From assembly GCF_000682715.1 (NCBI RefSeq), contig NZ_AWFH01000001.1:310001-374000 (forward strand): a DNA stretch of 64,000 nucleotides, given 5' to 3'. This stretch comes from Hyphomonas atlantica corrig. (GTDB lineage: Bacteria; Pseudomonadota; Alphaproteobacteria; Caulobacterales; Hyphomonadaceae). Made by a program: the position numbers and the translations under genes. Shown here piece by piece: positions 1-64,000 of this stretch (positions are counted from its first letter, which is position 1; every line of letters begins with the position of its first letter). The notes under the pieces are model-generated. The model was not told the DNA's origin, did not search any database, and saw only the letters and a program-made list of their open reading frames with translations.

Positions 1-1769
1 TTACCGGTCGCATGATGGAGGGGCGCCGCCTGTCCGAAGGCCTGCACCAGGCCATCGAAGCGAAGGAGCAGGTAGACATCAAGCCAGAGAACCAGACTCT
101 CGCGTCGATCACCTTCCAGAACTATTTCCGCCTCTACAAAAAGCTGGCCGGCATGACCGGCACAGCACTAACCGAGGCCGACGAATTTGCTGATATCTAC
201 AATCTGGGCGTTGTGGACCTGCCGACCAACAAGCCGATCCAGCGGATCGACGAAGACGACGTCGTGTACAGGACGGCTAAGGCGAAATATGCCGAGATTG
301 TCACTGATGTGCGTGAATGTCATGCGAAGGGCCAGCCGGTTCTGCTAGGCACGGCATCCATCGAGAAATCCGAAGTTCTCTCCAATTTGCTGACGGCAGC
401 GAAGATACCTCACAAGGTTCTGAACGCACGCCACCACGAGCAGGAAGCTCAAATTGTTGCGAATGCCGGTGTGCCGGGCGCGATCACTGTGGCAACCAAC
501 ATGGCCGGCCGCGGAACCGACATCCAGCTGGGCGGCAATTTCGAAATGCGGCTTGAACAGGAGAAGGCCGAACAGGAAGCCAAGCTCGGCCGTGAGCTGA
601 CGGAAAGCGAACTCTCCCTGCTGACCAGCCAGATCAAGGCGGACATCGAGGTCAAGAAGAAGCAGGCGCTGGACGCTGGTGGCCTTTATGTTCTTGGCAC
701 GGAGCGCCATGAAAGCCGTCGGATCGATAACCAGCTGCGCGGCCGGACAGGGCGTCAGGGTGATCCGGGTAAGTCGAAATTCTACATCTCCATTGAAGAT
801 GACCTTATGCGCATCTTCGCGGCTGAGCGCATGGACAATGTGATGCGTCGCCTTGGCATCAAGGAAGATGAAGGCATTACGCATCCGTGGATGAACAAGG
901 CGATGGAAACGTCGCAGAAGAAAATCGAACAGCGCAATTTCGAGATCCGAAAAAACGTCCTCAAATATGATGACGTGATCAATGATCAGCGGAAGGCCAT
1001 TTTCGAGCAGCGCATGGACTTCATGCGCGCCGAGAACGTGTCCGACACCATTCTCGACATGCGCGAAGACGTGATCAACAACCTTGTGACCCGCACCATG
1101 CCAGAACGCGCGTATGCGGAACAGTGGGATATGGACGGCCTTGCCGAAGCCCTGCGACAGGATTTCGCAATCGATATGCCCGTGAAAGATTGGGCCAGCG
1201 AAGAGGGCGTCGCCAACCAGGAAATCGCCGAGCGCATCCACAATGGCGTGAACAAGGTCTACGAGGCCATCACCCAGCAAGTTGGCCTTGAGCAGATGCA
1301 ACGGATTGAGAAGCAGATCCTGCTTCAGGTCCTGGACATGCGCTGGCGCGAACATTTGCAAATGATCGACCAGCTCCGTTCCGTTATCCACCTGCGGTCC
1401 TATGGCCAGCGCGATCCGTTGAACGAGTTCAAGGAAGAAGCCTTCAACCTGTTCTACAATCTGCTGAACGAACTTCGCGTAACGGTTACACGCTCGCTGA
1501 TGCATATTCGCGTTCAGGCCCCGGCCGAACAACAACAGCAACGCCCTGCCCCGCAGCCCGCGGCACCTCCGCCGCAGATGCGCGAAACCCATCTTGATCC
1601 GGATACGGGCGAAAACGAGATGTCTGAAGACGACACACCGCCGCCCGGACCCGCCCTTCACCAGGCAGAAGAAAGCTGGGCCAACACGCCCCGTAACGCT
1701 CCCTGCCCCTGTGGCTCCGGCAAGAAGTACAAGCATTGCCACGGCGCCCTGATCGGCCAGAAGGTTTGA
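1..1769 (+). CDS. secA: Protein translocase subunit SecA, C-terminal part (5' end outside window)
   Basis: Motor ATPase that drives preproteins through the SecYEG channel at the inner membrane. The frame is open from base 3 (TGRMMEGRR...), so the gene begins before the window; about 588 residues are visible, against roughly 900 for a full SecA. The part seen covers the end of the preprotein-binding region, the second nucleotide-binding domain (MTGTA near residue 50, NMAGRGTDI near 165, [11 protein letters not shown] near 245), the helical wing and scaffold, and a Pro/Gln-rich linker. It ends in a zinc-binding SEC-C motif ([15 protein letters not shown]) that contacts SecB and lipid in known SecAs. 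Nothing appears degraded. It is an unusual neighbour for murB, which in alphaproteobacteria normally follows murC. Confidence 0.97.
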
Positions 1770-1788
1770 TCTCCTGGCCCGGCTCATC

Positions 1789-2286
1789 ATGCTGTCGGGT
1801 CTGCCAGGATCGGGAAAGTCCACGCTGGCGCAAAAAATGAGTGACCACACAGGCGCGATCCTGCTCAGAATTGATGTATTCGAACAGGATTTGCGCAATG
1901 CCAATGGCGACACGTTTGATGTAGGCACGCAAGGCTACCAGATTGGCTATGACCTTGCCCGGCATCACCTTCTGAAAGGCAAAGATGTCATCGCTGACGC
2001 TGTGAATGCGGTGGAACCAGCACGCACGGGTTGGAGAGCCATCGCTGAGGAGACTGGCACGCAGATCATCGAGATCGAAGTTGTGTGTACGAATGAAGAC
2101 GAAGCCGCCCAGAGGTTGCGCACGCGCGAGACAGGCATAGACGGTCTGCTGCCGGTCATGCCTCAAGACCGCCGTAAGCGTACCTGGGAGCCAAATTCCC
2201 TATCTTCAGGAACAGTCGATACGGCTGGACGACCGATTTCAGACTGTGTGGATGACCTTTTGAGACTCGTGAAACAGACCGGATGA
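1789..2286 (+). CDS. Small P-loop AAA/zeta-toxin-like ATP-binding protein
   Basis: A 165-residue protein with a Walker A motif right at the N-terminus (GLPGSGKST, residues 4-12), an ID-x-F strand after it as in gluconate/chloramphenicol/zeta-type small-molecule kinases, a DAVNA segment near residue 69 in the Walker B/substrate region, and an arginine-rich lid (RLRTRE). The family commonly phosphorylates small hydroxylated substrates or nucleotide sugars; the substrate here cannot be read from the sequence. It starts 19 bases after secA and may be read through with it. No antitoxin-like partner is adjacent, so a toxin role is not supported. Family assignment is fair, function unknown. Confidence 0.75.
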   Translation: MLSGLPGSGKSTLAQKMSDHTGAILLRIDVFEQDLRNANGDTFDVGTQGYQIGYDLARHHLLKGKDVIADAVNAVEPARTGWRAIAEETGTQIIEIEVVCTNEDEAAQRLRTRETGIDGLLPVMPQDRRKRTWEPNSLSSGTVDTAGRPISDCVDDLLRLVKQTG

Positions 2287-2354
2287 GGCGCTGAATCGGA
2301 ACTTCGTGGTAAACGCTGCGTTCACCCTGATGAACACCCACAAGGAGTCTCATC

Positions 2355-2579
2355 ATGGGCCGTACGCTCACCGCCATCCTCGCCTTTATCTGCGTTGCCT
2401 TTCTGATCGTGCTCGGCTGGTTCTATTACCAGGAAGGATCTTTTGAAGGTGCTGGCGCGCGCATGGATGCGACAATCGACGACCTTCCGGAAGAAACCTC
2501 CGAATTCGCGAATGAAGTTTCCGAAGCCGCCGATGAGATCTCAGACGAACTGGATCAGGATGGCTTGCCTGAACGCTAG
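2355..2579 (+). CDS. Small single-pass membrane protein with acidic tail
   Basis: A 74-residue protein preceded by a good ribosome binding site (AAGGAG, 7 bases before ATG). Residues 5-25 form one hydrophobic membrane segment (AILAFICVAFLIVLGWFYY). The rest is a strongly acidic, probably helical tail rich in Glu and Asp. I do not recognise a family. The signal-anchor followed by a charged tail suggests an inner-membrane protein with a periplasmic acidic extension. It lies between the P-loop kinase and murB, all on the plus strand. The good ribosome site and codon pattern argue that it is real. Confidence 0.7.
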   Translation: MGRTLTAILAFICVAFLIVLGWFYYQEGSFEGAGARMDATIDDLPEETSEFANEVSEAADEISDELDQDGLPER

Positions 2580-2637
2580 GCCAGACCATCCTCACAACTT
2601 GACACATGACTGGAAGTGCCCGAACGCCTAGTTCGAT

Positions 2638-3600
2638 ATGATGACAACCCTTCCCCCTGTTCGCGGCAAGCTGATCAAGGATGCAAGCCTCGCGCCCTAC
2701 ACCTGGTTCCGCGTCGGCGGCTCGGCAGATTGGCTGTTCCTGCCAGAAGACGAGACGGACCTTGCTGGCTTTCTGAAAACGCTTGACCCGGCAATACCCG
2801 TTACGGTTCTCGGCGTCGGCTCGAATGTCATCGTCCGCGATGGCGGGATCGCCGGTGTCGTGGTGCGTCTGATGGGTAAATACTGGGGCAGCGTCGAAGC
2901 GAGCGAAGACGGATTTCTGACTGCGCGACCGGGCGCACTAGACGTTTCCGTGGCCAAAGCCGCGGCGCGTGCAGGCATAACGGGCCTAGAATTTCTTTCA
3001 GGCATTCCAGGATCTCTGGGCGGGGCAACCCGAACCAATGCAGGCTGCTATGGTCAGGAGTTGCGGGATGTCCTGGTTGGACTAGAGGGCTATCTGAGGG
3101 ACGGTACGCATGTCGCCTATCGGGGGCCAGGGCGTCCCGGCAATCTGCCAGAGGCCAGCTTCTCCTATCGCCATACAGACTTGCCCAATGATCTGATCGT
3201 CACCAAGCTGACGCTGGAAGGGTCTGGCTCAGGTAATCCGGAAAAGATCCTTGCCGAGATTGAATCGCTTCAGAACCGCCGCGCGGATACACAGCCGATA
3301 AAGGAAAAGACGTCGGGCTCTACCTTCGCCAATCCTGACCCTCCCGGCACACCAGACCAGAGGTCAGCCTGGAAACTTATCGACGCTGCCGGCTGTCGGG
3401 GCTTGAAAGTGGGCGGTGCACAAGTCTCTCCCAAACATTGCAACTTCCTCATCAATAGGGGCGACGCCACAGCGGCAGACCTGGAAGCATTGGGCGAACT
3501 CGTCCGCGCGCAAGTATTGGCCACGCAAGGAGTGAACCTCCGCTGGGAAGTGCGCCGGATCGGACGGATCAAGCCTCCCCTTCCCCCAATCGATGCCTAG
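2638..3600 (+). CDS. murB: UDP-N-acetylenolpyruvoylglucosamine reductase
   Basis: FAD enzyme that reduces UDP-GlcNAc-enolpyruvate to UDP-MurNAc, the second committed step of peptidoglycan synthesis, in the cytoplasm. 320 residues, normal for the type II MurB of alphaproteobacteria. Visible marks: the FAD-binding segment [15 protein letters not shown] near residue 60, [20 protein letters not shown] near 122, the catalytic serine in [11 protein letters not shown] near 225, and the C-terminal [10 protein letters not shown] and LRWEVRRIG, whose Glu is the second catalytic residue. Two adjacent ATG codons (2638, 2641) make the start uncertain by one residue. It is the first dcw gene here; murC is not next to it. 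The stop codon overlaps the stop of the reverse-strand receptor gene by 4 bases (CTAG). Confidence 0.97.
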
Positions 3601-5663
3601 AAAATTCCTTCCAGCGTGAAGGTCATGATCGGCCCGAAATCGCGGGCACGGTCCTCTATTCGCACAACATTTCCGAGACGGTTAGTGCCGTAGATCTGGC
3701 GGCGGAACGTATCATTCTGGTTTGCAATATTGCCGATCATGGCCTGACCAGTCATGCCCCAGAGATCCTTGTGCTCAATATAGGCAAACGCAAATCCTGG
3801 GCGTGCGCCTTCCTGACCAGTCTCCGCAAGACGATAGTATGGATTCCGCTCCCAACGCTCGAACCCGACCGACCACGCCCAGTCGGTCGCCGGCACATCA
3901 TGACGTAGTTGAAGCATCATCCAGTATTTCGAACTGTCATTGATAGGGCGGAGTTCTCCGGTCAACGGATCGGTCAACTCGGAGTCATAATAGTTGCCCT
4001 CATAGGTCAGCTCTGCGCCAGACAATCCGATGGGCGCGAGCTTCAATGTGGCATCCCACTCCGCTCCGACCTGCCAGGCCGAGTCGAGATTGCCTGGCCC
4101 ATCACCTGAACCAATCGGAACGCGGTCCACGATATCCTCGATATCTTCGTAAAATACCTCGATCGTCCCGGCGCCCCACGCGCCAAAGTTCTTTTCGGTC
4201 TTAACACTGAGTTTCCATTTCTGATCCGGCACAATCTCCGGGTTTCCTGTCTGTCCATTGCCAGAGTTGAGATTCACCGAAGACACAAAATCATAGAAAT
4301 CGAGCTGCCCGACTTCTCTTTCGAGACGCGAGACGAGACGGAGAGTGGGCCTGGCCTGCCAGGTAAGGCTGGCGAATCCTTTGGGCCGCGTGAATGTCCT
4401 GACATTGGAAGCGTCACCTGATTGAGAGAGTTCCGACATCTCCGCGCCCAGCGAGACTTGCCCTGTCAGCCCCCTCGCCAAAGGACGGCCATGCGTGATC
4501 GATATTTCTCCGCGCTGTTCTTCGACACGGGAGTTCGCTCGCGGCAATTCCTGTCGCTCCAGCGGCCCACCATCTTGTGACACGAACAAGGATGAGTCCT
4601 GCTCCAGATAGTTGAACGCACCCTCCAGGGCGATCTGCCAATCTGCTCCAGACCCGGCACCCAGCGCATACTCCGTTCTGAGAATATACTCTCCTTCTTG
4701 GATATCCTTTCGGAACACGTCTTCTGAAGCCCTGCCGCCATCAAGATTGCCGACCAGAACGCGATCAATAATCGGGCTGTCTTCCCGGCGCACCAGACCA
4801 ATCGCTTTCAGTCGGCCCGGCCCGAGACCGAATTCGTAATCTCCACCGACTTCCACGAACACTTCATCTTCTGCACCAGTATAGAGACGCCGACCTTCCA
4901 CGCCTTGAGTGCGGAACAGTTTTCCGGCTTCCTTGTAGTCTGGCTGAAAGACCTGAGCCTTCGCATTCAGGTTTGCGATTGCACCCGAGGGCGGCGTCCA
5001 TCCGATCGATCCTGCCACGGACATGATCTCTGCGATGTACGTGAAGTCTTCTTCCCGTCGCTCGATCAGGCTTCCCTGCCCATCAGTGACGAATTCCGGT
5101 CCGTTGGAAGCCCCTCTTTCCGGACTGCTCTCAGCTTCGAAGGTCCAGCTGAGGTCACCGCCCCCACCTGACAGGGTGAGATTGAGATCATTGTAGTATG
5201 GTGGAAGATTATCCCGGAACCGGGCGCTCCATCGCCACGTGCCGGATATTCCCGTGTCCCCACTGGTAACGACGTTCACGACCTGACCGGACAGGCCAGG
5301 GATCTCAAATGCAGACGCGTCGACAAGTTCGATACGCACCACGCTCGTCGCAGCGATCCGGTCCAGCGAATCCGTTGCGCCATTCGATTTGCCAGACACA
5401 CGCTGATGATTGATCAGGACGTTGCCGCTGGCCTGCCCAAATCCCCGCGAACCGTCATTGTCTCCCTGAATTGAGAAGCCCGGAATTCGATTCACCATTT
5501 CCAGCGCTGTACGTGGCGCATACTGACGGAAATTCTCAATCGTGTAGATCGTTGCGCCTGGCGTGGTTTCCGGAGCCACGTCGGCCATCGCCGACGGCAC
5601 CACAACAGATACTGCCAGTGCACTGAAGCACGCTCCACCAAGAAGCCGAGTCAAAGGGTTCAC
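3597..5663 (-). CDS. TonB-dependent receptor (plug domain plus outer-membrane barrel)
   Basis: A 688-residue outer-membrane receptor. I choose the GTG at 5663, which has a GGGAGGA ribosome site just upstream and begins a clean signal peptide ([10 protein letters not shown]..., cut after AMA-DVAPE); a longer frame to 5807 encodes only basic, non-secretory residues. After the signal comes a plug domain (residues about 35-140: [51 protein letters not shown]), then a barrel of alternating aromatic/polar strands ending in phenylalanine (TFTLEGIF*), as needed for BAM insertion. No clear TonB box is visible and the substrate is unknown. It is inserted in reverse between murB and ddl, and a BlaI-type operator lies 76 bases upstream. 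Confidence 0.85.
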
Positions 5664-5738
5664 GCTGCGTATCCTCCCGCGCAGATGATGGAAACATCCG
5701 GTGTCCCAAATCCGAAATGATGTCGATTTTCGATATCG

Positions 5739-5752
5739 ACTACAGTTGTAGT
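5739..5752. promoter_or_regulatory. BlaI/MecI-type operator (ACTACA-GT-TGTAGT)
   Basis: A 14-base inverted repeat with two perfect 6-base half sites (ACTACA/TGTAGT) around a 2-base centre. This matches the established TACA-N2-TGTA core of BlaI/MecI/CopY repressor operators and closely resembles the site at 25311-25326 in front of the blaI-like gene of this window. It lies in the divergent region between the receptor gene (76 bases before its GTG) and ddl (about 135 bases before its ATG), and touches a TTGGAC -35-like hexamer reading toward the receptor. A second palindrome, TCGATATCGA, adjoins it (5730-5739). Binding is inferred from sequence only. Confidence 0.6.
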
Positions 5753-5886
5753 CCAAACGTTGCAACCGGCGTTTTCTAATTTTTTTGTTATTTCGCCGGG
5801 AAATCACACTCAGGCTGCCACGCTAAGGCCGCTTTAACCCTGCAGACGCGAAGAATACTTCCACTACCAGCTTGCAGGATATTCTT

Positions 5887-6795
5887 ATGAAACGTGTGGC
5901 CGTGATCTATGGAGGCTGGTCCTCTGAACGCGACGTGTCGGTTACGTCCGGTAAACAAATGGCTAAGGCCGCGCGGTCAGCCGGCTATGATGTTGTGGAA
6001 ATCGATGCGGGTCGTGATCTTGCGGCGCAACTGACCGAAGCAAACGTGGACGTGGTTCTCAATGGCCTCCACGGCCCCTGGGGCGAGGATGGCTGTGTCC
6101 AGGGTGTGCTAGAGGTTCTGGACCTGCCCTACTCCCATTCAGGCGTGCTGGCATCGGCACTTGCGATGGACAAGCTGAAATCCAAAGCCGTGTTCCAGCA
6201 GGCAGGCATTCCGGTTGCTGCAGACAAGCAGGTGACCCGCGCCGAGGCCGCTGCAGCACATCCCCTCGATCCGCCCTACGTCATCAAACCGGTCGCCGAG
6301 GGCTCCAGCTTTGGCGTGTTGATCGTACGCGAGGGCGCCAATGGTCCCGCAAAGGAGCTGACCGGACCGAATTGGCGCTATGGCGACCATCTCATGGCCG
6401 AGGAATTCATTCCCGGTCGGGAGTTGACCGTGGCGGTGCTTGGCGATCGCGCGCTGGCCGTTACAGAGATCACGACCTTAAGAGACTATTACGATTTTGA
6501 TGCAAAATATGAAGCTGGTGGATCGCAGCATGTGATCCCGGCAGACCTGCCTGCCCATGTGACCGAAGCGGCGATGAAATTTGCCCTGAAAGCACACCAG
6601 GCGCTCGGATGCCGGGGCGCGACGCGGTCCGACTTTCGCTATGATGACAAGAGAGACCGGCTCGTGATCCTGGAAACAAATACACAACCCGGCATGACGC
6701 CCACCTCGCTTGTCCCCGAACAGGCCGCTTTCGTAGGCATGTCCTTTGAACAGCTGGTCACCTGGATGATCGAGGATGCTTCATGCCAAAGGTAA
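5887..6795 (+). CDS. ddl: D-alanine--D-alanine ligase
   Basis: ATP-grasp ligase that makes the D-Ala-D-Ala dipeptide for the peptidoglycan stem peptide. 302 residues from the ATG at 5887, which has AGGA 7 bases upstream; a TTG at 5872 opens the same frame but has no ribosome site. Landmarks: [17 protein letters not shown] at the N-terminus (the serine binds D-Ala), LHGPWGEDG near residue 64, [16 protein letters not shown] near 85, [13 protein letters not shown] near 140, [14 protein letters not shown] near 180, and the Mg-binding [18 protein letters not shown] near the C-terminus. It opens the ddl-ftsQ-ftsA block and overlaps ftsQ by 13 bases. Transcription could be affected by the BlaI-type site upstream. 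Confidence 0.97.
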
Positions 6796-7649
6796 CCCGC
6801 AATCAGACCGTTCCGAAAAAAGCGCGCAAGCCCGCCGTCATTGTTGATGAGGTGACGGGCGAAGAGGTGCGCGTCTCCTCAGTCGTGTTCGGTTTTGTGA
6901 TGCTGGTTGCCATTGTTGTGGCCACCGCCGCCTGGATGGGCGGCTCCATGTCCCAGATCGAAAACCGGTTCGCGAGCTTCATGGATGATACCGCCCGGAC
7001 TGTCGGTATCGCCGTGAATGATGTGTCCATCATTGGCTTGGAACAGGACCCTGCACTGGCACAGGACATTCGCGCGGCTGCGATGATCGAGCCGGGAGAG
7101 AACATGTTTCGCGCCGACCCGCATGTCATTCGTCGCCGCGTCGAAGGCACCAACAAGGTTCTGAACGTGCGTGTCCACCGGCTCTGGCCTGATCAGGTCG
7201 TGATTCTGGCCGACGCTGCGGAACCTGTTGCCGTTTGGCATGACGGTCAGGAATGGACAGTTGTCGACGGCCTCGGCCGCGTCATTCCGGACGCTCGCGC
7301 GGATGACCACAAGCAGCTGATCCGCCTGGCGGGTCGCGGTGCAGCGAAAGCCGCCCCTGCCCTGGTCGAGGCGCTGAAAGCCGAACCGGATGTTGCCCCG
7401 CGCATCGCGATTGCCACCCGTATCAATGATCGCCGCTGGGACATGCGACTGGTTTCCGGCGCGACCGTTCGCCTCCCGGAAGACCCCCAAATGGTTGCTG
7501 CGCTGGACAGCCTGTCGACACTGCAATTGCGCACCGCTCTGATGCAGCGTCCTTTGGAGACCATCGATCTTCGCAACAAGGGCCGCGTCTATCTCAACCC
7601 GGTCAATGATCCTGACTTTGCAGCCCGAAAAGAGGCGGCCCGAAGCTGA
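6783..7649 (+). CDS. ftsQ: Cell division protein FtsQ
   Basis: Bitopic divisome protein that links cytoplasmic ring proteins to the septal peptidoglycan synthases. 288 residues: a basic cytoplasmic tail ([13 protein letters not shown]), one membrane segment at about 39-60 ([21 protein letters not shown]), then a POTRA domain ([15 protein letters not shown]... [15 protein letters not shown]... [24 protein letters not shown]) and a beta domain ([12 protein letters not shown]... [15 protein letters not shown]... YLNPVND). Starts inside the end of ddl and shares its stop with the ftsA start (TGATG), so all three are likely translationally coupled. Confidence 0.95.
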
Positions 7650-8944
7650 TGGCAAACGTCCAGGCCCGGCGAAAACCACTGGTAGGGACGCGAGCATCCA
7701 ACCCGATTGCCGCGCTAGACATCGGCTGCTCAAAAATCACCTGCCTCATCGGCCGGAATGACGGCACCGGACCGCGCAATTTTCAGATACTCGGCGCCGG
7801 TCGCCAGCAGTCGCGCGGCTTTAATGGCGGCACCATTACGGACATGCATGGGCTCGAACGCTCCATTCGCCTCGCTGTGGAAGACGCTGAACGCGAAGCA
7901 GGCGAGCAGATCAGCCAGGTCGTTCTGGGGATCACAGGCTCGAAGCTGAACTGCCAGCTGGTTACAGCAGAAATCGATATCGGTGGCCGCGAAGTGACGC
8001 CGAAGGACATTCGCCGCGTGCAAGCGCAGGCAATGGCGCAGATCCCGACCAAAGGCGCGGACGTCCTGGCGGCCTGGCCTGTGGCGTACCGCGTTGATGC
8101 ACAGGAAGGCGTACGCGAACCAGCAGGTATGTACGCCGACCGGCTCGGATTGCTGCTGTCTGTTGTCACCGCGCCAAAGGCGATGGTGCGCAATCTGGTG
8201 GAATGTGTCGGCCGCGCGCATCTCGGTGTGGAGATGCTGATCCCCTCCTCTATCGCGAGCGGCGCAGGCACGCTGATCGATGATGAAATCGAGAACGGCG
8301 CCATCTGCATAGACATGGGCGCCGGCGTGACAGCCGTGTCGGTTTATCTGAATGGGTCGCCAGCCTGGCTCGGCCTTGTTCCGGCGGGCGGAACGCATGT
8401 CACATCAGACATCGCGCAGGGCATCGGAACGACTTTCGCCGCTGCCGAGCGTCTCAAGAGCGTCTATGGGACCGCCAATATGGAAGGGCCGGGCCTCGCA
8501 GAACGAATTGAAGCGCCCCGCCTCGGAGATGATGGTCGACTTCAGGCAACGCGTATGGAGCGCGGCCAGTTGGCCGAAATCATTGCGCCGCGTATCGAGG
8601 AAATCTTCGAGCTGGTCCAACGCACGCTTCAGGCAAGTGGTGTACGCAAAGTACTGCCTCGTCGAGTTGTACTGACGGGCGGCGCCAGCCAGTTGCCCGG
8701 CGTCAGAGAAGTTGCCATGCGCACTCTGGAGGCGCCGGTCCGGCTGGGACGGCCGACAAATGCTGAATTCCTGGGTGAAACACTGGGAACACCAGCTTTT
8801 TCTACAGCTTCAGGTCTGCTACTGTATACCGAGTTGGGGTTCGCAGACGCTGTGCGGGCTGGCATTGCGTCAAAGGAATACGGAGCAGAAGCCCGAAGCG
8901 GAGCCGTGAACAAGGCGTTCCATTGGTTGAAGGAAAATTTCTGA
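7649..8944 (+). CDS. ftsA: Cell division protein FtsA
   Basis: Actin-like ATPase that anchors FtsZ filaments to the membrane and recruits later division proteins. 431 residues. Visible: the phosphate-1 motif AALDIGCSKITCLIG, the 1C subdomain replacing actin 1B (residues about 90-170), the phosphate-2 motif CIDMGAGVTAVSVY near 220, the adenosine motif VLTGGASQLPGVREVA near 340, and a C-terminal amphipathic helix (NKAFHWLKENF) serving as the membrane target. The start overlaps the ftsQ stop by one base. Confidence 0.97.
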   Translation: MANVQARRKPLVGTRASNPIAALDIGCSKITCLIGRNDGTGPRNFQILGAGRQQSRGFNGGTITDMHGLERSIRLAVEDAEREAGEQISQVVLGITGSKLNCQLVTAEIDIGGREVTPKDIRRVQAQAMAQIPTKGADVLAAWPVAYRVDAQEGVREPAGMYADRLGLLLSVVTAPKAMVRNLVECVGRAHLGVEMLIPSSIASGAGTLIDDEIENGAICIDMGAGVTAVSVYLNGSPAWLGLVPAGGTHVTSDIAQGIGTTFAAAERLKSVYGTANMEGPGLAERIEAPRLGDDGRLQATRMERGQLAEIIAPRIEEIFELVQRTLQASGVRKVLPRRVVLTGGASQLPGVREVAMRTLEAPVRLGRPTNAEFLGETLGTPAFSTASGLLLYTELGFADAVRAGIASKEYGAEARSGAVNKAFHWLKENF

Positions 8945-8961
8945 CGCCAATCGCGAATCAC

Positions 8962-8976
8962 TTAACCGCTTCTTAG
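8962..8976. promoter_or_regulatory. CtrA-like box upstream of ftsZ (TTAA-N7-TTAG)
   Basis: Bases 8962-8965 TTAA, a 7-base spacer, then TTAG at 8973-8976. The known CtrA consensus in Caulobacterales is TTAA-N7-TTAA, so this matches at 7 of 8 fixed bases. It lies 60 bases before the ftsZ ATG in the only untranslated gap between ftsA and ftsZ. CtrA control of ftsZ transcription is established in Caulobacter crescentus; function here is inferred. Confidence 0.45.
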
Positions 8977-9035
8977 CTGCAACGCGTCATTTTAGCGCTT
9001 CAGTATGGCTTCAGGCGGTTAGGTGAGGACGACGA

Positions 9036-10496
9036 ATGACACATGAACTCAAGCCCAGGATCCTGGTCTTTGGAGTCGGCGGCGCCGGAGGCAATGCCGT
9101 TGACAACATGATCGAGGCGAACCTGCAGGGTGTCGAGTTTATCGTTGCCAACACGGACGCGCAGGCCCTCTCCCGCTCGAAGACGGAAAACCGCATCCAG
9201 CTTGGGCCAGAAACCACGTCCGGACTGGGCGCAGGAGCCCGCCCCGATGTTGGCGCGAAGGCCGCTGAAGAATCCATAGACGAAATTCGCGAACGCCTGG
9301 ACGGCGCACACATGGTGTTCATCGCTGCCGGTATGGGCGGCGGAACCGGAACCGGCGCAGCCCCCGTCATCGCGCGCGCCGCTCGGGAAATGAACATCCT
9401 GACGGTTGCTGTCGTCACCAAGCCCTTCAGCTTTGAAGGCACCCGCCGCATGTCTTTTGCCGAGAGCGGCCTCGCTGACATTCAGAAACATGTGGACACC
9501 ATGATCGTGGTGCCGAACCAGAACCTGTTCCGCATCGCCAACGATCGCACAACTTTCGCCGAAGCCTTCCGCATGGCTGATGACGTACTCTATTCTGGCG
9601 TGCGCGGGATCACTGACCTGATGGTCATGCCGGGCCTGATCAATCTCGACTTTGCCGATGTCAGCTCCATCATGCGGGGCATGGGCGCGGCGATGATGGG
9701 TATGGGCGAAGCAGAGGGCGAAAATCGCGCACTCGAAGCCGCCAAGGCCGCTATCGACAATCCGCTGCTGGACGACATCTCGATGAAGGGCGCAAAGGGC
9801 GTGCTGATCAACATCACCGGCGGCTATGACATGACACTGTTCGAACTGGATGAAGCGGCCAATGAAGTCCGCCGTGAAGTCGACCCGGACGCAAACATCA
9901 TTCTTGGTTCAGCTTTCGATACCGAACTGGAAGGCAAGATCCGCGTATCGGTCGTTGCCGCGGGCGTGGACGCCGTGCTGCCATCCCTGAAGCAGGAACC
10001 GCCTGTCGCAAAGACTGTGCGCCAGCCCATCGCGGAACCTATTCAGGAAGAGCCCGTCACTGAGGCAGACTCAGAAGTTGAACCGGAAGTCGAAGCTGTC
10101 GCGGAAATTGCTGACGAGGACGATCGTCCAAAGGTGATCCTCCATACTCCATCCCCGCTTCGCTCCGAAGAAGCCGATCCGCGCGGCGACTTCCCTGGCC
10201 AATCCTTGCCGGCAGAACACTTCGAGGGCAGCGAAGGCGAAGACCAGATCCAGGCCGACGCCGTTTTCAGCAAGCAGACCGACGCGCCTGCTGAAGATGA
10301 GAACCGCCACGGTCCGTCCGGATTCTCCAACCTGTTCGGCTGGCGTCGCAACGCTCATGCGGATAATGGCGACACACCAGCGACGGAATCCGGCGGCCAG
10401 ATCGTCTCCTCGCCGGACGACCACCCGGAACCTGCTCCGTTCGATGATTCCGACCTGGAAATTCCGGCTTTCCTTCGCCGGTCTGCCAATCACTGA
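9036..10496 (+). CDS. ftsZ: Cell division protein FtsZ
   Basis: Tubulin-like GTPase that forms the cytokinetic ring. 486 residues, with the long variable linker typical of Caulobacterales. The GTP signature [13 protein letters not shown] lies near residue 105, the N-terminal [13 protein letters not shown] near 15, NTDAQAL near 45 and the T7 synergy loop NLDFADV near 205. The linker (about 330-465) is rich in Glu, Pro and Asp. The conserved C-terminal peptide [10 protein letters not shown] that binds FtsA and other partners is intact. A GAGG ribosome site precedes the ATG. The 91-base gap from ftsA carries a CtrA-like box, so ftsZ probably has its own promoter. Confidence 0.98.
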
Positions 10497-10558
10497 TTTT
10501 GCACACGATTGCAGCAAACCACAGACGCAATTGTTTCAAATAAAACACAATGATTACA

Positions 10559-10582
10559 GGGCCAAGATCGCTATCTTGGCCC
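10559..10582 (+). terminator. Stem-loop between ftsZ and lpxC, possible terminator
   Basis: A perfect 10-base-pair stem (GGGCCAAGAT/ATCTTGGCCC) with a CGCT loop, 62 bases after the ftsZ stop. Only a short T-run follows (GGTTTGTAA), so it is a weak intrinsic terminator or an attenuating/processing hairpin before lpxC. Confidence 0.5.
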
Positions 10583-10664
10583 GGTTTGTAACACGTCGAA
10601 ACAAGCCGTGTTTTGTATCTTCACGCCGCCCACCCCAATGTATTCTGCGAAACTGGAGGTAGGT

Positions 10665-11591
10665 GTGTTGTCCGGTAGTGTAGAATTTCAGCAAACGATT
10701 GCGCGTCCCGCCGTATGTGCGGGTGTAGGTGTGCATAGCGGCAAGAAAGCACGGCTCGTGCTGAAACCGGCTCCGGCCGGAACCGGTGTCGTGTTTCGCC
10801 GAACGGACATTCAAGGGCCCAACACGACCATCCCGGCCGATGCCGAACAGGTCACCGATACCCAACTTGGCACCACGCTGACGAACGAAAATGGTGTGTC
10901 TGTCGCAGTCGTTGAACATCTCATGGCGGCGCTGGCTGGCATGGGTATTGATAACCTGCTCATCGAAATCGATGGCCCGGAAGTACCGATCATGGATGGC
11001 TCCTCCGCCGTCTATTGCGAACTTCTGCTGCAGGCAGGATTGAAGCAGCAATCTGCACCGCGCCGCCGCATCCGCATTCTGGAAACCATCGAGATTGAAG
11101 ACGGCCCGAAGCGCGCGCGCCTGTCCCCTTCCGAAGACAAGCTTTTGACGCTGAATGCACGTATCGAATATGATGACACAGTCATCGGCGTGCAGGAAAT
11201 GACGCTGCAACTGGCTCCCGGCATGTTTGCCCGGGATCTGGCCTTCGCCCGCACCTATGGATTTGCCCGCGATGTTGACATGCTGCGCTCCATGGGGCTT
11301 GCCCGGGGCGGATCGCTGGAGAATGCGGTCGTGGTCGACGATGGCGAGATCATGAACCCGGAAGGCCTGCGGTCTGAAGACGAATTCGTTCGCCACAAGA
11401 TGCTTGATGCGGTTGGCGATCTCATGCTGGCAGGCGCGCCCATTGCTGGTATTTATGAAGCGGTCCAGCCGGGCCACTCCATCAACAATCTGCTCGTTCG
11501 GAAACTGTTGGAAACGCCATCTGCCTGGTGCTGGGAATCCGATACGGCTGATGCGAGCCGTGCAGATACGCGCCGCTCTGCGGCTGTTTAA
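10665..11591 (+). CDS. lpxC: UDP-3-O-acyl-N-acetylglucosamine deacetylase
   Basis: Zinc amidase for the committed step of lipid A synthesis. The zinc-site motif HLMAALAGMGIDN, the substrate-loop PIMDGSSAVY, the RTYGFARDVDMLR segment, HKMLDAVGDLMLAG (zinc ligands His and Asp) and the catalytic PGHSINNLLVRKL are all present. I take GTG 10665 as start because GGAGG sits 6 bases before it; this gives 308 residues. The ATG at 10638 (317 residues) lacks a ribosome site but cannot be excluded, nor can the TTG at 10668. Follows ftsZ as in most alphaproteobacterial dcw clusters. Confidence 0.95.
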   Translation: MLSGSVEFQQTIARPAVCAGVGVHSGKKARLVLKPAPAGTGVVFRRTDIQGPNTTIPADAEQVTDTQLGTTLTNENGVSVAVVEHLMAALAGMGIDNLLIEIDGPEVPIMDGSSAVYCELLLQAGLKQQSAPRRRIRILETIEIEDGPKRARLSPSEDKLLTLNARIEYDDTVIGVQEMTLQLAPGMFARDLAFARTYGFARDVDMLRSMGLARGGSLENAVVVDDGEIMNPEGLRSEDEFVRHKMLDAVGDLMLAGAPIAGIYEAVQPGHSINNLLVRKLLETPSAWCWESDTADASRADTRRSAAV

Positions 11592-11692
11592 GGCGTTTGA
11601 CCGTCGAGGCCTGAGAAACGCGCTTGGAAAACCCTGCGGGTTCGCGCTAAGCAGTTAATCAGATCATCACAGCAGAAAGCGCCCGCCCTGCC

Positions 11693-12532
11693 ATGCGAGT
11701 ATCCACAAAGCTCCCCCTCCTCCTGATCACGACTGCCGCGCTTGCGCTGACAGCCTGTCAGTCCCGCGAAAATCGTCGTCAGGAACTGGCCTATGTCGAA
11801 CGCCCGGTGGAGCAGCTCTACAATCAGGCGACGTCCGAGATGGACAAGCGGGATTACGATCAGGCGATCCTGCTATTCAACGAAGTCGAGCGCCAGCACC
11901 CCTATTCCGAATGGGCGCGCCGTTCGATGGTCATGACCGCCTTTGCACACTACCAGGGCCGTCGGTACGACGAGGCGATTTCAGGCGCGCAACGCTATCT
12001 CGCGCTTCATCCGGGTGGCTCGGAAGCCGAATACGCCTATTACCTGATCGCTGCGAGCTATTTTGACCAGATTACCGATGTTGGCCGCGACCAGGCGACG
12101 ACTGAACGCGCCCGCGACGCGCTGATGGATGTGGTCCGCCGCTTCCCGGACAGCCAATATGCGCGCGACGCCAGTGTGAAGCTGGACATGGTGCATGACC
12201 AATTGGCCGGTAAGGAAATGACCGTCGGTCGCTGGTACCTGCGCAACAATCAGATGCTTTCTGCGGTCAACCGTTTCCGCACCGTGGTCGAGAAGTATGA
12301 TACGACATCCCACACCCCAGAGGCACTGCATCGGCTCGTGGAAGCCTACCTGACCCTGGGCCTGCGCGACCAGGCGCTCGCGGTTGGATCTACGCTTGGC
12401 TACAACTACCCCGAAAGCGACTGGTACCAGATGAGCTATCGCCTGCTGACCAATAAGGGCCTTGATCCGGAAGCGCTGGATGGCGAAACCCGCCGCACCC
12501 TGCTGCAGCGGATCATTCCTGGCGGCAAATAG
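11693..12532 (+). CDS. bamD: Outer membrane assembly lipoprotein BamD
   Basis: Essential component of the BAM complex that folds beta-barrels into the outer membrane. 279 residues with a lipoprotein signal (LLLITTAALALTACQS; lipidated Cys near residue 23) and about five TPR repeats, e.g. VEQLYNQATSEMDKRDYDQA, ARRSMVMTAFAHYQGRRYDE, EYAYYLIAASYFDQI and PEALHRLVEAYLTLGLRDQA. Placed after lpxC on the same strand. In many alphaproteobacteria recN and ligA follow in the same direction; here they are on the opposite strand and face bamD. Confidence 0.95.
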   Translation: MRVSTKLPLLLITTAALALTACQSRENRRQELAYVERPVEQLYNQATSEMDKRDYDQAILLFNEVERQHPYSEWARRSMVMTAFAHYQGRRYDEAISGAQRYLALHPGGSEAEYAYYLIAASYFDQITDVGRDQATTERARDALMDVVRRFPDSQYARDASVKLDMVHDQLAGKEMTVGRWYLRNNQMLSAVNRFRTVVEKYDTTSHTPEALHRLVEAYLTLGLRDQALAVGSTLGYNYPESDWYQMSYRLLTNKGLDPEALDGETRRTLLQRIIPGGK

Positions 12533-12543
12533 CCACTCCGTAC

Positions 12544-16320
<3,777 letters not shown>

Positions 16321-16325
<5 letters not shown>

Positions 16326-16357
16326 GGCCAGTCTCCAAAGAGTCTACTGGCCATGAT
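16321..16357 (-). promoter_or_regulatory. Perfect 12-bp hairpin enclosing the recN translation start
   Basis: Bases 16321-16332 (ATCATGGCCAGT) are a perfect inverted repeat of 16346-16357 (ACTGGCCATGAT), 13 bases apart. In the recN transcript the loop carries TTTGGAG, the ribosome binding site, and the start codon lies in the 3' arm. Such a fold would tend to hide the AUG while exposing the Shine-Dalgarno sequence. The structure is plain in the sequence; a regulatory role is inference. Confidence 0.6.
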
Positions 16358-16366
16358 TTATCATTG

Positions 16367-16381
16367 GAACAAAACAGGAAC
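16367..16381 (-). promoter_or_regulatory. LexA (SOS) box upstream of recN
   Basis: Reads GTTC-CTGTTTT-GTTC on the recN strand, an exact match to the alphaproteobacterial LexA consensus GTTC-N7-GTTC, 42 bases before the recN ATG. It overlaps an 8-bp inverted repeat (AAAACAGG 16371-16378 / CCTGTTTT 16385-16392) that could also act as a weak terminator for pepP upstream. Confidence 0.8.
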
Positions 16382-16404
16382 AAGCCTGTTTTTCGTTAAC
16401 GGTG

Positions 16405-18216
16405 TTAAAGCGGCATGCAGGCGGCGCGCAGCCAATCCTTCACTGGTCCGTCCAGCTTGTCTGCCAGCAGGTCGTAGACTTTCGCGTGATAGGCATCGAC
16501 CCATTCCCGCTCTTCCTTGGTCAAATGGGCCAGGTCGATCAGGTCCCGCGCCAGTGGCGCAAAGGTCAGGCACTCAAAACCGTACATGTCGATCTCGCCG
16601 CCCTCGATCTGGGCGGGCGCGGTGACATATTGCAGATTCTCGATGCGGATACCGTACTGACCTTCACGATAATAGCCCGGCTCGTTCGAGACAATCATGC
16701 CGGTTTCCAGCGGGATCGGGCTCCAGCCTTTTGCAATACGTTGCGGGCCTTCGTGAACGCCGAGATAAACGCCAACGCCGTGGCCGGTGCCGTGTTGGTA
16801 ATCGAGCCCGGCCTGCCAGAGCGCGTGGCGCGCGAGCACGTCCAGATGGGTGCCGGTTGTGCCTTTCGGAAAGCGCACGACGGCCAGCGCGATATGCCCT
16901 TTCAGGACCTGGGTGTAGTGACGGCGCATGTCCGCACTCGGATCACCAATTGGCACAGTGCGCGTTACATCTGTCGTGCCATCCAGATACTGACCGCCAC
17001 TGTCGACCAGATAGAGGCTGCCCCGCTCCAGCTTGCGATTGGACGCAGTCGAAACGCGGTAATGCGGCAGCGCGCCGTTCGGCCCTGCCCCGGAAATGGT
17101 CGGGAAGGACAGATCGTTCAGGCCGCCCAGGTTTTCGCGGAACTCTTCCAGCTTGATGGCTGCATCAATCTCGGTGACCTCGCCGCTCTGCGCATCCGTA
17201 TCCAGCCAGTGCAGGAACCGGGTCAGCGCAACACCATCGCGGATATGCGCCGCGGCAGAGCCCGCAAGCTCGGCTTCATTCTTGCGTGCCTTGGGCAGCG
17301 AGACAGGGTCGCGGTCTCGTACAATTGTAGCGCCTGCCTGTTCGAGCTGATCAAAGAACCAGGCCGAGGCAACGTCCGGGTCGACACTGACGGTCTTGCC
17401 CTTGAGATCCGCCAGACCTTTTTCGAGATCCGCCAACGGACGAAGCGTAACACTGTTGCCAAGATGTTGGCGCAGCTCATCCGAGACTTTCACCTCGTCG
17501 AGGAACAGATCGGCCGAGCCGTCTGCGAACAGGATCGCCCGGCCGAGCGGCAGCGGCGTGCAGCTGACATCTCCGCCGCGAATATTGAACGCCCAGGCAA
17601 TCGACGCCGGGGACGTAATCACCGCCGCATCCAGCTTTTCCGCTTTCAGGGCATCGCCGATTTCGACGCGCTTTTCGTCATGGGCCTTTCCGGCGAACTT
17701 CACATCATGCGGGACAACGGGTGCCATTGGCTGGTCCGGACGGTCGGCCCAGGCCACATCGATGGGGTTGTCGGTGACGCCAACAAGTTCCGCGCCAGCA
17801 GCCTTGGCCGCCTTTGCCATCTGGGCCACATCATTCGGGCTCATCAGTTTCGGGTCATAGCCGATCCGCTTTCCGGACATGTCCTGTGACTTCAGCCAGC
17901 CGAACGGGCCAGGCTCGGGAACCGATTGCACTTCCCACAGATCGGGATCGGTCTGGTCGACGACCTGAAGCGTGTAGCGGCCATCCGCAAAGATGACGGC
18001 ACGATCCGTGAAGACGAACGCGGACCCGAACGAGCCGGTAAATCCGCTGACCCAGGCCAGGCGCTCATTCGCGTCCGGCAGGTACTCATTCTGGTATTCG
18101 TCGTCATGCGGAACATAAAGGCCGTCAAGCTTCTGAGCGGCAAGCTGTTCGCGAACGAGGGGCAAATGGGCTCGACCGTCCTGCGGTCCACCCTTGATAT
18201 CAAATGTCTGTCTCAT
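16405..18216 (-). CDS. Xaa-Pro aminopeptidase, M24B family
   Basis: Two-metal aminopeptidase that removes an N-terminal residue before proline. 603 residues from the ATG at 18216, which begins MRQTFDIKG; an in-frame ATG at 18285 lies inside a palindrome and adds non-conserved basic residues. Two creatinase-like N-terminal domains (about 1-310) are followed by the pita-bread catalytic domain with SGGQYLDGTTDVTRTV (metal Asp), GHGVGVYLGVHEGPQ (His), SNEPGYY and GIRIENL (Glu ligands). The length matches the long eukaryote-like APP1 form common in alphaproteobacteria, rather than E. coli PepP (about 440). Probably cytosolic; no signal peptide. Confidence 0.92.
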   Translation of the reverse strand: MRQTFDIKGGPQDGRAHLPLVREQLAAQKLDGLYVPHDDEYQNEYLPDANERLAWVSGFTGSFGSAFVFTDRAVIFADGRYTLQVVDQTDPDLWEVQSVPEPGPFGWLKSQDMSGKRIGYDPKLMSPNDVAQMAKAAKAAGAELVGVTDNPIDVAWADRPDQPMAPVVPHDVKFAGKAHDEKRVEIGDALKAEKLDAAVITSPASIAWAFNIRGGDVSCTPLPLGRAILFADGSADLFLDEVKVSDELRQHLGNSVTLRPLADLEKGLADLKGKTVSVDPDVASAWFFDQLEQAGATIVRDRDPVSLPKARKNEAELAGSAAAHIRDGVALTRFLHWLDTDAQSGEVTEIDAAIKLEEFRENLGGLNDLSFPTISGAGPNGALPHYRVSTASNRKLERGSLYLVDSGGQYLDGTTDVTRTVPIGDPSADMRRHYTQVLKGHIALAVVRFPKGTTGTHLDVLARHALWQAGLDYQHGTGHGVGVYLGVHEGPQRIAKGWSPIPLETGMIVSNEPGYYREGQYGIRIENLQYVTAPAQIEGGEIDMYGFECLTFAPLARDLIDLAHLTKEEREWVDAYHAKVYDLLADKLDGPVKDWLRAACMPL

Positions 18217-18271
18217 GCCCTCTATGTAGGCCGAAAGCCGCGATTTGACCACCGAAACCCGCATCACAGTT

Positions 18272-18285
18272 ATGCGAATTCGCAT
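18272..18285. promoter_or_regulatory. 14-bp perfect palindrome ATGCGAATTCGCAT
   Basis: A perfect palindrome in the divergent region between the aminopeptidase (start 18216) and the small gene at 18388. Position and symmetry suit an operator for a dimeric regulator, but I know no regulator with this exact site and no repeat copy was noticed. Confidence 0.35.
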
Positions 18286-18387
18286 GCATTTTTCGGCATT
18301 TCCATGCTTTTAAGTTTACCTTTTTCCGCTACATAGCCGCCACGATAAAAATTGTGCACCGCACAATACAGAAAAAGGGATCTCGAA

Positions 18388-18570
18388 ATGAGACGTCAAA
18401 ACACAATCGCTTCGCCAATCATGACCAACATGGCCGGTGAAGATCGCCCGCTGATGGTCAATGAAGTGGCCGAGTCCGCTTTTGCGCACTCGCTGAAGTC
18501 GGCCGAAAGCCAGCGCCCGCAAATCCTTGCGCGCCGTTCGGCCCGCTGGGCTCGCCGCGCCGCATACTGA
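18388..18570 (+). CDS. Small basic protein of unknown function
   Basis: A 60-residue protein with an AAAGGGA ribosome site 7 bases before ATG 18388; an in-frame GTG at 18352 lacks a site. The middle is mixed (MVNEVAESAFAHSLKSAES) and the C-terminus strongly basic (ILARRSARWARRAAY). No membrane segment or known motif. I do not recognise it. It ends 5 bases from the stop of the convergent DUF2256 gene. The good ribosome site supports it being real. Confidence 0.55.
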   Translation: MRRQNTIASPIMTNMAGEDRPLMVNEVAESAFAHSLKSAESQRPQILARRSARWARRAAY

Positions 18571-18575
18571 TCCGG

Positions 18576-18743
18576 TCAGCGTTTCCGGGCGTCGCGGCGG
18601 CACCGCTCGGAACAATACTTTACTTCTTCCCAGACCCGCGCCCATTTCTTCCGCCAGAAGAATGGGCGGTTGCAGACAGCGCAGGTTTTCTCGGGCAGGT
18701 CAGCCTTGCTGACACGCTTTGGTTTGCTGCCGGGTCTGGACAT
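18576..18743 (-). CDS. DUF2256 small zinc-ribbon-like protein
   Basis: A 55-residue protein from ATG 18743, with GGAGG 10 bases upstream. It carries the family pattern KTCAVCNRPFFWRKKWARVW followed by VKYCSERCRR: two CxxC-like pairs probably bind zinc, with a tryptophan-rich segment between. The family is widespread and often lies near photolyase or cryptochrome genes, but none is seen here. Function unknown; a nucleic-acid role is possible because of the high Lys/Arg content. Confidence 0.85.
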   Translation of the reverse strand: MSRPGSKPKRVSKADLPEKTCAVCNRPFFWRKKWARVWEEVKYCSERCRRDARKR

Positions 18744-18800
18744 TTCTGAAGCGCCTCCACCGCGCTTCATCTAGGCCGGGCAGACGCTGCGGCAATCGCC

Positions 18801-19658
18801 TCAGTCAGGCTTGCGGAACACCAGCGTTGACCAGCCATCCTCGCGAATACGCTTCTGGAAATCCAGGCCTCGGGACGCAAACGCGTTGCGAACGGGCGGC
18901 GCCTGATGGTGAAGCAGACCTGACAGGATGATCGTGCCCCCCGGCGCCGTCAGCGCAGCGATGTCCGGCGCAAGCCCGATCAGCGGCCGCATAAGAATGT
19001 TTGCGAAAACCGTATCATAAGGCCCGCCCTGACGGATGCGAGGCGTATTCGCGCCGGTCACATGCATGGCTGTGAACCCGTTGACGTGGTTCTTCCGGGC
19101 ATTCTCATTCGCCACGCGCACACTGTCGAGATCGATGTCGGTGCCTATGGCCGACGTCGCGCCAGCCTTCAGAGCCGCAATCGCCAGCACGCCTGATCCG
19201 GTTCCGAGGTCCAGCACCTTGCCGACTTTCCGGCTGCGGCGAACTTCGTCGAGCGCCAGCAGGCAGCCCAGCGTCGTGCCATGATGGCCGGTGCCAAAGG
19301 CCGGCCCGGCTTCGATCAGGACAGCGATCTTGCCCGGAGACTGTCGCGCCAAGGCGTGACTTCCCGCCACGATGAACGGCCCGGCCTTCACTGGCGGCAG
19401 GCCTTCAAGCGACAGCGTAACCCAATCCTGTTCGATCACCTGTTCGATCCGCGCGGTCAGTTCCGGCGCAGATTCTTCGATGATCACGACACAGGCTTCA
19501 GCCTCTTCCTCGGTCTCGGCAAAGGCGTCGAGCCGCCAGCTGCCGCGTCCATCTTCCTTGGCGTCGACCGCGCCTGCTGGCGAAGGATCTGCCCAAGCCA
19601 GCGCATCCCACGCCGTTTCGACTGGCGCCCGCGCGCCCTTTGCAGTTATCTGATACAT
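18801..19658 (-). CDS. prmA: Ribosomal protein L11 methyltransferase
   Basis: SAM-dependent enzyme that methylates ribosomal protein L11. 285 residues: an N-terminal L11-recognition domain (1-115), then a Rossmann-fold methyltransferase with motif I VLDLGTGSGVLAIAALK near 140, the preceding FGTGHHGTT segment, the acidic motif IGTDIDLDSVRVANENA and motif IV DTVFANILMRPLIGLAPD. Divergent from the cyclophilin gene with 47 bases between the two starts. Confidence 0.93.
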   Translation of the reverse strand: MYQITAKGARAPVETAWDALAWADPSPAGAVDAKEDGRGSWRLDAFAETEEEAEACVVIIEESAPELTARIEQVIEQDWVTLSLEGLPPVKAGPFIVAGSHALARQSPGKIAVLIEAGPAFGTGHHGTTLGCLLALDEVRRSRKVGKVLDLGTGSGVLAIAALKAGATSAIGTDIDLDSVRVANENARKNHVNGFTAMHVTGANTPRIRQGGPYDTVFANILMRPLIGLAPDIAALTAPGGTIILSGLLHHQAPPVRNAFASRGLDFQKRIREDGWSTLVFRKPD

Positions 19659-19705
19659 GCGCGGCGATTAGCAGGCGGACGGTTTCTTGGGAAGGAGACA
19701 AAGAC

Positions 19706-20641
19706 GTGAGAGCATTCCTTATGGCAGCGGCGGCAGCACTGATGGTGACGACAGCCTGCGAATCCATCCCCGTTTCCAGCCCACAGGGCACCGCGTCCCC
19801 TGCCCCGCAAACGAGTCACGATGCGCCCTGGCGAGAAGTGGAAGCGGAAAATCTGGTAATCCTGAAGACTCTCACAGGAGAGGCAGTAATTGAACTGGCT
19901 GCAAACGCCGCCCCGGCCCATGCAGCGCAGTTCCGTGAAGCGGTTCGCGCGAACCTGTACAATGATGAATTCTTCTACCGCGTGATTGACGGCCATGTGG
20001 CGCAGGCAGGCCTTGAATTTGAGCACCGTCTGGGCGGATGGGCCGAACTCTCCCTCGAAGCCGAGCGGCCGATCGAAATTGACGGCTTTGTCCCGCTCGG
20101 AAACCCTGACCTGTTTGCTGAGGCGACAGGTCATCGTGACGGCTTTGCCGTGGGCAGAGAGGGCGGGCAGGAATGGCTGCTGCATTGCCCCGGTGCGCTG
20201 GGGATGGCGCGAGACACGGCGCCAGATTCCGGCGCAACGGAACTCTACATCGCGATTGGCCAGCGCCGGTATCTGGACCGGAACTACACACTGTTCGGCC
20301 GGGTGATCGCCGGGATGGACCACATCAACCGACTCGACCGCGTCGATCCCACCCCTGAAGACGCCTTGGCCGCCTTCCTCGATCCGGAAACATCCGAGGA
20401 AGCCCTTGCAAGGCGGGCTGAGCGTCTCGCCGCAAACCGCATCCTTTCTGTCGGCGTGGCAGCAGATATGCCCGCAGATATCCGCCCCCGCTGGGAAGTC
20501 ATGGCGACACACAGTGCAGAGTGGGAAATCCTGAAAGATTCGAAACGAGACTATGGTGCAGTCGACGCCTTTGTCGTGACGCCGCCCAAGCGGCTCGACA
20601 TATGCACGCTGCCCGTTCCAGCGCGCCAGATCAGCGACTAG
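19706..20641 (+). CDS. Cyclophilin-type peptidyl-prolyl isomerase, predicted lipoprotein
   Basis: Speeds proline isomerisation during folding, here probably in the periplasm. The GTG at 19706 has a GAAGGAG site 8 bases upstream and starts a lipoprotein signal (AFLMAAAAALMVTTACES; Cys near residue 18), giving 311 residues. The cyclophilin domain covers about 55-240: VILKTLTGEAVIEL, FFYRVIDGHVAQAG (active-site Arg), GALGMARD, ATELYIAI and NYTLFGRVIAGMDHINRL. It departs from the housekeeping enzymes by a long insert before GALGMARD and by an extra 70-residue C-terminal region. A longer upstream frame exists but lacks a ribosome site. Confidence 0.85.
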   Translation: MRAFLMAAAAALMVTTACESIPVSSPQGTASPAPQTSHDAPWREVEAENLVILKTLTGEAVIELAANAAPAHAAQFREAVRANLYNDEFFYRVIDGHVAQAGLEFEHRLGGWAELSLEAERPIEIDGFVPLGNPDLFAEATGHRDGFAVGREGGQEWLLHCPGALGMARDTAPDSGATELYIAIGQRRYLDRNYTLFGRVIAGMDHINRLDRVDPTPEDALAAFLDPETSEEALARRAERLAANRILSVGVAADMPADIRPRWEVMATHSAEWEILKDSKRDYGAVDAFVVTPPKRLDICTLPVPARQISD

Positions 20642-20650
20642 GCTGAACCC

Positions 20651-21418
20651 ATGTCGATTCCTCCCTCCGTCACCGCCGACAATCTACACGCCATCAGCAC
20701 AGTCCGACACGGCTTCTTCGGCCGCAAAGGCGGCGTGTCGAGCGGGCTGTATGACAGCCTGAATGTCGGCGAAGGTTCTGGCGATTCACCAGACGCCGTA
20801 GCGACGAACCGGGAGCGTGTCCGGGCCGCACTGTCCGCCCGCGCCCTTCTTTCCTGCTATCAGATCCACTCTTCCGATGCCGTCCACGTAACCGCCCCCT
20901 GGACTGTGCGGCCCGAAGCCGACGCGATGGTCACGACCGAGCCGGGACTCGCGCTATGCATACTGACCGCCGACTGCACGCCCGTCCTGTTTGCTGACCC
21001 GGACGCCGGCGTGATTGGCGCGGCACACGCCGGCTGGAAAGGCGCCATTGGCGGTGTCCTCGATTCAACGGTTTCTGCGATGACGCAGCTGGGCGCATCT
21101 CCAGGCCGCATCCGAGCAGCCATCGGCCCGACCATCCAACAGGCCAGTTATGAAGTCGGCCCGGAATTTCGGGACACGTTTCTGGTGGCGTCTCCGGAAA
21201 GCGAAGCCTTGTTTATTCCGGGCAAGGCAGACCGATTCCAGTTTGACCTGCCCGGCTATTGTCGCCAGCGTCTGGACCGGTTGGGCGTTCACTTAGTCCA
21301 TGATTCTGGACTCGATACGTGTGCACTGGAGAAGGATTATTTCTCCAATCGCAGGCGCAATCATCGCGGCGAACCGGACTATGGCCGAAATGCCTCAGTG
21401 ATCATGCTTCATCTGTAA
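20651..21418 (+). CDS. pgeF: PgeF/YfiH multicopper-like purine nucleoside phosphorylase / muropeptide-editing protein
   Basis: 255 residues of the YfiH (laccase-domain) family. Members have been shown to remove wrong amino acids (L-Ser for L-Ala) from UDP-MurNAc and, in others, to act on purine nucleosides. Signature pieces: RHGFFGRKGGVSSGLYDSLN at the start, QIHSSDAVHV, ADAMVTTEPGLALCILTADCTPVLFADP, AAHAGWKGAIGG and CALEKDYFSNRRRNHRGEPDYGRNASVI. His and Cys metal ligands are in place. Starts 9 bases after the cyclophilin gene and is probably in one operon with it. Confidence 0.9.
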   Translation: MSIPPSVTADNLHAISTVRHGFFGRKGGVSSGLYDSLNVGEGSGDSPDAVATNRERVRAALSARALLSCYQIHSSDAVHVTAPWTVRPEADAMVTTEPGLALCILTADCTPVLFADPDAGVIGAAHAGWKGAIGGVLDSTVSAMTQLGASPGRIRAAIGPTIQQASYEVGPEFRDTFLVASPESEALFIPGKADRFQFDLPGYCRQRLDRLGVHLVHDSGLDTCALEKDYFSNRRRNHRGEPDYGRNASVIMLHL

Positions 21419-21505
21419 TTTTCTGCAAAACCGCACAGAGTCCGGTTGCGACTCGCTGCCCTATGTTACAAAAGCGACACCAACGGGCTTCACGGGCGAT
21501 ACATC

Positions 21506-22441
21506 ATGAAACTGCTTTCCTGCAATGCGAACCGGCCATTGGCAGAAGCCATCGCCGACTATCTCGACACGCGCCTGACGCGCTCTGAAGTCAAGACGTT
21601 CTCGGACCAGGAAATATTCGTCAGGATCGATGAGAATGTTCGCGGCGAGGATGTGTTTGTCATCCAGTCGACGTCCTACCCCGCCAATGACAATCTGATG
21701 CAGCTGCTGATCTGCATGGACGCGCTGAAGCGCGCATCGGCCCGCCGTATCACGGCCGTCATCCCCTATTTCGGCTATGCCCGTCAGGACCGCAAAACTG
21801 ACGGACGCACGCCGATCTCCGCAAAGCTGGTAGCAAATCTGATCTGCAGCGCAGGGGCTGACCGCGTTCTGACGGTGGACCTGCATGCCGGGCAGATCCA
21901 GGGCTTCTTCGACATCCCGACCGACAACCTGTTCGGCAGCCCGGTCATGGTGGATGACATCAAGGAGCGCTACGGCAGCAAGGATCTGATTGTCGTATCT
22001 CCCGACGTTGGCGGCGTGGTTCGTGCCCGGTCCCTGGCAAAGCGGCTTGAGGCTGACCTCGCCATTGTCGACAAACGTCGCCCGGAGGCTGGCAAGTCGG
22101 AAGTGATGAACATCATTGGCGACGTTTCCGGCAAGCGCTGCATCATGCTCGACGACATGTGTGATTCCGGCGGCACGCTGGCGAACGCAGCCGCGGCACT
22201 GAAAGAGCATGGCGCGAAATCTGTCGCGGCCTATGTCACTCACGGTGTACTGTCGAACAATGCGGTTCAGCGGATCGAGAAATCTGTGCTGGACGAATTG
22301 GTGATGACCGACTCGATCCAGCCATCGGAAGATGCGATCAAGTCGAAATCCATCCGCATCCTGCCAATTTCCCCTCTGCTGGGTGAGGCTATCCGCCGGA
22401 TCGCAAATGAAGAGAGCGTCTCGAAACTGTTCGATCGCTAG
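21506..22441 (+). CDS. prs: Ribose-phosphate pyrophosphokinase
   Basis: Makes PRPP from ribose-5-phosphate and ATP, feeding nucleotide, His and Trp synthesis. 311 residues from ATG 21506 ([12 protein letters not shown]); upstream codons of the frame are not conserved. Shows the class I marks [25 protein letters not shown], the flexible loop [56 protein letters not shown] and the PRPP loop [13 protein letters not shown]. The stop shares CTAG with the stop of the convergent membrane-protein gene. Confidence 0.97.
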
Positions 22442-22953
22442 TCGGCGTCTTCCTGCACTTCAGGGGCCAATCGGTTCACAAGATACCTCACGGCGCCAAG
22501 GATCAGCAGAATGCTGGTGACCAAGAGCCCGGCCAGGATCGCCATCAATGTCGCGATGGCATAGTAAGACATCACGAACCAGTCCTTTGGAATGTCTTCA
22601 AATTCCCCGATGGGGATGGATGAAAAGGTCAGCAATGCGACCGCGCTACACAAGCTGATCGTCGCAAACCAGGCAATCATTCGAACGCGCTTGAACAGCC
22701 AGATACCAATGTCGGCGCTGCTATTGTGCATCATGCCAAGCATGGTGAGCATGAGGGCCAGAATCGTCGCGGATGCACTGGCAATGGCGGAGCCAAAATA
22801 GAGCGACGAATCGGAAAGGCTGTCGACCAGTTTCATCGCTTCTGAGCGAGAGTAGATCTGCCCTACGAACAGACGATGTACTCCGAACAGGAAAAAAGTC
22901 AGCACACCACCTATGATCGGTTTGCTCTTTCCGATGGGTTTTGGAGCAGACAT
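22438..22953 (-). CDS. Predicted multi-pass membrane protein
   Basis: 171 residues with about four hydrophobic segments: residues 14-32 ([19 protein letters not shown]), 51-77 ([25 protein letters not shown]), 92-113 ([20 protein letters not shown]) and 127-157 ([26 protein letters not shown]). A short acidic C-terminus follows. No family recognised. It lies downstream of the M56/M23/TonB gene on the same strand with an 80-base gap, so it may or may not share that operon. Confidence 0.75.
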
Positions 22954-23033
22954 GGCTGGAACATCCTCACACGCGACGCGAAAAGTCTCTTCTCGAAACC
23001 AGACGCGCCGCGCGCCAGGAAAGTTCCACCAAT

Positions 23034-24902
23034 TTATCCGATGCAGAATTCCAGCGGATAGGTCACGCCTTTCACTTCAACCGCCTTGCCGGCCTCATTC
23101 TTCACGGGCTCAAACACGGCGCCGTTCAGTTTGACGGCTTCGGTGTTGAATGCCGGATCTGAGCATTCGGCGATCTTGTTCTTTGGCAGACCGTCGACTC
23201 CGAGATCGAACATGACGAGACATGTACCACTCAGATGCTGCTTGGCGGCATCGACAGGATAGGACGGCGCGGGATGCTTGACCGTGGTCGGCACCCATCC
23301 GGCGTCCAGATTCAACCAGGCCGACTTGTTCGCAAGCTTGGCGGCTTCTGCACGCTCGCGCCATTCGGGAGACATATCGCGCTGAGTAAACCAGACCTTG
23401 TCTGCCTCACACCCCTCCGGCGCTTCTAGTGCCGCAGCAGGCTGTGGCGCGGCGGGTGCCTTTGGAGCTTTGGGCGCAGCCGCCGGTGCCGGCAGCCTTG
23501 CACCAGAATTTGCCGTTATGAAAAGACTTTTCGCCGGTTCCAGCCCTTCTTCCGCCATCGGATCAACAACCGAGCCATCGCGCCAGACTTCCAGATGCAG
23601 GTGCGGGCCGGTTGCCTGACCGGATTGGCCCAAGGTTCCGATAATCGTTCCGCCTGATACGGTTTGACCAACGGCAACCTTGATGTCCTGCAACTGACCA
23701 AAGCGAAGGATCGTGTTGCCAGCGGTGATCTCGACCAGATTGCCATACCCCTTGGTCATCTCGGCGCGCGTGACAATTGCGGACGTCGGCGCATAGATTG
23801 GCTTGCCTGCCTCTTCGGCCAGATCAATCCCACGATGCAGTTTCTCTTCGCCTGTGATCGGATGTGTGCGCATCCCAAAAGCGCTGGTCAGCTTGGCCTT
23901 TTCGAGAATGGGGTGCGTGTAATTGACAGTGGCTGCGGGCAGCGCGGCTGCGCCACGGATGAGGGAGCCCTGCGCCAATGCGAGTGGCGCAGCCAGTGCG
24001 AGCGCTGCCGCAACCGCCAGTCCGAGGCGTTTCGGCCGATGATCCGTCTCCGCCAATAATTGTGTCAGGCGCATTTTCAGAGTTCCTTCCTTTTTGAGAA
24101 TGAATGCTGCAACGGGCAGGGTCATGGGAGGCCGGGCATGGCGGGCGACTTGAGTGAGTGCTCGGGCATAGGCGATACGGTCCCCGGTAAGGTCGGCAGT
24201 CTCCTCGTCCACGATGGCTTCGCGCCAGTAATCAAGCCGCTCGCGCATGGCCCAGGCAAAAGGTGAGAACCAGAAGATGTCTGCCACGACCCGGTCGAAG
24301 GGGCGGGTCAGCAAATCACCTCGCCTCAGATGCACCATTTCATGCACGATGATCTGCGGCGTGTGGCTTTTCGAAATCAGGGCAGCCGGAATGTAGATCA
24401 CGGGGCGGAGTATTCCCGCAAGGAACGGGGCGCCGTGGGGTATGACGCGCACGTCTGGAGCCTGGCTCAATCCAACCGCCTCGGCCCAATGACCCACGGG
24501 GCGTAACACTGCGCGCGCACGTTGCTTCAAGCGCTGAAGCCGGAACTGGCCGACGGCCCAACAAACTCCCCGAGCGCACCAACCTGCCACCAGCCCCCAA
24601 ACGACAAGCGTCGAAACGTGCGGCATACGGAATGCTGGGCGTGTCACATCCTGAAATTCAGCGGCTGGCAGGATGGTCAGCGCCTCAACCATCGGCAAAT
24701 CCGGCAGGGCGTGAACCGCGACCTGACCAACCCCCGGCATGAAGGCAGACGCGACAAACGGCGCGAACATCAGCGCAGCTGCACCACGCCAGATAGCCTG
24801 CGCAGCTTTGGGCGACGGGTTAAGTGATGATAGCGCCGACGCAAGCACCCACAATGCGGCGCTCCAGACAAAGGTCAGGCAAACAAGTCCGAGCACGCTC
24901 AT
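23034..24902 (-). CDS. BlaR1-like M56 metallopeptidase fused to M23 endopeptidase and TonB C-terminal domain
   Basis: 622 residues with three separate modules. First, an M56/BlaR1 anti-repressor protease: membrane segments near 5-25, 38-55 and 97-118, the zinc motif HEMVH at 187-191 and downstream acidic ligands (REAIVDEETAD, near 228). Second, after a membrane segment near 296-311, a complete M23/LytM domain, HRGID (H356, D360) and GPHLHLEVW (H434, H436), which predicts an active periplasmic peptidoglycan endopeptidase. Third, after an Ala/Pro linker (471-492), a TonB C-terminal domain (about 545-622, HPAPSYPVDAA). Its ATG overlaps the blaI-like stop (ATGA). The family role is to cleave the paired BlaI repressor on a wall signal; here sensing may be coupled to peptidoglycan cutting or TonB-type contact. 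The ligand is unknown. Confidence 0.9.
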   Translation of the reverse strand: MSVLGLVCLTFVWSAALWVLASALSSLNPSPKAAQAIWRGAAALMFAPFVASAFMPGVGQVAVHALPDLPMVEALTILPAAEFQDVTRPAFRMPHVSTLVVWGLVAGWCARGVCWAVGQFRLQRLKQRARAVLRPVGHWAEAVGLSQAPDVRVIPHGAPFLAGILRPVIYIPAALISKSHTPQIIVHEMVHLRRGDLLTRPFDRVVADIFWFSPFAWAMRERLDYWREAIVDEETADLTGDRIAYARALTQVARHARPPMTLPVAAFILKKEGTLKMRLTQLLAETDHRPKRLGLAVAAALALAAPLALAQGSLIRGAAALPAATVNYTHPILEKAKLTSAFGMRTHPITGEEKLHRGIDLAEEAGKPIYAPTSAIVTRAEMTKGYGNLVEITAGNTILRFGQLQDIKVAVGQTVSGGTIIGTLGQSGQATGPHLHLEVWRDGSVVDPMAEEGLEPAKSLFITANSGARLPAPAAAPKAPKAPAAPQPAAALEAPEGCEADKVWFTQRDMSPEWRERAEAAKLANKSAWLNLDAGWVPTTVKHPAPSYPVDAAKQHLSGTCLVMFDLGVDGLPKNKIAECSDPAFNTEAVKLNGAVFEPVKNEAGKAVEVKGVTYPLEFCIG

Positions 24903-25282
24903 GCCTTGTCCTCCTGTTCGCCCTCAGCTGCATTGATGATGGCGTCAAGCTCGTCCAGTTCCGCGTCAGAGAGATGAGGACTTTCAGCAAAAAGCGCCGC
25001 TGGCAGTGGGCCGTCCATATCCAGAACCTGTCGCGCAAGATGGCGAACAAGCCCGCCCAGAGTCGCCGTGCGGTCAATAGCGGCAGTGAACACGGTTATT
25101 CCGTGAACATCCTGCCGTGTGACCCAGCCTTTCTCTTCCATACGGGCAATCACGGTCCGGGTGGTTGACGGCTTCCACCCCTGCCCCGGCCCAACGGCAT
25201 CATGCACTTCGCGTGCACTCTGCCGGCCATGCGCCCAGAGGTGTTTCAGGACATTGAGTTCAGAAGGATTTGGCTGTGACAT
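24899..25282 (-). CDS. BlaI/MecI/CopY-family transcriptional repressor
   Basis: Winged-helix repressor, 127 residues from ATG 25282 (GAGG 5 bases upstream); a GTG at 25288 adds two residues. Typical opening PNPSELNVLKHLWAHGRQSAREVHDAV, the recognition helix region WKPSTTRTVIARMEEKGWVTRQ, and a C-terminal dimer domain ending in acidic residues. The usual BlaR1 cleavage site lies in this dimer region, but I cannot point to it with certainty. First gene of a two-gene operon with the M56-M23-TonB gene. A CTACA-N2-TGTAG operator overlaps its predicted -10 region, so it very likely represses itself. Confidence 0.92.
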   Translation of the reverse strand: MSQPNPSELNVLKHLWAHGRQSAREVHDAVGPGQGWKPSTTRTVIARMEEKGWVTRQDVHGITVFTAAIDRTATLGGLVRHLARQVLDMDGPLPAALFAESPHLSDAELDELDAIINAAEGEQEDKA

Positions 25283-25309
25283 GGGCACCTCGCTAACACT
25301 GACACGAGA

Positions 25310-25338
25310 ACGCTACATTTGTAGCGAGTCCGCGTCAA
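25310..25338 (-). promoter_or_regulatory. Promoter and BlaI-type operator of the blaI-like operon
   Basis: On the minus strand a TTGACG -35 hexamer (25333-25338), a 17-base spacer and a TAGCGT -10-like hexamer (25310-25315). The inverted repeat CGCTACA-TT-TGTAGCG (25311-25326; two perfect 7-base half sites) covers the -10, as expected for an autorepressor. It shares the core CTACA-N2-TGTAG with the site at 5739-5752. Start codon is 29 bases downstream of the repeat. Confidence 0.7.
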
Positions 25339-25410
25339 GTGGAACGTATGCGCCATCCCTTGCAACAGTATTGCAGCGCTTCGTAACTCAATTGTCGGAA
25401 AATATCGCGC

Positions 25411-25695
25411 CTACTCGACCGTCCAGCCGCGCGGCGTACGCCGGGCATCAAGTGTCATGGGCTGTTCATCTGGGCGCTGGGGCGCCGTGCGGCGTACACC
25501 CCTACGACCAGCAAACCGCATGACCAAAGCCGCCGCCGCAAGCAGAACGCCCGCAATTGCGGTCATCAGCGCCAGCATTCCGGCGAACAAGACGAGCAAT
25601 AACCCAATGCACAATTGCGCCGCCAGGCTGATTGCACCTGATACGGCACCTGCAAGCTGAAAACGGGCGGAACTGGAAGCGGTGTGGGTCATCAT
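25411..25695 (-). CDS. Small predicted membrane protein
   Basis: 94 residues starting MMTHTASSS (ATG 25695 or 25692; a GAGAGA site lies just upstream). Residues about 14-62 hold two hydrophobic segments (LAGAVSGAISLAAQLCIGLLLVLFAGML and TAIAGVLLAAAALVMRFAG), followed by a basic, Arg/Pro-rich cytoplasmic tail. No family recognised. It lies upstream of blaI on the same strand but blaI has its own promoter. Confidence 0.6.
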   Translation of the reverse strand: MMTHTASSSARFQLAGAVSGAISLAAQLCIGLLLVLFAGMLALMTAIAGVLLAAAALVMRFAGRRGVRRTAPQRPDEQPMTLDARRTPRGWTVE

Positions 25696-25783
25696 TCTCT
25701 CGTCTGAACAACAAACATGGCGTCAGCGTTGCGTTCCGTCAATGGAATGCAATGCCGATACCATGTGAAATCACGCAATTGCC

Positions 25784-26494
25784 TCAATCGGGCCGGATGA
25801 GCAGGCCGCGTTCCGTGCGGATCTGGGCATAGGCCGCCGTGATCGACGCAGCCTTGGCGTGGGCTGCATCTTCGAATTCCCGTGGCGCGCCCATCTGCAC
25901 AACGCGGTCAGGGTGATTGTCCGCCATCAATTGACGATATGCTGCGCGAATGGCGGAAAAGTCTGCATCATGCGCGACGCCAAGAATGTGATAGGGATCG
26001 TCCCCGTCTGGCCCCAGATGACTGGCCTTGATGCGGCGGAATGTTTGCTCAGTGAACCCAAACGCCTCGGAAACCGTGCGCAAATAATCGAGTTCATCGG
26101 CCGTAACAACGCCGTCTGCCCCGGCAATCTGAAACAGACCGTCCAGCACGCCTTCCAACAGGCAAGGACGGTCGTGATAACGACGGCCAATCTTGCGGGC
26201 ATACCCTTCATAGCCGCGAACCGTCTGGCGGGCGATGTTGAATACGCGACGCACGCTGTCGGCATCTTCCGGCGCAGCGCGGAACACCCGCGAAAACGTC
26301 ATGATCTCTTCGTCAGACACATTGCCATCCGCGACGGCCAGCTTGGCGCCAAGGCCAACAACCGCCGCTGTGAAGCCGACATCGTTCGGATCTGGCGCGC
26401 AGGCGAAATCGCCCCCATCGGCGGAATCGCCGTCGGAGTGATCCGGGTCGAACAGGCGACGTCCGCCTTCAAGCAGTCTGGTCCACAAAGACAT
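25784..26494 (-). CDS. TerB-like plus J-domain protein (DjlA-like)
   Basis: 236 residues from ATG 26494 (MSLWTRLLEGGRRLF); the frame continues upstream but without a conserved sequence. Residues about 45-155 resemble the TerB/DjlA central helical domain (GFTAAVVGLGAKLAVADGNVSDEEI; second acidic repeat ADGVVTADELDYL). Residues about 168-230 are a J-domain with the HPD tripeptide (DPYHILGVAHDADFSAIR, ADNHPDRV), which stimulates DnaK/Hsp70. Unlike E. coli DjlA there is no N-terminal membrane segment. Substrate unknown. Confidence 0.85.
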   Translation of the reverse strand: MSLWTRLLEGGRRLFDPDHSDGDSADGGDFACAPDPNDVGFTAAVVGLGAKLAVADGNVSDEEIMTFSRVFRAAPEDADSVRRVFNIARQTVRGYEGYARKIGRRYHDRPCLLEGVLDGLFQIAGADGVVTADELDYLRTVSEAFGFTEQTFRRIKASHLGPDGDDPYHILGVAHDADFSAIRAAYRQLMADNHPDRVVQMGAPREFEDAAHAKAASITAAYAQIRTERGLLIRPD

Positions 26495-26682
26495 TTCCCG
26501 CAAATCTATACCCCATTTTTCCAGATTTGGGAGAGCGGCATGCTGACAGTTACGTGAAGTACTGCTCACAATTTCAATCATGAATAATTTTTTAGATTCT
26601 GATCCCGCACGCAGGTGGCTCGTACAGAGGGGCGCAGGTGGATATGGTTCCACCCGCCAATTCATATGTTGGACCCCCAGTT

Positions 26683-27228
26683 ATGAAACACCTCATCGCG
26701 CTTTCCGCCGCCCTTGCCCTGACCGCAGCTCCTGCATTTGCCGAAACCTGCCAATATACGAAGCAAAAGACTGCCCATCAGGTTGAAGCCGAATTGGTCA
26801 AAGGCGAATGGACCAAGATGGACATTGTCGACACCGCAGCAGAAGCTGGACAGTTCGAGACGCTTCTGGCGGCCGCCACCGCTGCCGGCCTGGTTGACGC
26901 CCTGAAAGGTGATGGCCCGCTAACCGTTTTTGCGCCAACCGACGAGGCCTTCGCTGCACTGCCTGACGGCACGGTCGAAACTCTGCTGCTGCCGGAAAAC
27001 AAGGACCAACTCGCCGGGATCCTGAAGCTGCACGTTATCGCCGGCAGCAAAGTAACGTCAGATCAGCTCGCCGGACAGACACTCACCGTCGACACGCTGA
27101 ATGGTGAAGTCGCGATTGACGGCACAAATGGTGTGATGGTGAACGACGCGACCGTCGTGAAAGCAGATGTCATGGCGTCTAATGGTGTGATCCACGTCAT
27201 CGACAAAGTACTGCTGCCGAGCAGCTAG
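26683..27228 (+). CDS. Secreted fasciclin-domain protein
   Basis: 181 residues from ATG 26683, which begins a signal peptide (MKHLIALSAALALTAAPAFA-ETC); an in-frame start at 26638 would bury it. One fasciclin (FAS1) domain covers about 48-180 with the H1 motif LTVFAPTDEAFAALP and the H2 region ILKLHVIAGSKVTSDQL ... VNDATVVKADVMASNGVIHVIDKVLLP. Such proteins are extracytoplasmic and often linked to adhesion; no specific partner is evident. An intrinsic terminator follows at once, so this is a single-gene transcript. Confidence 0.92.
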   Translation: MKHLIALSAALALTAAPAFAETCQYTKQKTAHQVEAELVKGEWTKMDIVDTAAEAGQFETLLAAATAAGLVDALKGDGPLTVFAPTDEAFAALPDGTVETLLLPENKDQLAGILKLHVIAGSKVTSDQLAGQTLTVDTLNGEVAIDGTNGVMVNDATVVKADVMASNGVIHVIDKVLLPSS

Positions 27229-27253
27229 GTCTGTACTGAAGCGCTAGAAATCT

Positions 27254-27285
27254 GGCCCGCCTGAAACTCTTCTGGCGGGCCTTTT
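27254..27285 (+). terminator. Intrinsic terminator after the fasciclin gene
   Basis: GGCCCGCC (27254-27261) pairs perfectly with GGCGGGCC (27274-27281) around a 12-base loop, followed by TTTT. It lies 25 bases past the stop and between convergent genes; on the other strand the T-tract is weak. Confidence 0.8.
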
Positions 27286-27296
27286 ACTACGGTCGA

Positions 27297-28178
27297 CTAC
27301 TTCCTTTGAGACTCGACGACTGCCCGCAACGCGGCAATCTCTGACCGCATATCCTGGATCGCGCTCAATACGGCAACACGCCCCTTCTCCGCCGTCATCA
27401 GCTCGCCTTCCAGCTCCTCCTCGATCTCGTCGAGTCCCTCTTCAATGATGGCCTGCTGCTCTGCTGCCAGCGAGTCCACGATGAGCGCGATGAAGAGGTT
27501 CAGGATGGCGAAGCTGGCAATGAAGATGAAGATCAGGAAGAAAAGCCAGGCGTATGGATTGCCATCGTCAATAACTTTCTGAACCACTTCGAAACGCCAA
27601 CCATCCATCGTCATGACCTGGAACAGCGAATAGGCAGAGCGCGGCAAATCTCCGAACAGCTCCGTGACTTCCTCATTGTCCGTATTGCCGAACATGTTGG
27701 TAGCCATGACTGCGGCGACATACGTGATCAGTGCAAGCACGGCGAAAATCGCGCCCATACCCGGAAGCGCCTTCATCAGCGCTTCCGTAATCCGGCGCAT
27801 CATTGGGACAATGTGCAGGAGACGCAACACGCGCAGCACACGGAGTGCCCGCAGCACACCAAATGCGGCACTGCCTGGCACCAGCGATACGCCGATCACG
27901 ATGAAATCGAACCAGTTCCAACCACGCTTGAAGAACTGCATCCGATAGACGATCAGCTTCAACAGGATTTCGACCGCAAATATGTATGTGATGGACTGGT
28001 CGATGACATCCAGCGACCGTACCAGACCGGACGGCAGGCTCGCGCGATAGGTAAGGATACCCAGGATCACAGCATTGATGATAATCAATGCGATGATCGA
28101 ATGTCGGAACCACGGCTTCTCAACCATGGCTTCCAGAGCAGAATTATGCGTGTCGAAATCGAGCGTTGCGCGTTTCAT
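27297..28178 (-). CDS. Single-domain voltage-gated cation channel (bacterial Nav/Cav family)
   Basis: 293 residues from ATG 28178 (MKRATLDF). One 6-TM voltage-gated unit that forms tetramers: S1 about 27-44, S2 62-78, S3 89-101, and S4 with four arginines spaced by three (R110, R113, R116, R119 in VLRALRVLRVLRLL). The pore helix and filter follow (FQVMTMDGWR, residues 187-195), then S6 (about 211-235) and a Glu-rich C-terminal coiled coil (AIIEEGLDEIEEELEGEL ...). The filter reads TMDGWR rather than the TLESWS of most bacterial sodium channels. Acidic Asp plus Gly could favour calcium, so ion choice is uncertain. Confidence 0.92.
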   Translation of the reverse strand: MKRATLDFDTHNSALEAMVEKPWFRHSIIALIIINAVILGILTYRASLPSGLVRSLDVIDQSITYIFAVEILLKLIVYRMQFFKRGWNWFDFIVIGVSLVPGSAAFGVLRALRVLRVLRLLHIVPMMRRITEALMKALPGMGAIFAVLALITYVAAVMATNMFGNTDNEEVTELFGDLPRSAYSLFQVMTMDGWRFEVVQKVIDDGNPYAWLFFLIFIFIASFAILNLFIALIVDSLAAEQQAIIEEGLDEIEEELEGELMTAEKGRVAVLSAIQDMRSEIAALRAVVESQRK

Positions 28179-28267
28179 GGTCTGTGCCGTTCCCCTCCGG
28201 TCGATAGGCCACAAGGCGTTCTGCCCGCAACTGCCCGGCATGCCAAGTCATCGGATGTGGATCGCGC

Positions 28268-28738
28268 CTAGTCGGCTGACGTTGTCGTGTCCGACACGAT
28301 GACCCATTCATCAGCGATCTTGCGCATGACCAGCGTGTAGAGACCGGACGGGTTGTCGCCATCTACCTCCAGCATCCAGCGGCCATGCGCGATGGCCGCA
28401 TCAGGGGAAAGCAGTTCGATCTCATAGTCCGAGGTGATCAATTGGCCCATCTTTTCGGGCGTGTCATACCGCTTTTCGTATCGCTCCAGCGTCGCATCCC
28501 ATCCCCGCGCGACGTTGCCACCTGAAGCGAAGCGCAAGTTCGGCGACTGCCAATAGCCCGCCATGAATGCCCGGATATCCCCGCGATTCCAGGCCTCGTC
28601 CTGCGCCTGCAGCACGGCAGTTATTGCGGCGGCCTCCTGCGCTTCAGCTGCGCCGCTCAGATGAGACGATGGCTCAGAATACGTAGCGCACCCTGTAGCA
28701 AGGATCGGCAAAATGACCGCGAAAACAGCTGACCGCAT
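28268..28738 (-). CDS. SnoaL/NTF2-like (DUF4440) lipoprotein
   Basis: 156 residues from ATG 28738, with AGGAG 8 bases upstream. A lipobox (ILATGC; Cys near residue 17) predicts membrane anchoring. The remainder is an NTF2-like cone fold typical of DUF4440: AITAVLQAQDEAWNRGDIRAFMAGYWQS near 37-64, then alternating strands ending in YTLVMRKIADEWVIVSDTTTS. These domains bind small ligands or act as minor enzymes; no catalytic residues can be named here. Confidence 0.85.
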   Translation of the reverse strand: MRSAVFAVILPILATGCATYSEPSSHLSGAAEAQEAAAITAVLQAQDEAWNRGDIRAFMAGYWQSPNLRFASGGNVARGWDATLERYEKRYDTPEKMGQLITSDYEIELLSPDAAIAHGRWMLEVDGDNPSGLYTLVMRKIADEWVIVSDTTTSAD

Positions 28739-28785
28739 CACAAATCTCCTGGTTCGGATCCGCCTCAAAAAAGCGGGGCAATGTC

Positions 28786-30510
28786 CTACCGTTTCAGATA
28801 GGCCTGACGGGCCCATTCTAGGGCACTCAGCGCAACCGCAACACCCCCTAGCCAGAAGGTGATGATGAACACGTCATAAAAGCCGTTCTGCTCGATCATT
28901 TCGCCAAGCCATGGCCGCCCGAGCGTGCCGATCAGCATCGTCAGGGACGCCAGCAGGGCATATTGAACCGCAGCGAAACGCGGGTTCACCACGGACGTTA
29001 GGTATGCCGTCATCGCCACAAGCGCGAACCCGCCCGCGATGTTTTCAGCAAAGATCGTCACCATCAGGCGCGCCATGCGCTGGCCTTGGTCTGACGCGAT
29101 CATCACCTCCTCCGGCTGCAATTTCGCGGCCCATTCGGCAAAAGCAATCAGCGGCGCATCGAGATGCGTGAACGCGAGGAAGCCATCAACCGCCGCCGCG
29201 CCAGCGGCAAGGTCTGCGTACAGCAGATTGGTAACCGCCGCGACGATGCCGCCAACGAAAAAGACAGGCATCCGCCCCAGCACAGCGATCAATGTCGCGC
29301 CAATCAGCGACCCGAGAATTGTGGCGACGACCCCGAAAAATTTCGAGGCAATCGCAACATCGTCCAGCGTGTGGCCGAGGGCATCGAGATCAGTGCGCAG
29401 ATAGAAGGGATAGGCGAACGATCCCCAGACAGCATCCGTGAACCGGTAGGTCAGCGCAAGAGCCAGCACGAGAATTGTCCACCAGCCGAGCCGGGAAATC
29501 AGTTCCATCAACGGATCAAAGATCGCCCGAAACAGGGTGGAGAGCAGCTTGTCACCACGTGTCTGCCCCGCAACAAATAGCGGCGCTTCGGTTGCGACGG
29601 CCTTCTGCGTGAACACAAGCAGCGCCGCCACAACGGCCGGTAGCACAACCGTCAGCAAGACAATGATAGGCCCCTGCTCTGACACGAAAACACGTGATGA
29701 AATATCAGCGCCAAGCGCCAGCTTTCTCACCACAAAGATACCGATCAAGGTGAAGCCGACCACCCAACTGAGCGATACGACGACGACGGCAGGCAGCGTC
29801 ACTCTCCTTCGCAGTGACGGCAGGAAGCTCATCCGGCTCGTATCTGGCTTTGAAGAAGATTCCGGCTCCGGCGCAAGCAGACTGCCCAGGACAGTGAAGG
29901 CAATGAAGACCGCCATCATGACGTAGGAAACGGTCCATCCAACGCGCGCAGCGACCAACAGGGCGAGGAAACCGGATATGAATCCGCCTGATTTGTAACC
30001 GAACTGATACAGCGCCGACATCAGATCCTTGTCTTCTTCGGATCGCGCCACCTCGATCCGCCACGCATCGAGGATCAAATCGTGCGTCGGCCCAATTATG
30101 GTGATCACGAAACAGATCAGCGCGACGAGGCCTATGTTCTCGGGCGGATTGCTGAAGGCCAGAACGATCAGGAGCAGCGCTATCACCGACTGGCACAGGA
30201 CCAGCCAGGATCGCCGCCCCCCAATACGCAAGAAAGGTACATTCCGGGCACGGCCAAACATGGGGGCCCACAAATACTTGAACGAATAGCCGAGCGAGAC
30301 CAGCGCCAGAACGCCGATTGTGTCCGTATCGATTCCTTCCTGCGTCAGCCAGGCGGAGAGAACCCCGACAACCGCGCCATAGGGAATACTTGCCGCGAAT
30401 GAGAGGATCAGCATCGCCGCCATACGGCGATCCTTCAACGCCTTGAAGGCGCGAACAGCGCGTGAGGGCTCTTTCACCGCGGGCGGCGTTGGCGCCGATG
30501 TATCGCTCAT
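28786..30510 (-). CDS. AmpG-like MFS transporter
   Basis: 574 residues with about 12-14 membrane helices, of the MFS branch that contains AmpG, the importer of anhydromuropeptides for wall recycling and beta-lactamase induction. AmpG-like marks: SFAASIPYGAVVGVLSAWLTQEGIDTDTIGVLALVSLGYSFKYLWAP near the start, RIGGRRSWLVLCQ, and an early GPTHDLILDAWRIEVA. The C-terminal half has two long loops and is longer than E. coli AmpG (491). Translationally coupled to the kinase upstream (ATGA at 30507-30510). Substrate is inferred from family only; acetyl-CoA-type transporters are related. Confidence 0.8.
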   Translation of the reverse strand: MSDTSAPTPPAVKEPSRAVRAFKALKDRRMAAMLILSFAASIPYGAVVGVLSAWLTQEGIDTDTIGVLALVSLGYSFKYLWAPMFGRARNVPFLRIGGRRSWLVLCQSVIALLLIVLAFSNPPENIGLVALICFVITIIGPTHDLILDAWRIEVARSEEDKDLMSALYQFGYKSGGFISGFLALLVAARVGWTVSYVMMAVFIAFTVLGSLLAPEPESSSKPDTSRMSFLPSLRRRVTLPAVVVVSLSWVVGFTLIGIFVVRKLALGADISSRVFVSEQGPIIVLLTVVLPAVVAALLVFTQKAVATEAPLFVAGQTRGDKLLSTLFRAIFDPLMELISRLGWWTILVLALALTYRFTDAVWGSFAYPFYLRTDLDALGHTLDDVAIASKFFGVVATILGSLIGATLIAVLGRMPVFFVGGIVAAVTNLLYADLAAGAAAVDGFLAFTHLDAPLIAFAEWAAKLQPEEVMIASDQGQRMARLMVTIFAENIAGGFALVAMTAYLTSVVNPRFAAVQYALLASLTMLIGTLGRPWLGEMIEQNGFYDVFIITFWLGGVAVALSALEWARQAYLKR

Positions 30511-31997
30511 GCGGCGCCTTCGCGCCGGGCGGCGCCGATCGTCCAGTTGATGGCAAGTGTCCGCAAGGCTTCAGCATCCAATGGCTTGGCAGCAACCCCG
30601 TCTGCGCCGACCGCCTTGGCTTCGCGTTCAATATTCGGGTTCATTTCGGCGGACACTGCAATGATGGGCATGCGACCGCCGTGCTCGCGGATACGCCGCA
30701 TGGCTTCAAAGCCATCCATAACAGGCATGCGCAAATCCATCAGGACGAGGTCAGGGGTCATCTGGGCGACAGTCTCCACGGCTTCGCTTCCGGTGGAGGC
30801 CACAGTGACGCTAAAACCGGCCGATTCCAAGGCACGACGTGCGATCAAGGCGTTTACCGGATTGTCATCTGCAATCAGAACATGACCTGCGCCGGTTTTC
30901 TGTTCCGGCTCGTCCGGCGCCAGCTCTCCCGACCTCACGACAAAGACGCGCTCCGCAATTGATGACGCGCGAAGCGGGCGAACCAGCCAACCGGCACATC
31001 CGAGACTACGGAAGCGATCAATTGCGCCGCGATCCTCCGGTCGCAAAACGACCAGAGATGGCTTCTGACTCGCAAAACTGCGGACAAGCATTTCGCGCAA
31101 GTCTGCACCGATGAGCAATACATCGACATTGGCTGGGACATCGGGATTGGACGGATTGATCAAGACAGTTCGCACGGACGCCCCGTGCAGCGCGGCCGCG
31201 GCGGCGAGGGTCGAGGCAGCAGGCAACCCAACCAGTCCGACAGTCATTTCCAGTTTCGGAAGATCATGGGTTGGCGCCATGTCTGCTTTGGCAAGCGGCA
31301 GAAACACATCAAAAGACGTGCCCAGTCCTGGCGCGCCCGAAATCTCGACCTTGCCTCCAAGCAAATCTGTCAATCGTTTGACAATGGCGAGCCCCAGGCC
31401 GACGCCGCCATCATTGAACGCATCGCGCGTGGTGGACTGCGTGAACGCGCTGAACAAGTTCTTGCGATCTGCTTCGGCAATGCCCGGGCCGGTATCAATG
31501 ATCCGGAATTTCAACCCCTCTTCAAGGGCGATCACATCCAGCAGAACCGCCCCTTGCTGGGTGAATTTCAGAGCATTCCCCACCAGATTGAACAGGATCT
31601 GCCGTATACGACCGGCATCCCCGGAATATGTCGGCATCGGCAGAGGATTCGCCCTGACAGCAAGATCAAGTCCGGCGGCGTGGGCGCGAGGACTGAGCAG
31701 CTCAATCACTTCGCGGCCAAGGCGGACGGGGCAGAAATTTTCGACTTCCAGATCAACCGCTGACGCATCCAGACGGGCATAATCAAGCACATTGTTGAGA
31801 AGATCGAGAAGCCGCGCGCCGCTCATACGGATAGCTTCAGCATACTCTCTTTGGGCTGGCGCAAGCTCCGTTTCCAGGAGCAAGGATACAGTTCCGAGAA
31901 TGCCGTTCAGCGGCGTGCGTATCTCGTGGCTGGCCGTAGCGAGGAATGTGTCTTCCGGCTTACCGACCTGTTCGGGGGATTTTGATGCGTCCGTCAT
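30507..31997 (-). CDS. Sensorless hybrid histidine kinase
   Basis: 496 residues from ATG 31997 (GGGAGG directly upstream; an ATG at 32009 is alternative). The HisKA dimer domain opens the protein (TFLATASHEIRTPLNGILG; His24), followed by HATPase_c (NLVGNALKFT, IDTGPGIAEADR, GVGLGLAIVKRL), then a degenerate receiver-like stretch without phospho-Asp (about 245-355) and a canonical receiver (VLIADDNPVNALIARRAL; Asp in LVLMDLRMPVMDGF). No membrane segment or PAS/GAF sensor is present, so input must come from partners or the pseudo-receiver. Coupled to the AmpG-like gene. Confidence 0.9.
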   Translation of the reverse strand: MTDASKSPEQVGKPEDTFLATASHEIRTPLNGILGTVSLLLETELAPAQREYAEAIRMSGARLLDLLNNVLDYARLDASAVDLEVENFCPVRLGREVIELLSPRAHAAGLDLAVRANPLPMPTYSGDAGRIRQILFNLVGNALKFTQQGAVLLDVIALEEGLKFRIIDTGPGIAEADRKNLFSAFTQSTTRDAFNDGGVGLGLAIVKRLTDLLGGKVEISGAPGLGTSFDVFLPLAKADMAPTHDLPKLEMTVGLVGLPAASTLAAAAALHGASVRTVLINPSNPDVPANVDVLLIGADLREMLVRSFASQKPSLVVLRPEDRGAIDRFRSLGCAGWLVRPLRASSIAERVFVVRSGELAPDEPEQKTGAGHVLIADDNPVNALIARRALESAGFSVTVASTGSEAVETVAQMTPDLVLMDLRMPVMDGFEAMRRIREHGGRMPIIAVSAEMNPNIEREAKAVGADGVAAKPLDAEALRTLAINWTIGAARREGAA

Positions 31998-32032
31998 GCC
32001 CCTCCCCATAAGGCAAAGCCTTTAGCATTCGT

Positions 32033-33589
32033 TTAACCGACGAGCCCGTCCTGCGCCGGAATTGTTGATGCTTCCGGCCCTCCAGCCGGGCGATGCCGAT
32101 AGGATAACGCCTCCGCGATGTGGATACGGCGGACGCCTTCTGATCCTTCCAGATCAGCAATCGTGCGCGCCACCTTGAGGACGCGGCTATAGCCCCGTGC
32201 CGTCAATTGAAGCCTGGCGGCTGCATCTGACAACAAGGCCGCACCCGCCTCATCGGGGGCAGCCGATTTCTCCAACTCCGGCAGCGGCGTGTCAGCGTTT
32301 ACAGGTCGGCACGTATCGCTTGCCATATGCGCCAATCGCTCGGTCTGAATATCGCGCGCCCGGGCAACGCGCTCCCTCACTTCCGCAGAGCCTTCTGCGG
32401 GCGGCGGCAAAGCCAAGTCCACCGCTGTCACGGGTGGCGTGTCGTAGTAAAGGTCAATCCGGTCAAGAAACGGGCCGGACAATCGCGCCTGATATTGCTG
32501 TGCACAACGCGGGCCGCGCCTGCATGCGGCCGCGCCCGGTCCTCCCCCGCAACGACAGGGATTCATGGCGGCGATCAGTTGAAACCGGGCTGGATAGCGC
32601 ACATGCCGGTTGGCACGCGACACGACGGCTTCGCCCGCCTCCAAAGGTTGACGGAGACTGTCGAGAACAGTGGCCGTGAATTCCGGCAACTCGTCCAGGA
32701 ACAAGACGCCATGATGCGCCAATGACACTTCACCCGGCCGGGCCTTTATGCCGCCGCCGACCAGCGCCGCCATTGACGCAGAATGGTGTGGTGCCCGAAA
32801 GGGCCGACGACGCGACAGTCGCCCTCGTTCCAGCAATCCGGCTATGGATTGTATCTGGGAGACTTCCAGCAATTCCCGAGCAGACAGTGGAGGCAATATC
32901 CCCGGCAAGCGCTGCGCCAACATGGATTTACCTGAGCCCGGCGGCCCGCAGAACAGGAGATTATGCCCGCCGGCAGCGGCAATTTCGAGCGCGCGCTTGG
33001 CACCCTCCTGGCCTTTGACATCCCACAGGTCTGGCCCCGCAGGCGGTATGGCAAGCTCCCCCGGCTGAGGCGGGGAAATTACTGCGCGGCCCGTAAAGTG
33101 ATTGATCAATGCGATGAGGCCAGTTGCCCCGACAACGCTGCCGCCCGCCCAAGCCGCCTCTGCGCCACAAATCTGTGGGCAGATTAGCTGGAGATCCATT
33201 GCCTCTGCTGCCATAGCCGCAGGCAACACACCTAATGTCTCCCCCAATGAGCCGTCGAGAGACAACTCGCCGATCGCTGCATAGGATTCGAGCTGATCTG
33301 GCGGGACCACGCCCATCATGGCGAGAATTGCCAACGCAATTGCCAGATCGTAATGGCTGCCTTCCTTGGGCAAGTCCGCAGGCGCAAGGTTCACAATCAC
33401 ACGCTTTGGTGGCAATGCGAGGCCAAGAGACGCGAAAGCAGCCCTGACACGTTCGCGGCTTTCGCCAACAGCCTTGTCCGGAAGTCCGACAATATGAAAT
33501 GCGGGTTGCCCGCCCGTCATTTGCACCTGCACGTCGACGGGTTGCGCCTCAACACCTTCAAACGCAAATGTCGTGACCCTGCAAACCAT
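32033..33589 (-). CDS. comM: YifB/ComM Mg-chelatase-like AAA+ ATPase
   Basis: 518 residues from ATG 33589 (AAGGGG 7 bases upstream). N-terminal ChlI-like domain (SRERVRAAFASLGLALPPKRVIVNLAPADLPKEGSHYDL), AAA+ core with Walker A GPPGSGKSMLAQRLPGILP near 215, Walker B LFLDELPEF near 300, and a C-terminal lid (GYSRVLKVARTIADLEG). ComM is a helicase that promotes branch migration in natural transformation. A perfect LexA-type box lies 46 bases upstream of the ATG; comM belongs to some alphaproteobacterial SOS sets (from memory, not checked). Confidence 0.93.
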   Translation of the reverse strand: MVCRVTTFAFEGVEAQPVDVQVQMTGGQPAFHIVGLPDKAVGESRERVRAAFASLGLALPPKRVIVNLAPADLPKEGSHYDLAIALAILAMMGVVPPDQLESYAAIGELSLDGSLGETLGVLPAAMAAEAMDLQLICPQICGAEAAWAGGSVVGATGLIALINHFTGRAVISPPQPGELAIPPAGPDLWDVKGQEGAKRALEIAAAGGHNLLFCGPPGSGKSMLAQRLPGILPPLSARELLEVSQIQSIAGLLERGRLSRRRPFRAPHHSASMAALVGGGIKARPGEVSLAHHGVLFLDELPEFTATVLDSLRQPLEAGEAVVSRANRHVRYPARFQLIAAMNPCRCGGGPGAAACRRGPRCAQQYQARLSGPFLDRIDLYYDTPPVTAVDLALPPPAEGSAEVRERVARARDIQTERLAHMASDTCRPVNADTPLPELEKSAAPDEAGAALLSDAAARLQLTARGYSRVLKVARTIADLEGSEGVRRIHIAEALSYRHRPAGGPEASTIPAQDGLVG

Positions 33590-33634
33590 GTCCAAACCCC
33601 TTCAACCTGGGTGAAATGGTTAACAGAACTCCGC

Positions 33635-33649
33635 GAACAAATAAAGAAC
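33635..33649 (-). promoter_or_regulatory. LexA (SOS) box upstream of comM
   Basis: Reads GTTC-TTTATTT-GTTC on the comM strand, an exact fit to the alphaproteobacterial consensus with an AT-rich spacer, 46 bases before the comM ATG. It is the second such box in the window after that of recN. Confidence 0.75.
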
Positions 33650-33679
33650 GAAATTCCGAAAAGTTGAAACGCCTTTACA

Positions 33680-34651
33680 TCAGGCGTCGTGCATCACAGC
33701 GCTGAGCGCTTCGTCCAGAACCTCAAGGCCCGCGCCCTTTCGCACCGCTTTTTCAGACAGGGTACGACGCCACTGACGCGCACCGGGGCGGCCATTGAAC
33801 AGACCAAGCATGTGCCGCGTCATGCCATGCAGTCCCATACCTTCTGCCAGGCGTTCCGCCATGTAAGGCCGATATGCTTCGATTGCCTCGAAAGGCGATA
33901 CCGCTGCCCCTTCGCCAAACAGGGCTGCGTCGATCTCTCCGAGCAAGGCGGGCGTCTGATAGGCCGCGCGCCCCAGCATAACACCATCGAACGTATCCAG
34001 ATGCTCTAGGCAATCTTCAAGGGTCGTGATGCCGCCGTTCAGAACAATGGTCAGGTCGGGCCGGGCAGCCTTCAGCCGCGCGACAAGTCCGTAGTCGAGC
34101 GGCGGAATATCCCGGTTCTCTTTCGGGCTGAGCCCTTTCAGCCAGGCTTTGCGCGCATGCACCGTAAACACATCACACCCTGCGGCGCTTACGGTTTCAA
34201 CGAAGCCAAACAGGGTTTCTTCCGCTGGCAGATCGTCAATCGCGATGCGACATTTCACTGTGACTGGAATGGACACGCGAGCCCGCATCGCGCTTACACA
34301 ATCGGCGACTTCCTGCGGCCGAGCCATCAGGCATGCACCGAATGCCCCAGACTGAACCCGGTCTGATGGACATCCGCAGTTTATGTTCACCTCGTCATAG
34401 CCGAACTGTTCTGCAATCGCAGCGGCCTCGGCGAGCTTGACGGGTTCATTCCCCCCGAGCTGCAGGACGATCGGGTGCTCTGCCTCCGAGTAGCCAATCA
34501 AGCGCTCCCGATCACCATGAATTACCGCATCTGCGGTCACCATTTCTGACCAGAGCAGCGCACGCTTCGACAAGCACCGATGAAACATGCGGCAATGTCT
34601 GTCCGTCCAGTCCATCATCGGCGCGATGGAGAAAGTATAATTCAAAGGCAT
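33680..34651 (-). CDS. dusA: tRNA-dihydrouridine synthase DusA
   Basis: FMN enzyme that reduces uridines in the tRNA D-loop (20/20a in E. coli). 323 residues from ATG 34651 (MPLNYTFSIAPMMDWTD); a GTG at 34660 is possible. Conserved: APMMDWTDRHCRMFHR, LQLGGNEP, the catalytic Cys in NINCGCPSDRVQSGAFGACLM near 90, VKCRIAID, FTVHARKAWLKGLSPKENR and the FMN-phosphate loop VMLGRAAYQTP. Its stop is about 90 bases from the start of comM; the two may be one transcription unit in the order dusA-comM. Confidence 0.95.
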   Translation of the reverse strand: MPLNYTFSIAPMMDWTDRHCRMFHRCLSKRALLWSEMVTADAVIHGDRERLIGYSEAEHPIVLQLGGNEPVKLAEAAAIAEQFGYDEVNINCGCPSDRVQSGAFGACLMARPQEVADCVSAMRARVSIPVTVKCRIAIDDLPAEETLFGFVETVSAAGCDVFTVHARKAWLKGLSPKENRDIPPLDYGLVARLKAARPDLTIVLNGGITTLEDCLEHLDTFDGVMLGRAAYQTPALLGEIDAALFGEGAAVSPFEAIEAYRPYMAERLAEGMGLHGMTRHMLGLFNGRPGARQWRRTLSEKAVRKGAGLEVLDEALSAVMHDA

Positions 34652-34793
34652 GGCGGAATTCACTTGAGGGCGGCGGATTGGAACGAGTGCGCCTTCTAGC
34701 GGAAATAAGTGGCTTGTGCATATTCTTCGCTGCACAATCGCGTCTTCTTACCGTTCCAAAAGTCACAGGCACAAGGCTTGCAGCTGGTTCTAC

Positions 34794-35465
34794 ATGGTTT
34801 CCATCAACCCATTCGCTTTCCATCTTGACGCTCATGTGCCGGATCACACGATTGTTCGGATCATGGATCATGCGGATGTTGACGTACACTCCAGCACGCT
34901 GAACACGGTGGATATCCAACGGCTTGCCATGCTCAAAGATGCGGGAAAGCGCCGCGATCTTGAACGCTCGCTGATCGCCGTAAAGCGGGAATTGGCGGAT
35001 CTGACGGGAAAATCCGCCTCCCAAGTAGACGTGACGCACGATAGCAAGGGTGCCCCTGCCCTTTCATCCTCACCCGGCATGCACATTTCGATTTCAAGGA
35101 CCGCTGGCTGGTCGGCCGTGGCAGTGTCGCGGCAAAATGCCTTGGGGATCGATATCGAGCATATGCGTCCCGTCGACTGGACGTCTATGCAGAACATGGT
35201 GTGTACGTCGGAGGAAACGGCATTTCTGTCCAGGCTAGGAGCTGATGCGCTCCCCGCCTTCTATCGTCTATGGACCGCAAAAGAAGCTGTGATGAAAGCC
35301 GTCGGCGAAGGATTTCGTATGGGCGCGCGCAGCCTGAGTCTTCCGAATGCGTTCCTGACAGGAGCAGAACCACACGCTCTCATTTCGACCGGACACGGAG
35401 TCTTCAGCGTAAGCTGCACTCATCATGATCATCTCATGGTCAGTTTGGCGACCGCCACAGACTAG
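34794..35465 (+). CDS. Sfp-type 4'-phosphopantetheinyl transferase (PfaE-like)
   Basis: Transfers phosphopantetheine from CoA to the serine of acyl carrier domains. 223 residues from ATG 34794; the upstream frame (to 34716) is poorly conserved and the ribosome site weak. Characteristic motifs: ISISRTAGWSAVAVS, GIDIEHMRPVDW (Mg-binding Asp and Glu) and FYRLWTAKEAVMKAVGEGF. It is the only transferase in the window and its stop overlaps that of pfaC (CTAG), so it is the evident partner that activates the two PfaA carrier domains. Confidence 0.88.
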   Translation: MVSINPFAFHLDAHVPDHTIVRIMDHADVDVHSSTLNTVDIQRLAMLKDAGKRRDLERSLIAVKRELADLTGKSASQVDVTHDSKGAPALSSSPGMHISISRTAGWSAVAVSRQNALGIDIEHMRPVDWTSMQNMVCTSEETAFLSRLGADALPAFYRLWTAKEAVMKAVGEGFRMGARSLSLPNAFLTGAEPHALISTGHGVFSVSCTHHDHLMVSLATATD

Positions 35466-38400
35466 ACCCGGTCTTCCAGAGCAAGACTGAAGGGACCAAC
35501 TTCATACACCCGAAGCCCATCACGCCACAGACTGCCACGAGCCGTAACCAGATATCCGTTTCCCCGCTCTTCAATCGAGGTGATTTCCATTACGGTTACG
35601 ACCTCTTTCTTATCGGGCGTTACCTGACCTCTATAGCTCCATTTGAAGGGTGCGCCGGTGGCTATGGTTTCGAAATGCGGACTGCTCATCCCCTGATCCA
35701 TTCCCTTGAGCAGGATGGCACGCGCAAGAAGCTGCGAGAGGGCATCGAGACCAAGTGAGCCTGGCTGAACTGGATCCTGATAAAAGTGCGCCTTGAAATA
35801 CCAGGCATGAGGATCAACCACCTGTCGCCCTCTTATCAGACCAAGCCCCGCTTCGCCGCCCTCGGCATCAAAATAGTCAACGCGGTCAAGCATGCGAAGC
35901 TGGCCACTGGGCAGGCGTTTCTCGATCCTCTTCGTCTTCACATTCTGGCCTGGTAGTTCGAACGCGTCTCGGAAATGAGGTTTGTCTGACAGGCCCGCCT
36001 GCCGCGCCAGTGCGGCAGCCGGGAAGAAACCAAACTGGGTCGTCAACTCCAGTACAGGCTCACCGCTGGCCAAGCTTACCTTCACGGCAAATGTAACAAT
36101 CGTCATTGGTCCGACACGGGAGAAAGCAGTCAGCTCACTGTCGACAACCAATGTGCCGTCTTCTGGTCTCAGTTCACGGTGAAGGACACCTTCGCCTTCC
36201 AGGTTTCGGAATTTGAGGTCCCCAGAGAGCGCGAAACCACAATGGCTGGCCAGCCAACCGCAAGGCTGCAGTGCTATCTCGGACAGAACGGCAAAAGGCA
36301 TGGCACCATTGCGATTGTCGTGGAAGTACCAGGCATGTGGTGGAATGTCATATTCCGCACGAACCCGCGCGCCTTTTTCCGGAACTCCCGGACGCGTCGA
36401 CACATCCAGAACGCGCGTCATCATATGATAGGGGTCCTGAGGCAGGCGCGGCACGATACCTTCCCGGTCGAACCGATCATACATGTCGCCGAAAGCTGCT
36501 GACGGCGCACCATTGGCGCAATCAAGCAAGGCTGCATGATCTCCACGACTCTCGCCCTGAGGGCCTGTCCGGATCGGTTGTTCAGCGACACGAGGCACCG
36601 GCCAATCCCTGCGCAAGCGCAGACCAAAGCGCGGGCAATGGAAGACCTTCTTGCCATCGGAGCTCGCCAATAAGGAGGCGTAGATTTCGGGGGCCTCGCC
36701 ATCGACGATCTCATCGATGAACACTTCATAAGTCACGTCATGATCTGCATCCGGAATGACCTGTCCCCGGCACACGAACTTCGCCATATGCCCTGGCATT
36801 GGCTCAAAGACATAGCCATCCCGTTCGGTTAGCAGGCCCGCCGCCGCTGCGTAGAACTCCAGCGTCTGAACAGCCGCCTCTGCCATCAGGGTCCCCGGCA
36901 TGCAGGGATCATTGTGGAAATGACCGTTGTAGAACCAGGCGTCCTTCGGCACATGCGCGCGAGCCTTGAGATACCCCCTGCCCCATGGGCCTCCATGTGG
37001 ATCGAACATCTCCACATCATCGAACAAGGCAAGACGATCATCAGGCAAGCGATGCGGACGAGAGCGGGCTGCTGCCAGTTCGAACCCATCACCGAAGCAG
37101 GCCCATGCATCACCAGCCCGATAGGCTGCGATATCTTCGGCAGTGAAAGCGCGCTTGCGGCTGGCGCCCTCCGCCTTGAACTCTGCAGGCTGAGCGGTTG
37201 GTGGCGCGTCCTTTGTGGCATCCCACATGACGCCTTTTCCGGACGCAAGTTCGTCATCACTGAAGAAACCAGCCTGTCCATTGCGCACCGAGAAGACGCG
37301 ACGATCACCCGCCAAACAATCGTATTGGAAGAAGAACATCCGCACGCCAGCCAATGTGGCGTGACCCGTTATCTCGATCTGGAAGCGTAGCGTTTCGCCA
37401 GGCTCCGGCAGGCCTCCGTCATGGAATGTGATTTCACACCCAAGCAGGCGGTAGACACGGTCATTCTGGTTCTTGAAGTCTGCCCCCATCCAGCCAATCA
37501 AGGTCAAATCCGCCTGGCCACTTTCAATCAGCGGCCCCGGCCTGATGCGACCGTCATGGATGAACCACTGGTCCCCAGTCAGATCCGTTTCGGTCCAGAT
37601 GACACCGGTGCTCTCCACCCCTGCTTCAGCGTCGATTCCGGTAATCCGATCCACAAGCAGCAAAGGCGGCGCTGGCAGCCGAACTTGGCGGTCGTACGTA
37701 TCCTGCTTCCTGAAGCTTTTACCAAAAAACTCCGACATTTTCTCGCGAGCAGATTTCTCAATCTCCGGATAATCCCAGTTTGGTCCCACCGGCGTACGCG
37801 GCAGCAAAGGCTCTGTACCCGCAATCACCTTGCGGGGCGGCGGTAATCGCCGGTCCGACGGAGGCGGCGCAAAGTGAACTGGCTCATCCATCGTCGCAGC
37901 GGGACTTGATGGAGGGTAGACAATATCAGAGAGCGCAGGTGCTGCGGGCATCCTGAAGGATGATGCAAGCGGGGGAACGATTGGCGGCGCGTAGGGGACC
38001 GGCCGAGTGAGTGGCCAAGCTTCGGGCCGCCTTGACGCATTGCGCCTCGCTGCGTCCAGTGCCTCCGCGACTGGCTTCATCTTGATGGCGCGCCCGTCTG
38101 CGAACAGGAATGCCGCCAACTCCGCAATCTGGGACAGGTCAGCAGATTCGATCCGGTCTGTGGCGACAGCCTTGAACTGCTTGCCTTCAAGAATGTTCGC
38201 CAGAGCCGATGTCAGTGTGTCTCGTGGGCCAAGCTCGACGAATGTTCGCACACCATCCTTCCATGCTCGCTCGACTGTGGGGGGAAAGTTTACCGTATCG
38301 ACGGCCTGCCGGGTAAGCATGTCTGCTGCCAGTTCGCTTGTGGGCTCATAGGCTGCATTGATGGCGTTGGCATAGAGACGAACGTCTTTCCCTTTATGTA

Positions 38401-41400
38401 GCTTGCGCGTGTGCAGACGCCGCCAGGTTTCTGCGAATGGTTGCATCGCCTTGGCATGGACGATGAGGTGCTGATGCATCTTCGCGCCACTGCCGGGCCC
38501 CAATGCTGCGCAAACCTGTCGGCAGGCTTCGGCCGGGCCACCAATCATGCAGTCGGTCCGCGAATAAATGATCGTGATCTCGACACCGTCATGTTGTGTG
38601 ACTTCTGCTTTTACGGCCTCAACCGGCGCCTGCACCCGCCAATTCGTCCAGTCCGCTGGAACGTTCGGTCCCCAGGCCTTTTTCGCAGTCTCGAAATCTC
38701 CTCCGATGTGACGCTCGTACATGGCCGCGTCAGAAATCTCGTCCAGCAGTGCGCCGGGATCTCGCCAGAATCCAAATGCGAACAGGGCATTGCTTTCGCC
38801 AAGCGACAGTCCGAGTGCGGCATCCGCTTTAACGCCGAGTATATCCTGCAGGAGGATCGCGTGTGCCTGGCTCAACAAGGTACCGGCGCACAATTGTTCA
38901 AATTCGCTCAGACTGGCGCGCGCCAACAATGGTGCAATCTCTTCAGCCTTGTCGAGTTTTGACAGGCGCTGACGCAATTCCGGAAATGCTGAAAGCAAGC
39001 CGCGCCCCATACGCGGATAGACGGCGGCCGATCCAGTAAACATGAAAGCCAGCTCACCTTCGGGCTTGCCCTCACCAAACTGAATGCCCTCCCCCTCGGG
39101 AATTTCATCCTGCTCCAACTGTTTTTGTACGGATTTCTGCCGCTCCCGAAGCGCGTCTTCTGTCGGCGCGAGAATTGCGATGCGGCATTTCCCTCTGCCC
39201 CCCGCCTTCCCCGATGCAATTCGACTCGCGAGCGTTGCCTTGTCCTTTCCGGCAGCCCAATACAAATATGGCGTCGGTCGCAAGGCATCCGGCACAGGCC
39301 TGGCGTCTGCAGGGCAGAAGGAGAGCGCGCCTGTACAATTCGCAGGCGTCGAGCGTGCTACAATTTCCAAGGCCTCTGGCGAACTTCGCAGATCGGGAAT
39401 TGCCCCGCCAGCCGTCAGCAATTGGCCGCGCGCGGCCAATTGCGCGTTTAGCGCCAGATCGAACACGACAGATGCACACGGAGCGACTCCAAACACTTCG
39501 TCCAAGACGCTTTCAGTAGAGGTTTGTGTTCTGGTCCAGTCAACGAACTCTAACGATCCAAAATTGTGATCCTTGGCAGACGCTGCGTCATCCGCACGCT
39601 TGAGCACTAGCGCAGCAGCCTGGTCACCCGGCTGGACCGTGACTCCAAGTTCAGCCAAAACTGATGCTCTGACCGGCTCCGCCGCGAAGTCTGCCGCCGC
39701 AACAATCACCAAATCCAGCCGCCCGCTGCCGAGCGCCTCAAGGGCGAGATCAAGCGCGGCAAGGCCGGATGCCGCTTCCGCCGACACCGAGAACCCCATA
39801 CCATGAAAATCGTGAGCGTAGGTAATGCGATTGGCCGTCATGTTCGCCATCGCCCCCAGCACTGTTGAGGCTTGTAATGGCGGCGCCACAGCGGCCTCGG
39901 CTTGCACCAGCGCATCAGAATCCGAGCGCAAGGCTGTGAGCGCAGACAGACGCTCTCTCAGCAACCAACGCGCAGAGTCCGACGCGCACCCGATTGCTGT
40001 GAAGATGCCGACGCGCTGAGGATCGACAGGTGTTACCGAGGACAGTGCCTCTTCAACGACATCCAATATCGCCAGCTGTTGCGGCTCGGCCTCAAGCAAA
40101 TCCATTGGGGGTGTGCGAGCAGCTCTGGGGTCCGCGCCAATCTTCCGGCAAGGCCCGACGGGTTTCAACGGAGAATTCATGATCCTGCGCGTCACGGCGT
40201 CCGCACCGCGATCAGTTCCGGCCATGAGACCGGTGCCGCAAATCACCACTTGTGGACGTACGGATACGGGATCGATCGGCTCTCTTTGTTTCGCATTTGG
40301 ATCATACTGATCCAGGATCAAATGGGCATTATTGCCCCCAAATCCGAAATTGCTGATCGCAGCTCGGCGGACACCGCCTTTCATTTTCCAAGGCGCGGCA
40401 TTCTGGACGACGGTGAGTCCGCCCTCCTGAACTGGTCCGATCAAGTCCCCGGCGACCGGCGTTGGCGGCAAGCTCTCACGTTTGAAAGCTTCGGTCAGCT
40501 TCAGAAGACTGGCCAGCCCAGCCGCCGTGATCAGATGCCCGGTATTTGCCTTCAATGAACCAATGGCGAGAGTCTCATTGTCGGCGAACATTTCGGTGGA
40601 TGCCTGCACTTCGACACCATCACCCGTCGGTGTCCCGGTCGCATGGCACTCCAGATAGGACACACTGGCCGGGTCCAGTCCAGCCATGTCATAGGCGCGC
40701 CGCATTGCTTCTCGCTGACCATCACCAGAAGGTGCCAGCAACCCTTTGCGTCGGCCATCATTGGACAGACCAATGCCGCGGATCACGCCATGAACCCGGT
40801 CTTTCTTGCGAACGTCAGATAAACGCTTCAAGACAACTGCCACCGCCCCCTCAGAGGGCACAAGCCCGTCCGCCCCCCTCACAAATGGACGGGATTGCCC
40901 GGTCGGACTGAGCGCTTTCAAAGCTTCGAACCCGATATGCAGGATAAGATTGTCCGCTGCGTTCACGCCCGCTACGAGCGCGCAGTCTATCGCTCCCGAC
41001 TGCAACCTGCGGCAGGCGATCTCCAGCGCATAAAGCGAGGAGGCACAAGCCGCATCAAGGGAAAAGGCCGGACCTGACAATCCCAGAACATCGGCAATCA
41101 GGTGTGGCGGAAGGGACGCGTTCAACGTCGCTCGCGGATTGTCGGCCTTCTGCCCGGCCCAGAATTCGGCTGCATGTTCCGTGTGCGCCATAGACGGATA
41201 GGACAGGTTCGCGACGAACACGCCGCCCTTCCCCTTGCGAACTTTTGGTGTGCGCGCGTCAGACCATGCGTCCAGCGCAGCGCGCAAGGTCCACCCACAA
41301 ACCGGATCAGCAAGTGCGGCTGTCTGCCAGGACTCGGAGGCGCTATCTGAACGGAGGGCAGCTTCGAACCCGTCAATGGTTCCCGACACATAAGCGCGGG

Positions 41401-41566
41401 AGAGCGCTTCCGACTCAGACAATCCCAGATGTTTGGCCGATACTGGCTCGTACACGATGCGCTTGTTGAACACGATATCGCCGAGCTCTGCCGGGCTCAT
41501 TGCGCCTGGCAAAACACACCCCTGTCCGACGATTGCGATCGGTTCGAACTGGTCTGACCTACTCAT
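35462..41566 (-). CDS. pfaC: PfaC-like polyunsaturated fatty acid synthase subunit: KS-CLF-AT-dehydratases
   Basis: 2034 residues from ATG 41566 (overlaps the ketoreductase stop, ATGA). Order: ketosynthase (about 1-430) with active Cys in DAACASS near 174, ECHATGTPTGDGVE and KANTGHL; a chain-length factor (about 440-740) with Ala in place of the Cys (SVSAEAASG); an acyltransferase (about 820-1150) with FTGSAAVYPRMGRG, GLSLGES and ELGPRDTLTSAL; a Pro-rich linker; then FabA-like hot-dog dehydratase units, including WFIHDGRIRPG, WFYNGHFHNDPCMPGTL (His), AWYFHDN and AWYFKAHFYQDPVQPGSL (His). Known marine PfaC is KS-CLF-DH-DH with the AT on a separate PfaB; here that AT lies within the chain. Works with PfaA, the ketoreductase and PfaD to build unsaturated long chains. 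Confidence 0.93.
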   Translation of the reverse strand: MSRSDQFEPIAIVGQGCVLPGAMSPAELGDIVFNKRIVYEPVSAKHLGLSESEALSRAYVSGTIDGFEAALRSDSASESWQTAALADPVCGWTLRAALDAWSDARTPKVRKGKGGVFVANLSYPSMAHTEHAAEFWAGQKADNPRATLNASLPPHLIADVLGLSGPAFSLDAACASSLYALEIACRRLQSGAIDCALVAGVNAADNLILHIGFEALKALSPTGQSRPFVRGADGLVPSEGAVAVVLKRLSDVRKKDRVHGVIRGIGLSNDGRRKGLLAPSGDGQREAMRRAYDMAGLDPASVSYLECHATGTPTGDGVEVQASTEMFADNETLAIGSLKANTGHLITAAGLASLLKLTEAFKRESLPPTPVAGDLIGPVQEGGLTVVQNAAPWKMKGGVRRAAISNFGFGGNNAHLILDQYDPNAKQREPIDPVSVRPQVVICGTGLMAGTDRGADAVTRRIMNSPLKPVGPCRKIGADPRAARTPPMDLLEAEPQQLAILDVVEEALSSVTPVDPQRVGIFTAIGCASDSARWLLRERLSALTALRSDSDALVQAEAAVAPPLQASTVLGAMANMTANRITYAHDFHGMGFSVSAEAASGLAALDLALEALGSGRLDLVIVAAADFAAEPVRASVLAELGVTVQPGDQAAALVLKRADDAASAKDHNFGSLEFVDWTRTQTSTESVLDEVFGVAPCASVVFDLALNAQLAARGQLLTAGGAIPDLRSSPEALEIVARSTPANCTGALSFCPADARPVPDALRPTPYLYWAAGKDKATLASRIASGKAGGRGKCRIAILAPTEDALRERQKSVQKQLEQDEIPEGEGIQFGEGKPEGELAFMFTGSAAVYPRMGRGLLSAFPELRQRLSKLDKAEEIAPLLARASLSEFEQLCAGTLLSQAHAILLQDILGVKADAALGLSLGESNALFAFGFWRDPGALLDEISDAAMYERHIGGDFETAKKAWGPNVPADWTNWRVQAPVEAVKAEVTQHDGVEITIIYSRTDCMIGGPAEACRQVCAALGPGSGAKMHQHLIVHAKAMQPFAETWRRLHTRKLHKGKDVRLYANAINAAYEPTSELAADMLTRQAVDTVNFPPTVERAWKDGVRTFVELGPRDTLTSALANILEGKQFKAVATDRIESADLSQIAELAAFLFADGRAIKMKPVAEALDAARRNASRRPEAWPLTRPVPYAPPIVPPLASSFRMPAAPALSDIVYPPSSPAATMDEPVHFAPPPSDRRLPPPRKVIAGTEPLLPRTPVGPNWDYPEIEKSAREKMSEFFGKSFRKQDTYDRQVRLPAPPLLLVDRITGIDAEAGVESTGVIWTETDLTGDQWFIHDGRIRPGPLIESGQADLTLIGWMGADFKNQNDRVYRLLGCEITFHDGGLPEPGETLRFQIEITGHATLAGVRMFFFQYDCLAGDRRVFSVRNGQAGFFSDDELASGKGVMWDATKDAPPTAQPAEFKAEGASRKRAFTAEDIAAYRAGDAWACFGDGFELAAARSRPHRLPDDRLALFDDVEMFDPHGGPWGRGYLKARAHVPKDAWFYNGHFHNDPCMPGTLMAEAAVQTLEFYAAAAGLLTERDGYVFEPMPGHMAKFVCRGQVIPDADHDVTYEVFIDEIVDGEAPEIYASLLASSDGKKVFHCPRFGLRLRRDWPVPRVAEQPIRTGPQGESRGDHAALLDCANGAPSAAFGDMYDRFDREGIVPRLPQDPYHMMTRVLDVSTRPGVPEKGARVRAEYDIPPHAWYFHDNRNGAMPFAVLSEIALQPCGWLASHCGFALSGDLKFRNLEGEGVLHRELRPEDGTLVVDSELTAFSRVGPMTIVTFAVKVSLASGEPVLELTTQFGFFPAAALARQAGLSDKPHFRDAFELPGQNVKTKRIEKRLPSGQLRMLDRVDYFDAEGGEAGLGLIRGRQVVDPHAWYFKAHFYQDPVQPGSLGLDALSQLLARAILLKGMDQGMSSPHFETIATGAPFKWSYRGQVTPDKKEVVTVMEITSIEERGNGYLVTARGSLWRDGLRVYEVGPFSLALEDRV

Positions 41567-43020
41567 CCTGCCCACTCATCCCCGATCAGAAGCTCAACTT
41601 CACTTCGTTCACCCTGTAGAATTTGATCAGCGAAGATACGTGCGCCATCTTCCAGGCCGATCAGGGAAATACCGCGCGAAGCAAAATGACCTGCGAGAGA
41701 CGAGTCGACCATGCCGCCAGCCCAAGGCCCCCAGCAAAAGCTCTTCACAATGGCGTCAGGCAAATCGGCAGAGAGCTTTCTCGCCATCGCGCCCAACCAG
41801 GCATTCGCCATAGCGTAGTCACTCTGTCCGACATTTCCGAATACGGCCGATGCGGACGAGAAAAGGCCCACATGGCGGAGCTGTGATAGATCGATAGCCT
41901 CTAGCAACATGGCCAAGCCTTCAACCTTCGGCCCGAAAACATACGCGACATCTTCGCGGGATTTCTTGAGAGCCAGCCCATCCGACAGCACCCCTGCCCC
42001 GTGGACGAGCCCTGTAATGGAGCCATACTGTTGTGAGACTTTCGCAATGGCGGACTGGATACTCGCACGATCTGACATGTCGGTGCGTAAATACACTGCT
42101 TGCGCGCCGGACATCGAAATATCGTCCAGCGTCTCTCGAATCTCCTGACCCGCCAGCAGAGCTTTCGCCTGTCGATCGACGTCCGGAAGCGATGGCGTCT
42201 GACCGCTCGCGCGAGCGACCGAAATCAGCGCCCCGCGCAACTGTTTCATGTCGCTTGTAACGTCCATCCCTTCTGGCCACGAGACAATGTCTGAGCGGCC
42301 CGCGAGCACAAACACTGAGCCGGACTGTCTGCGAGCGAGCTCTTTCACACACGCCGCGGTTACGCCGCGCGCACCGCCTGGAACGAACCAGACATTTGAC
42401 GCTTCGACGACGGCTCGGCTCAATCGAGGTGCTTGGTTAATTGCTTGAATGGCCGCTCCCTGCCGTGTCAAAACCGCGTCAGACAAATCGGTACCCAGAG
42501 CGGTCGTTACCAATTCGGCCCACCCAGTTACGCGTTCGCCAGCGGGCAAACTCCACGTCACCACATCATGGTTCGGCCATTCCTGACGCAAAGTTCGCGA
42601 CAGTCCAGGCAGCCCACACAATTGATCAGCAGCCGCCTCAGAAGACGGCTCCAACATGATTATCCGAACACCGCGGTCATGAAACTGCCGACACAGATTC
42701 AAGGCCTGCCAATGCCGTTCCGTGACAGGAAGACCTGAATGCCCTTCCGTGAGGATGACAGTGCGAAAGTCATCAGATGCCTCGCCCAAAATCCCAGACT
42801 GCGCACCTTGCGACTGCAGGAACTCGACAAGGGCATATGCAAGCTCCGGCGCCGCACCCGATACTGCGAACGGCCCCTGCGCAGCGATATCGATAACCCT
42901 GCTGAAGGGCTGTGATGCGCCGAGTGAAACGACACGTACTGAACTTTCATAGTCCGGAACCGAACCGGCCTGAGGGCCGGGACGGGAGAGCGCAACTGGC
43001 GCTCCGCCGCCCCCTACCCA
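41563..43020 (-). CDS. Ketoreductase domain read in the -1 frame of pfaA (likely joined by frameshift)
   Basis: SDR ketoreductase of the PKS/PUFA type: cofactor motif FVPGGARGVTAAC, VHGAGVLSDGLALKK, catalytic serine in GLFSSASAVFGN and tyrosine in GQSDYAMANAWLGAMA. The frame is open from 43026 to the stop at 41563, yet has no ATG or GTG at all; the first possible start is a TTG at 42789, about 75 codons inside a protein-like region (RVVSLGASQPFSRVIDIAA). Here I give the 485 residues that would follow a -1 shift at the T7 run, first codon TGG at 43020. In homologous PfaA proteins this KR is in the same chain as the ACPs. Alternatives: a sequencing or true one-base loss in T7, or a non-standard start. 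Confidence 0.8.
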   Translation of the reverse strand, partial: WVGGGGAPVALSRPGPQAGSVPDYESSVRVVSLGASQPFSRVIDIAAQGPFAVSGAAPELAYALVEFLQSQGAQSGILGEASDDFRTVILTEGHSGLPVTERHWQALNLCRQFHDRGVRIIMLEPSSEAAADQLCGLPGLSRTLRQEWPNHDVVTWSLPAGERVTGWAELVTTALGTDLSDAVLTRQGAAIQAINQAPRLSRAVVEASNVWFVPGGARGVTAACVKELARRQSGSVFVLAGRSDIVSWPEGMDVTSDMKQLRGALISVARASGQTPSLPDVDRQAKALLAGQEIRETLDDISMSGAQAVYLRTDMSDRASIQSAIAKVSQQYGSITGLVHGAGVLSDGLALKKSREDVAYVFGPKVEGLAMLLEAIDLSQLRHVGLFSSASAVFGNVGQSDYAMANAWLGAMARKLSADLPDAIVKSFCWGPWAGGMVDSSLAGHFASRGISLIGLEDGARIFADQILQGERSEVELLIGDEWAG

Positions 43021-43026
43021 AAAAAA
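42979..43026 (-). promoter_or_regulatory. Predicted -1 programmed ribosomal frameshift signal in pfaA
   Basis: On the minus strand: slippery T-TTT-TTT (43026-43020; 0-frame codons GAT TTT TTT GGG TAG), a 6-base spacer GGGTAG holding the pfaA stop, then a hairpin. Inner stem GAGCGC (43004-42999) with GCGCTC (42993-42988) and loop CAGTT; outer stem 43013-43005 with 42987-42979. In all 15 positions: 12 Watson-Crick pairs, two G-U pairs, one C-C mismatch. Heptamer, spacer and stem fit the known X-XXY-YYZ -1 signals. It would fuse PfaA residue 1303 to the KR frame. Confidence 0.6.
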
Positions 43027-46000
43027 TCAGCGATCGCCCGGATCGTGCGCAAGTCGGCAAGAACCTCTGGATCGACTTCCGGCAATTCCGGGTGCTGATC
43101 GCGCAGCGCGGACAAGATTTCCACCTGTTTGATCGAATCGACCCCAAGCTCGCCCTCAAGGTCCATGTCATCTTCCAGCATGTCTTCCGGATAGCCGGTC
43201 TTCTCCGCAATCAATGCCCGGACTGTATCGGCGGAAATGCCGCCATTGGCCGCGCCCCTTTCCGGCTCCGACACACTCACAGTCGCCGCAGCTGGGGCCG
43301 CCGCTCCCGTGCCGGATGCATCAATCATTTCAGCAATTGCCGAAATCGTGCGCAATTCAACAAGCTGCTCAGGGTCGATTTCCGGGAGGTCCGGCATGCG
43401 CTCTCTCAGCGTAGAAAGAATCTCCACCTGCTTGATCGAGTCGACGCCGAGTTCGCCCTCCAGATCCATGTCCGGTTCAAGCATATCCTCCGGATACCCC
43501 GTCTTCTCTGCAATTATCGCGCGGACCAGGCCAACCGAATCTGCCCCCAGTACCGGCTGCGTGACTGCAGGCGCTGCCACGGGCGCAGGACTGGCAGGTT
43601 TCGGCGCCGGAGCACTTTCTGGAACCGGTCCGGGTTCAGGTGCTGGCTCGGGCGCGTCCTCATGATAGGCCCCATTGGCTTGCGACTGAACGACAGGAGA
43701 TGGCGCAGCAACGGGCGCCGGCTTCGGTGCTGGAGCAGGCGCGGGCAACGCGGCTGGCTTTGCCGGCTCGCTCGGCGTTTGTCCGGCAAGTTGAACCGCG
43801 ACATTCAGAAATGCCGAATGCGCCGTCGACATGGCTGACATATAATCTGCGTGGCGTTGGGAAACTTCCTGCATGATACGCTCAGTGGTCGAAGCGGGTG
43901 CTGCAAGTGCGGAACTTTGTACCGAAGCGAAATACGGGCTCGGTGCTGACGGATCTTGGGTCATGAAAGCGCCTGTCTGTTCTGGAAGGTCTTGAGCAGC
44001 CGGACGTGGTGAAACACCAGCCCGGACCGAAGGAGGAGCGGATGATTCCGCCATGGTGGATTTCGTGGGCATCGCTGGCTTTTCGGGGTTCGGTGTCGCG
44101 CGCCCCTCAGCGCCTTTGGCCGGCGGATACGGCTTGTTGTAATTGCCGCCAGTGATCTTCACTGCATGCTTGGACGGAGCTGGATTGGGCGGTTGTGGCG
44201 GAAGTTCAGCAAACAGCGCCGGATAGTCGAGCTCGATTCCTGCTACGCCCAACGTAGCAATCGCGAGCAGGAACTGGTTCACCCCATTGCGCCGCTTGTG
44301 GTCCAGCGAAATGGCGAGATGAGGCCGATCACCCAATGTATGACCGACGAGACCTGTCACGACGCCGCCTGGACCGACTTCGACGAAAACCCTTGCTCCG
44401 TCCGCGTACATGGCCTCAACCTGCTCACGGAAACGCACCGGCTGGATCAGCTGGTCGGCGATGAATGCCGGCAATTCGGCGACTTTCGCATCATACTTCC
44501 GGGCGGTGGCATTCGCATAAACATCAAGTTTCGGCGCGCGGAGCTTCTGCTTAGCAAGCAGCTTTTCAAAAGGCGGCACCGCCTCTGCGACAATCTCGGA
44601 ATGGAAGGCGGTGGCCACCGGAAGCATCCGCGCCTTAAGGCCTCGCGCGTCGCATTCCGCCTTGGCCGCATCAACTGCCTCCTGCGCACCTGAGAGGACG
44701 ACTTGGTCCGGACCATTATCATTGGCGAGCACCAAGCCCTGCCCCACTTTTTGCAGTACGGGTTTGATCGTTTCTGCATCCGTCTGAACCGCAAGCATCG
44801 CGCCCTTGGTGTTGCCAGCTGCCTTCGCCATCAGGGCGCCGCGCTCCGCCGCAACTGTCAGCGCAGTGTCAGCATTCATTACGCCGCCAAGGTGCAACGC
44901 CATGATTTCCCCGAAACTGTGCCCGGCGGCCATGTCTGCTTTGAGGTCGAGCTGCGATAGCAGCCCCAATTGCGAGAGCGCGACCGCCGCGATGGCGGGC
45001 TGGGCATGCTGCATCTCTGTCAGAGTCTGCGTTTGAGCGCCGAAGTCTACTTGATCAAAGGCGGCAGGTGGAAAGGACAGTCGATCCAACCGCAACCTGC
45101 CGGTATGTTTGTGACCAGCCGCCCTGTCCCATGCTTCACGCGCCAAAGGGAAGGCCATCGCCAGATCAGAACCCATGCCGACATACTGACTACCCTGGCC
45201 AGAAAACATGAAAGCAGTTTTGCCAGTCAACGGCGCGTCCAGCGAGGCAACGCAATCAGCCTTGAACGGACGGACACCGATCTCGCCAGCCCTGATCTGC
45301 TGGGACAGGCTTTCTGTTTTTGACTTCAGATCCGCCAGAGACTCAGCAATGATTGCTGCGCGCGCCGGAGCGTCGGCCCTGAAGGCAGCGTGCGTTTGCG
45401 ATGCGGCGTACGCCAGCCCGGCTTCGTCTAGCTGACCAGGGGTAGCCTCAATCGCGGAGGCAAGCGCATTGCCCGAATCCTCACTGAACAGAAACAGCTC
45501 TGCTGGCATCACCCGATAAGGCTTCGCCGCTGTCTTGCCGATATACTCCTCCAGCGTCACATGGAAATTGCTTCCGCCAAATCCGAATGAACTGACAGAC
45601 GCGCGGCGCGGGCGCTTTTTGGGCGCAATCCAGGGGCGAGCCTCGGTGTTCAGGTAGAAGGCTGGGCTATCCTTGATGACTTCCGCAGGTTCTTCGATCT
45701 TGATTGTAGGCGGAAGGATTTTACGACTGAGCGCATTCACGACTTTGACAAGACTGGCGGCGCCGGCGGCGGCCTTCGTATGTCCGATCTGGGACTTGAT
45801 GGACCCAAGCGCACACCAAGGCGCTTCAGACTCAACCTCACCGAAAACCAGATGCAGTCCATCCAGCTCAGCCTTGTCACCGGCTTTCGTCCCGGTGCCA
45901 TGCCCTTCAACCAGGTCTACGGCCTCCGGGCCGTACCCCGCTTGCTCATAGGCACGCCTCAAGGCGCGCGCCTGCCCTTCTGGCACCGGCGCATAAATGG

Positions 46001-46928
46001 CTGTGCCTTTACCATCTGATCCACCGCCAAGTCCCCGGATCACCGCATGGATCGTGTTGCCATCGCGTTCCGCATCTTCGAGGCGGCGCAGCGCCAGCAT
46101 GCCGATCCCTTCACCAAGCATGGTGCCATCGGCTTCGTTCGAGAACGGCCGGCAGTCACCTGTTGGCGACAAGGCCGGCGTTTTTGAAAAGCACATATAC
46201 ATCAGGATGTCATTGAGCGCGTCGACGCCACCAGTCAGCACCGTGTCGCTGTCGCCCGAGCGCAGTTCATGCAACGCGATGCTCAGTGCAGAAAGACTTG
46301 AGGCACATGCCGCGTCGGTGACCATGTTGCTGCCGCCAAGATCAAACCTGTTGGCAATCCGTCCGGCTACGACGTTTCCGAGCAGTCCCGGAAATGTCGC
46401 TTCCTGCCATTCGACATAGTGGCTTTCGATCCGCTCGGCGAGCGCAGTGACTTCACTTTCCGGCAGTCCGGCTTCGCGCATGGCATTGACCCAGACCGGC
46501 CGTTGGAGACGACCTGCCATATGCGCCGTCAACTCGGTAGCAGACGCTACACCCAAGACTACGCTCGTACGAGATTTGTCGATCCGACCCTCGCTATCAC
46601 GCTCAATATCCTGAAGCGTCGCATATGCCGCGACCAGCGCCAGCAACTGTGCTGTATCCGTCCCCTCCATCGCCTTTGGAGGGATACCGAAGGTCAGCGG
46701 ATCGAAAGCGACAGGATCAATGAACCCGCCCCGCCTGCCATAAGTCTTGTCCTTCGTCCTCGGATCACTGTCATAATAGTCTTCGGTCAGCCAATGCGTG
46801 GACGGCACATCCGACAGCAAGTCGCGTCCCTCGAACACATCACGCCAGAACCCGGTCACATCCCCGCGCCCTGGGAAGATCGCGCCCATGCCTACAATGG
46901 CAATCGGTGTGGCGGCTTTTGAACTCAT
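43014..46928 (-). CDS. pfaA: PfaA-like synthase subunit: KS-AT-ACP-ACP
   Basis: 1304 residues (ATG 46928; AAGGTC ahead). A modular iterative synthase: KS (about 5-470; active Cys in VTDAACASSLSAL, His in EGHGTGTKAGD and KSQIGHTKAAA), malonyl-type AT (about 575-870; FMFSGQGSQYVGMG, AAGHSFGE, FVEVGPGG), a long Pro/Ala/Ser-rich linker, and two near-identical ACPs with LGVDSIKQVEIL (phosphopantetheine serines S1164 and S1265). It stops directly after the second ACP. Marine EPA/DHA PfaAs carry 4-9 ACPs and a KR in the same chain; here only two ACPs are seen and the KR follows in the -1 frame. Starts 27 bases after pfaD. Confidence 0.93.
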   Translation of the reverse strand: MSSKAATPIAIVGMGAIFPGRGDVTGFWRDVFEGRDLLSDVPSTHWLTEDYYDSDPRTKDKTYGRRGGFIDPVAFDPLTFGIPPKAMEGTDTAQLLALVAAYATLQDIERDSEGRIDKSRTSVVLGVASATELTAHMAGRLQRPVWVNAMREAGLPESEVTALAERIESHYVEWQEATFPGLLGNVVAGRIANRFDLGGSNMVTDAACASSLSALSIALHELRSGDSDTVLTGGVDALNDILMYMCFSKTPALSPTGDCRPFSNEADGTMLGEGIGMLALRRLEDAERDGNTIHAVIRGLGGGSDGKGTAIYAPVPEGQARALRRAYEQAGYGPEAVDLVEGHGTGTKAGDKAELDGLHLVFGEVESEAPWCALGSIKSQIGHTKAAAGAASLVKVVNALSRKILPPTIKIEEPAEVIKDSPAFYLNTEARPWIAPKKRPRRASVSSFGFGGSNFHVTLEEYIGKTAAKPYRVMPAELFLFSEDSGNALASAIEATPGQLDEAGLAYAASQTHAAFRADAPARAAIIAESLADLKSKTESLSQQIRAGEIGVRPFKADCVASLDAPLTGKTAFMFSGQGSQYVGMGSDLAMAFPLAREAWDRAAGHKHTGRLRLDRLSFPPAAFDQVDFGAQTQTLTEMQHAQPAIAAVALSQLGLLSQLDLKADMAAGHSFGEIMALHLGGVMNADTALTVAAERGALMAKAAGNTKGAMLAVQTDAETIKPVLQKVGQGLVLANDNGPDQVVLSGAQEAVDAAKAECDARGLKARMLPVATAFHSEIVAEAVPPFEKLLAKQKLRAPKLDVYANATARKYDAKVAELPAFIADQLIQPVRFREQVEAMYADGARVFVEVGPGGVVTGLVGHTLGDRPHLAISLDHKRRNGVNQFLLAIATLGVAGIELDYPALFAELPPQPPNPAPSKHAVKITGGNYNKPYPPAKGAEGRATPNPEKPAMPTKSTMAESSAPPSVRAGVSPRPAAQDLPEQTGAFMTQDPSAPSPYFASVQSSALAAPASTTERIMQEVSQRHADYMSAMSTAHSAFLNVAVQLAGQTPSEPAKPAALPAPAPAPKPAPVAAPSPVVQSQANGAYHEDAPEPAPEPGPVPESAPAPKPASPAPVAAPAVTQPVLGADSVGLVRAIIAEKTGYPEDMLEPDMDLEGELGVDSIKQVEILSTLRERMPDLPEIDPEQLVELRTISAIAEMIDASGTGAAAPAAATVSVSEPERGAANGGISADTVRALIAEKTGYPEDMLEDDMDLEGELGVDSIKQVEILSALRDQHPELPEVDPEVLADLRTIRAIADFFG
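43017..43532 (-). repeat. Tandem ACP-coding repeat
   Basis: Two direct copies of a 213-base carrier-domain unit, at 43320-43532 (ACP1) and 43017-43229 (ACP2), 303 bases apart (101 codons between the phosphopantetheine serines). The encoded segments share EKTGYPEDMLE-x-DMDLEGELGVDSIKQVEIL. It probably arose by internal duplication; such repeats tend to vary in copy number. Confidence 0.85.
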
Positions 46929-46955
46929 GGCTTGCTGACCTTGTAAGACATCATA

Positions 46956-48473
46956 TCAGAGAAACCTTTTTGGCGTGCAGGAGAACGCAGTGGGCGGCAC
47001 AGCAATGCCTGCAGCGCGCATTTGCCCTGCTCGCGTCAATCGTGCCGCACCTTCCATCAGATTCAGGGCGATCTGGCGAACCGTCCGGTTCTCGATTGGC
47101 TCCAGAAATGTGCCAGCGACCCATTCATTGAATGCGCCCTGGGCTGGCCCGCACCAGATCTGATAGTCCGAGGCCTTGTCGGCCACACCCTCACGCGCCC
47201 ATTGTGCGCCCATGAACAGATAGCGACGCGCCACGAGCGCCAGCCGCTTGTTCCCATCCGCCTCAGCGCGCGCCGCTTCCTTCGGGTTTGATTGCAGCAT
47301 GAAGGCTCGTGTCTTCTGCCAGACATCGTCAAATGGCTCGCCCAATACGTCTTCCAGCCAGGCCCGATCCTTCTGTGTCATCGTTTCGAACGACAAGCCC
47401 GCCTTGTAGAGCGCGTGCAGTTTGCGCCCCCGCATGGCGAACAAGGTTCCGCGCTTCAGCACCTGCACCTCGACGCCCTGTTCGAACATGTCCGCTGCCG
47501 GAGCCATCCCGACATCGGCTGGCCCGGCCTTGGCAAGCAATTGTCGCGCAGGTTCGGACAAACCCGACTCGATAGCCGCCTGATTGATTGATCCGGTCAG
47601 GACATAGGCTGCGCCCATCTGGAACGCCGCCGCTACGCCGTGCGGTGTGGCAATGCCGCCGCCCAGGCCGATACGGATCATGTTCGCATCGATACCGGTT
47701 TCCGCGGCTACTTGATCACGCGCGATAGACAGAGATGAAAACAAGGGCGCCGCGGCGCGGTTGTCGGTGTGACCACCGCTATCCGCCTCAGCCGTGAGGT
47801 CGAGCGCGACAGGAACCTGCGCCGCAAGTTCGGCCTGCTCCGGCGATATGCGATTTTCTGATACCAGCGCGCGCAGAATTTTCTCTGGCGCAGGCTGCAT
47901 GAATTGCCGCGCGACTTCAGCGCGCGATACTTTCGCGAAAACATGATTGGCGCGCCGGATGCTGCCTTGCCCGTCCCTGGACAAGCCAAGCGCTGTGTAT
48001 CGGACGACTTCTGGCGACAAACGCATATAGGCTGACGCCGAAACGCGCCTGACGCCCATCGACAGGAACAAGTCCACGACTTCTGCTTCGTAGCCCGGCT
48101 GTTGGGGTGAATGAATCAGATTCGCACCCCAAGAGGTTTGCCCCTGCGCAATGCCTGCCTTGATTTCCTGTATGCCCGCCTGAATCGTGTCGGGCTTCAG
48201 TCCGGCGCTGCCATAGAACCCGACACATCCTGCCCGAACGGCTTCGATAACCATCCTGGGCGTGGCTATGCCCCGCGCCATTTCGCCGACGACATAGTTG
48301 AACCGCGCACCATGCGCCTGTGCAAACGCCGCGTCTCCCAGCCATTCCGGATAGATCGCAGGCAGAGATAAAGATCGCGCATCTGCCGACTTCGCAACCA
48401 GCACGCCATTCTGGACATGCACGTCCACATTCTCGCGAACGCAGTCCAGAATCTGATCCACCGACCGATCCAT
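46956..48473 (-). CDS. pfaD: PfaD-like trans-acting enoyl reductase
   Basis: FMN TIM-barrel enoyl reductase of the 2-nitropropane-dioxygenase family. 505 residues from ATG 48473 (AGGAAGG 5 bases upstream); longer frame to 48569 is not conserved. PfaD-specific marks: HSPQQPGYEAEVVDLFLSMGVRRVSASAY, GLGGGIATPHGVAAAFQMGAAYVLTGSINQAA, APAADMFEQGVEVQVLKRGTLFAMRGRKLHALY and DYQIWCGPAQGAFNEWV. First gene of the Pfa transcript (pfaD-pfaA-KR-pfaC), transcribed from the AT-rich region upstream. Confidence 0.95.
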   Translation of the reverse strand: MDRSVDQILDCVRENVDVHVQNGVLVAKSADARSLSLPAIYPEWLGDAAFAQAHGARFNYVVGEMARGIATPRMVIEAVRAGCVGFYGSAGLKPDTIQAGIQEIKAGIAQGQTSWGANLIHSPQQPGYEAEVVDLFLSMGVRRVSASAYMRLSPEVVRYTALGLSRDGQGSIRRANHVFAKVSRAEVARQFMQPAPEKILRALVSENRISPEQAELAAQVPVALDLTAEADSGGHTDNRAAAPLFSSLSIARDQVAAETGIDANMIRIGLGGGIATPHGVAAAFQMGAAYVLTGSINQAAIESGLSEPARQLLAKAGPADVGMAPAADMFEQGVEVQVLKRGTLFAMRGRKLHALYKAGLSFETMTQKDRAWLEDVLGEPFDDVWQKTRAFMLQSNPKEAARAEADGNKRLALVARRYLFMGAQWAREGVADKASDYQIWCGPAQGAFNEWVAGTFLEPIENRTVRQIALNLMEGAARLTRAGQMRAAGIAVPPTAFSCTPKRFL

Positions 48474-48945
48474 AAAGCCTTCCTGCCTATCACCCCCGAA
48501 TTCTTCGGGATTCGATCCATTCTCAACGTCAACATGACGCCCGGCATTTGTGATTGCGAACCGAACCACTCCCCAGCGTCTTACAGTCTCCGAGACAGCC
48601 GAAGCTCTCTCCCTCCGACGTTCATTCTATAGCAGCAATTACAGAACGCAACCTGAAATAGAGTTTTTTTAAAATTCTATTCTTGGTTAATTTTTGTGGG
48701 GTGATACACGCAGAAGGTGCAGTTTATTGACATGCAAGACCGGGGCCACAGTCGATCCTCGTATTCACCATAGAAATGACACGAAATCAGGTTTTTGAGG
48801 CAAAAATGGGCGTCGTCAGGGAACTTATCAGTCTGTACCACGTCCCCAATTGGGACGCCGAAGTGATCCGAACGCTATCGCCTTCACCGCTCGCATGGTA
48901 GGTGAGCAGAGGACTGCCTCGATTAAGGCAAAGGGACAAATTCAC
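48474..48945. promoter_or_regulatory. Divergent intergenic region between pfaD and the retropepsin gene
   Basis: 472 bases without a recognised gene. It includes the AT-richest stretch of the window (48655-48700), with an inverted repeat AATAGA (48657-48662) / TCTATT (48676-48681) enclosing a T7A4 tract. The likely pfaD promoter and that of the plus-strand module lie here, but I cannot assign exact hexamers. A short plus-strand frame from 48850 runs into the retropepsin gene; I take it as an upstream extension, not a gene. Confidence 0.5.
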
Positions 48946-49473
48946 GTGAAGTATTTCAGATCTATCGTGGCCGCGATGGCCCTTCTGTCATTGCCCGCAA
49001 TGTCAGCCTCCGCTGACAGCAGCGACCGGACCGACGACCCGGTAACCATGGGCTATGTCGAGAACGTATATGTCGGAAAACTTGGCCTTGAGATGAAAGG
49101 CAAGCTGGATACGGGTGCCGATTCCAGCTCGGTGTTTGCACGCGATGTTCACATCTACAACAAATCCGGCAAGGACGACTGGGTTCGCTTCCGGCTTGTC
49201 GGCAAGAATGGGCGCACCGTCCGATACGATCAGAATGTTCGGCGTTTCGCGCTTATCAAATTGAAAAAGGGCGGAACCATCAGACGCCCTGTGATTCACT
49301 TACCGCTATGCATCGGCGGCGTAAGCGGCCTGGCGGAAGTCAATCTGGCTGACCGGGAAGAATTCGAATACGATTTCCTTGTAGGACGCGAATTCATGGC
49401 GTCCCGTGTGCTTGTCGATTCCGCCTCGACGTTCATTGCTCCTGGCAGCTGCGAAACAGAAGACCGTGAATAG
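48946..49473 (+). CDS. Secreted retropepsin-like aspartic protease (PF05618-type, RimK-associated)
   Basis: 175 residues from GTG 48946 (AAGGGA upstream), which starts a signal peptide (IVAAMALLSLPAMSASA). The one-lobe aspartic protease motif LDTGADSSSVFA is at about residue 55, followed by strands and a C-terminal LVGREFMASRVLVDSAS. These proteins are labelled 'ATP-dependent zinc proteases' but look like retropepsins. First of three plus-strand genes that often co-occur: protease, 7TM protein, RimK-like ligase. It overlaps the next gene by 8 bases. Target unknown. Confidence 0.85.
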   Translation: MKYFRSIVAAMALLSLPAMSASADSSDRTDDPVTMGYVENVYVGKLGLEMKGKLDTGADSSSVFARDVHIYNKSGKDDWVRFRLVGKNGRTVRYDQNVRRFALIKLKKGGTIRRPVIHLPLCIGGVSGLAEVNLADREEFEYDFLVGREFMASRVLVDSASTFIAPGSCETEDRE

Positions 49474-50998
49474 CTTTACCCATACCCGATTACTTGCCCT
49501 GGTTCTGGCCGCCATTGGCCTTGGCATCTTCGCGACGAAAGTGCTTCAGCACGATTATCCGCTGACCCCCGGCCTGCAGACCACAACTTGGGATTTCGAG
49601 ATCTATCTCGACTTCGACACGAGCAACCAGCCAGTTCGGCTGGAAACCTTTGTTCCCTCGAACAGCGAAAATCGCCGCGTATCGCAGGAACAGTTCTACA
49701 ACGGTGCTTTCGGATTGAGGCTGAATGGCCGCAATGATGAGGGTCGGACCGCCATCTGGACGTATCGTTATCCGAATGACCGGAAGGTGCTTCGATACCG
49801 TGCGCGCCTGCTCGGTGAGACTGTTGAAAGCCCCCTTCCCGACGACATGCGCCGAAAACTGCGCCGCGCCGCGCCTGAGGCAGAAAATGACCTTGAGCGA
49901 CAGGCTTTCCTGGTGTGGTCCACGGACTTGCGCCGGCGCTCAGCCGATGACGAGTCTCTCGCAGATCTCGTTCTGGAAGAGATCTTCGTGGACGGGGATG
50001 TCGATGAAGTCGACGCCCTGCTATCGCCAGCCCTGCCGCGCCCAATCGCACGCCTTGCGCTTGCCCGCGATGTCTTGACCAGTCAGGGTATCCCTGCCCG
50101 CGTGGCGAATGGCGTATTCCTGGATTCTGCGCGCCGCCGGGCAGAAATCCGGCATTGGCTCGAATATCATGCGGATGGCGTTGACCGCCGTTACTTCCCA
50201 GGTCCGGATCCGCAGGAATTCTTCACGATCTGGCATGGCACCAAGGATTTCATCCGAGCGGAAGGCATCTCCGATCTCGACCTGCAAGTCAGCATCCAGC
50301 CCGTCAATGCCGCTGTCGCGGATGTGGTGCAACGTGTCGCCAAGGACGAAGGCTCGGCGATGCAATGGTTCTCGTTCAATCGCCTGCCGATCACCACGCA
50401 ACTTGTCTATCAGGTTCTGGTGACCATTCCGGTGGGCATTCTGATGTTGGTCTTCCTCCGCCAGTTCATTGGCCTCCAGACCCTCGGCACATTCATGCCT
50501 GTCCTGATCGGCATTGCGTTCCGCGAAACGGCGCTCGTCAACGGAGTCATCCTGTTCACGGCGCTCATCGCGCTGGGACTCGCCGTGCGTTTCTATCTGG
50601 AAAAGTTGAAGTTGCTGCTGGTCCCACGATTGGCGACCGTTGTCGTGTTTATTGTTATCTGTATGGCCGTTATCGCGCAGATCATGAACAATAGCGGCCA
50701 GCGCATCGGCCTTTCAATATCGCTGTTCCCAATGGTCATTCTGACGATGACGATCGAGCGCATGTCGATTGCCTGGGAAGAATACTCGGCCACCGAAGCC
50801 ATCAAGCAAGGCATCGGCAGCCTGATGGTCGCTGCGGCGTCTTACCTCGTCATGACCAACACGCATGTCGAGTATCTGATGTTCAACTTCCCTGAACTGC
50901 TTCTCGTGATCATGGCGATCTGCCTGCTGATGGGTAAATATACCGGATTGCGCCTCAGTGAACTGATCCGGTTCCGCGAGTTGGACACACGCAAATGA
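49466..50998 (+). CDS. 7TM protein with inactive transglutaminase-like N-terminal domain
   Basis: 510 residues from GTG 49466, which overlaps the end of the protease gene. After one N-terminal membrane anchor (RLLALVLAAIGLGIFAT), residues about 35-300 form a periplasmic region that includes a transglutaminase-like fold without the catalytic cysteine (LARDVLTSQGIPARVANGVFLD). About seven membrane helices then fill 320-500 (PVGILMLVFLRQFIG, LVNGVILFTALIALGLAVRF, TVVVFIVICMAVIAQI, IGSLMVAAASYLVMT, LLLVIMAICLLMG). A member of the trio with the retropepsin and RimK-like ligase; probably a transporter or anchor for the ligase product. Confidence 0.85.
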   Translation: MNSFTHTRLLALVLAAIGLGIFATKVLQHDYPLTPGLQTTTWDFEIYLDFDTSNQPVRLETFVPSNSENRRVSQEQFYNGAFGLRLNGRNDEGRTAIWTYRYPNDRKVLRYRARLLGETVESPLPDDMRRKLRRAAPEAENDLERQAFLVWSTDLRRRSADDESLADLVLEEIFVDGDVDEVDALLSPALPRPIARLALARDVLTSQGIPARVANGVFLDSARRRAEIRHWLEYHADGVDRRYFPGPDPQEFFTIWHGTKDFIRAEGISDLDLQVSIQPVNAAVADVVQRVAKDEGSAMQWFSFNRLPITTQLVYQVLVTIPVGILMLVFLRQFIGLQTLGTFMPVLIGIAFRETALVNGVILFTALIALGLAVRFYLEKLKLLLVPRLATVVVFIVICMAVIAQIMNNSGQRIGLSISLFPMVILTMTIERMSIAWEEYSATEAIKQGIGSLMVAAASYLVMTNTHVEYLMFNFPELLLVIMAICLLMGKYTGLRLSELIRFRELDTRK

Positions 50999-51954
50999 TC
51001 GGACGGTATCGGGCTCTACGGAAGGCTGGGCTGCTCGGCATCAACGAGCGCAATGTCCGCCTCGTGAATGAGCTCAACCCGCGGCGACTGATCCGTCTGG
51101 TAGACGACAAGCGCGAGACCAAACGTCTCGCCAACGCGGCAAACATCCCCACGCCGGAGCTTTATGGCGTGATCGCCAACCCGTTCCATATGCGCCATCT
51201 GGAGTCTTATCTGGACAAGCCTGATGGTGTGGTTATCAAGCCTGCCAACGGCTCTCAGGGGAACGGGATACAGGTGTTGATGGAGCCGATGCGGGGCGGT
51301 TGGCGCCGGTCGAACGGCCAGCGCGCCCTTCTGGAAGACATCCGCTTCCACGTGAACAATATCCTGTCTGGCATGTATAGCCTCAGCGGCCAGCCGGACG
51401 TGGCCATGTTCGAGTATCGGGTAAAATTCGACGAAATCTTCAATCCGATCTCATTCGGCGGTGTGCCAGACATCCGCATCATTGTCGTGCGCGGCATTCC
51501 TGCCGTTGCGATGGTGCGCCTGCCAACCGCAGAGTCGGATGGCAAAGCGAACCTGCACAAGGGTGGCGTGGGCGTTGGACTGGATCTGGTCACAGGCAAG
51601 ACGCTGAGCGGTATGCAGAACGGCAAGACCACAGACATACATCCTGATACCGCGAACCCGCTGCGTAATTTCTCGGTTCCGCATTGGGATACGATGCTGG
51701 AAATGGCCTCGAAGGCGTACGATGTGACGGGGCTCGGTTATCTCGGCGCAGACATTGTTCTGGACAAGACAAAGGGACCGCTTCTTCTGGAGCTGAATGC
51801 ACGGCCGGGGCTCGCCATTCAGATTGCGAACCGGATCGGCATTCGCCCACTACTCAAGGCGACACTGGAAGCAGATACCGAAGGATTGGATGCACTCGGT
51901 CGGGTAGAGCTTGCCCGCAAGCTGTACCGAAGCCATGTGCCCGAACCGATCTGA
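50995..51954 (+). CDS. RimK-like ATP-grasp alpha-L-glutamate ligase homolog
   Basis: 319 residues, coupled to the 7TM gene (ATGA). Contains the ATP-grasp fold: DKRETKRLANAANIPTPELYG, VVIKPANGSQGNGIQVL, FEYRVKFDEIFNPISFGGVPDIRIIVVRGIP, then LHKGGVGVGLDLVTGKT and the Mg-binding LLLELNARPGLAIQIANRIG. Homologs join amino acids, often glutamate, to peptide or protein carboxyl ends. With the retropepsin and 7TM genes it forms a conserved set thought to add and process peptide tags outside the cytoplasm (inference). Ends exactly where the Anbu module begins (TGATCA). Confidence 0.88.
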   Translation: MIGRYRALRKAGLLGINERNVRLVNELNPRRLIRLVDDKRETKRLANAANIPTPELYGVIANPFHMRHLESYLDKPDGVVIKPANGSQGNGIQVLMEPMRGGWRRSNGQRALLEDIRFHVNNILSGMYSLSGQPDVAMFEYRVKFDEIFNPISFGGVPDIRIIVVRGIPAVAMVRLPTAESDGKANLHKGGVGVGLDLVTGKTLSGMQNGKTTDIHPDTANPLRNFSVPHWDTMLEMASKAYDVTGLGYLGADIVLDKTKGPLLLELNARPGLAIQIANRIGIRPLLKATLEADTEGLDALGRVELARKLYRSHVPEPI

Positions 51955-52686
51955 TCAGAATTCGTAGTCAGGCAATGAATTGAAGGCGAGCTTCAATGCG
52001 TCGCCCCATTTCGAAGAGATCGTCGAGAAGTAAGGATCGTTCTCCTCGACCCGCCGCTTCTGAGCGACCTTGCAGGTATCCAACTCAATGGTTTGCAGGT
52101 CGAGCGGCATACCCACGGACAGATTGGCCTTCAGCGTCGAGTCGAACGAGACGTATAGCAGCTTCACGGCCTCTTCGAATGTCATGTCGGGACTGAAAGC
52201 CCTCAAAATGATTGGACGACCATATTTGGTTTCCCCGATCTGGAAGAAAGGGGTCTCGTCACTCGCTTCGATGAAGTTCCCTTCAGGGTATACGAGGAAC
52301 AACCTTGGCTCCATGCCAGCGATCTGACCACCCACGATAAGCGTAGCGCCAAAGGCTGCCTCCGATTCCGGGCCGCCATCCCCTTGGGTGCGGATCACCT
52401 CTTTCAGCGTGTCGCCCACCAATTTTGCGACCTGGAACATGGTATCCGCCGCCATGATGCTGGGATTACGTTCTTCCGGGGCTTTCAGTCGCTCATCAAG
52501 CAGGCTGATGACGGCTTGTGTTGTCGCAAGGTTTCCAGCCGTCATGACGGTGATCACGCGGCTACCCGGCTTCTCCCAAGTGAACATCTTCTGAAATTTC
52601 GAGATATTGTCGATGCCCGCATTTGTGCGGGTATCCGACATGAAGATAAGTCCCCGGTTCAACCGAAGCGCAACGCAATACGTCAC
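51955..52686 (-). CDS. Anbu-type proteasome-like protease
   Basis: Bacterial Ntn-hydrolase of the 20S-proteasome family (Anbu/BPH). 243 residues; the start is GTG at 52686 (GGAG 9 bases upstream), and the second residue Thr (M-TYCVALRL) becomes the N-terminal nucleophile after Met removal. Also seen: RGLIFMSDTRTNAG, FEEAVKLLYVSFDSTLKANLSVG and the usual length of about 240. Anbu genes are known to travel with transglutaminase, alpha-E and circularly permuted ATP-grasp genes; all three are present here upstream on the same strand. Substrate unknown. Confidence 0.93.
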   Translation of the reverse strand: MTYCVALRLNRGLIFMSDTRTNAGIDNISKFQKMFTWEKPGSRVITVMTAGNLATTQAVISLLDERLKAPEERNPSIMAADTMFQVAKLVGDTLKEVIRTQGDGGPESEAAFGATLIVGGQIAGMEPRLFLVYPEGNFIEASDETPFFQIGETKYGRPIILRAFSPDMTFEEAVKLLYVSFDSTLKANLSVGMPLDLQTIELDTCKVAQKRRVEENDPYFSTISSKWGDALKLAFNSLPDYEF

Positions 52687-52719
52687 TGGGTGATTCTCCG
52701 ATACAAAAGCTCTCGCAAT

Positions 52720-53520
52720 CTACTGCTGCACTTGAATGGATACTACCAGGTTTTCAGCGCCTGCCCCGTACACCATGCCGCGGATCGGCGCAGCGTCCCG
52801 ATAGTCCAGGCCGGTCGCAACCTGAATGTAGCGCGCGTCTGGGCAGATGCCATTGGACACATCGAACCCTGTCCATCCGAGGCCATCCACCCACGCCTCC
52901 GCCCACGCATGACCCGCGTCCTGATCAATGCGGTCTGTCATCATCAGATAGCCGCTGACATATCGCGTCGGAAACCCCAAAAGCCGCGCAACTGAGATGA
53001 AAATGTGCGCATGATCCTGACACACCCCTTGGCCCTTCTGCAGCGCTTCTTCAGCTGTGGTCTCGGAATCGGTTTCGTTGGTTTGATAAGCCACATGAGT
53101 GGCAATTTCGGCCATTACCTCATGCAGCACGCCCACATCCTGTGCGGTGTTGCTACCGAACTTTCCCGCAAGCGCCCGCAATCCTTTTGCAGGTGCCGTC
53201 AATCCTGTCGGACGCTTGTAGAGCCAAAGCGGCACGAGCTGGCGATGCCCACCCATCATGCCGGACATGTCGTGCGTTTCCACCTCACCTTTCACGCTGA
53301 CGGTCACGCTCGAAGCGTCTGGATCCACCTGGACCAGGTCGACAAGATTCCCGTGATGATCTGTGTAGCTGGTCTCCAGACGCGCCCCATCAATAGACAG
53401 ATCCCATGACAGGATCGATTGCGAGGGCAAACTGACAGGACGTTTACGAACCTGTTGGAGAGCGTACGATACGCCTGTCTCATAGGTGTAGGTCGATGTG
53501 TGATCTACTGTCAGCCTCAT
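52720..53520 (-). CDS. Transglutaminase-family protein of the Anbu cluster
   Basis: 266 residues from ATG 53520 (GGAG upstream). N-terminal beta domain (LTVDHTSTYTYETGVSYALQQVRKRP), then a transglutaminase core with a full triad: Cys in GQGVCQDHAHIF, His in GHAWAEAW and Asp in GFDVSNG. Members of this cluster act on peptide isopeptide or amide bonds. Starts 4 bases after the alpha-E stop and lies 33 bases before Anbu, so all are one operon. The active residues contrast with the degenerate domain in the plus-strand module. Confidence 0.92.
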   Translation of the reverse strand: MRLTVDHTSTYTYETGVSYALQQVRKRPVSLPSQSILSWDLSIDGARLETSYTDHHGNLVDLVQVDPDASSVTVSVKGEVETHDMSGMMGGHRQLVPLWLYKRPTGLTAPAKGLRALAGKFGSNTAQDVGVLHEVMAEIATHVAYQTNETDSETTAEEALQKGQGVCQDHAHIFISVARLLGFPTRYVSGYLMMTDRIDQDAGHAWAEAWVDGLGWTGFDVSNGICPDARYIQVATGLDYRDAAPIRGMVYGAGAENLVVSIQVQQ

Positions 53521-53524
53521 CCCA

Positions 53525-54466
53525 TCACTCCGCAAACCTGTAGTCTCGTTCGATCTGGGTTGATAATGCAGCGTTGCGACCGAGAAAGTCCGTCAGGAAC
53601 TCATGCAGGCCGCTATCAAACACGCTGTCTACATTCGTCGCGGCCAGACTTGCTTCCAGAGACGTTGCCAGATCGTGGGCCATGACGCGTTGGCCGTACT
53701 GCCGAAACAGACAGTCGAGCTCATGCGTGATCGTCTGGTAGCAATAGGCCAGAGAGCGCGGCATGCGCGTGTCAAAAACAAGAAAGTCAGCGATGGAGCG
53801 CGGCGTAACACTGCCGCCATTCAGCCAATGAAATGAACGCTGCGCAGAGGCAGACCGCAAGATCATCTCCCACTGAACATTGTCGAGGGGAGAGCCGACA
53901 GACGCACTGGTCGGCAGGAGGACATAGTACTTGGTATCAAGGATACGCGCCGTGTTGTCGGCTCGTTCGCACATGATGCCGAGAATGACGAAATTATAGA
54001 TGTCGTTGCGAAGCATCGTGCCGGTTGTCGCGCCGCGAACTTGCGCACCTTGCTGCCGGATCATGGTGAGGATTTCAGGCAAATCAGTTTCCGAGGGGGG
54101 CCGCTTGAGCGCATCTCTCAACGTCATCCAGAAATCATTAATCGCCTCCCACATTTCCCGCGTCAGGGCTGTGCGGGTCATACGGGCATTTTCACGGGCA
54201 GCGTGAAGGGTCGACAATACACTGGAGGGGTTTGATCGGTCACGGAGCGCAAAGTCTGCCACCTTGGCCCCATCAATCATATCATGTCGCGCACGATAGG
54301 TGTCATGGCAACCGGCCGTGACCAGAACAGATCGCCACTCCTCTTCCCCTGGCTGCGATCGGGTCAGCGCCATGCGGAAACCAGCCTCCACTAGGCGACT
54401 GGTATTCTCGGCGCGCTCCAGAAGGCGGGCCATCCAGAACAGACCAGATGCAGTGCGTCCGAGCAT
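53525..54466 (-). CDS. Alpha-E domain protein
   Basis: 313 residues, nearly all helical, of the 'alpha-E' family (DUF403) that accompanies circularly permuted ATP-grasps. Opening LGRTASGLFWMARLLERAENTSRLVEAGFRM and repeated acidic/basic helices such as ALTREMWEAINDFW and RADNTARILDTKYYVLLP are typical. Proposed to help the ATP-grasp as scaffold or substrate carrier; no catalytic motif is evident. Lies 3 bases after the ATP-grasp gene. Confidence 0.92.
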   Translation of the reverse strand: MLGRTASGLFWMARLLERAENTSRLVEAGFRMALTRSQPGEEEWRSVLVTAGCHDTYRARHDMIDGAKVADFALRDRSNPSSVLSTLHAARENARMTRTALTREMWEAINDFWMTLRDALKRPPSETDLPEILTMIRQQGAQVRGATTGTMLRNDIYNFVILGIMCERADNTARILDTKYYVLLPTSASVGSPLDNVQWEMILRSASAQRSFHWLNGGSVTPRSIADFLVFDTRMPRSLAYCYQTITHELDCLFRQYGQRVMAHDLATSLEASLAATNVDSVFDSGLHEFLTDFLGRNAALSTQIERDYRFAE

Positions 54467-54469
54467 CTC

Positions 54470-55900
54470 CTAGCCTTCCTTCAAAACCCAGGTGTCCTTG
54501 GTGCCACCACCCTGGCTCGAATTGACAACGAGTGAACCCTTTTTCATGGCCACCCGTGTCAGACCGCCGGGCGTCACATCAACACCGTCTGGCGACACCA
54601 GAACGAAAGGACGCAGATCTACATGGCGGGGCGACAATCCGGCCTTGGTCAGGATAGGTACCGTGGACAGCGCAAGCGTCGGCTGCGCGATATAGTTCGC
54701 TGGCTTCGCAGTCAGCTTTCTTCGGAAAGCTGCGATCTCTCGCTTGCTTGCGGCTGGCCCGACCAACATGCCATAGCCGCCTGATCCGTGCACTTCCTTC
54801 ACCACCAATTCTTCCAGATGCTCCAGCACATAGGCCAGCGCATCCGGTTCAGCACATCGCCAGGTTGGAACGTTCTTCAGGAGCGGCGCCTGCCCTGTAT
54901 AGAACTCGACGATTTCCGGCATGTAGGAATAGATCGCCTTGTCATCCGAAATGCCGGTACCCGGCGCGTTCGCAATGGTGATCCCGCCTGCGCGGTAGAC
55001 GTCGAATATTCCAGCGACACCCAGCATGGAGTCCGGTCTGAAATTCAAGGGATCCAGAAAGTCGTCATCCACGCGGCGATAGAGTACGTCAATTGGCTCG
55101 TAACCTTGCGTCGTCCGCATCGCGACCCGCCCGTCCACCACGCGCAGATCGTGGCCTTCAACAAGTTCGACACCCATCTGGTCGGCAAGGAAAGCGTGCT
55201 CAAAGTAAGCCGAGTTGTGAATGCCGGGCGTCAGTACGGCCACAGTGGGCCTGTCGGCTGACGATTGCGGCGCGGACCTTTCCAGGGATCGGCGAAGGGC
55301 CATAGGATACCCGGAGACACGCTGCACAGGCACTTGCGCGAATAGCTCGGGAAACATTTTCAACATCGTTTCCCGGTTTTCCAGCATGTAGGAAACGCCA
55401 GATGGTGTCCGCGCATTATCCTCAAGCACGAAGAATTCGTTTGGTCCTGTTCTGACAAGATCTATGCCAACTATGTGCGTGTAGATCCCGCCCGGCGGAT
55501 CGAAACCGATCATCTTGGGCAGGAATGCATCATTCTCGCGGATCAAGTGTTCGGGCAAACGGCCCGCGCGAATGATCTCCTGTCGATGATAGATGTCGTA
55601 AAGAAATGCATTGATAGCGCGGACCCGCTGTTCAATGCCGCGAACCAGCAAAGCCCACTCACTGGCCCCAATAATACGCGGCACCAGATCAAACGGAATC
55701 AGCCGTTCATCGGCTTCAACATCACCGTAAACATTGAACGTAATGCCGGTGCGACGGAAAAAGGTGCGCGCTTCCCGCGATTTCTTCAGCAGTGCAGACG
55801 GCGTCGCGCCTTCAAACCAGGAGGAATAGCGGGCGTACGGCGACCGTACCGCTTCCCCGAAGCCATGCATTTCATCAAAGACGTCGTCACTCTCACCCAT
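54470..55900 (-). CDS. Circularly permuted ATP-grasp type 2 ligase
   Basis: 476 residues from ATG 55900. Family marks: RTFFRRTGITFNVYGDVEADERLIPFDLVPRII, EIIRAGRLPEHLIRENDAFLPKMIGFDPPGGIYTHIVGIDLVRTGPNEFFVLEDNARTPSGVSYMLENR, and the ATP-binding VVKEVHGSGGYGMLVG (Lys and Gly-rich loop). These enzymes are predicted amide ligases that make peptide-like products; the product is unknown. First gene of the four-gene Anbu module, which runs ATP-grasp, alpha-E, transglutaminase, Anbu. The start may alternatively be the Met at codon 11. Confidence 0.93.
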   Translation of the reverse strand: MGESDDVFDEMHGFGEAVRSPYARYSSWFEGATPSALLKKSREARTFFRRTGITFNVYGDVEADERLIPFDLVPRIIGASEWALLVRGIEQRVRAINAFLYDIYHRQEIIRAGRLPEHLIRENDAFLPKMIGFDPPGGIYTHIVGIDLVRTGPNEFFVLEDNARTPSGVSYMLENRETMLKMFPELFAQVPVQRVSGYPMALRRSLERSAPQSSADRPTVAVLTPGIHNSAYFEHAFLADQMGVELVEGHDLRVVDGRVAMRTTQGYEPIDVLYRRVDDDFLDPLNFRPDSMLGVAGIFDVYRAGGITIANAPGTGISDDKAIYSYMPEIVEFYTGQAPLLKNVPTWRCAEPDALAYVLEHLEELVVKEVHGSGGYGMLVGPAASKREIAAFRRKLTAKPANYIAQPTLALSTVPILTKAGLSPRHVDLRPFVLVSPDGVDVTPGGLTRVAMKKGSLVVNSSQGGGTKDTWVLKEG

Positions 55901-55990
55901 GATTTCAGCAACGCACAGTCGCTGAATCAGTTCAACAAACTCAGTTCCGGCCGCTCAGCATCGAACCGAGTTCGCTAAAACTGTGCAGGT

Positions 55991-57757
55991 TTATGTGACT
56001 GCTGCCCAAGGCTTGCTCAGCAGTGCCGCAGAATTGATGATTCCGACCATGCAATAGGTTTGTGGGAAGTTCCCCCAGAGTTCACCGGTCTCCGTATCCA
56101 CGTCTTCAGACAAGAGGCCCAGATGGTTGCGGGTGGCCAGTACAGTCTCAAACATGCGCCGTGCCTCTTCGACTCGGCCGACGCGATACAGCGCGTCAAT
56201 GAACCAGAACGTGCAGGCCGTAAAAGCGGTCTTCGGTTTCCCGAAATCGTCCTCAACCTTGTAACGGTACACATGATCGCCCATGCGCAAATCCCGGTCC
56301 ACTGCATCGACTGTGGCGACATAGCGCTCGTCCGTGGCGGGCAGGAATCCGATCTCCGCCATCAGCAGGACAGACGCGTCCAGATCCGTACCGCCGAACG
56401 CGGCCGTGAAAGCTTTGACGTCATCATTCCAGGCTTTGTCCAAAATGGTCGCATGAATTATGTCTGCGCGCTCTCTCCAATAGGCAGCGCGACTTTCAAG
56501 TCCGAGCCTGTCAGCGATCAGCGAGAGGCGATCACAGGCGGCCCAGCACATGATCGCGGAAGATGTATGCACATGAGCGATGGTTCGGAATTCCCAGATG
56601 CCTGCATCCGGTGTGTCGTAAACGGCAAACGCCCGTTCGCCCACCGGCTCCAATTGTTCGAACTCCGCAATACCGGGCTGAGCGAGCAGTCTGTGGTCGA
56701 AGAAAGATTGTGCAACGCCCAACACAACCTGACCGTACACATCGTGCTGAATGTGCTCCGCAGCCTGGTTGCCACGCCGGACCGGACCTGAGTCCCTGAA
56801 TCCCGGCAAGTGAGGCGCGACGTCTTCCGTGAGGTCCGCTTCAAGGCCGATTCCGTAAACAGGCTGAATATGTCCACCCTTCGAATGGGCAACAATATTC
56901 CTCACCCATCTCATATAATGTTCCAAAGTGCCCATTCCGGACAGTCGGTTAAGCGCGGTCACAGTAAAGTACGCATCACGAATCCAGCAGAAGCGATAGT
57001 CCCAGTTGCGGGAAGATCCTTCATGCTCAGGAACGGACGTTGTCAACGCGGCAACAATTCCGCCTGTTTCCTCAAACACGCACAGCTTGAGCGTGATGGC
57101 AGCGCGGATAACTTCATCCTGCCACTCAAATGGAATGGCGAGGCTTCGCGCCCATTTCGCCCAGTATTGGCGCGTACGTTCTTCCCAATCACGGGCAATG
57201 ACGCCAGGAGAATCCGTCAGGGATTCATCAGCCCCCAGAATAAAGGTCACATCCTTATCCAGAATAAAGCTGGTTTCTGTCAGAATGTAGGAAACCGGCG
57301 CATCAGTCGTCACCCGGAATGACAATTCCTCATCGACGAAGCGCACATGATTGACACCTCGAATTGGCTTCAAGCGGCGTCCGCCCCAATCCGTTTCCGG
57401 TGTGAGGGAAATCTTCAGCTGCGGCGCGCCCGAGATTACCTCGAAACGCCGGACCAGGCTCGCGGGCCGAAAAGTGCGCCCCTTATGCTGAAAGCGCGGA
57501 GCAAAGTCGACAATCTCGAGAATTGCTCCGTCTTCAGCCTCCATTCGCGTGCGCAGTATAGCCGTGTTGCGATCATAGGTCTGGGAGCGCTTGGTCAAGC
57601 CCTCCATCCAGACGGTGAACGTTCCGCCGCCACCCAACAGCTTGTTGAACACAGGCTCACCATCAAATCGCGGAAGGCAGAACCATTCATAGTCTCCGCG
57701 CGAATTGATCAGGCCGGCAACAGTCCCGTTTCCGACAACTCCAAGATCCAGGCTCAT
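55991..57757 (-). CDS. Glycoside hydrolase family 15 protein (glucoamylase/trehalase-like)
   Basis: 588 residues. N-terminal beta-sandwich ([38 protein letters not shown]), then an (alpha/alpha)6 barrel with [24 protein letters not shown]-like core near 255 and [27 protein letters not shown] near the end, holding acidic catalytic residues. GH15 includes glucoamylases and the bacterial trehalases of actinobacteria. Its ATG overlaps the otsB stop (ATGA), so it is the third gene of a trehalose operon; a trehalase or dextrin role is likely but not proven. Confidence 0.92.
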   Translation of the reverse strand: [588 protein letters not shown]

Positions 57758-58488
57758 AAATCTCCCAACATCTCTTTCAGGTAATTTTCGACATCCTTAT
57801 GGGACGTCAGCCGATACTCTGCAGCGCTGGCCCCTTCTCCAACTTTGACAGACCATCCACCCAGACGATTGGCGACAAGAATGGCGTCTTCATCTGTCTT
57901 GTCGTCCCCAATCATAACGGGAACCCGCCCTTCGAAGGGAAATGCGCGCATCGCCTTCTCGAGACAGACACCCTTATTCGCCCCGCTCGGCTTCGCCTCA
58001 AGCACCATCTTTCCGGATTGCAGCGCGTAGTCGGAATACTCTGCAAGAGCGCTTTCCAATTGCAAGGCCAACTGCTCACCCTTGTCGGGCGCTGCGCGAT
58101 AGTGCACAGCCAGAACAGGCCCCTTCTTCTCCAGCCGCACCCCGTCAAAAGCGCTGATCACAGATTGAAGCCGACAGATGAGCCCATCAGGAGCCTCCGT
58201 CACCGTGTCCGCCATCCTCTCTCCCGGAGCGGCGGAGCGAAGGCCATGATTTCCAAAACGCCACAAGGCATTCGGGACGCGCCTAGACAGATCCGTCAGG
58301 TCGCGTCCAGACAGGATGGCGAGCGCACCGTTCAGCTTCTCAGATAACTGAATCAACACGTCATCCATGCCCGGCGCCAGAAATACGGCATCCGGATCAT
58401 CCTGAAGCGGTGATAATGTGCCGTCGAAATCAAGGAACAATGCGACCGTGTTTTCCAGCCTGGGAGGAGAGACGTCCGGCTGGCTCAT
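57754..58488 (-). CDS. otsB: Trehalose-6-phosphate phosphatase
   Basis: HAD phosphatase that releases trehalose from its phosphate. 244 residues from ATG 58488, which overlaps the otsA stop (ATGA); the longer frame reads into otsA. Motif I LFLDFDGTLSPLQDDPD (nucleophile Asp), motif II AILSGRDLTDLSRRVP, GNHGLRSA, the lysine region VLEAKPSGANKG, and motif IV MIGDDKTDEDAI. Length and order are typical. Confidence 0.95.
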   Translation of the reverse strand: MSQPDVSPPRLENTVALFLDFDGTLSPLQDDPDAVFLAPGMDDVLIQLSEKLNGALAILSGRDLTDLSRRVPNALWRFGNHGLRSAAPGERMADTVTEAPDGLICRLQSVISAFDGVRLEKKGPVLAVHYRAAPDKGEQLALQLESALAEYSDYALQSGKMVLEAKPSGANKGVCLEKAMRAFPFEGRVPVMIGDDKTDEDAILVANRLGGWSVKVGEGASAAEYRLTSHKDVENYLKEMLGDL

Positions 58489-59879
58489 GCCGGAACCTGC
58501 TCGAAGGCGGTCATGAAGCGGCTTCGCCACCAGCCGATGTCTTGTTCGGAAATGTTGTCGTAGAGCTTTTGCCAGCGTTCCCGCCGTTCCTCGCGCGGCA
58601 TTTCAATCGCCTGCTTCACGGCTTCGGCGATCGCCGAACTGTCATAAGGATTGATAATCAAAGCCTCCTTCATTTGCTCCGCTGCGCCGGCAAACTGAGA
58701 CAAGATCAACACGCCGGGGTCTTCAGGGTCTTGCGCGGCGACAAACTCCTTGGCGACCAAGTTCATACCATCCTGCAAAGGCGTCACAAGGCACGCCGTG
58801 GCAAGTCTATATAGACCGGCAATCTCCTCGCGATCATATCCGCGTGCGAGATACCTGATCGGCATCCAGTCGAGATCACCATAGTCTCCATTGATGCGCC
58901 CGGACAGGGCATCCAGCTGTTCGCGAAGCTGCGCATATTCTTCTACAACGGAGCGCGATGGCGGCGCGATCTGCGTGAACGAGATCTTGCCGTGCAGCTC
59001 GGGATATCTGTCGAACAGATCCGCCATGCCTTCGAAACGCTGTGGCAATCCCTTGGAGTAATCCATTCGGTCGACACCGATGACCAGATCCCGCTCTCCA
59101 AGAAACCGGGACAGGCGGCTTGCGGCGCGCGTTGCTGGTTCGTCCTGCGCTGTCTGCGCAAATGACTTGCTGTCGATGCCGATCGGACAATGCAGCAAAT
59201 GCACAATACGACCTTCAACCAGGAACTTGCCATCTGGCTGTTCCTCGGCGCCGAATTCCTCTTCCAGATACTGCGCCAGATTGGCCAGATCTTTCCGGCA
59301 TTGCAGGCCGACAACATCATAAGCGCACAGGCCTTTCGCAAGCTTGCGATGCTCCGGAATAGCGCGAAAGACTTCTGGAGAGGGGAATGGAATATGCAGG
59401 AAGAAACCGCAGCGTCCTGTCCATCCTTCTTCCCGCAATATACCGCCCAAAAGCAGGAAGTGGTAATCGTGCACCCAGATCAAGTCGTCCTCTGTCGCCT
59501 GACGTCGCACAATGTCGGAAAATTTCTCGTTGATCTCCACATAATAGCGAAAGAACGAAGAATCGAAGACGGCAAGATCGATACGATTGTGCATCACTGG
59601 CCACAGCACGCTGTTTGAATAGCCCAGGTAAAACCCATCGAACTGATCGCGGGAATAGTCCGTCAGGGCAAACTCCACGCCATCCTCGCTGGATTTGCGG
59701 GCGCGATTGCTGGGAAAGTCCAGAATGCGACCGCTCCAGCCGATCCAGAGTCCTCGTGTATCGGCAAGCGAGTCCCACAAAGCCACAGCGAGCCCACCGG
59801 CGCGGCTTTCCTGCCCCGCAGCGGTCCTGTTCGAAATCGCAATCAGTCGACTACGCTTTGGCGTCTCAGTTTCAGTCAT
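58485..59879 (-). CDS. otsA: Alpha,alpha-trehalose-phosphate synthase
   Basis: GT20 enzyme that joins UDP-glucose and glucose-6-phosphate, the first step of trehalose synthesis (an osmolyte). 464 residues from ATG 59879 (AGGAT upstream). Shows ISNRTAAGQESRAGGLAVAL at the start, IWVHDYHFLLLGGILRE, FLHIPFPSPEVFRAIP, VIGVDRMDYSKGLPQRFEG, TPLQDGMNLVAKEFVAAQ and LILSQFAGAAEQM. First gene of otsA-otsB-GH15; all junctions overlap, hence coupled translation. Confidence 0.96.
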   Translation of the reverse strand: MTETETPKRSRLIAISNRTAAGQESRAGGLAVALWDSLADTRGLWIGWSGRILDFPSNRARKSSEDGVEFALTDYSRDQFDGFYLGYSNSVLWPVMHNRIDLAVFDSSFFRYYVEINEKFSDIVRRQATEDDLIWVHDYHFLLLGGILREEGWTGRCGFFLHIPFPSPEVFRAIPEHRKLAKGLCAYDVVGLQCRKDLANLAQYLEEEFGAEEQPDGKFLVEGRIVHLLHCPIGIDSKSFAQTAQDEPATRAASRLSRFLGERDLVIGVDRMDYSKGLPQRFEGMADLFDRYPELHGKISFTQIAPPSRSVVEEYAQLREQLDALSGRINGDYGDLDWMPIRYLARGYDREEIAGLYRLATACLVTPLQDGMNLVAKEFVAAQDPEDPGVLILSQFAGAAEQMKEALIINPYDSSAIAEAVKQAIEMPREERRERWQKLYDNISEQDIGWWRSRFMTAFEQVPA

Positions 59880-60055
59880 TGCCCATCCTGTCCCACTTGG
59901 TCTAACCCGCGTCCAGCCATGACCAAAGCGCGCGGCCAAAGACTGGATGCGGAAACCATCATGCTGCCCGCTTTCTATGCACTAGCACAGAACCGGATGA
60001 AACAAGGCTGGTTCCGGTGAAACTGTGATGCGGCCGCCCCCTTCTCGTATTCCCG

Positions 60056-61645
60056 CTAAATTGCTGGGTGGAAACTTGCCGCCTGTGCCATGCGCCATTC
60101 CTCAGCCAATTGGGTCTCATCAGGCGCATCCAGCAATTGCCCGTTGGAGATCAGTTGGTAGGCTCGTTCGGCGGTATAGGAGATGTCTTCAGTGACCCTG
60201 TGCATCACATGGCGAGGCGTCAGCTCAGAAGGATGCGCGCACCCTGCGGCACCGACGACTTCCATCAGCGCCTTTACCGTATTGTGATGAAAATTCCTGA
60301 CGCGGATCGCCTTGTCTTCGACGACCAGACCACGCTGGCGTGACATGTTCGATGTCGCAATGCCCGTCGGGCACGTATTGTTGTGACAATTGAGGGACTG
60401 GATACAGCCAAGCGCAAACATGAAGCCACGCGCTGTGTTCACCCAATCTGCGCCAAGTGCCAGAGACGAGGCCATTGAGAACGCGCTGATCTGCTTGCCC
60501 GAACATGCAAGGCGAACCTCATCCTTCAGCCCCGTTCCAACCAAGGCGTTACGCGTCAGAACGAGTGCCTGACGCAAGGGGGCGCCAACATGGTCTAGAA
60601 ACTCCGCAGGCGCAGCGCCGGTCCCACCTTCGCCGCCGTCAACAACCATGAAGTCAACGCGCAGACCTGTTTCCAGCATCGCCTTGCAGATCGCCAGGGT
60701 TTCCCACCGGTTGCCGACTGCGAACTTGATACCAACAGGCTTGCCACCTGACAGATCACGCAATCTGGCAACAAACTCCAGCATCTCGATGGGCGTCGAG
60801 AAAGAAGAATGCGAAGGCGGAGAGATGCAAGTCTGCCCGATTTCAATGCCGCGCGCTTCTGCGATTTCCGCAGTCACCTTCTCGCCCGGCAACACGCCGC
60901 CATGCCCTGGCTTGGCACCCTGGCTCAGCTTCACCTCGATCATCTTGATTTGGGGGTCTGCGGAAGTTTCGGCGAACTTGGCAGCATCAAAGCTTCCATC
61001 AGATGCGCGACACCCGAAATAGCCAGACCCAAGCTCCCAGACCAAGTCACCGCCTCCCTGTCGGTGATAGCGCGAGACACCCCCTTCCCCCGTGTCGTGA
61101 TAGAACCCCCCAAGTGCGGCGCCTTTTGAAAGGGCTGAGATAGCGTGCGCTCCCAGAGACCCGAAACTCATGGCGGAGATATTGAAGACACTTGTCGAAT
61201 AAGGCTGGGACGTGCCAGGCGCGCCCACCATCACGCGCGGGTCGCTCTCGGTGGGATGTTGTGCGGCGATAGAGTGCGCCAGCCATTCATAGGGCGGCTT
61301 GTCCATATCCAGATGACTGCCAAACGGCTCCACCGAAGATACATTCTTTGCTCGGCGGTACACCATCGCCCGATCTTCCAGATTAAATGGACGACCTTCT
61401 GTTTCGCTCTCGACAATGTAGGCACGCAGAAAGGGCTGAAGCTCCTCCGCCACCCAACGGATCCGCGCCACCAATGGATAGTTTCGCCAAAGACTGTGCT
61501 TGCGCTGGAAGACGTCATACAGGCCAGTCAGCGCAAATAGTGCAAGCACGGCAGCTGCGTACAGCAGCCATGGCTGCAGTCTCCAAAACACAAGACACCC
61601 GACAAGCAGGAGTACGATAGTGATCCACGGCAAGTATCGGAACAT
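60056..61645 (-). CDS. Orphan FMN glutamate-synthase-domain protein with membrane anchor
   Basis: 529 residues from ATG 61645 (GAGGG 5 bases upstream; ATG 61657 possible). Two N-terminal membrane segments (YLPWITIVLLLVGCLVFW and LLYAAAVLALFALTGLYDVF) precede a TIM-barrel equivalent to the GltB synthase domain: ISAMSFGSLGAHAISALSKGA, GAKPGHGGVLPGEKV, VDGGEGGTGAAP, and the iron-sulfur motif CIQSLNCHNNTCPTG (C-x5-C-x4-C). It lacks the glutaminase and the C-terminal GXGXG domain of true glutamate synthase. Other names used are 'FMN-binding glutamate synthase family'. Substrate unknown. Confidence 0.92.
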   Translation of the reverse strand: MFRYLPWITIVLLLVGCLVFWRLQPWLLYAAAVLALFALTGLYDVFQRKHSLWRNYPLVARIRWVAEELQPFLRAYIVESETEGRPFNLEDRAMVYRRAKNVSSVEPFGSHLDMDKPPYEWLAHSIAAQHPTESDPRVMVGAPGTSQPYSTSVFNISAMSFGSLGAHAISALSKGAALGGFYHDTGEGGVSRYHRQGGGDLVWELGSGYFGCRASDGSFDAAKFAETSADPQIKMIEVKLSQGAKPGHGGVLPGEKVTAEIAEARGIEIGQTCISPPSHSSFSTPIEMLEFVARLRDLSGGKPVGIKFAVGNRWETLAICKAMLETGLRVDFMVVDGGEGGTGAAPAEFLDHVGAPLRQALVLTRNALVGTGLKDEVRLACSGKQISAFSMASSLALGADWVNTARGFMFALGCIQSLNCHNNTCPTGIATSNMSRQRGLVVEDKAIRVRNFHHNTVKALMEVVGAAGCAHPSELTPRHVMHRVTEDISYTAERAYQLISNGQLLDAPDETQLAEEWRMAQAASFHPAI

Positions 61646-61928
61646 GTCAGCCCTCATCTCATGTCTGGTTTGCACTCAAGATGTGTACTCCCAATCCGCA
61701 CAGGTCAATCAATGTAGTTCACGCCCTTAACGAAACGTGCGATCAGCAACCCAACCGCCATTTTGTCCGTATACTTCATGTTGCTGAGAATCGTTTCACT
61801 ACCGAAAAGGGGTTGGCAGGCTGTGGAAAAACAGTTCAGTGTCCATTTCACGTTTCAAACTGATTCGTATTGTGAGCTGCGTAAATTCAAACACGCCCGT
61901 TCGTCGGGCCCATTGAGGAGAAACTCCC

Positions 61929-62357
61929 ATGGCAAAAGCAACCAAAGCCAAGAAAGCCGCGGCGCCGAAGAAAGCCGCTGCACCAACTGCAACAAAAGCC
62001 GCCAAGGCACCTTCTCCGAAAGAAGTGCTGATGGAGAAGTATGTCACGGACCTGAAAGACAAGGTTGGTGAAAAACGCTCCGACATGGATCTTCTGAATG
62101 CCGCCGTGAAAGCTTGTGGGCCAACAATCTACAAGGCCGACTCTGCGACAGTCGCTGCGTCCGACAAGGAAGAACTGGCCCGCATCAAGAAAGGCTTCAT
62201 TGCAAAGAAGCTTGGTGTAACTGACGATGCGAAAGCAGACGCAGCCATTGCCGACGCCGTTGCGAAGTACGGAAAGTCCGTTCGCGCAAAACATCGTCCA
62301 GTCATGTACTACCTGATTGCCAAAGCTCTGAAGAAGGGATCGGTCCTGAAGGGCTAA
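61929..62357 (+). CDS. DUF2853 protein with Lys/Ala-rich N-terminal tail
   Basis: 142 residues, GAGGAGA ribosome site 9 bases before the ATG. Residues 1-30 are almost only Lys, Ala, Pro and Thr (ATKAKKAAAPKKAAAPTATK), like the tails of bacterial histone-H1-like proteins. Residues about 32-142 form the helical DUF2853 domain (VLMEKYVTDLKDKVGEKRSDMDLLNAAVKACGPTIYKADSATV ... YLIAKALKKGSVLKG). DNA binding by the tail is plausible but not shown. Short 5-bp hairpin at 61895-61909 lies before the ribosome site; a strong terminator follows. Confidence 0.88.
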   Translation: MAKATKAKKAAAPKKAAAPTATKAAKAPSPKEVLMEKYVTDLKDKVGEKRSDMDLLNAAVKACGPTIYKADSATVAASDKEELARIKKGFIAKKLGVTDDAKADAAIADAVAKYGKSVRAKHRPVMYYLIAKALKKGSVLKG

Positions 62358-62383
62358 GCCAGCGTCTCTTGCGAGATAAAAGT

Positions 62384-62420
62384 AAAGCCGGGAAGGATCA
62401 GACCTTCCCGGCTTTTTTTT
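62384..62420. terminator. Bidirectional intrinsic terminator between DUF2853 and acyl-CoA dehydrogenase genes
   Basis: A 13-base-pair perfect stem (AAAGCCGGGAAGG 62384-62396, CCTTCCCGGCTTT 62403-62415) with a 6-base loop and a T8 run on the plus strand. On the minus strand TTTACTTTTA follows the stem, so both convergent genes can end here. Confidence 0.88.
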
Positions 62421-62440
62421 CATTCAGTGTTTCCGAACCG

Positions 62441-63577
62441 CTAGTAGCCTGCTAGGCGCGCGTAGCGATCGCGGTGCCAGCTGGCAGACCCGAACATGGC
62501 TTCCTGCACACGAGCACGTTTCATGTAGAGGCCCGGATCAGCATCATCCGTCATGCCGATACCGCCATGCATCTGCACGCACTCATTGGACACCAGATGC
62601 ACCAGTTCGCTCGCCTTTGCTTTTGCGAGACTTGCAAGTTCGGCGACATTGTCCTTGCCCTCATCAACGGCAGCAAGCGCAGCTGCCACGCAAGAGCGTG
62701 TCAGTTCCAATTCGGTGAACATCTTTGCGGCGCGGTGCTGCAGAGCCTGGAACGATCCAATCAACTGGCCGAACTGTTTGCGGCTGTTCAGGTATTCCAG
62801 CGTCATGTCGAATGCCGCTTGCGCACTGCCAAGCATTTCTGCCGCCTGTCCCATGGCCGCCCGATCAAGAACTGGCTCCAGCACATCGGCGCCTTTATCC
62901 ACTGCGCCTATGATTGCACTGTCCGGAACGATCACATCTTCCAGCGTGATATGAGCCGCGCCATGCGAATCGACGGAGTTCAGCGCCTGAACTGACACGC
63001 CTTTGGCATCGGCTGGCACAAGGAACAGCGTAAGTCCGTGCCTATCGCCCGCCTCGCCATAAGTGCGGGCCACCACGATCAGCATGTCAGCATGATGCGC
63101 ATCGGCAACGAAACGCTTCATGCCATTCAGCGTGTAGCCCTGACCATTACGCTCAGCTTCCGTTGCAACACCGAGTGGATTGAAGTGCGCGGTTTCGTCA
63201 AGCGCCAGCGCAAATGTCGCGTCTCCGCCAGCAATCTTTGGCAGCCATTCAGCCTGTTGTTCCGCACTGCCACCCAACTGCAACGCACTGGCCGCGATCA
63301 ATGCGGTTTGAAGCACGGGTGTAGCAGCCAAAGTCCGCCCCTGCGCTTCCAGGATCTGACCCAGGCCGACAAGCCCGAAATGCTCACCGCCTGGCTCATC
63401 CGGAATAATCACACCGAAGAAGCCAAGTTCGGCCAGCTTCTGGCGTGTGTCCGGGTCTACACCATTTGCCCCACTATCACGCAGTTTGCGCAGGCGCGTC
63501 ACTGGCAGTTCATCGCGCGCAAATGCCATTGCGGTATCCCGCAGCATTTCCTGGTCTTCCGTCAAAAGGAATGTCAT
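62441..63577 (-). CDS. Acyl-CoA dehydrogenase family protein
   Basis: FAD enzyme that oxidises acyl-CoA or a related substrate. 378 residues from ATG 63577 (GGAG 8 bases upstream); the longer frame to 63817 is non-coding sequence. Domains: helical N-terminus (FLLTEDQEMLRDTAMAFARDELP), middle beta domain (ALDETAHFNPLGVATEAERNGQGYTLNGMKRFVADAHHADMLIV) and C-terminal helical domain (YLNSRKQFGQLIGSFQALQHRAAKM, SNECVQMHGGIGMTDDADPGLYMKRAR). The FadE-like pairs in this arrangement often serve sterol or long-chain acid oxidation; the substrate is unknown. Coupled to the small membrane gene upstream (ATGA). Confidence 0.92.
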   Translation of the reverse strand: MTFLLTEDQEMLRDTAMAFARDELPVTRLRKLRDSGANGVDPDTRQKLAELGFFGVIIPDEPGGEHFGLVGLGQILEAQGRTLAATPVLQTALIAASALQLGGSAEQQAEWLPKIAGGDATFALALDETAHFNPLGVATEAERNGQGYTLNGMKRFVADAHHADMLIVVARTYGEAGDRHGLTLFLVPADAKGVSVQALNSVDSHGAAHITLEDVIVPDSAIIGAVDKGADVLEPVLDRAAMGQAAEMLGSAQAAFDMTLEYLNSRKQFGQLIGSFQALQHRAAKMFTELELTRSCVAAALAAVDEGKDNVAELASLAKAKASELVHLVSNECVQMHGGIGMTDDADPGLYMKRARVQEAMFGSASWHRDRYARLAGY

Positions 63578-63897
63578 CTGAATATCTCCGAAGCCTTGCG
63601 TTTGTCCCTGGTGTTCTTTGCAACACGCCGCACGTTTTCCGCTTCGCGCCCAACCAGCAGTCCGGCCAGCCCGGCCGTACTCCAGAGAGCGCTGGCAGCG
63701 AGTGCCAGCCTGATGCTTGTCAATTCGAGGCGCGCCGCCTCCATACCAGCCCACACATAAAGTGCGGCAAGTGTGGACAGCAGCGCGAACATCCACACAG
63801 CCGACTGCACCAGCCAACGCCCACGGAAGAACGGAGCCAGGACTCCGGCCATGAACGGTGTGCCGAGAAACAGAAGGATGATCTGCGTAGACGACAT
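63574..63897 (-). CDS. Small membrane protein between two acyl-CoA dehydrogenase genes
   Basis: 107 residues with about three hydrophobic segments (IILLFLGTPFMAGVLAPFF, LVQSAVWMFALLSTLAALYVWAG, IRLALAASALWSTAGLAGLLVG) and a basic C-terminal tail (RRVAKNTRDKRKASEIFR). No family recognised. It lies 3 bases after the acyl-CoA dehydrogenase at the window edge and overlaps the next by 4 bases, so it belongs to that operon. Confidence 0.7.
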   Translation of the reverse strand: MSSTQIILLFLGTPFMAGVLAPFFRGRWLVQSAVWMFALLSTLAALYVWAGMEAARLELTSIRLALAASALWSTAGLAGLLVGREAENVRRVAKNTRDKRKASEIFR

Positions 63898-63900
63898 GGG

Positions 63901-64000
63901 TTACTTGTGGTCCTTGAGACCCAGCACGCGTTTGGAGATCACGTTCAGATTGATCTCACTCGTACCGCCCTCGATAGAGTTACCTTTTGAGCGCAACCAT
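63901..64000 (-). CDS. Acyl-CoA dehydrogenase, C-terminal end only (cut by window edge)
   Basis: The last 32 codons read WLRSKGNSIEGGTSEINLN-VISKRVLGLKDHK and then TAA. The GGTSEI-x3-VISKRVLGL pattern is the C-terminal helix of acyl-CoA dehydrogenases. The rest lies beyond the window. It is the first gene of the three-gene unit ending at 62441, implying a two-component dehydrogenase pair. Confidence 0.85.
   Translation of the reverse strand, partial: WLRSKGNSIEGGTSEINLNVISKRVLGLKDHK

Follow-up and report, generated by a model that had tools for sequence, protein, structure and literature searches.

Well-supported −1 ribosomal frameshifts are few among the non-mobile genes of bacteria. In dnaX of Escherichia coli, a slippery heptamer of the X_XXY_YYZ form (A_AAA_AAG), with a hairpin about 6 nt behind it, yields the two subunit forms tau and gamma, of which the slip produces the shorter. 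In insertion sequence (IS) elements of the orfA-orfB type, the slip adds a downstream catalytic domain encoded in the −1 frame; U_UUU_UUC is used there and is among their more efficient heptamers (PMC4066793). In E. coli, both U_UUU_UUC and U_UUU_UUU give more than 0.10% frameshifting without stimulators, and stimulatory structures usually start 5-8 nt downstream of the heptamer (PMC4066793).

In the synthases for polyunsaturated fatty acids (PUFA), the ketoreductase (KR) is found in two arrangements. PfaA of Azospirillum lipoferum 4B and other Proteobacteria carries it at the end of a single uninterrupted frame. In the Type D pfa clusters of Aureispira, Psychroflexus and Persicobacter, the KR is encoded apart from pfaA and the AT is fused to a PfaC-like protein. 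A KR on a separate chain is workable in principle, as these clusters indicate: Aureispira marina has its own KR gene, and in E. coli its pfa genes direct the synthesis of arachidonic acid (PMC4882568).

Here we describe marine bacteria, Hyphomonas and its relatives, in which the PUFA enzyme gene pfaA is divided between two frames. We concluded that a programmed −1 ribosomal frameshift signal very likely lies in pfaA between the last ACP and the KR; there are no protein or RNA data, and the efficiency of the slip and the amounts of the two forms are unknown. The signal resembles that of dnaX in its X_XXY_YYZ heptamer, in a hairpin about 6 nt behind it, in the prediction of two forms and in its non-mobile gene; unlike in dnaX, the slip would yield the longer form, the heptamer is U_UUU_UUY and no Shine-Dalgarno-like stimulator was seen to be conserved upstream of it. 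As in IS elements, a downstream catalytic domain would be added from the −1 frame, but pfaA is a biosynthetic megasynthase gene of a pfa cluster and is not mobile. The Type D clusters share the KR encoded apart from pfaA and the AT in a PfaC-like protein. Their KR genes are described as separate, with the KR on its own polypeptide, whereas the KR frame of the Hyphomonas family lacks a conserved start and is predicted to depend on the slip, its conservation favouring a fused chain. A. lipoferum 4B and other Proteobacteria have orthologous domains in the same order, with about 50% identity over KS-AT-ACP and the gene for a PfaC-like protein after pfaA; in contrast, pfaA of A. lipoferum 4B has neither a T6 or A6 run nor a junction signal.

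Gene layout and architecture of the junction

The window, by which we mean the whole analysed stretch of 64,000 nt, is part of a 3.6-Mb alphaproteobacterial genome. On its − strand, the order is pfaD, pfaA, the KR frame and a PfaC-like KS-AT-DH gene, with a phosphopantetheinyl transferase gene on the opposite strand. The 0 frame of pfaA (43014..46928, −) encodes a KS-AT-ACP-ACP protein of 1304 aa ending in RTIRAIADFFG, with Pfam matches to KS, AT and two PP-binding stretches, and scored 1016.9 bits against TIGR02813 (omega_3_PfaA), above the curated cut-off of 1010.1. The KR domain (Pfam KR, PF08659, 6e-30) is encoded in the −1 frame by 487 codons and a stop (41563..43026, −). Because the 0 frame and the KR frame align to separate stretches of TIGR02813, 7-950 and 1984-2267 respectively, we regard them as one gene in two frames.

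Upstream of pfaA is the gene of a PfaD-type enoyl reductase of 537 aa (46956..48569, −; TIGR02814, 539 bits, cut-off 449). The PfaC-like KS-AT-DH protein of 2037 aa, identified by profile matches (35462..41575, −), has a FabA-like DH in three stretches, and its start overlaps the KR stop. Its AT is a PfaB-family/AT stretch spanning roughly residues 838-1146, with scores below the cut-off. The 4′-phosphopantetheinyl transferase gene (34716..35465, +; PF01648), which would fill the PfaE role, is convergent with the pfa genes. Adjoining the cluster at 49406-51954 (+) are a gene for a 7TM inactive-transglutaminase protein and one for a sugar-transfer-associated ATP-grasp protein.

The last codons of pfaA are GAT TTT TTT GGG TAG, read on the − strand. 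The heptamer T_TTT_TTT (43020..43026, −) lies in the phase for a −1 slip, within the codons GAT TTT TTT, and is followed by a 6-nt spacer, GGGTAG (43014..43019, −), that includes the 0-frame stop at 43016-43014. A TGA of the −1 (KR) frame (43027..43029, −) abuts the heptamer, leaving zero open KR-frame codons upstream at this locus. Since this TGA lies upstream and the TAG downstream, the frame switch is confined to the 10 bases 43026-43017, TTTTTTTGGG. The −1 frame has 487 open codons, from 43026 to 41566. Its first ATG or GTG comes no earlier than codon 124, and the first codon that could serve as a start is the TTG at codon 80. Fusion would give 1301 + 487 = 1788 residues. Nowhere else in the window does a long frame combine an in-phase X_XXY_YYZ in its last 15 codons with a −1 frame that stays open for more than 18 codons. 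No conserved Shine-Dalgarno-like motif was seen by eye 6-17 nt upstream of the heptamer, where the sequence varies (ATCCGGGCGATCGCTGA, ATCCGGAAGATCGCCGA and ATCAGAAAGATCGCTGA).

The predicted stimulatory hairpin (42979..43013, −) consists of 7 bp, a C.C mismatch, 7 bp and a 5-nt loop. It has 14 pairs, two of them G.U, and a fold energy of −29.7 kcal/mol for a 48-nt stretch. A 46-nt segment at 43010-42965, taking in most of this hairpin and a second small one, had a z score of −3.9. The second hairpin, at 42965-42978 (−) in the region of CCGGCCCTCAGGCCGG, lies 3′ of the main hairpin and is present only in the closest relatives.

Most of what the original prediction had said of this junction held: the codons at the 0-frame end with their heptamer, a hairpin starting six bases on, a full KR in a −1 frame without an upstream ATG or GTG, and a fused product of about 1788 residues with the KS-AT-ACP-ACP-KR order of single-chain PfaA. 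Two counts were corrected, since the 15 paired positions it gave included the C.C mismatch and the open frame it put at 485 codons measured 487. It had missed the TGA against the T run.

An alternative is that the hairpin is an attenuator or terminator and not a frameshift stimulator. In favour of this, the T run is preceded by a weak 5-bp stem, which lies in the window 5′ of the conserved hairpin. However, the weak stem is not conserved, and no Rfam 15 family matched the junction at the gathering score. The conserved hairpin cannot itself be an intrinsic terminator in the direction of pfaA because it sits 3′ of the T run. We consider this alternative all but excluded.

Conservation of the split and its signal in the Hyphomonas family

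Of the 42 genomes of the genus, 40 had the KR; in the family as a whole it was present in 57 of 105. This gave 55 readable pfaA-KR junctions in three genera, after exclusion of two loci cut by contig ends. All 55 had an in-phase T_TTT_TT[T/C] followed by one codon and a stop, so that the spacer was always NNN plus TAG, TAA or TGA. The KR was open in the −1 frame in 54 of them, and KR identity to the window fell as low as about 37% among these split relatives.

Three loci stood apart. In the exceptional genome, G012, a 32-nt deletion near base 4660 of the locus (L073) removes the 3′ arm of the hairpin and puts the KR out of the −1 frame, with heptamer and stop intact; assembly error or decay are both possible causes. 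In G028 (L090) the hairpin is rearranged and pfaA is broken upstream. The KR and T6C signal of G241 (L056), a member of genus g2, group with Hyphomonas and away from the other g2 genomes, and horizontal transfer of the cluster is the likely reason.

A lost T, real or misread, had been named as the main rival in the original prediction, which would have been refuted by close relatives with eight T and one continuous frame. If real, the loss would be recent and pfaA a pseudogene. A lost T could be suspected from the homopolymer run and from the visible damage close to the site in L073. The same split occurs in 55 independent assemblies, single-contig genomes included, which rules out this explanation; none of the 55 loci had T8 or a continuous frame, and heptamer, stop and split were kept throughout. 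The invariant KR motifs are also intact, and purifying selection is strong. Error or pseudogene formation is thus all but excluded.

To measure selection on the slip codons, columns were counted back from the slip site through the last ACP region, where 50 were conserved in at least 80% of 54 loci. Synonymous variation was zero in only two of the 50, the pair that the slip requires: GAT (53/53) and TTT as the first Phe codon (54/54), against a median entropy of 1.07 bits in the other conserved columns. In the rest of pfaA, TTT makes up 27% of the Phe codons and GAT 39% of the Asp codons. In two genomes the Asp is replaced with the T retained (AAT in G168, GGT in G748). The second Phe codon was TTT in 37 and TTC in 17 of the 54 loci, with at least 3 changes on the well-supported KR tree. 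This T/C variation would be tolerated at the Z base because the slip does not need the last base of the second Phe codon. As the loci are related, the raw counts do not represent independent events, a problem that leaves the contrast among neighbouring codons of the same loci unaffected.

Of the 55 loci, 54 had a hairpin that started 6 nt 3′ of the heptamer. Its outer six pairs were standard in all 26 distinct alignment rows, the fourth pair appearing as G-C, A-U or G-U and the fifth as C-G, U-G or U-A. The inner helix diverges strongly between clades, yet its pairing is kept, and 10 of the 14 pairs had changed on both sides. Cells with both sides changed numbered 47, compared with 16.4 ± 4.2 after shuffling, and none of 500 shuffles reached as high a value. 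When the partner was slid by 1-3 bases, pairing fell from 81% to 52-61%; the 81% is an underestimate because the inner helix is offset by one base in genus g2. Relatedness inflates the shuffle test and affects the slide control less. The comparison shows selection on the heptamer and its phase, on the stop two codons later, on the 6-nt spacer and on the hairpin.

Transcriptional slippage, in which RNA polymerase would add or drop bases at the T run so that some mRNAs become continuous, is another way to join the frames. The run is a homopolymer, and an A10 run, a typical length for transcriptional slippage, is found at the same junction in two distant loci. However, T8 or longer was found in no family locus, and the exact phase and the hairpin at 6 nt, with its compensatory changes, suit the geometry of the ribosome. 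Slippage driven by T7, the second rival originally put forward, is weakened because 17 of the 55 loci have only T6 followed by C, with the ribosomal heptamer intact. We therefore hold slippage to be very unlikely; only cDNA could exclude it.

Coding evidence and start codons in the KR frame

Codons 18-79 of the KR frame precede any possible start at the window locus. Substitutions in them were mostly at the third position: 19, 10 and 34 changes at positions 1, 2 and 3 for the comparison with G027, 24/19/38 and 18/17/41 for other pairs, and 324/196/696 for all 37 pairs. This comparison shows protein coding in the KR frame from immediately 3′ of the hairpin onwards.

These results bear on the possibility that the KR is made as a separate protein through termination-reinitiation or internal initiation, as in Type D of the Bacteroidota. 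In support of it, apart from the workable A. marina arrangement, the pfaA stop of Persicobacter is followed 8 nt 3′ by a GTG, the coupled-start counterpart to a frameshift, and L077-L081, which form one clade, have an in-frame ATG at KR codon 19, directly 3′ of the hairpin. A separate KR chain from that ATG is possible in this clade. Against it, no start is conserved: at any KR column, ATG, GTG or TTG was present in at most 26 of 53 loci, and a Shine-Dalgarno-like motif ahead of the earliest possible start was found in one of the 53 and missing in 52. Selection at the protein level also acts on codons upstream of the starts, the first in the window being the TTG at codon 80, and reinitiation leaves the frozen GAT TTT codons unexplained. 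A separate KR is thus very unlikely as the general explanation.

Proposed mechanism and pfaA outside the family

In the frameshift model, inferred from established −1 frameshifting, a tRNA-Phe would sit in each of the P and A sites, paired with UUU UUY, while the ribosome pauses at the base of the hairpin. Both tRNAs would move back by one base to pair with UUU UUU, after which translation would go on in the KR frame. Slipping ribosomes would produce KS-AT-ACP-ACP-KR of 1788 aa with the junction IADFFWVGGG, and those that do not slip would terminate one residue later, giving KS-AT-ACP-ACP of 1304 aa with a clean end at the ACP. We infer that this KR-less chain, ending one residue past the ACP, is likely to be stable. 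The most likely use, again an inference, would be a PUFA synthase in which PfaA chains with and without the KR occur in a set mix, similar to the two subunit forms of dnaX. A ratio of two forms set by frameshifting, as originally proposed, is therefore plausible, with the reservation that the sequence cannot give the efficiency. A constitutive slip of high efficiency, resulting in a simply fused enzyme, is possible and has not been excluded.

If the model is true, gene finders would split one enzyme of the Hyphomonas family into two genes, the annotated pfaA expressed alone in a heterologous host would lack the KR, and the proportion of chains with and without a KR could be tested as a variable of PUFA synthesis. 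In the open-access literature (subscription papers were outside the search), no paper linked pfaA, PUFA synthase or ketoreductase to frameshifting, and the literature searched held no description of a frameshift in a fatty-acid or polyketide megasynthase, in agreement with the original claim for PUFA synthases. Neither fatty-acid synthases nor Hyphomonas are named in the main text, as distinct from the supplements, of a 2013 survey of reading-frame transitions (PMC3711429), and a pfaA or PUFA-synthase frameshift is not named in the searched part of a review (PMC5009743). Within this literature, the mechanism is known, and the gene and enzyme class are likely to be new to it.

Beyond the family, KS-AT-ACP-ACP-KR is the domain order of continuous PfaA. 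A continuous PfaA-KR was seen in two genomes from a different family of the same order (L058, L059), in two further families of the class (L115, L116) and in A. lipoferum 4B (L145; one frame of 1773 codons), and T6 at the junction was absent from all of them. Because every split locus with the signal belongs to one family, we infer one evolutionary origin of the split. The simplest history, and a likely one, is that continuity was lost once in the family ancestor and that the signal has maintained the split since.

The KR lies in the −1 frame directly after the last ACP in three further proteobacterial loci, distant and mutually unrelated, with one genome each. L134 (G797) and L132 (G853) have an A10 run at the ACP/KR junction (4170-4240 and 4500-4600, respectively), and L131 (G763) has an in-phase C_CCA_AAG heptamer at about 5083-5110 (reverse). 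Relatives of these loci, sought as a test of convergence, were not near enough in any case; the nearest, G926, is continuous. Convergent recoding and assembly errors are both possible. A bolder reading, that recoding has repeatedly arisen at the ACP/KR boundary of PUFA synthases and that a regulated scarcity of KR among mixed PfaA chains would be a general, dnaX-like stoichiometric device shaping product or flux, seems unlikely.

Searches for split relatives found none in E. coli, and on plasmids only top matches below 60% identity. Two of the plasmid matches were examined: one was from Azospirillum and continuous, and the other, plasmid pPP1 of Persicobacter psychrovividus (Bacteroidota), was split: its KR occupies a −1 frame that overlaps pfaA, and no heptamer is present (L144:6347-6500).
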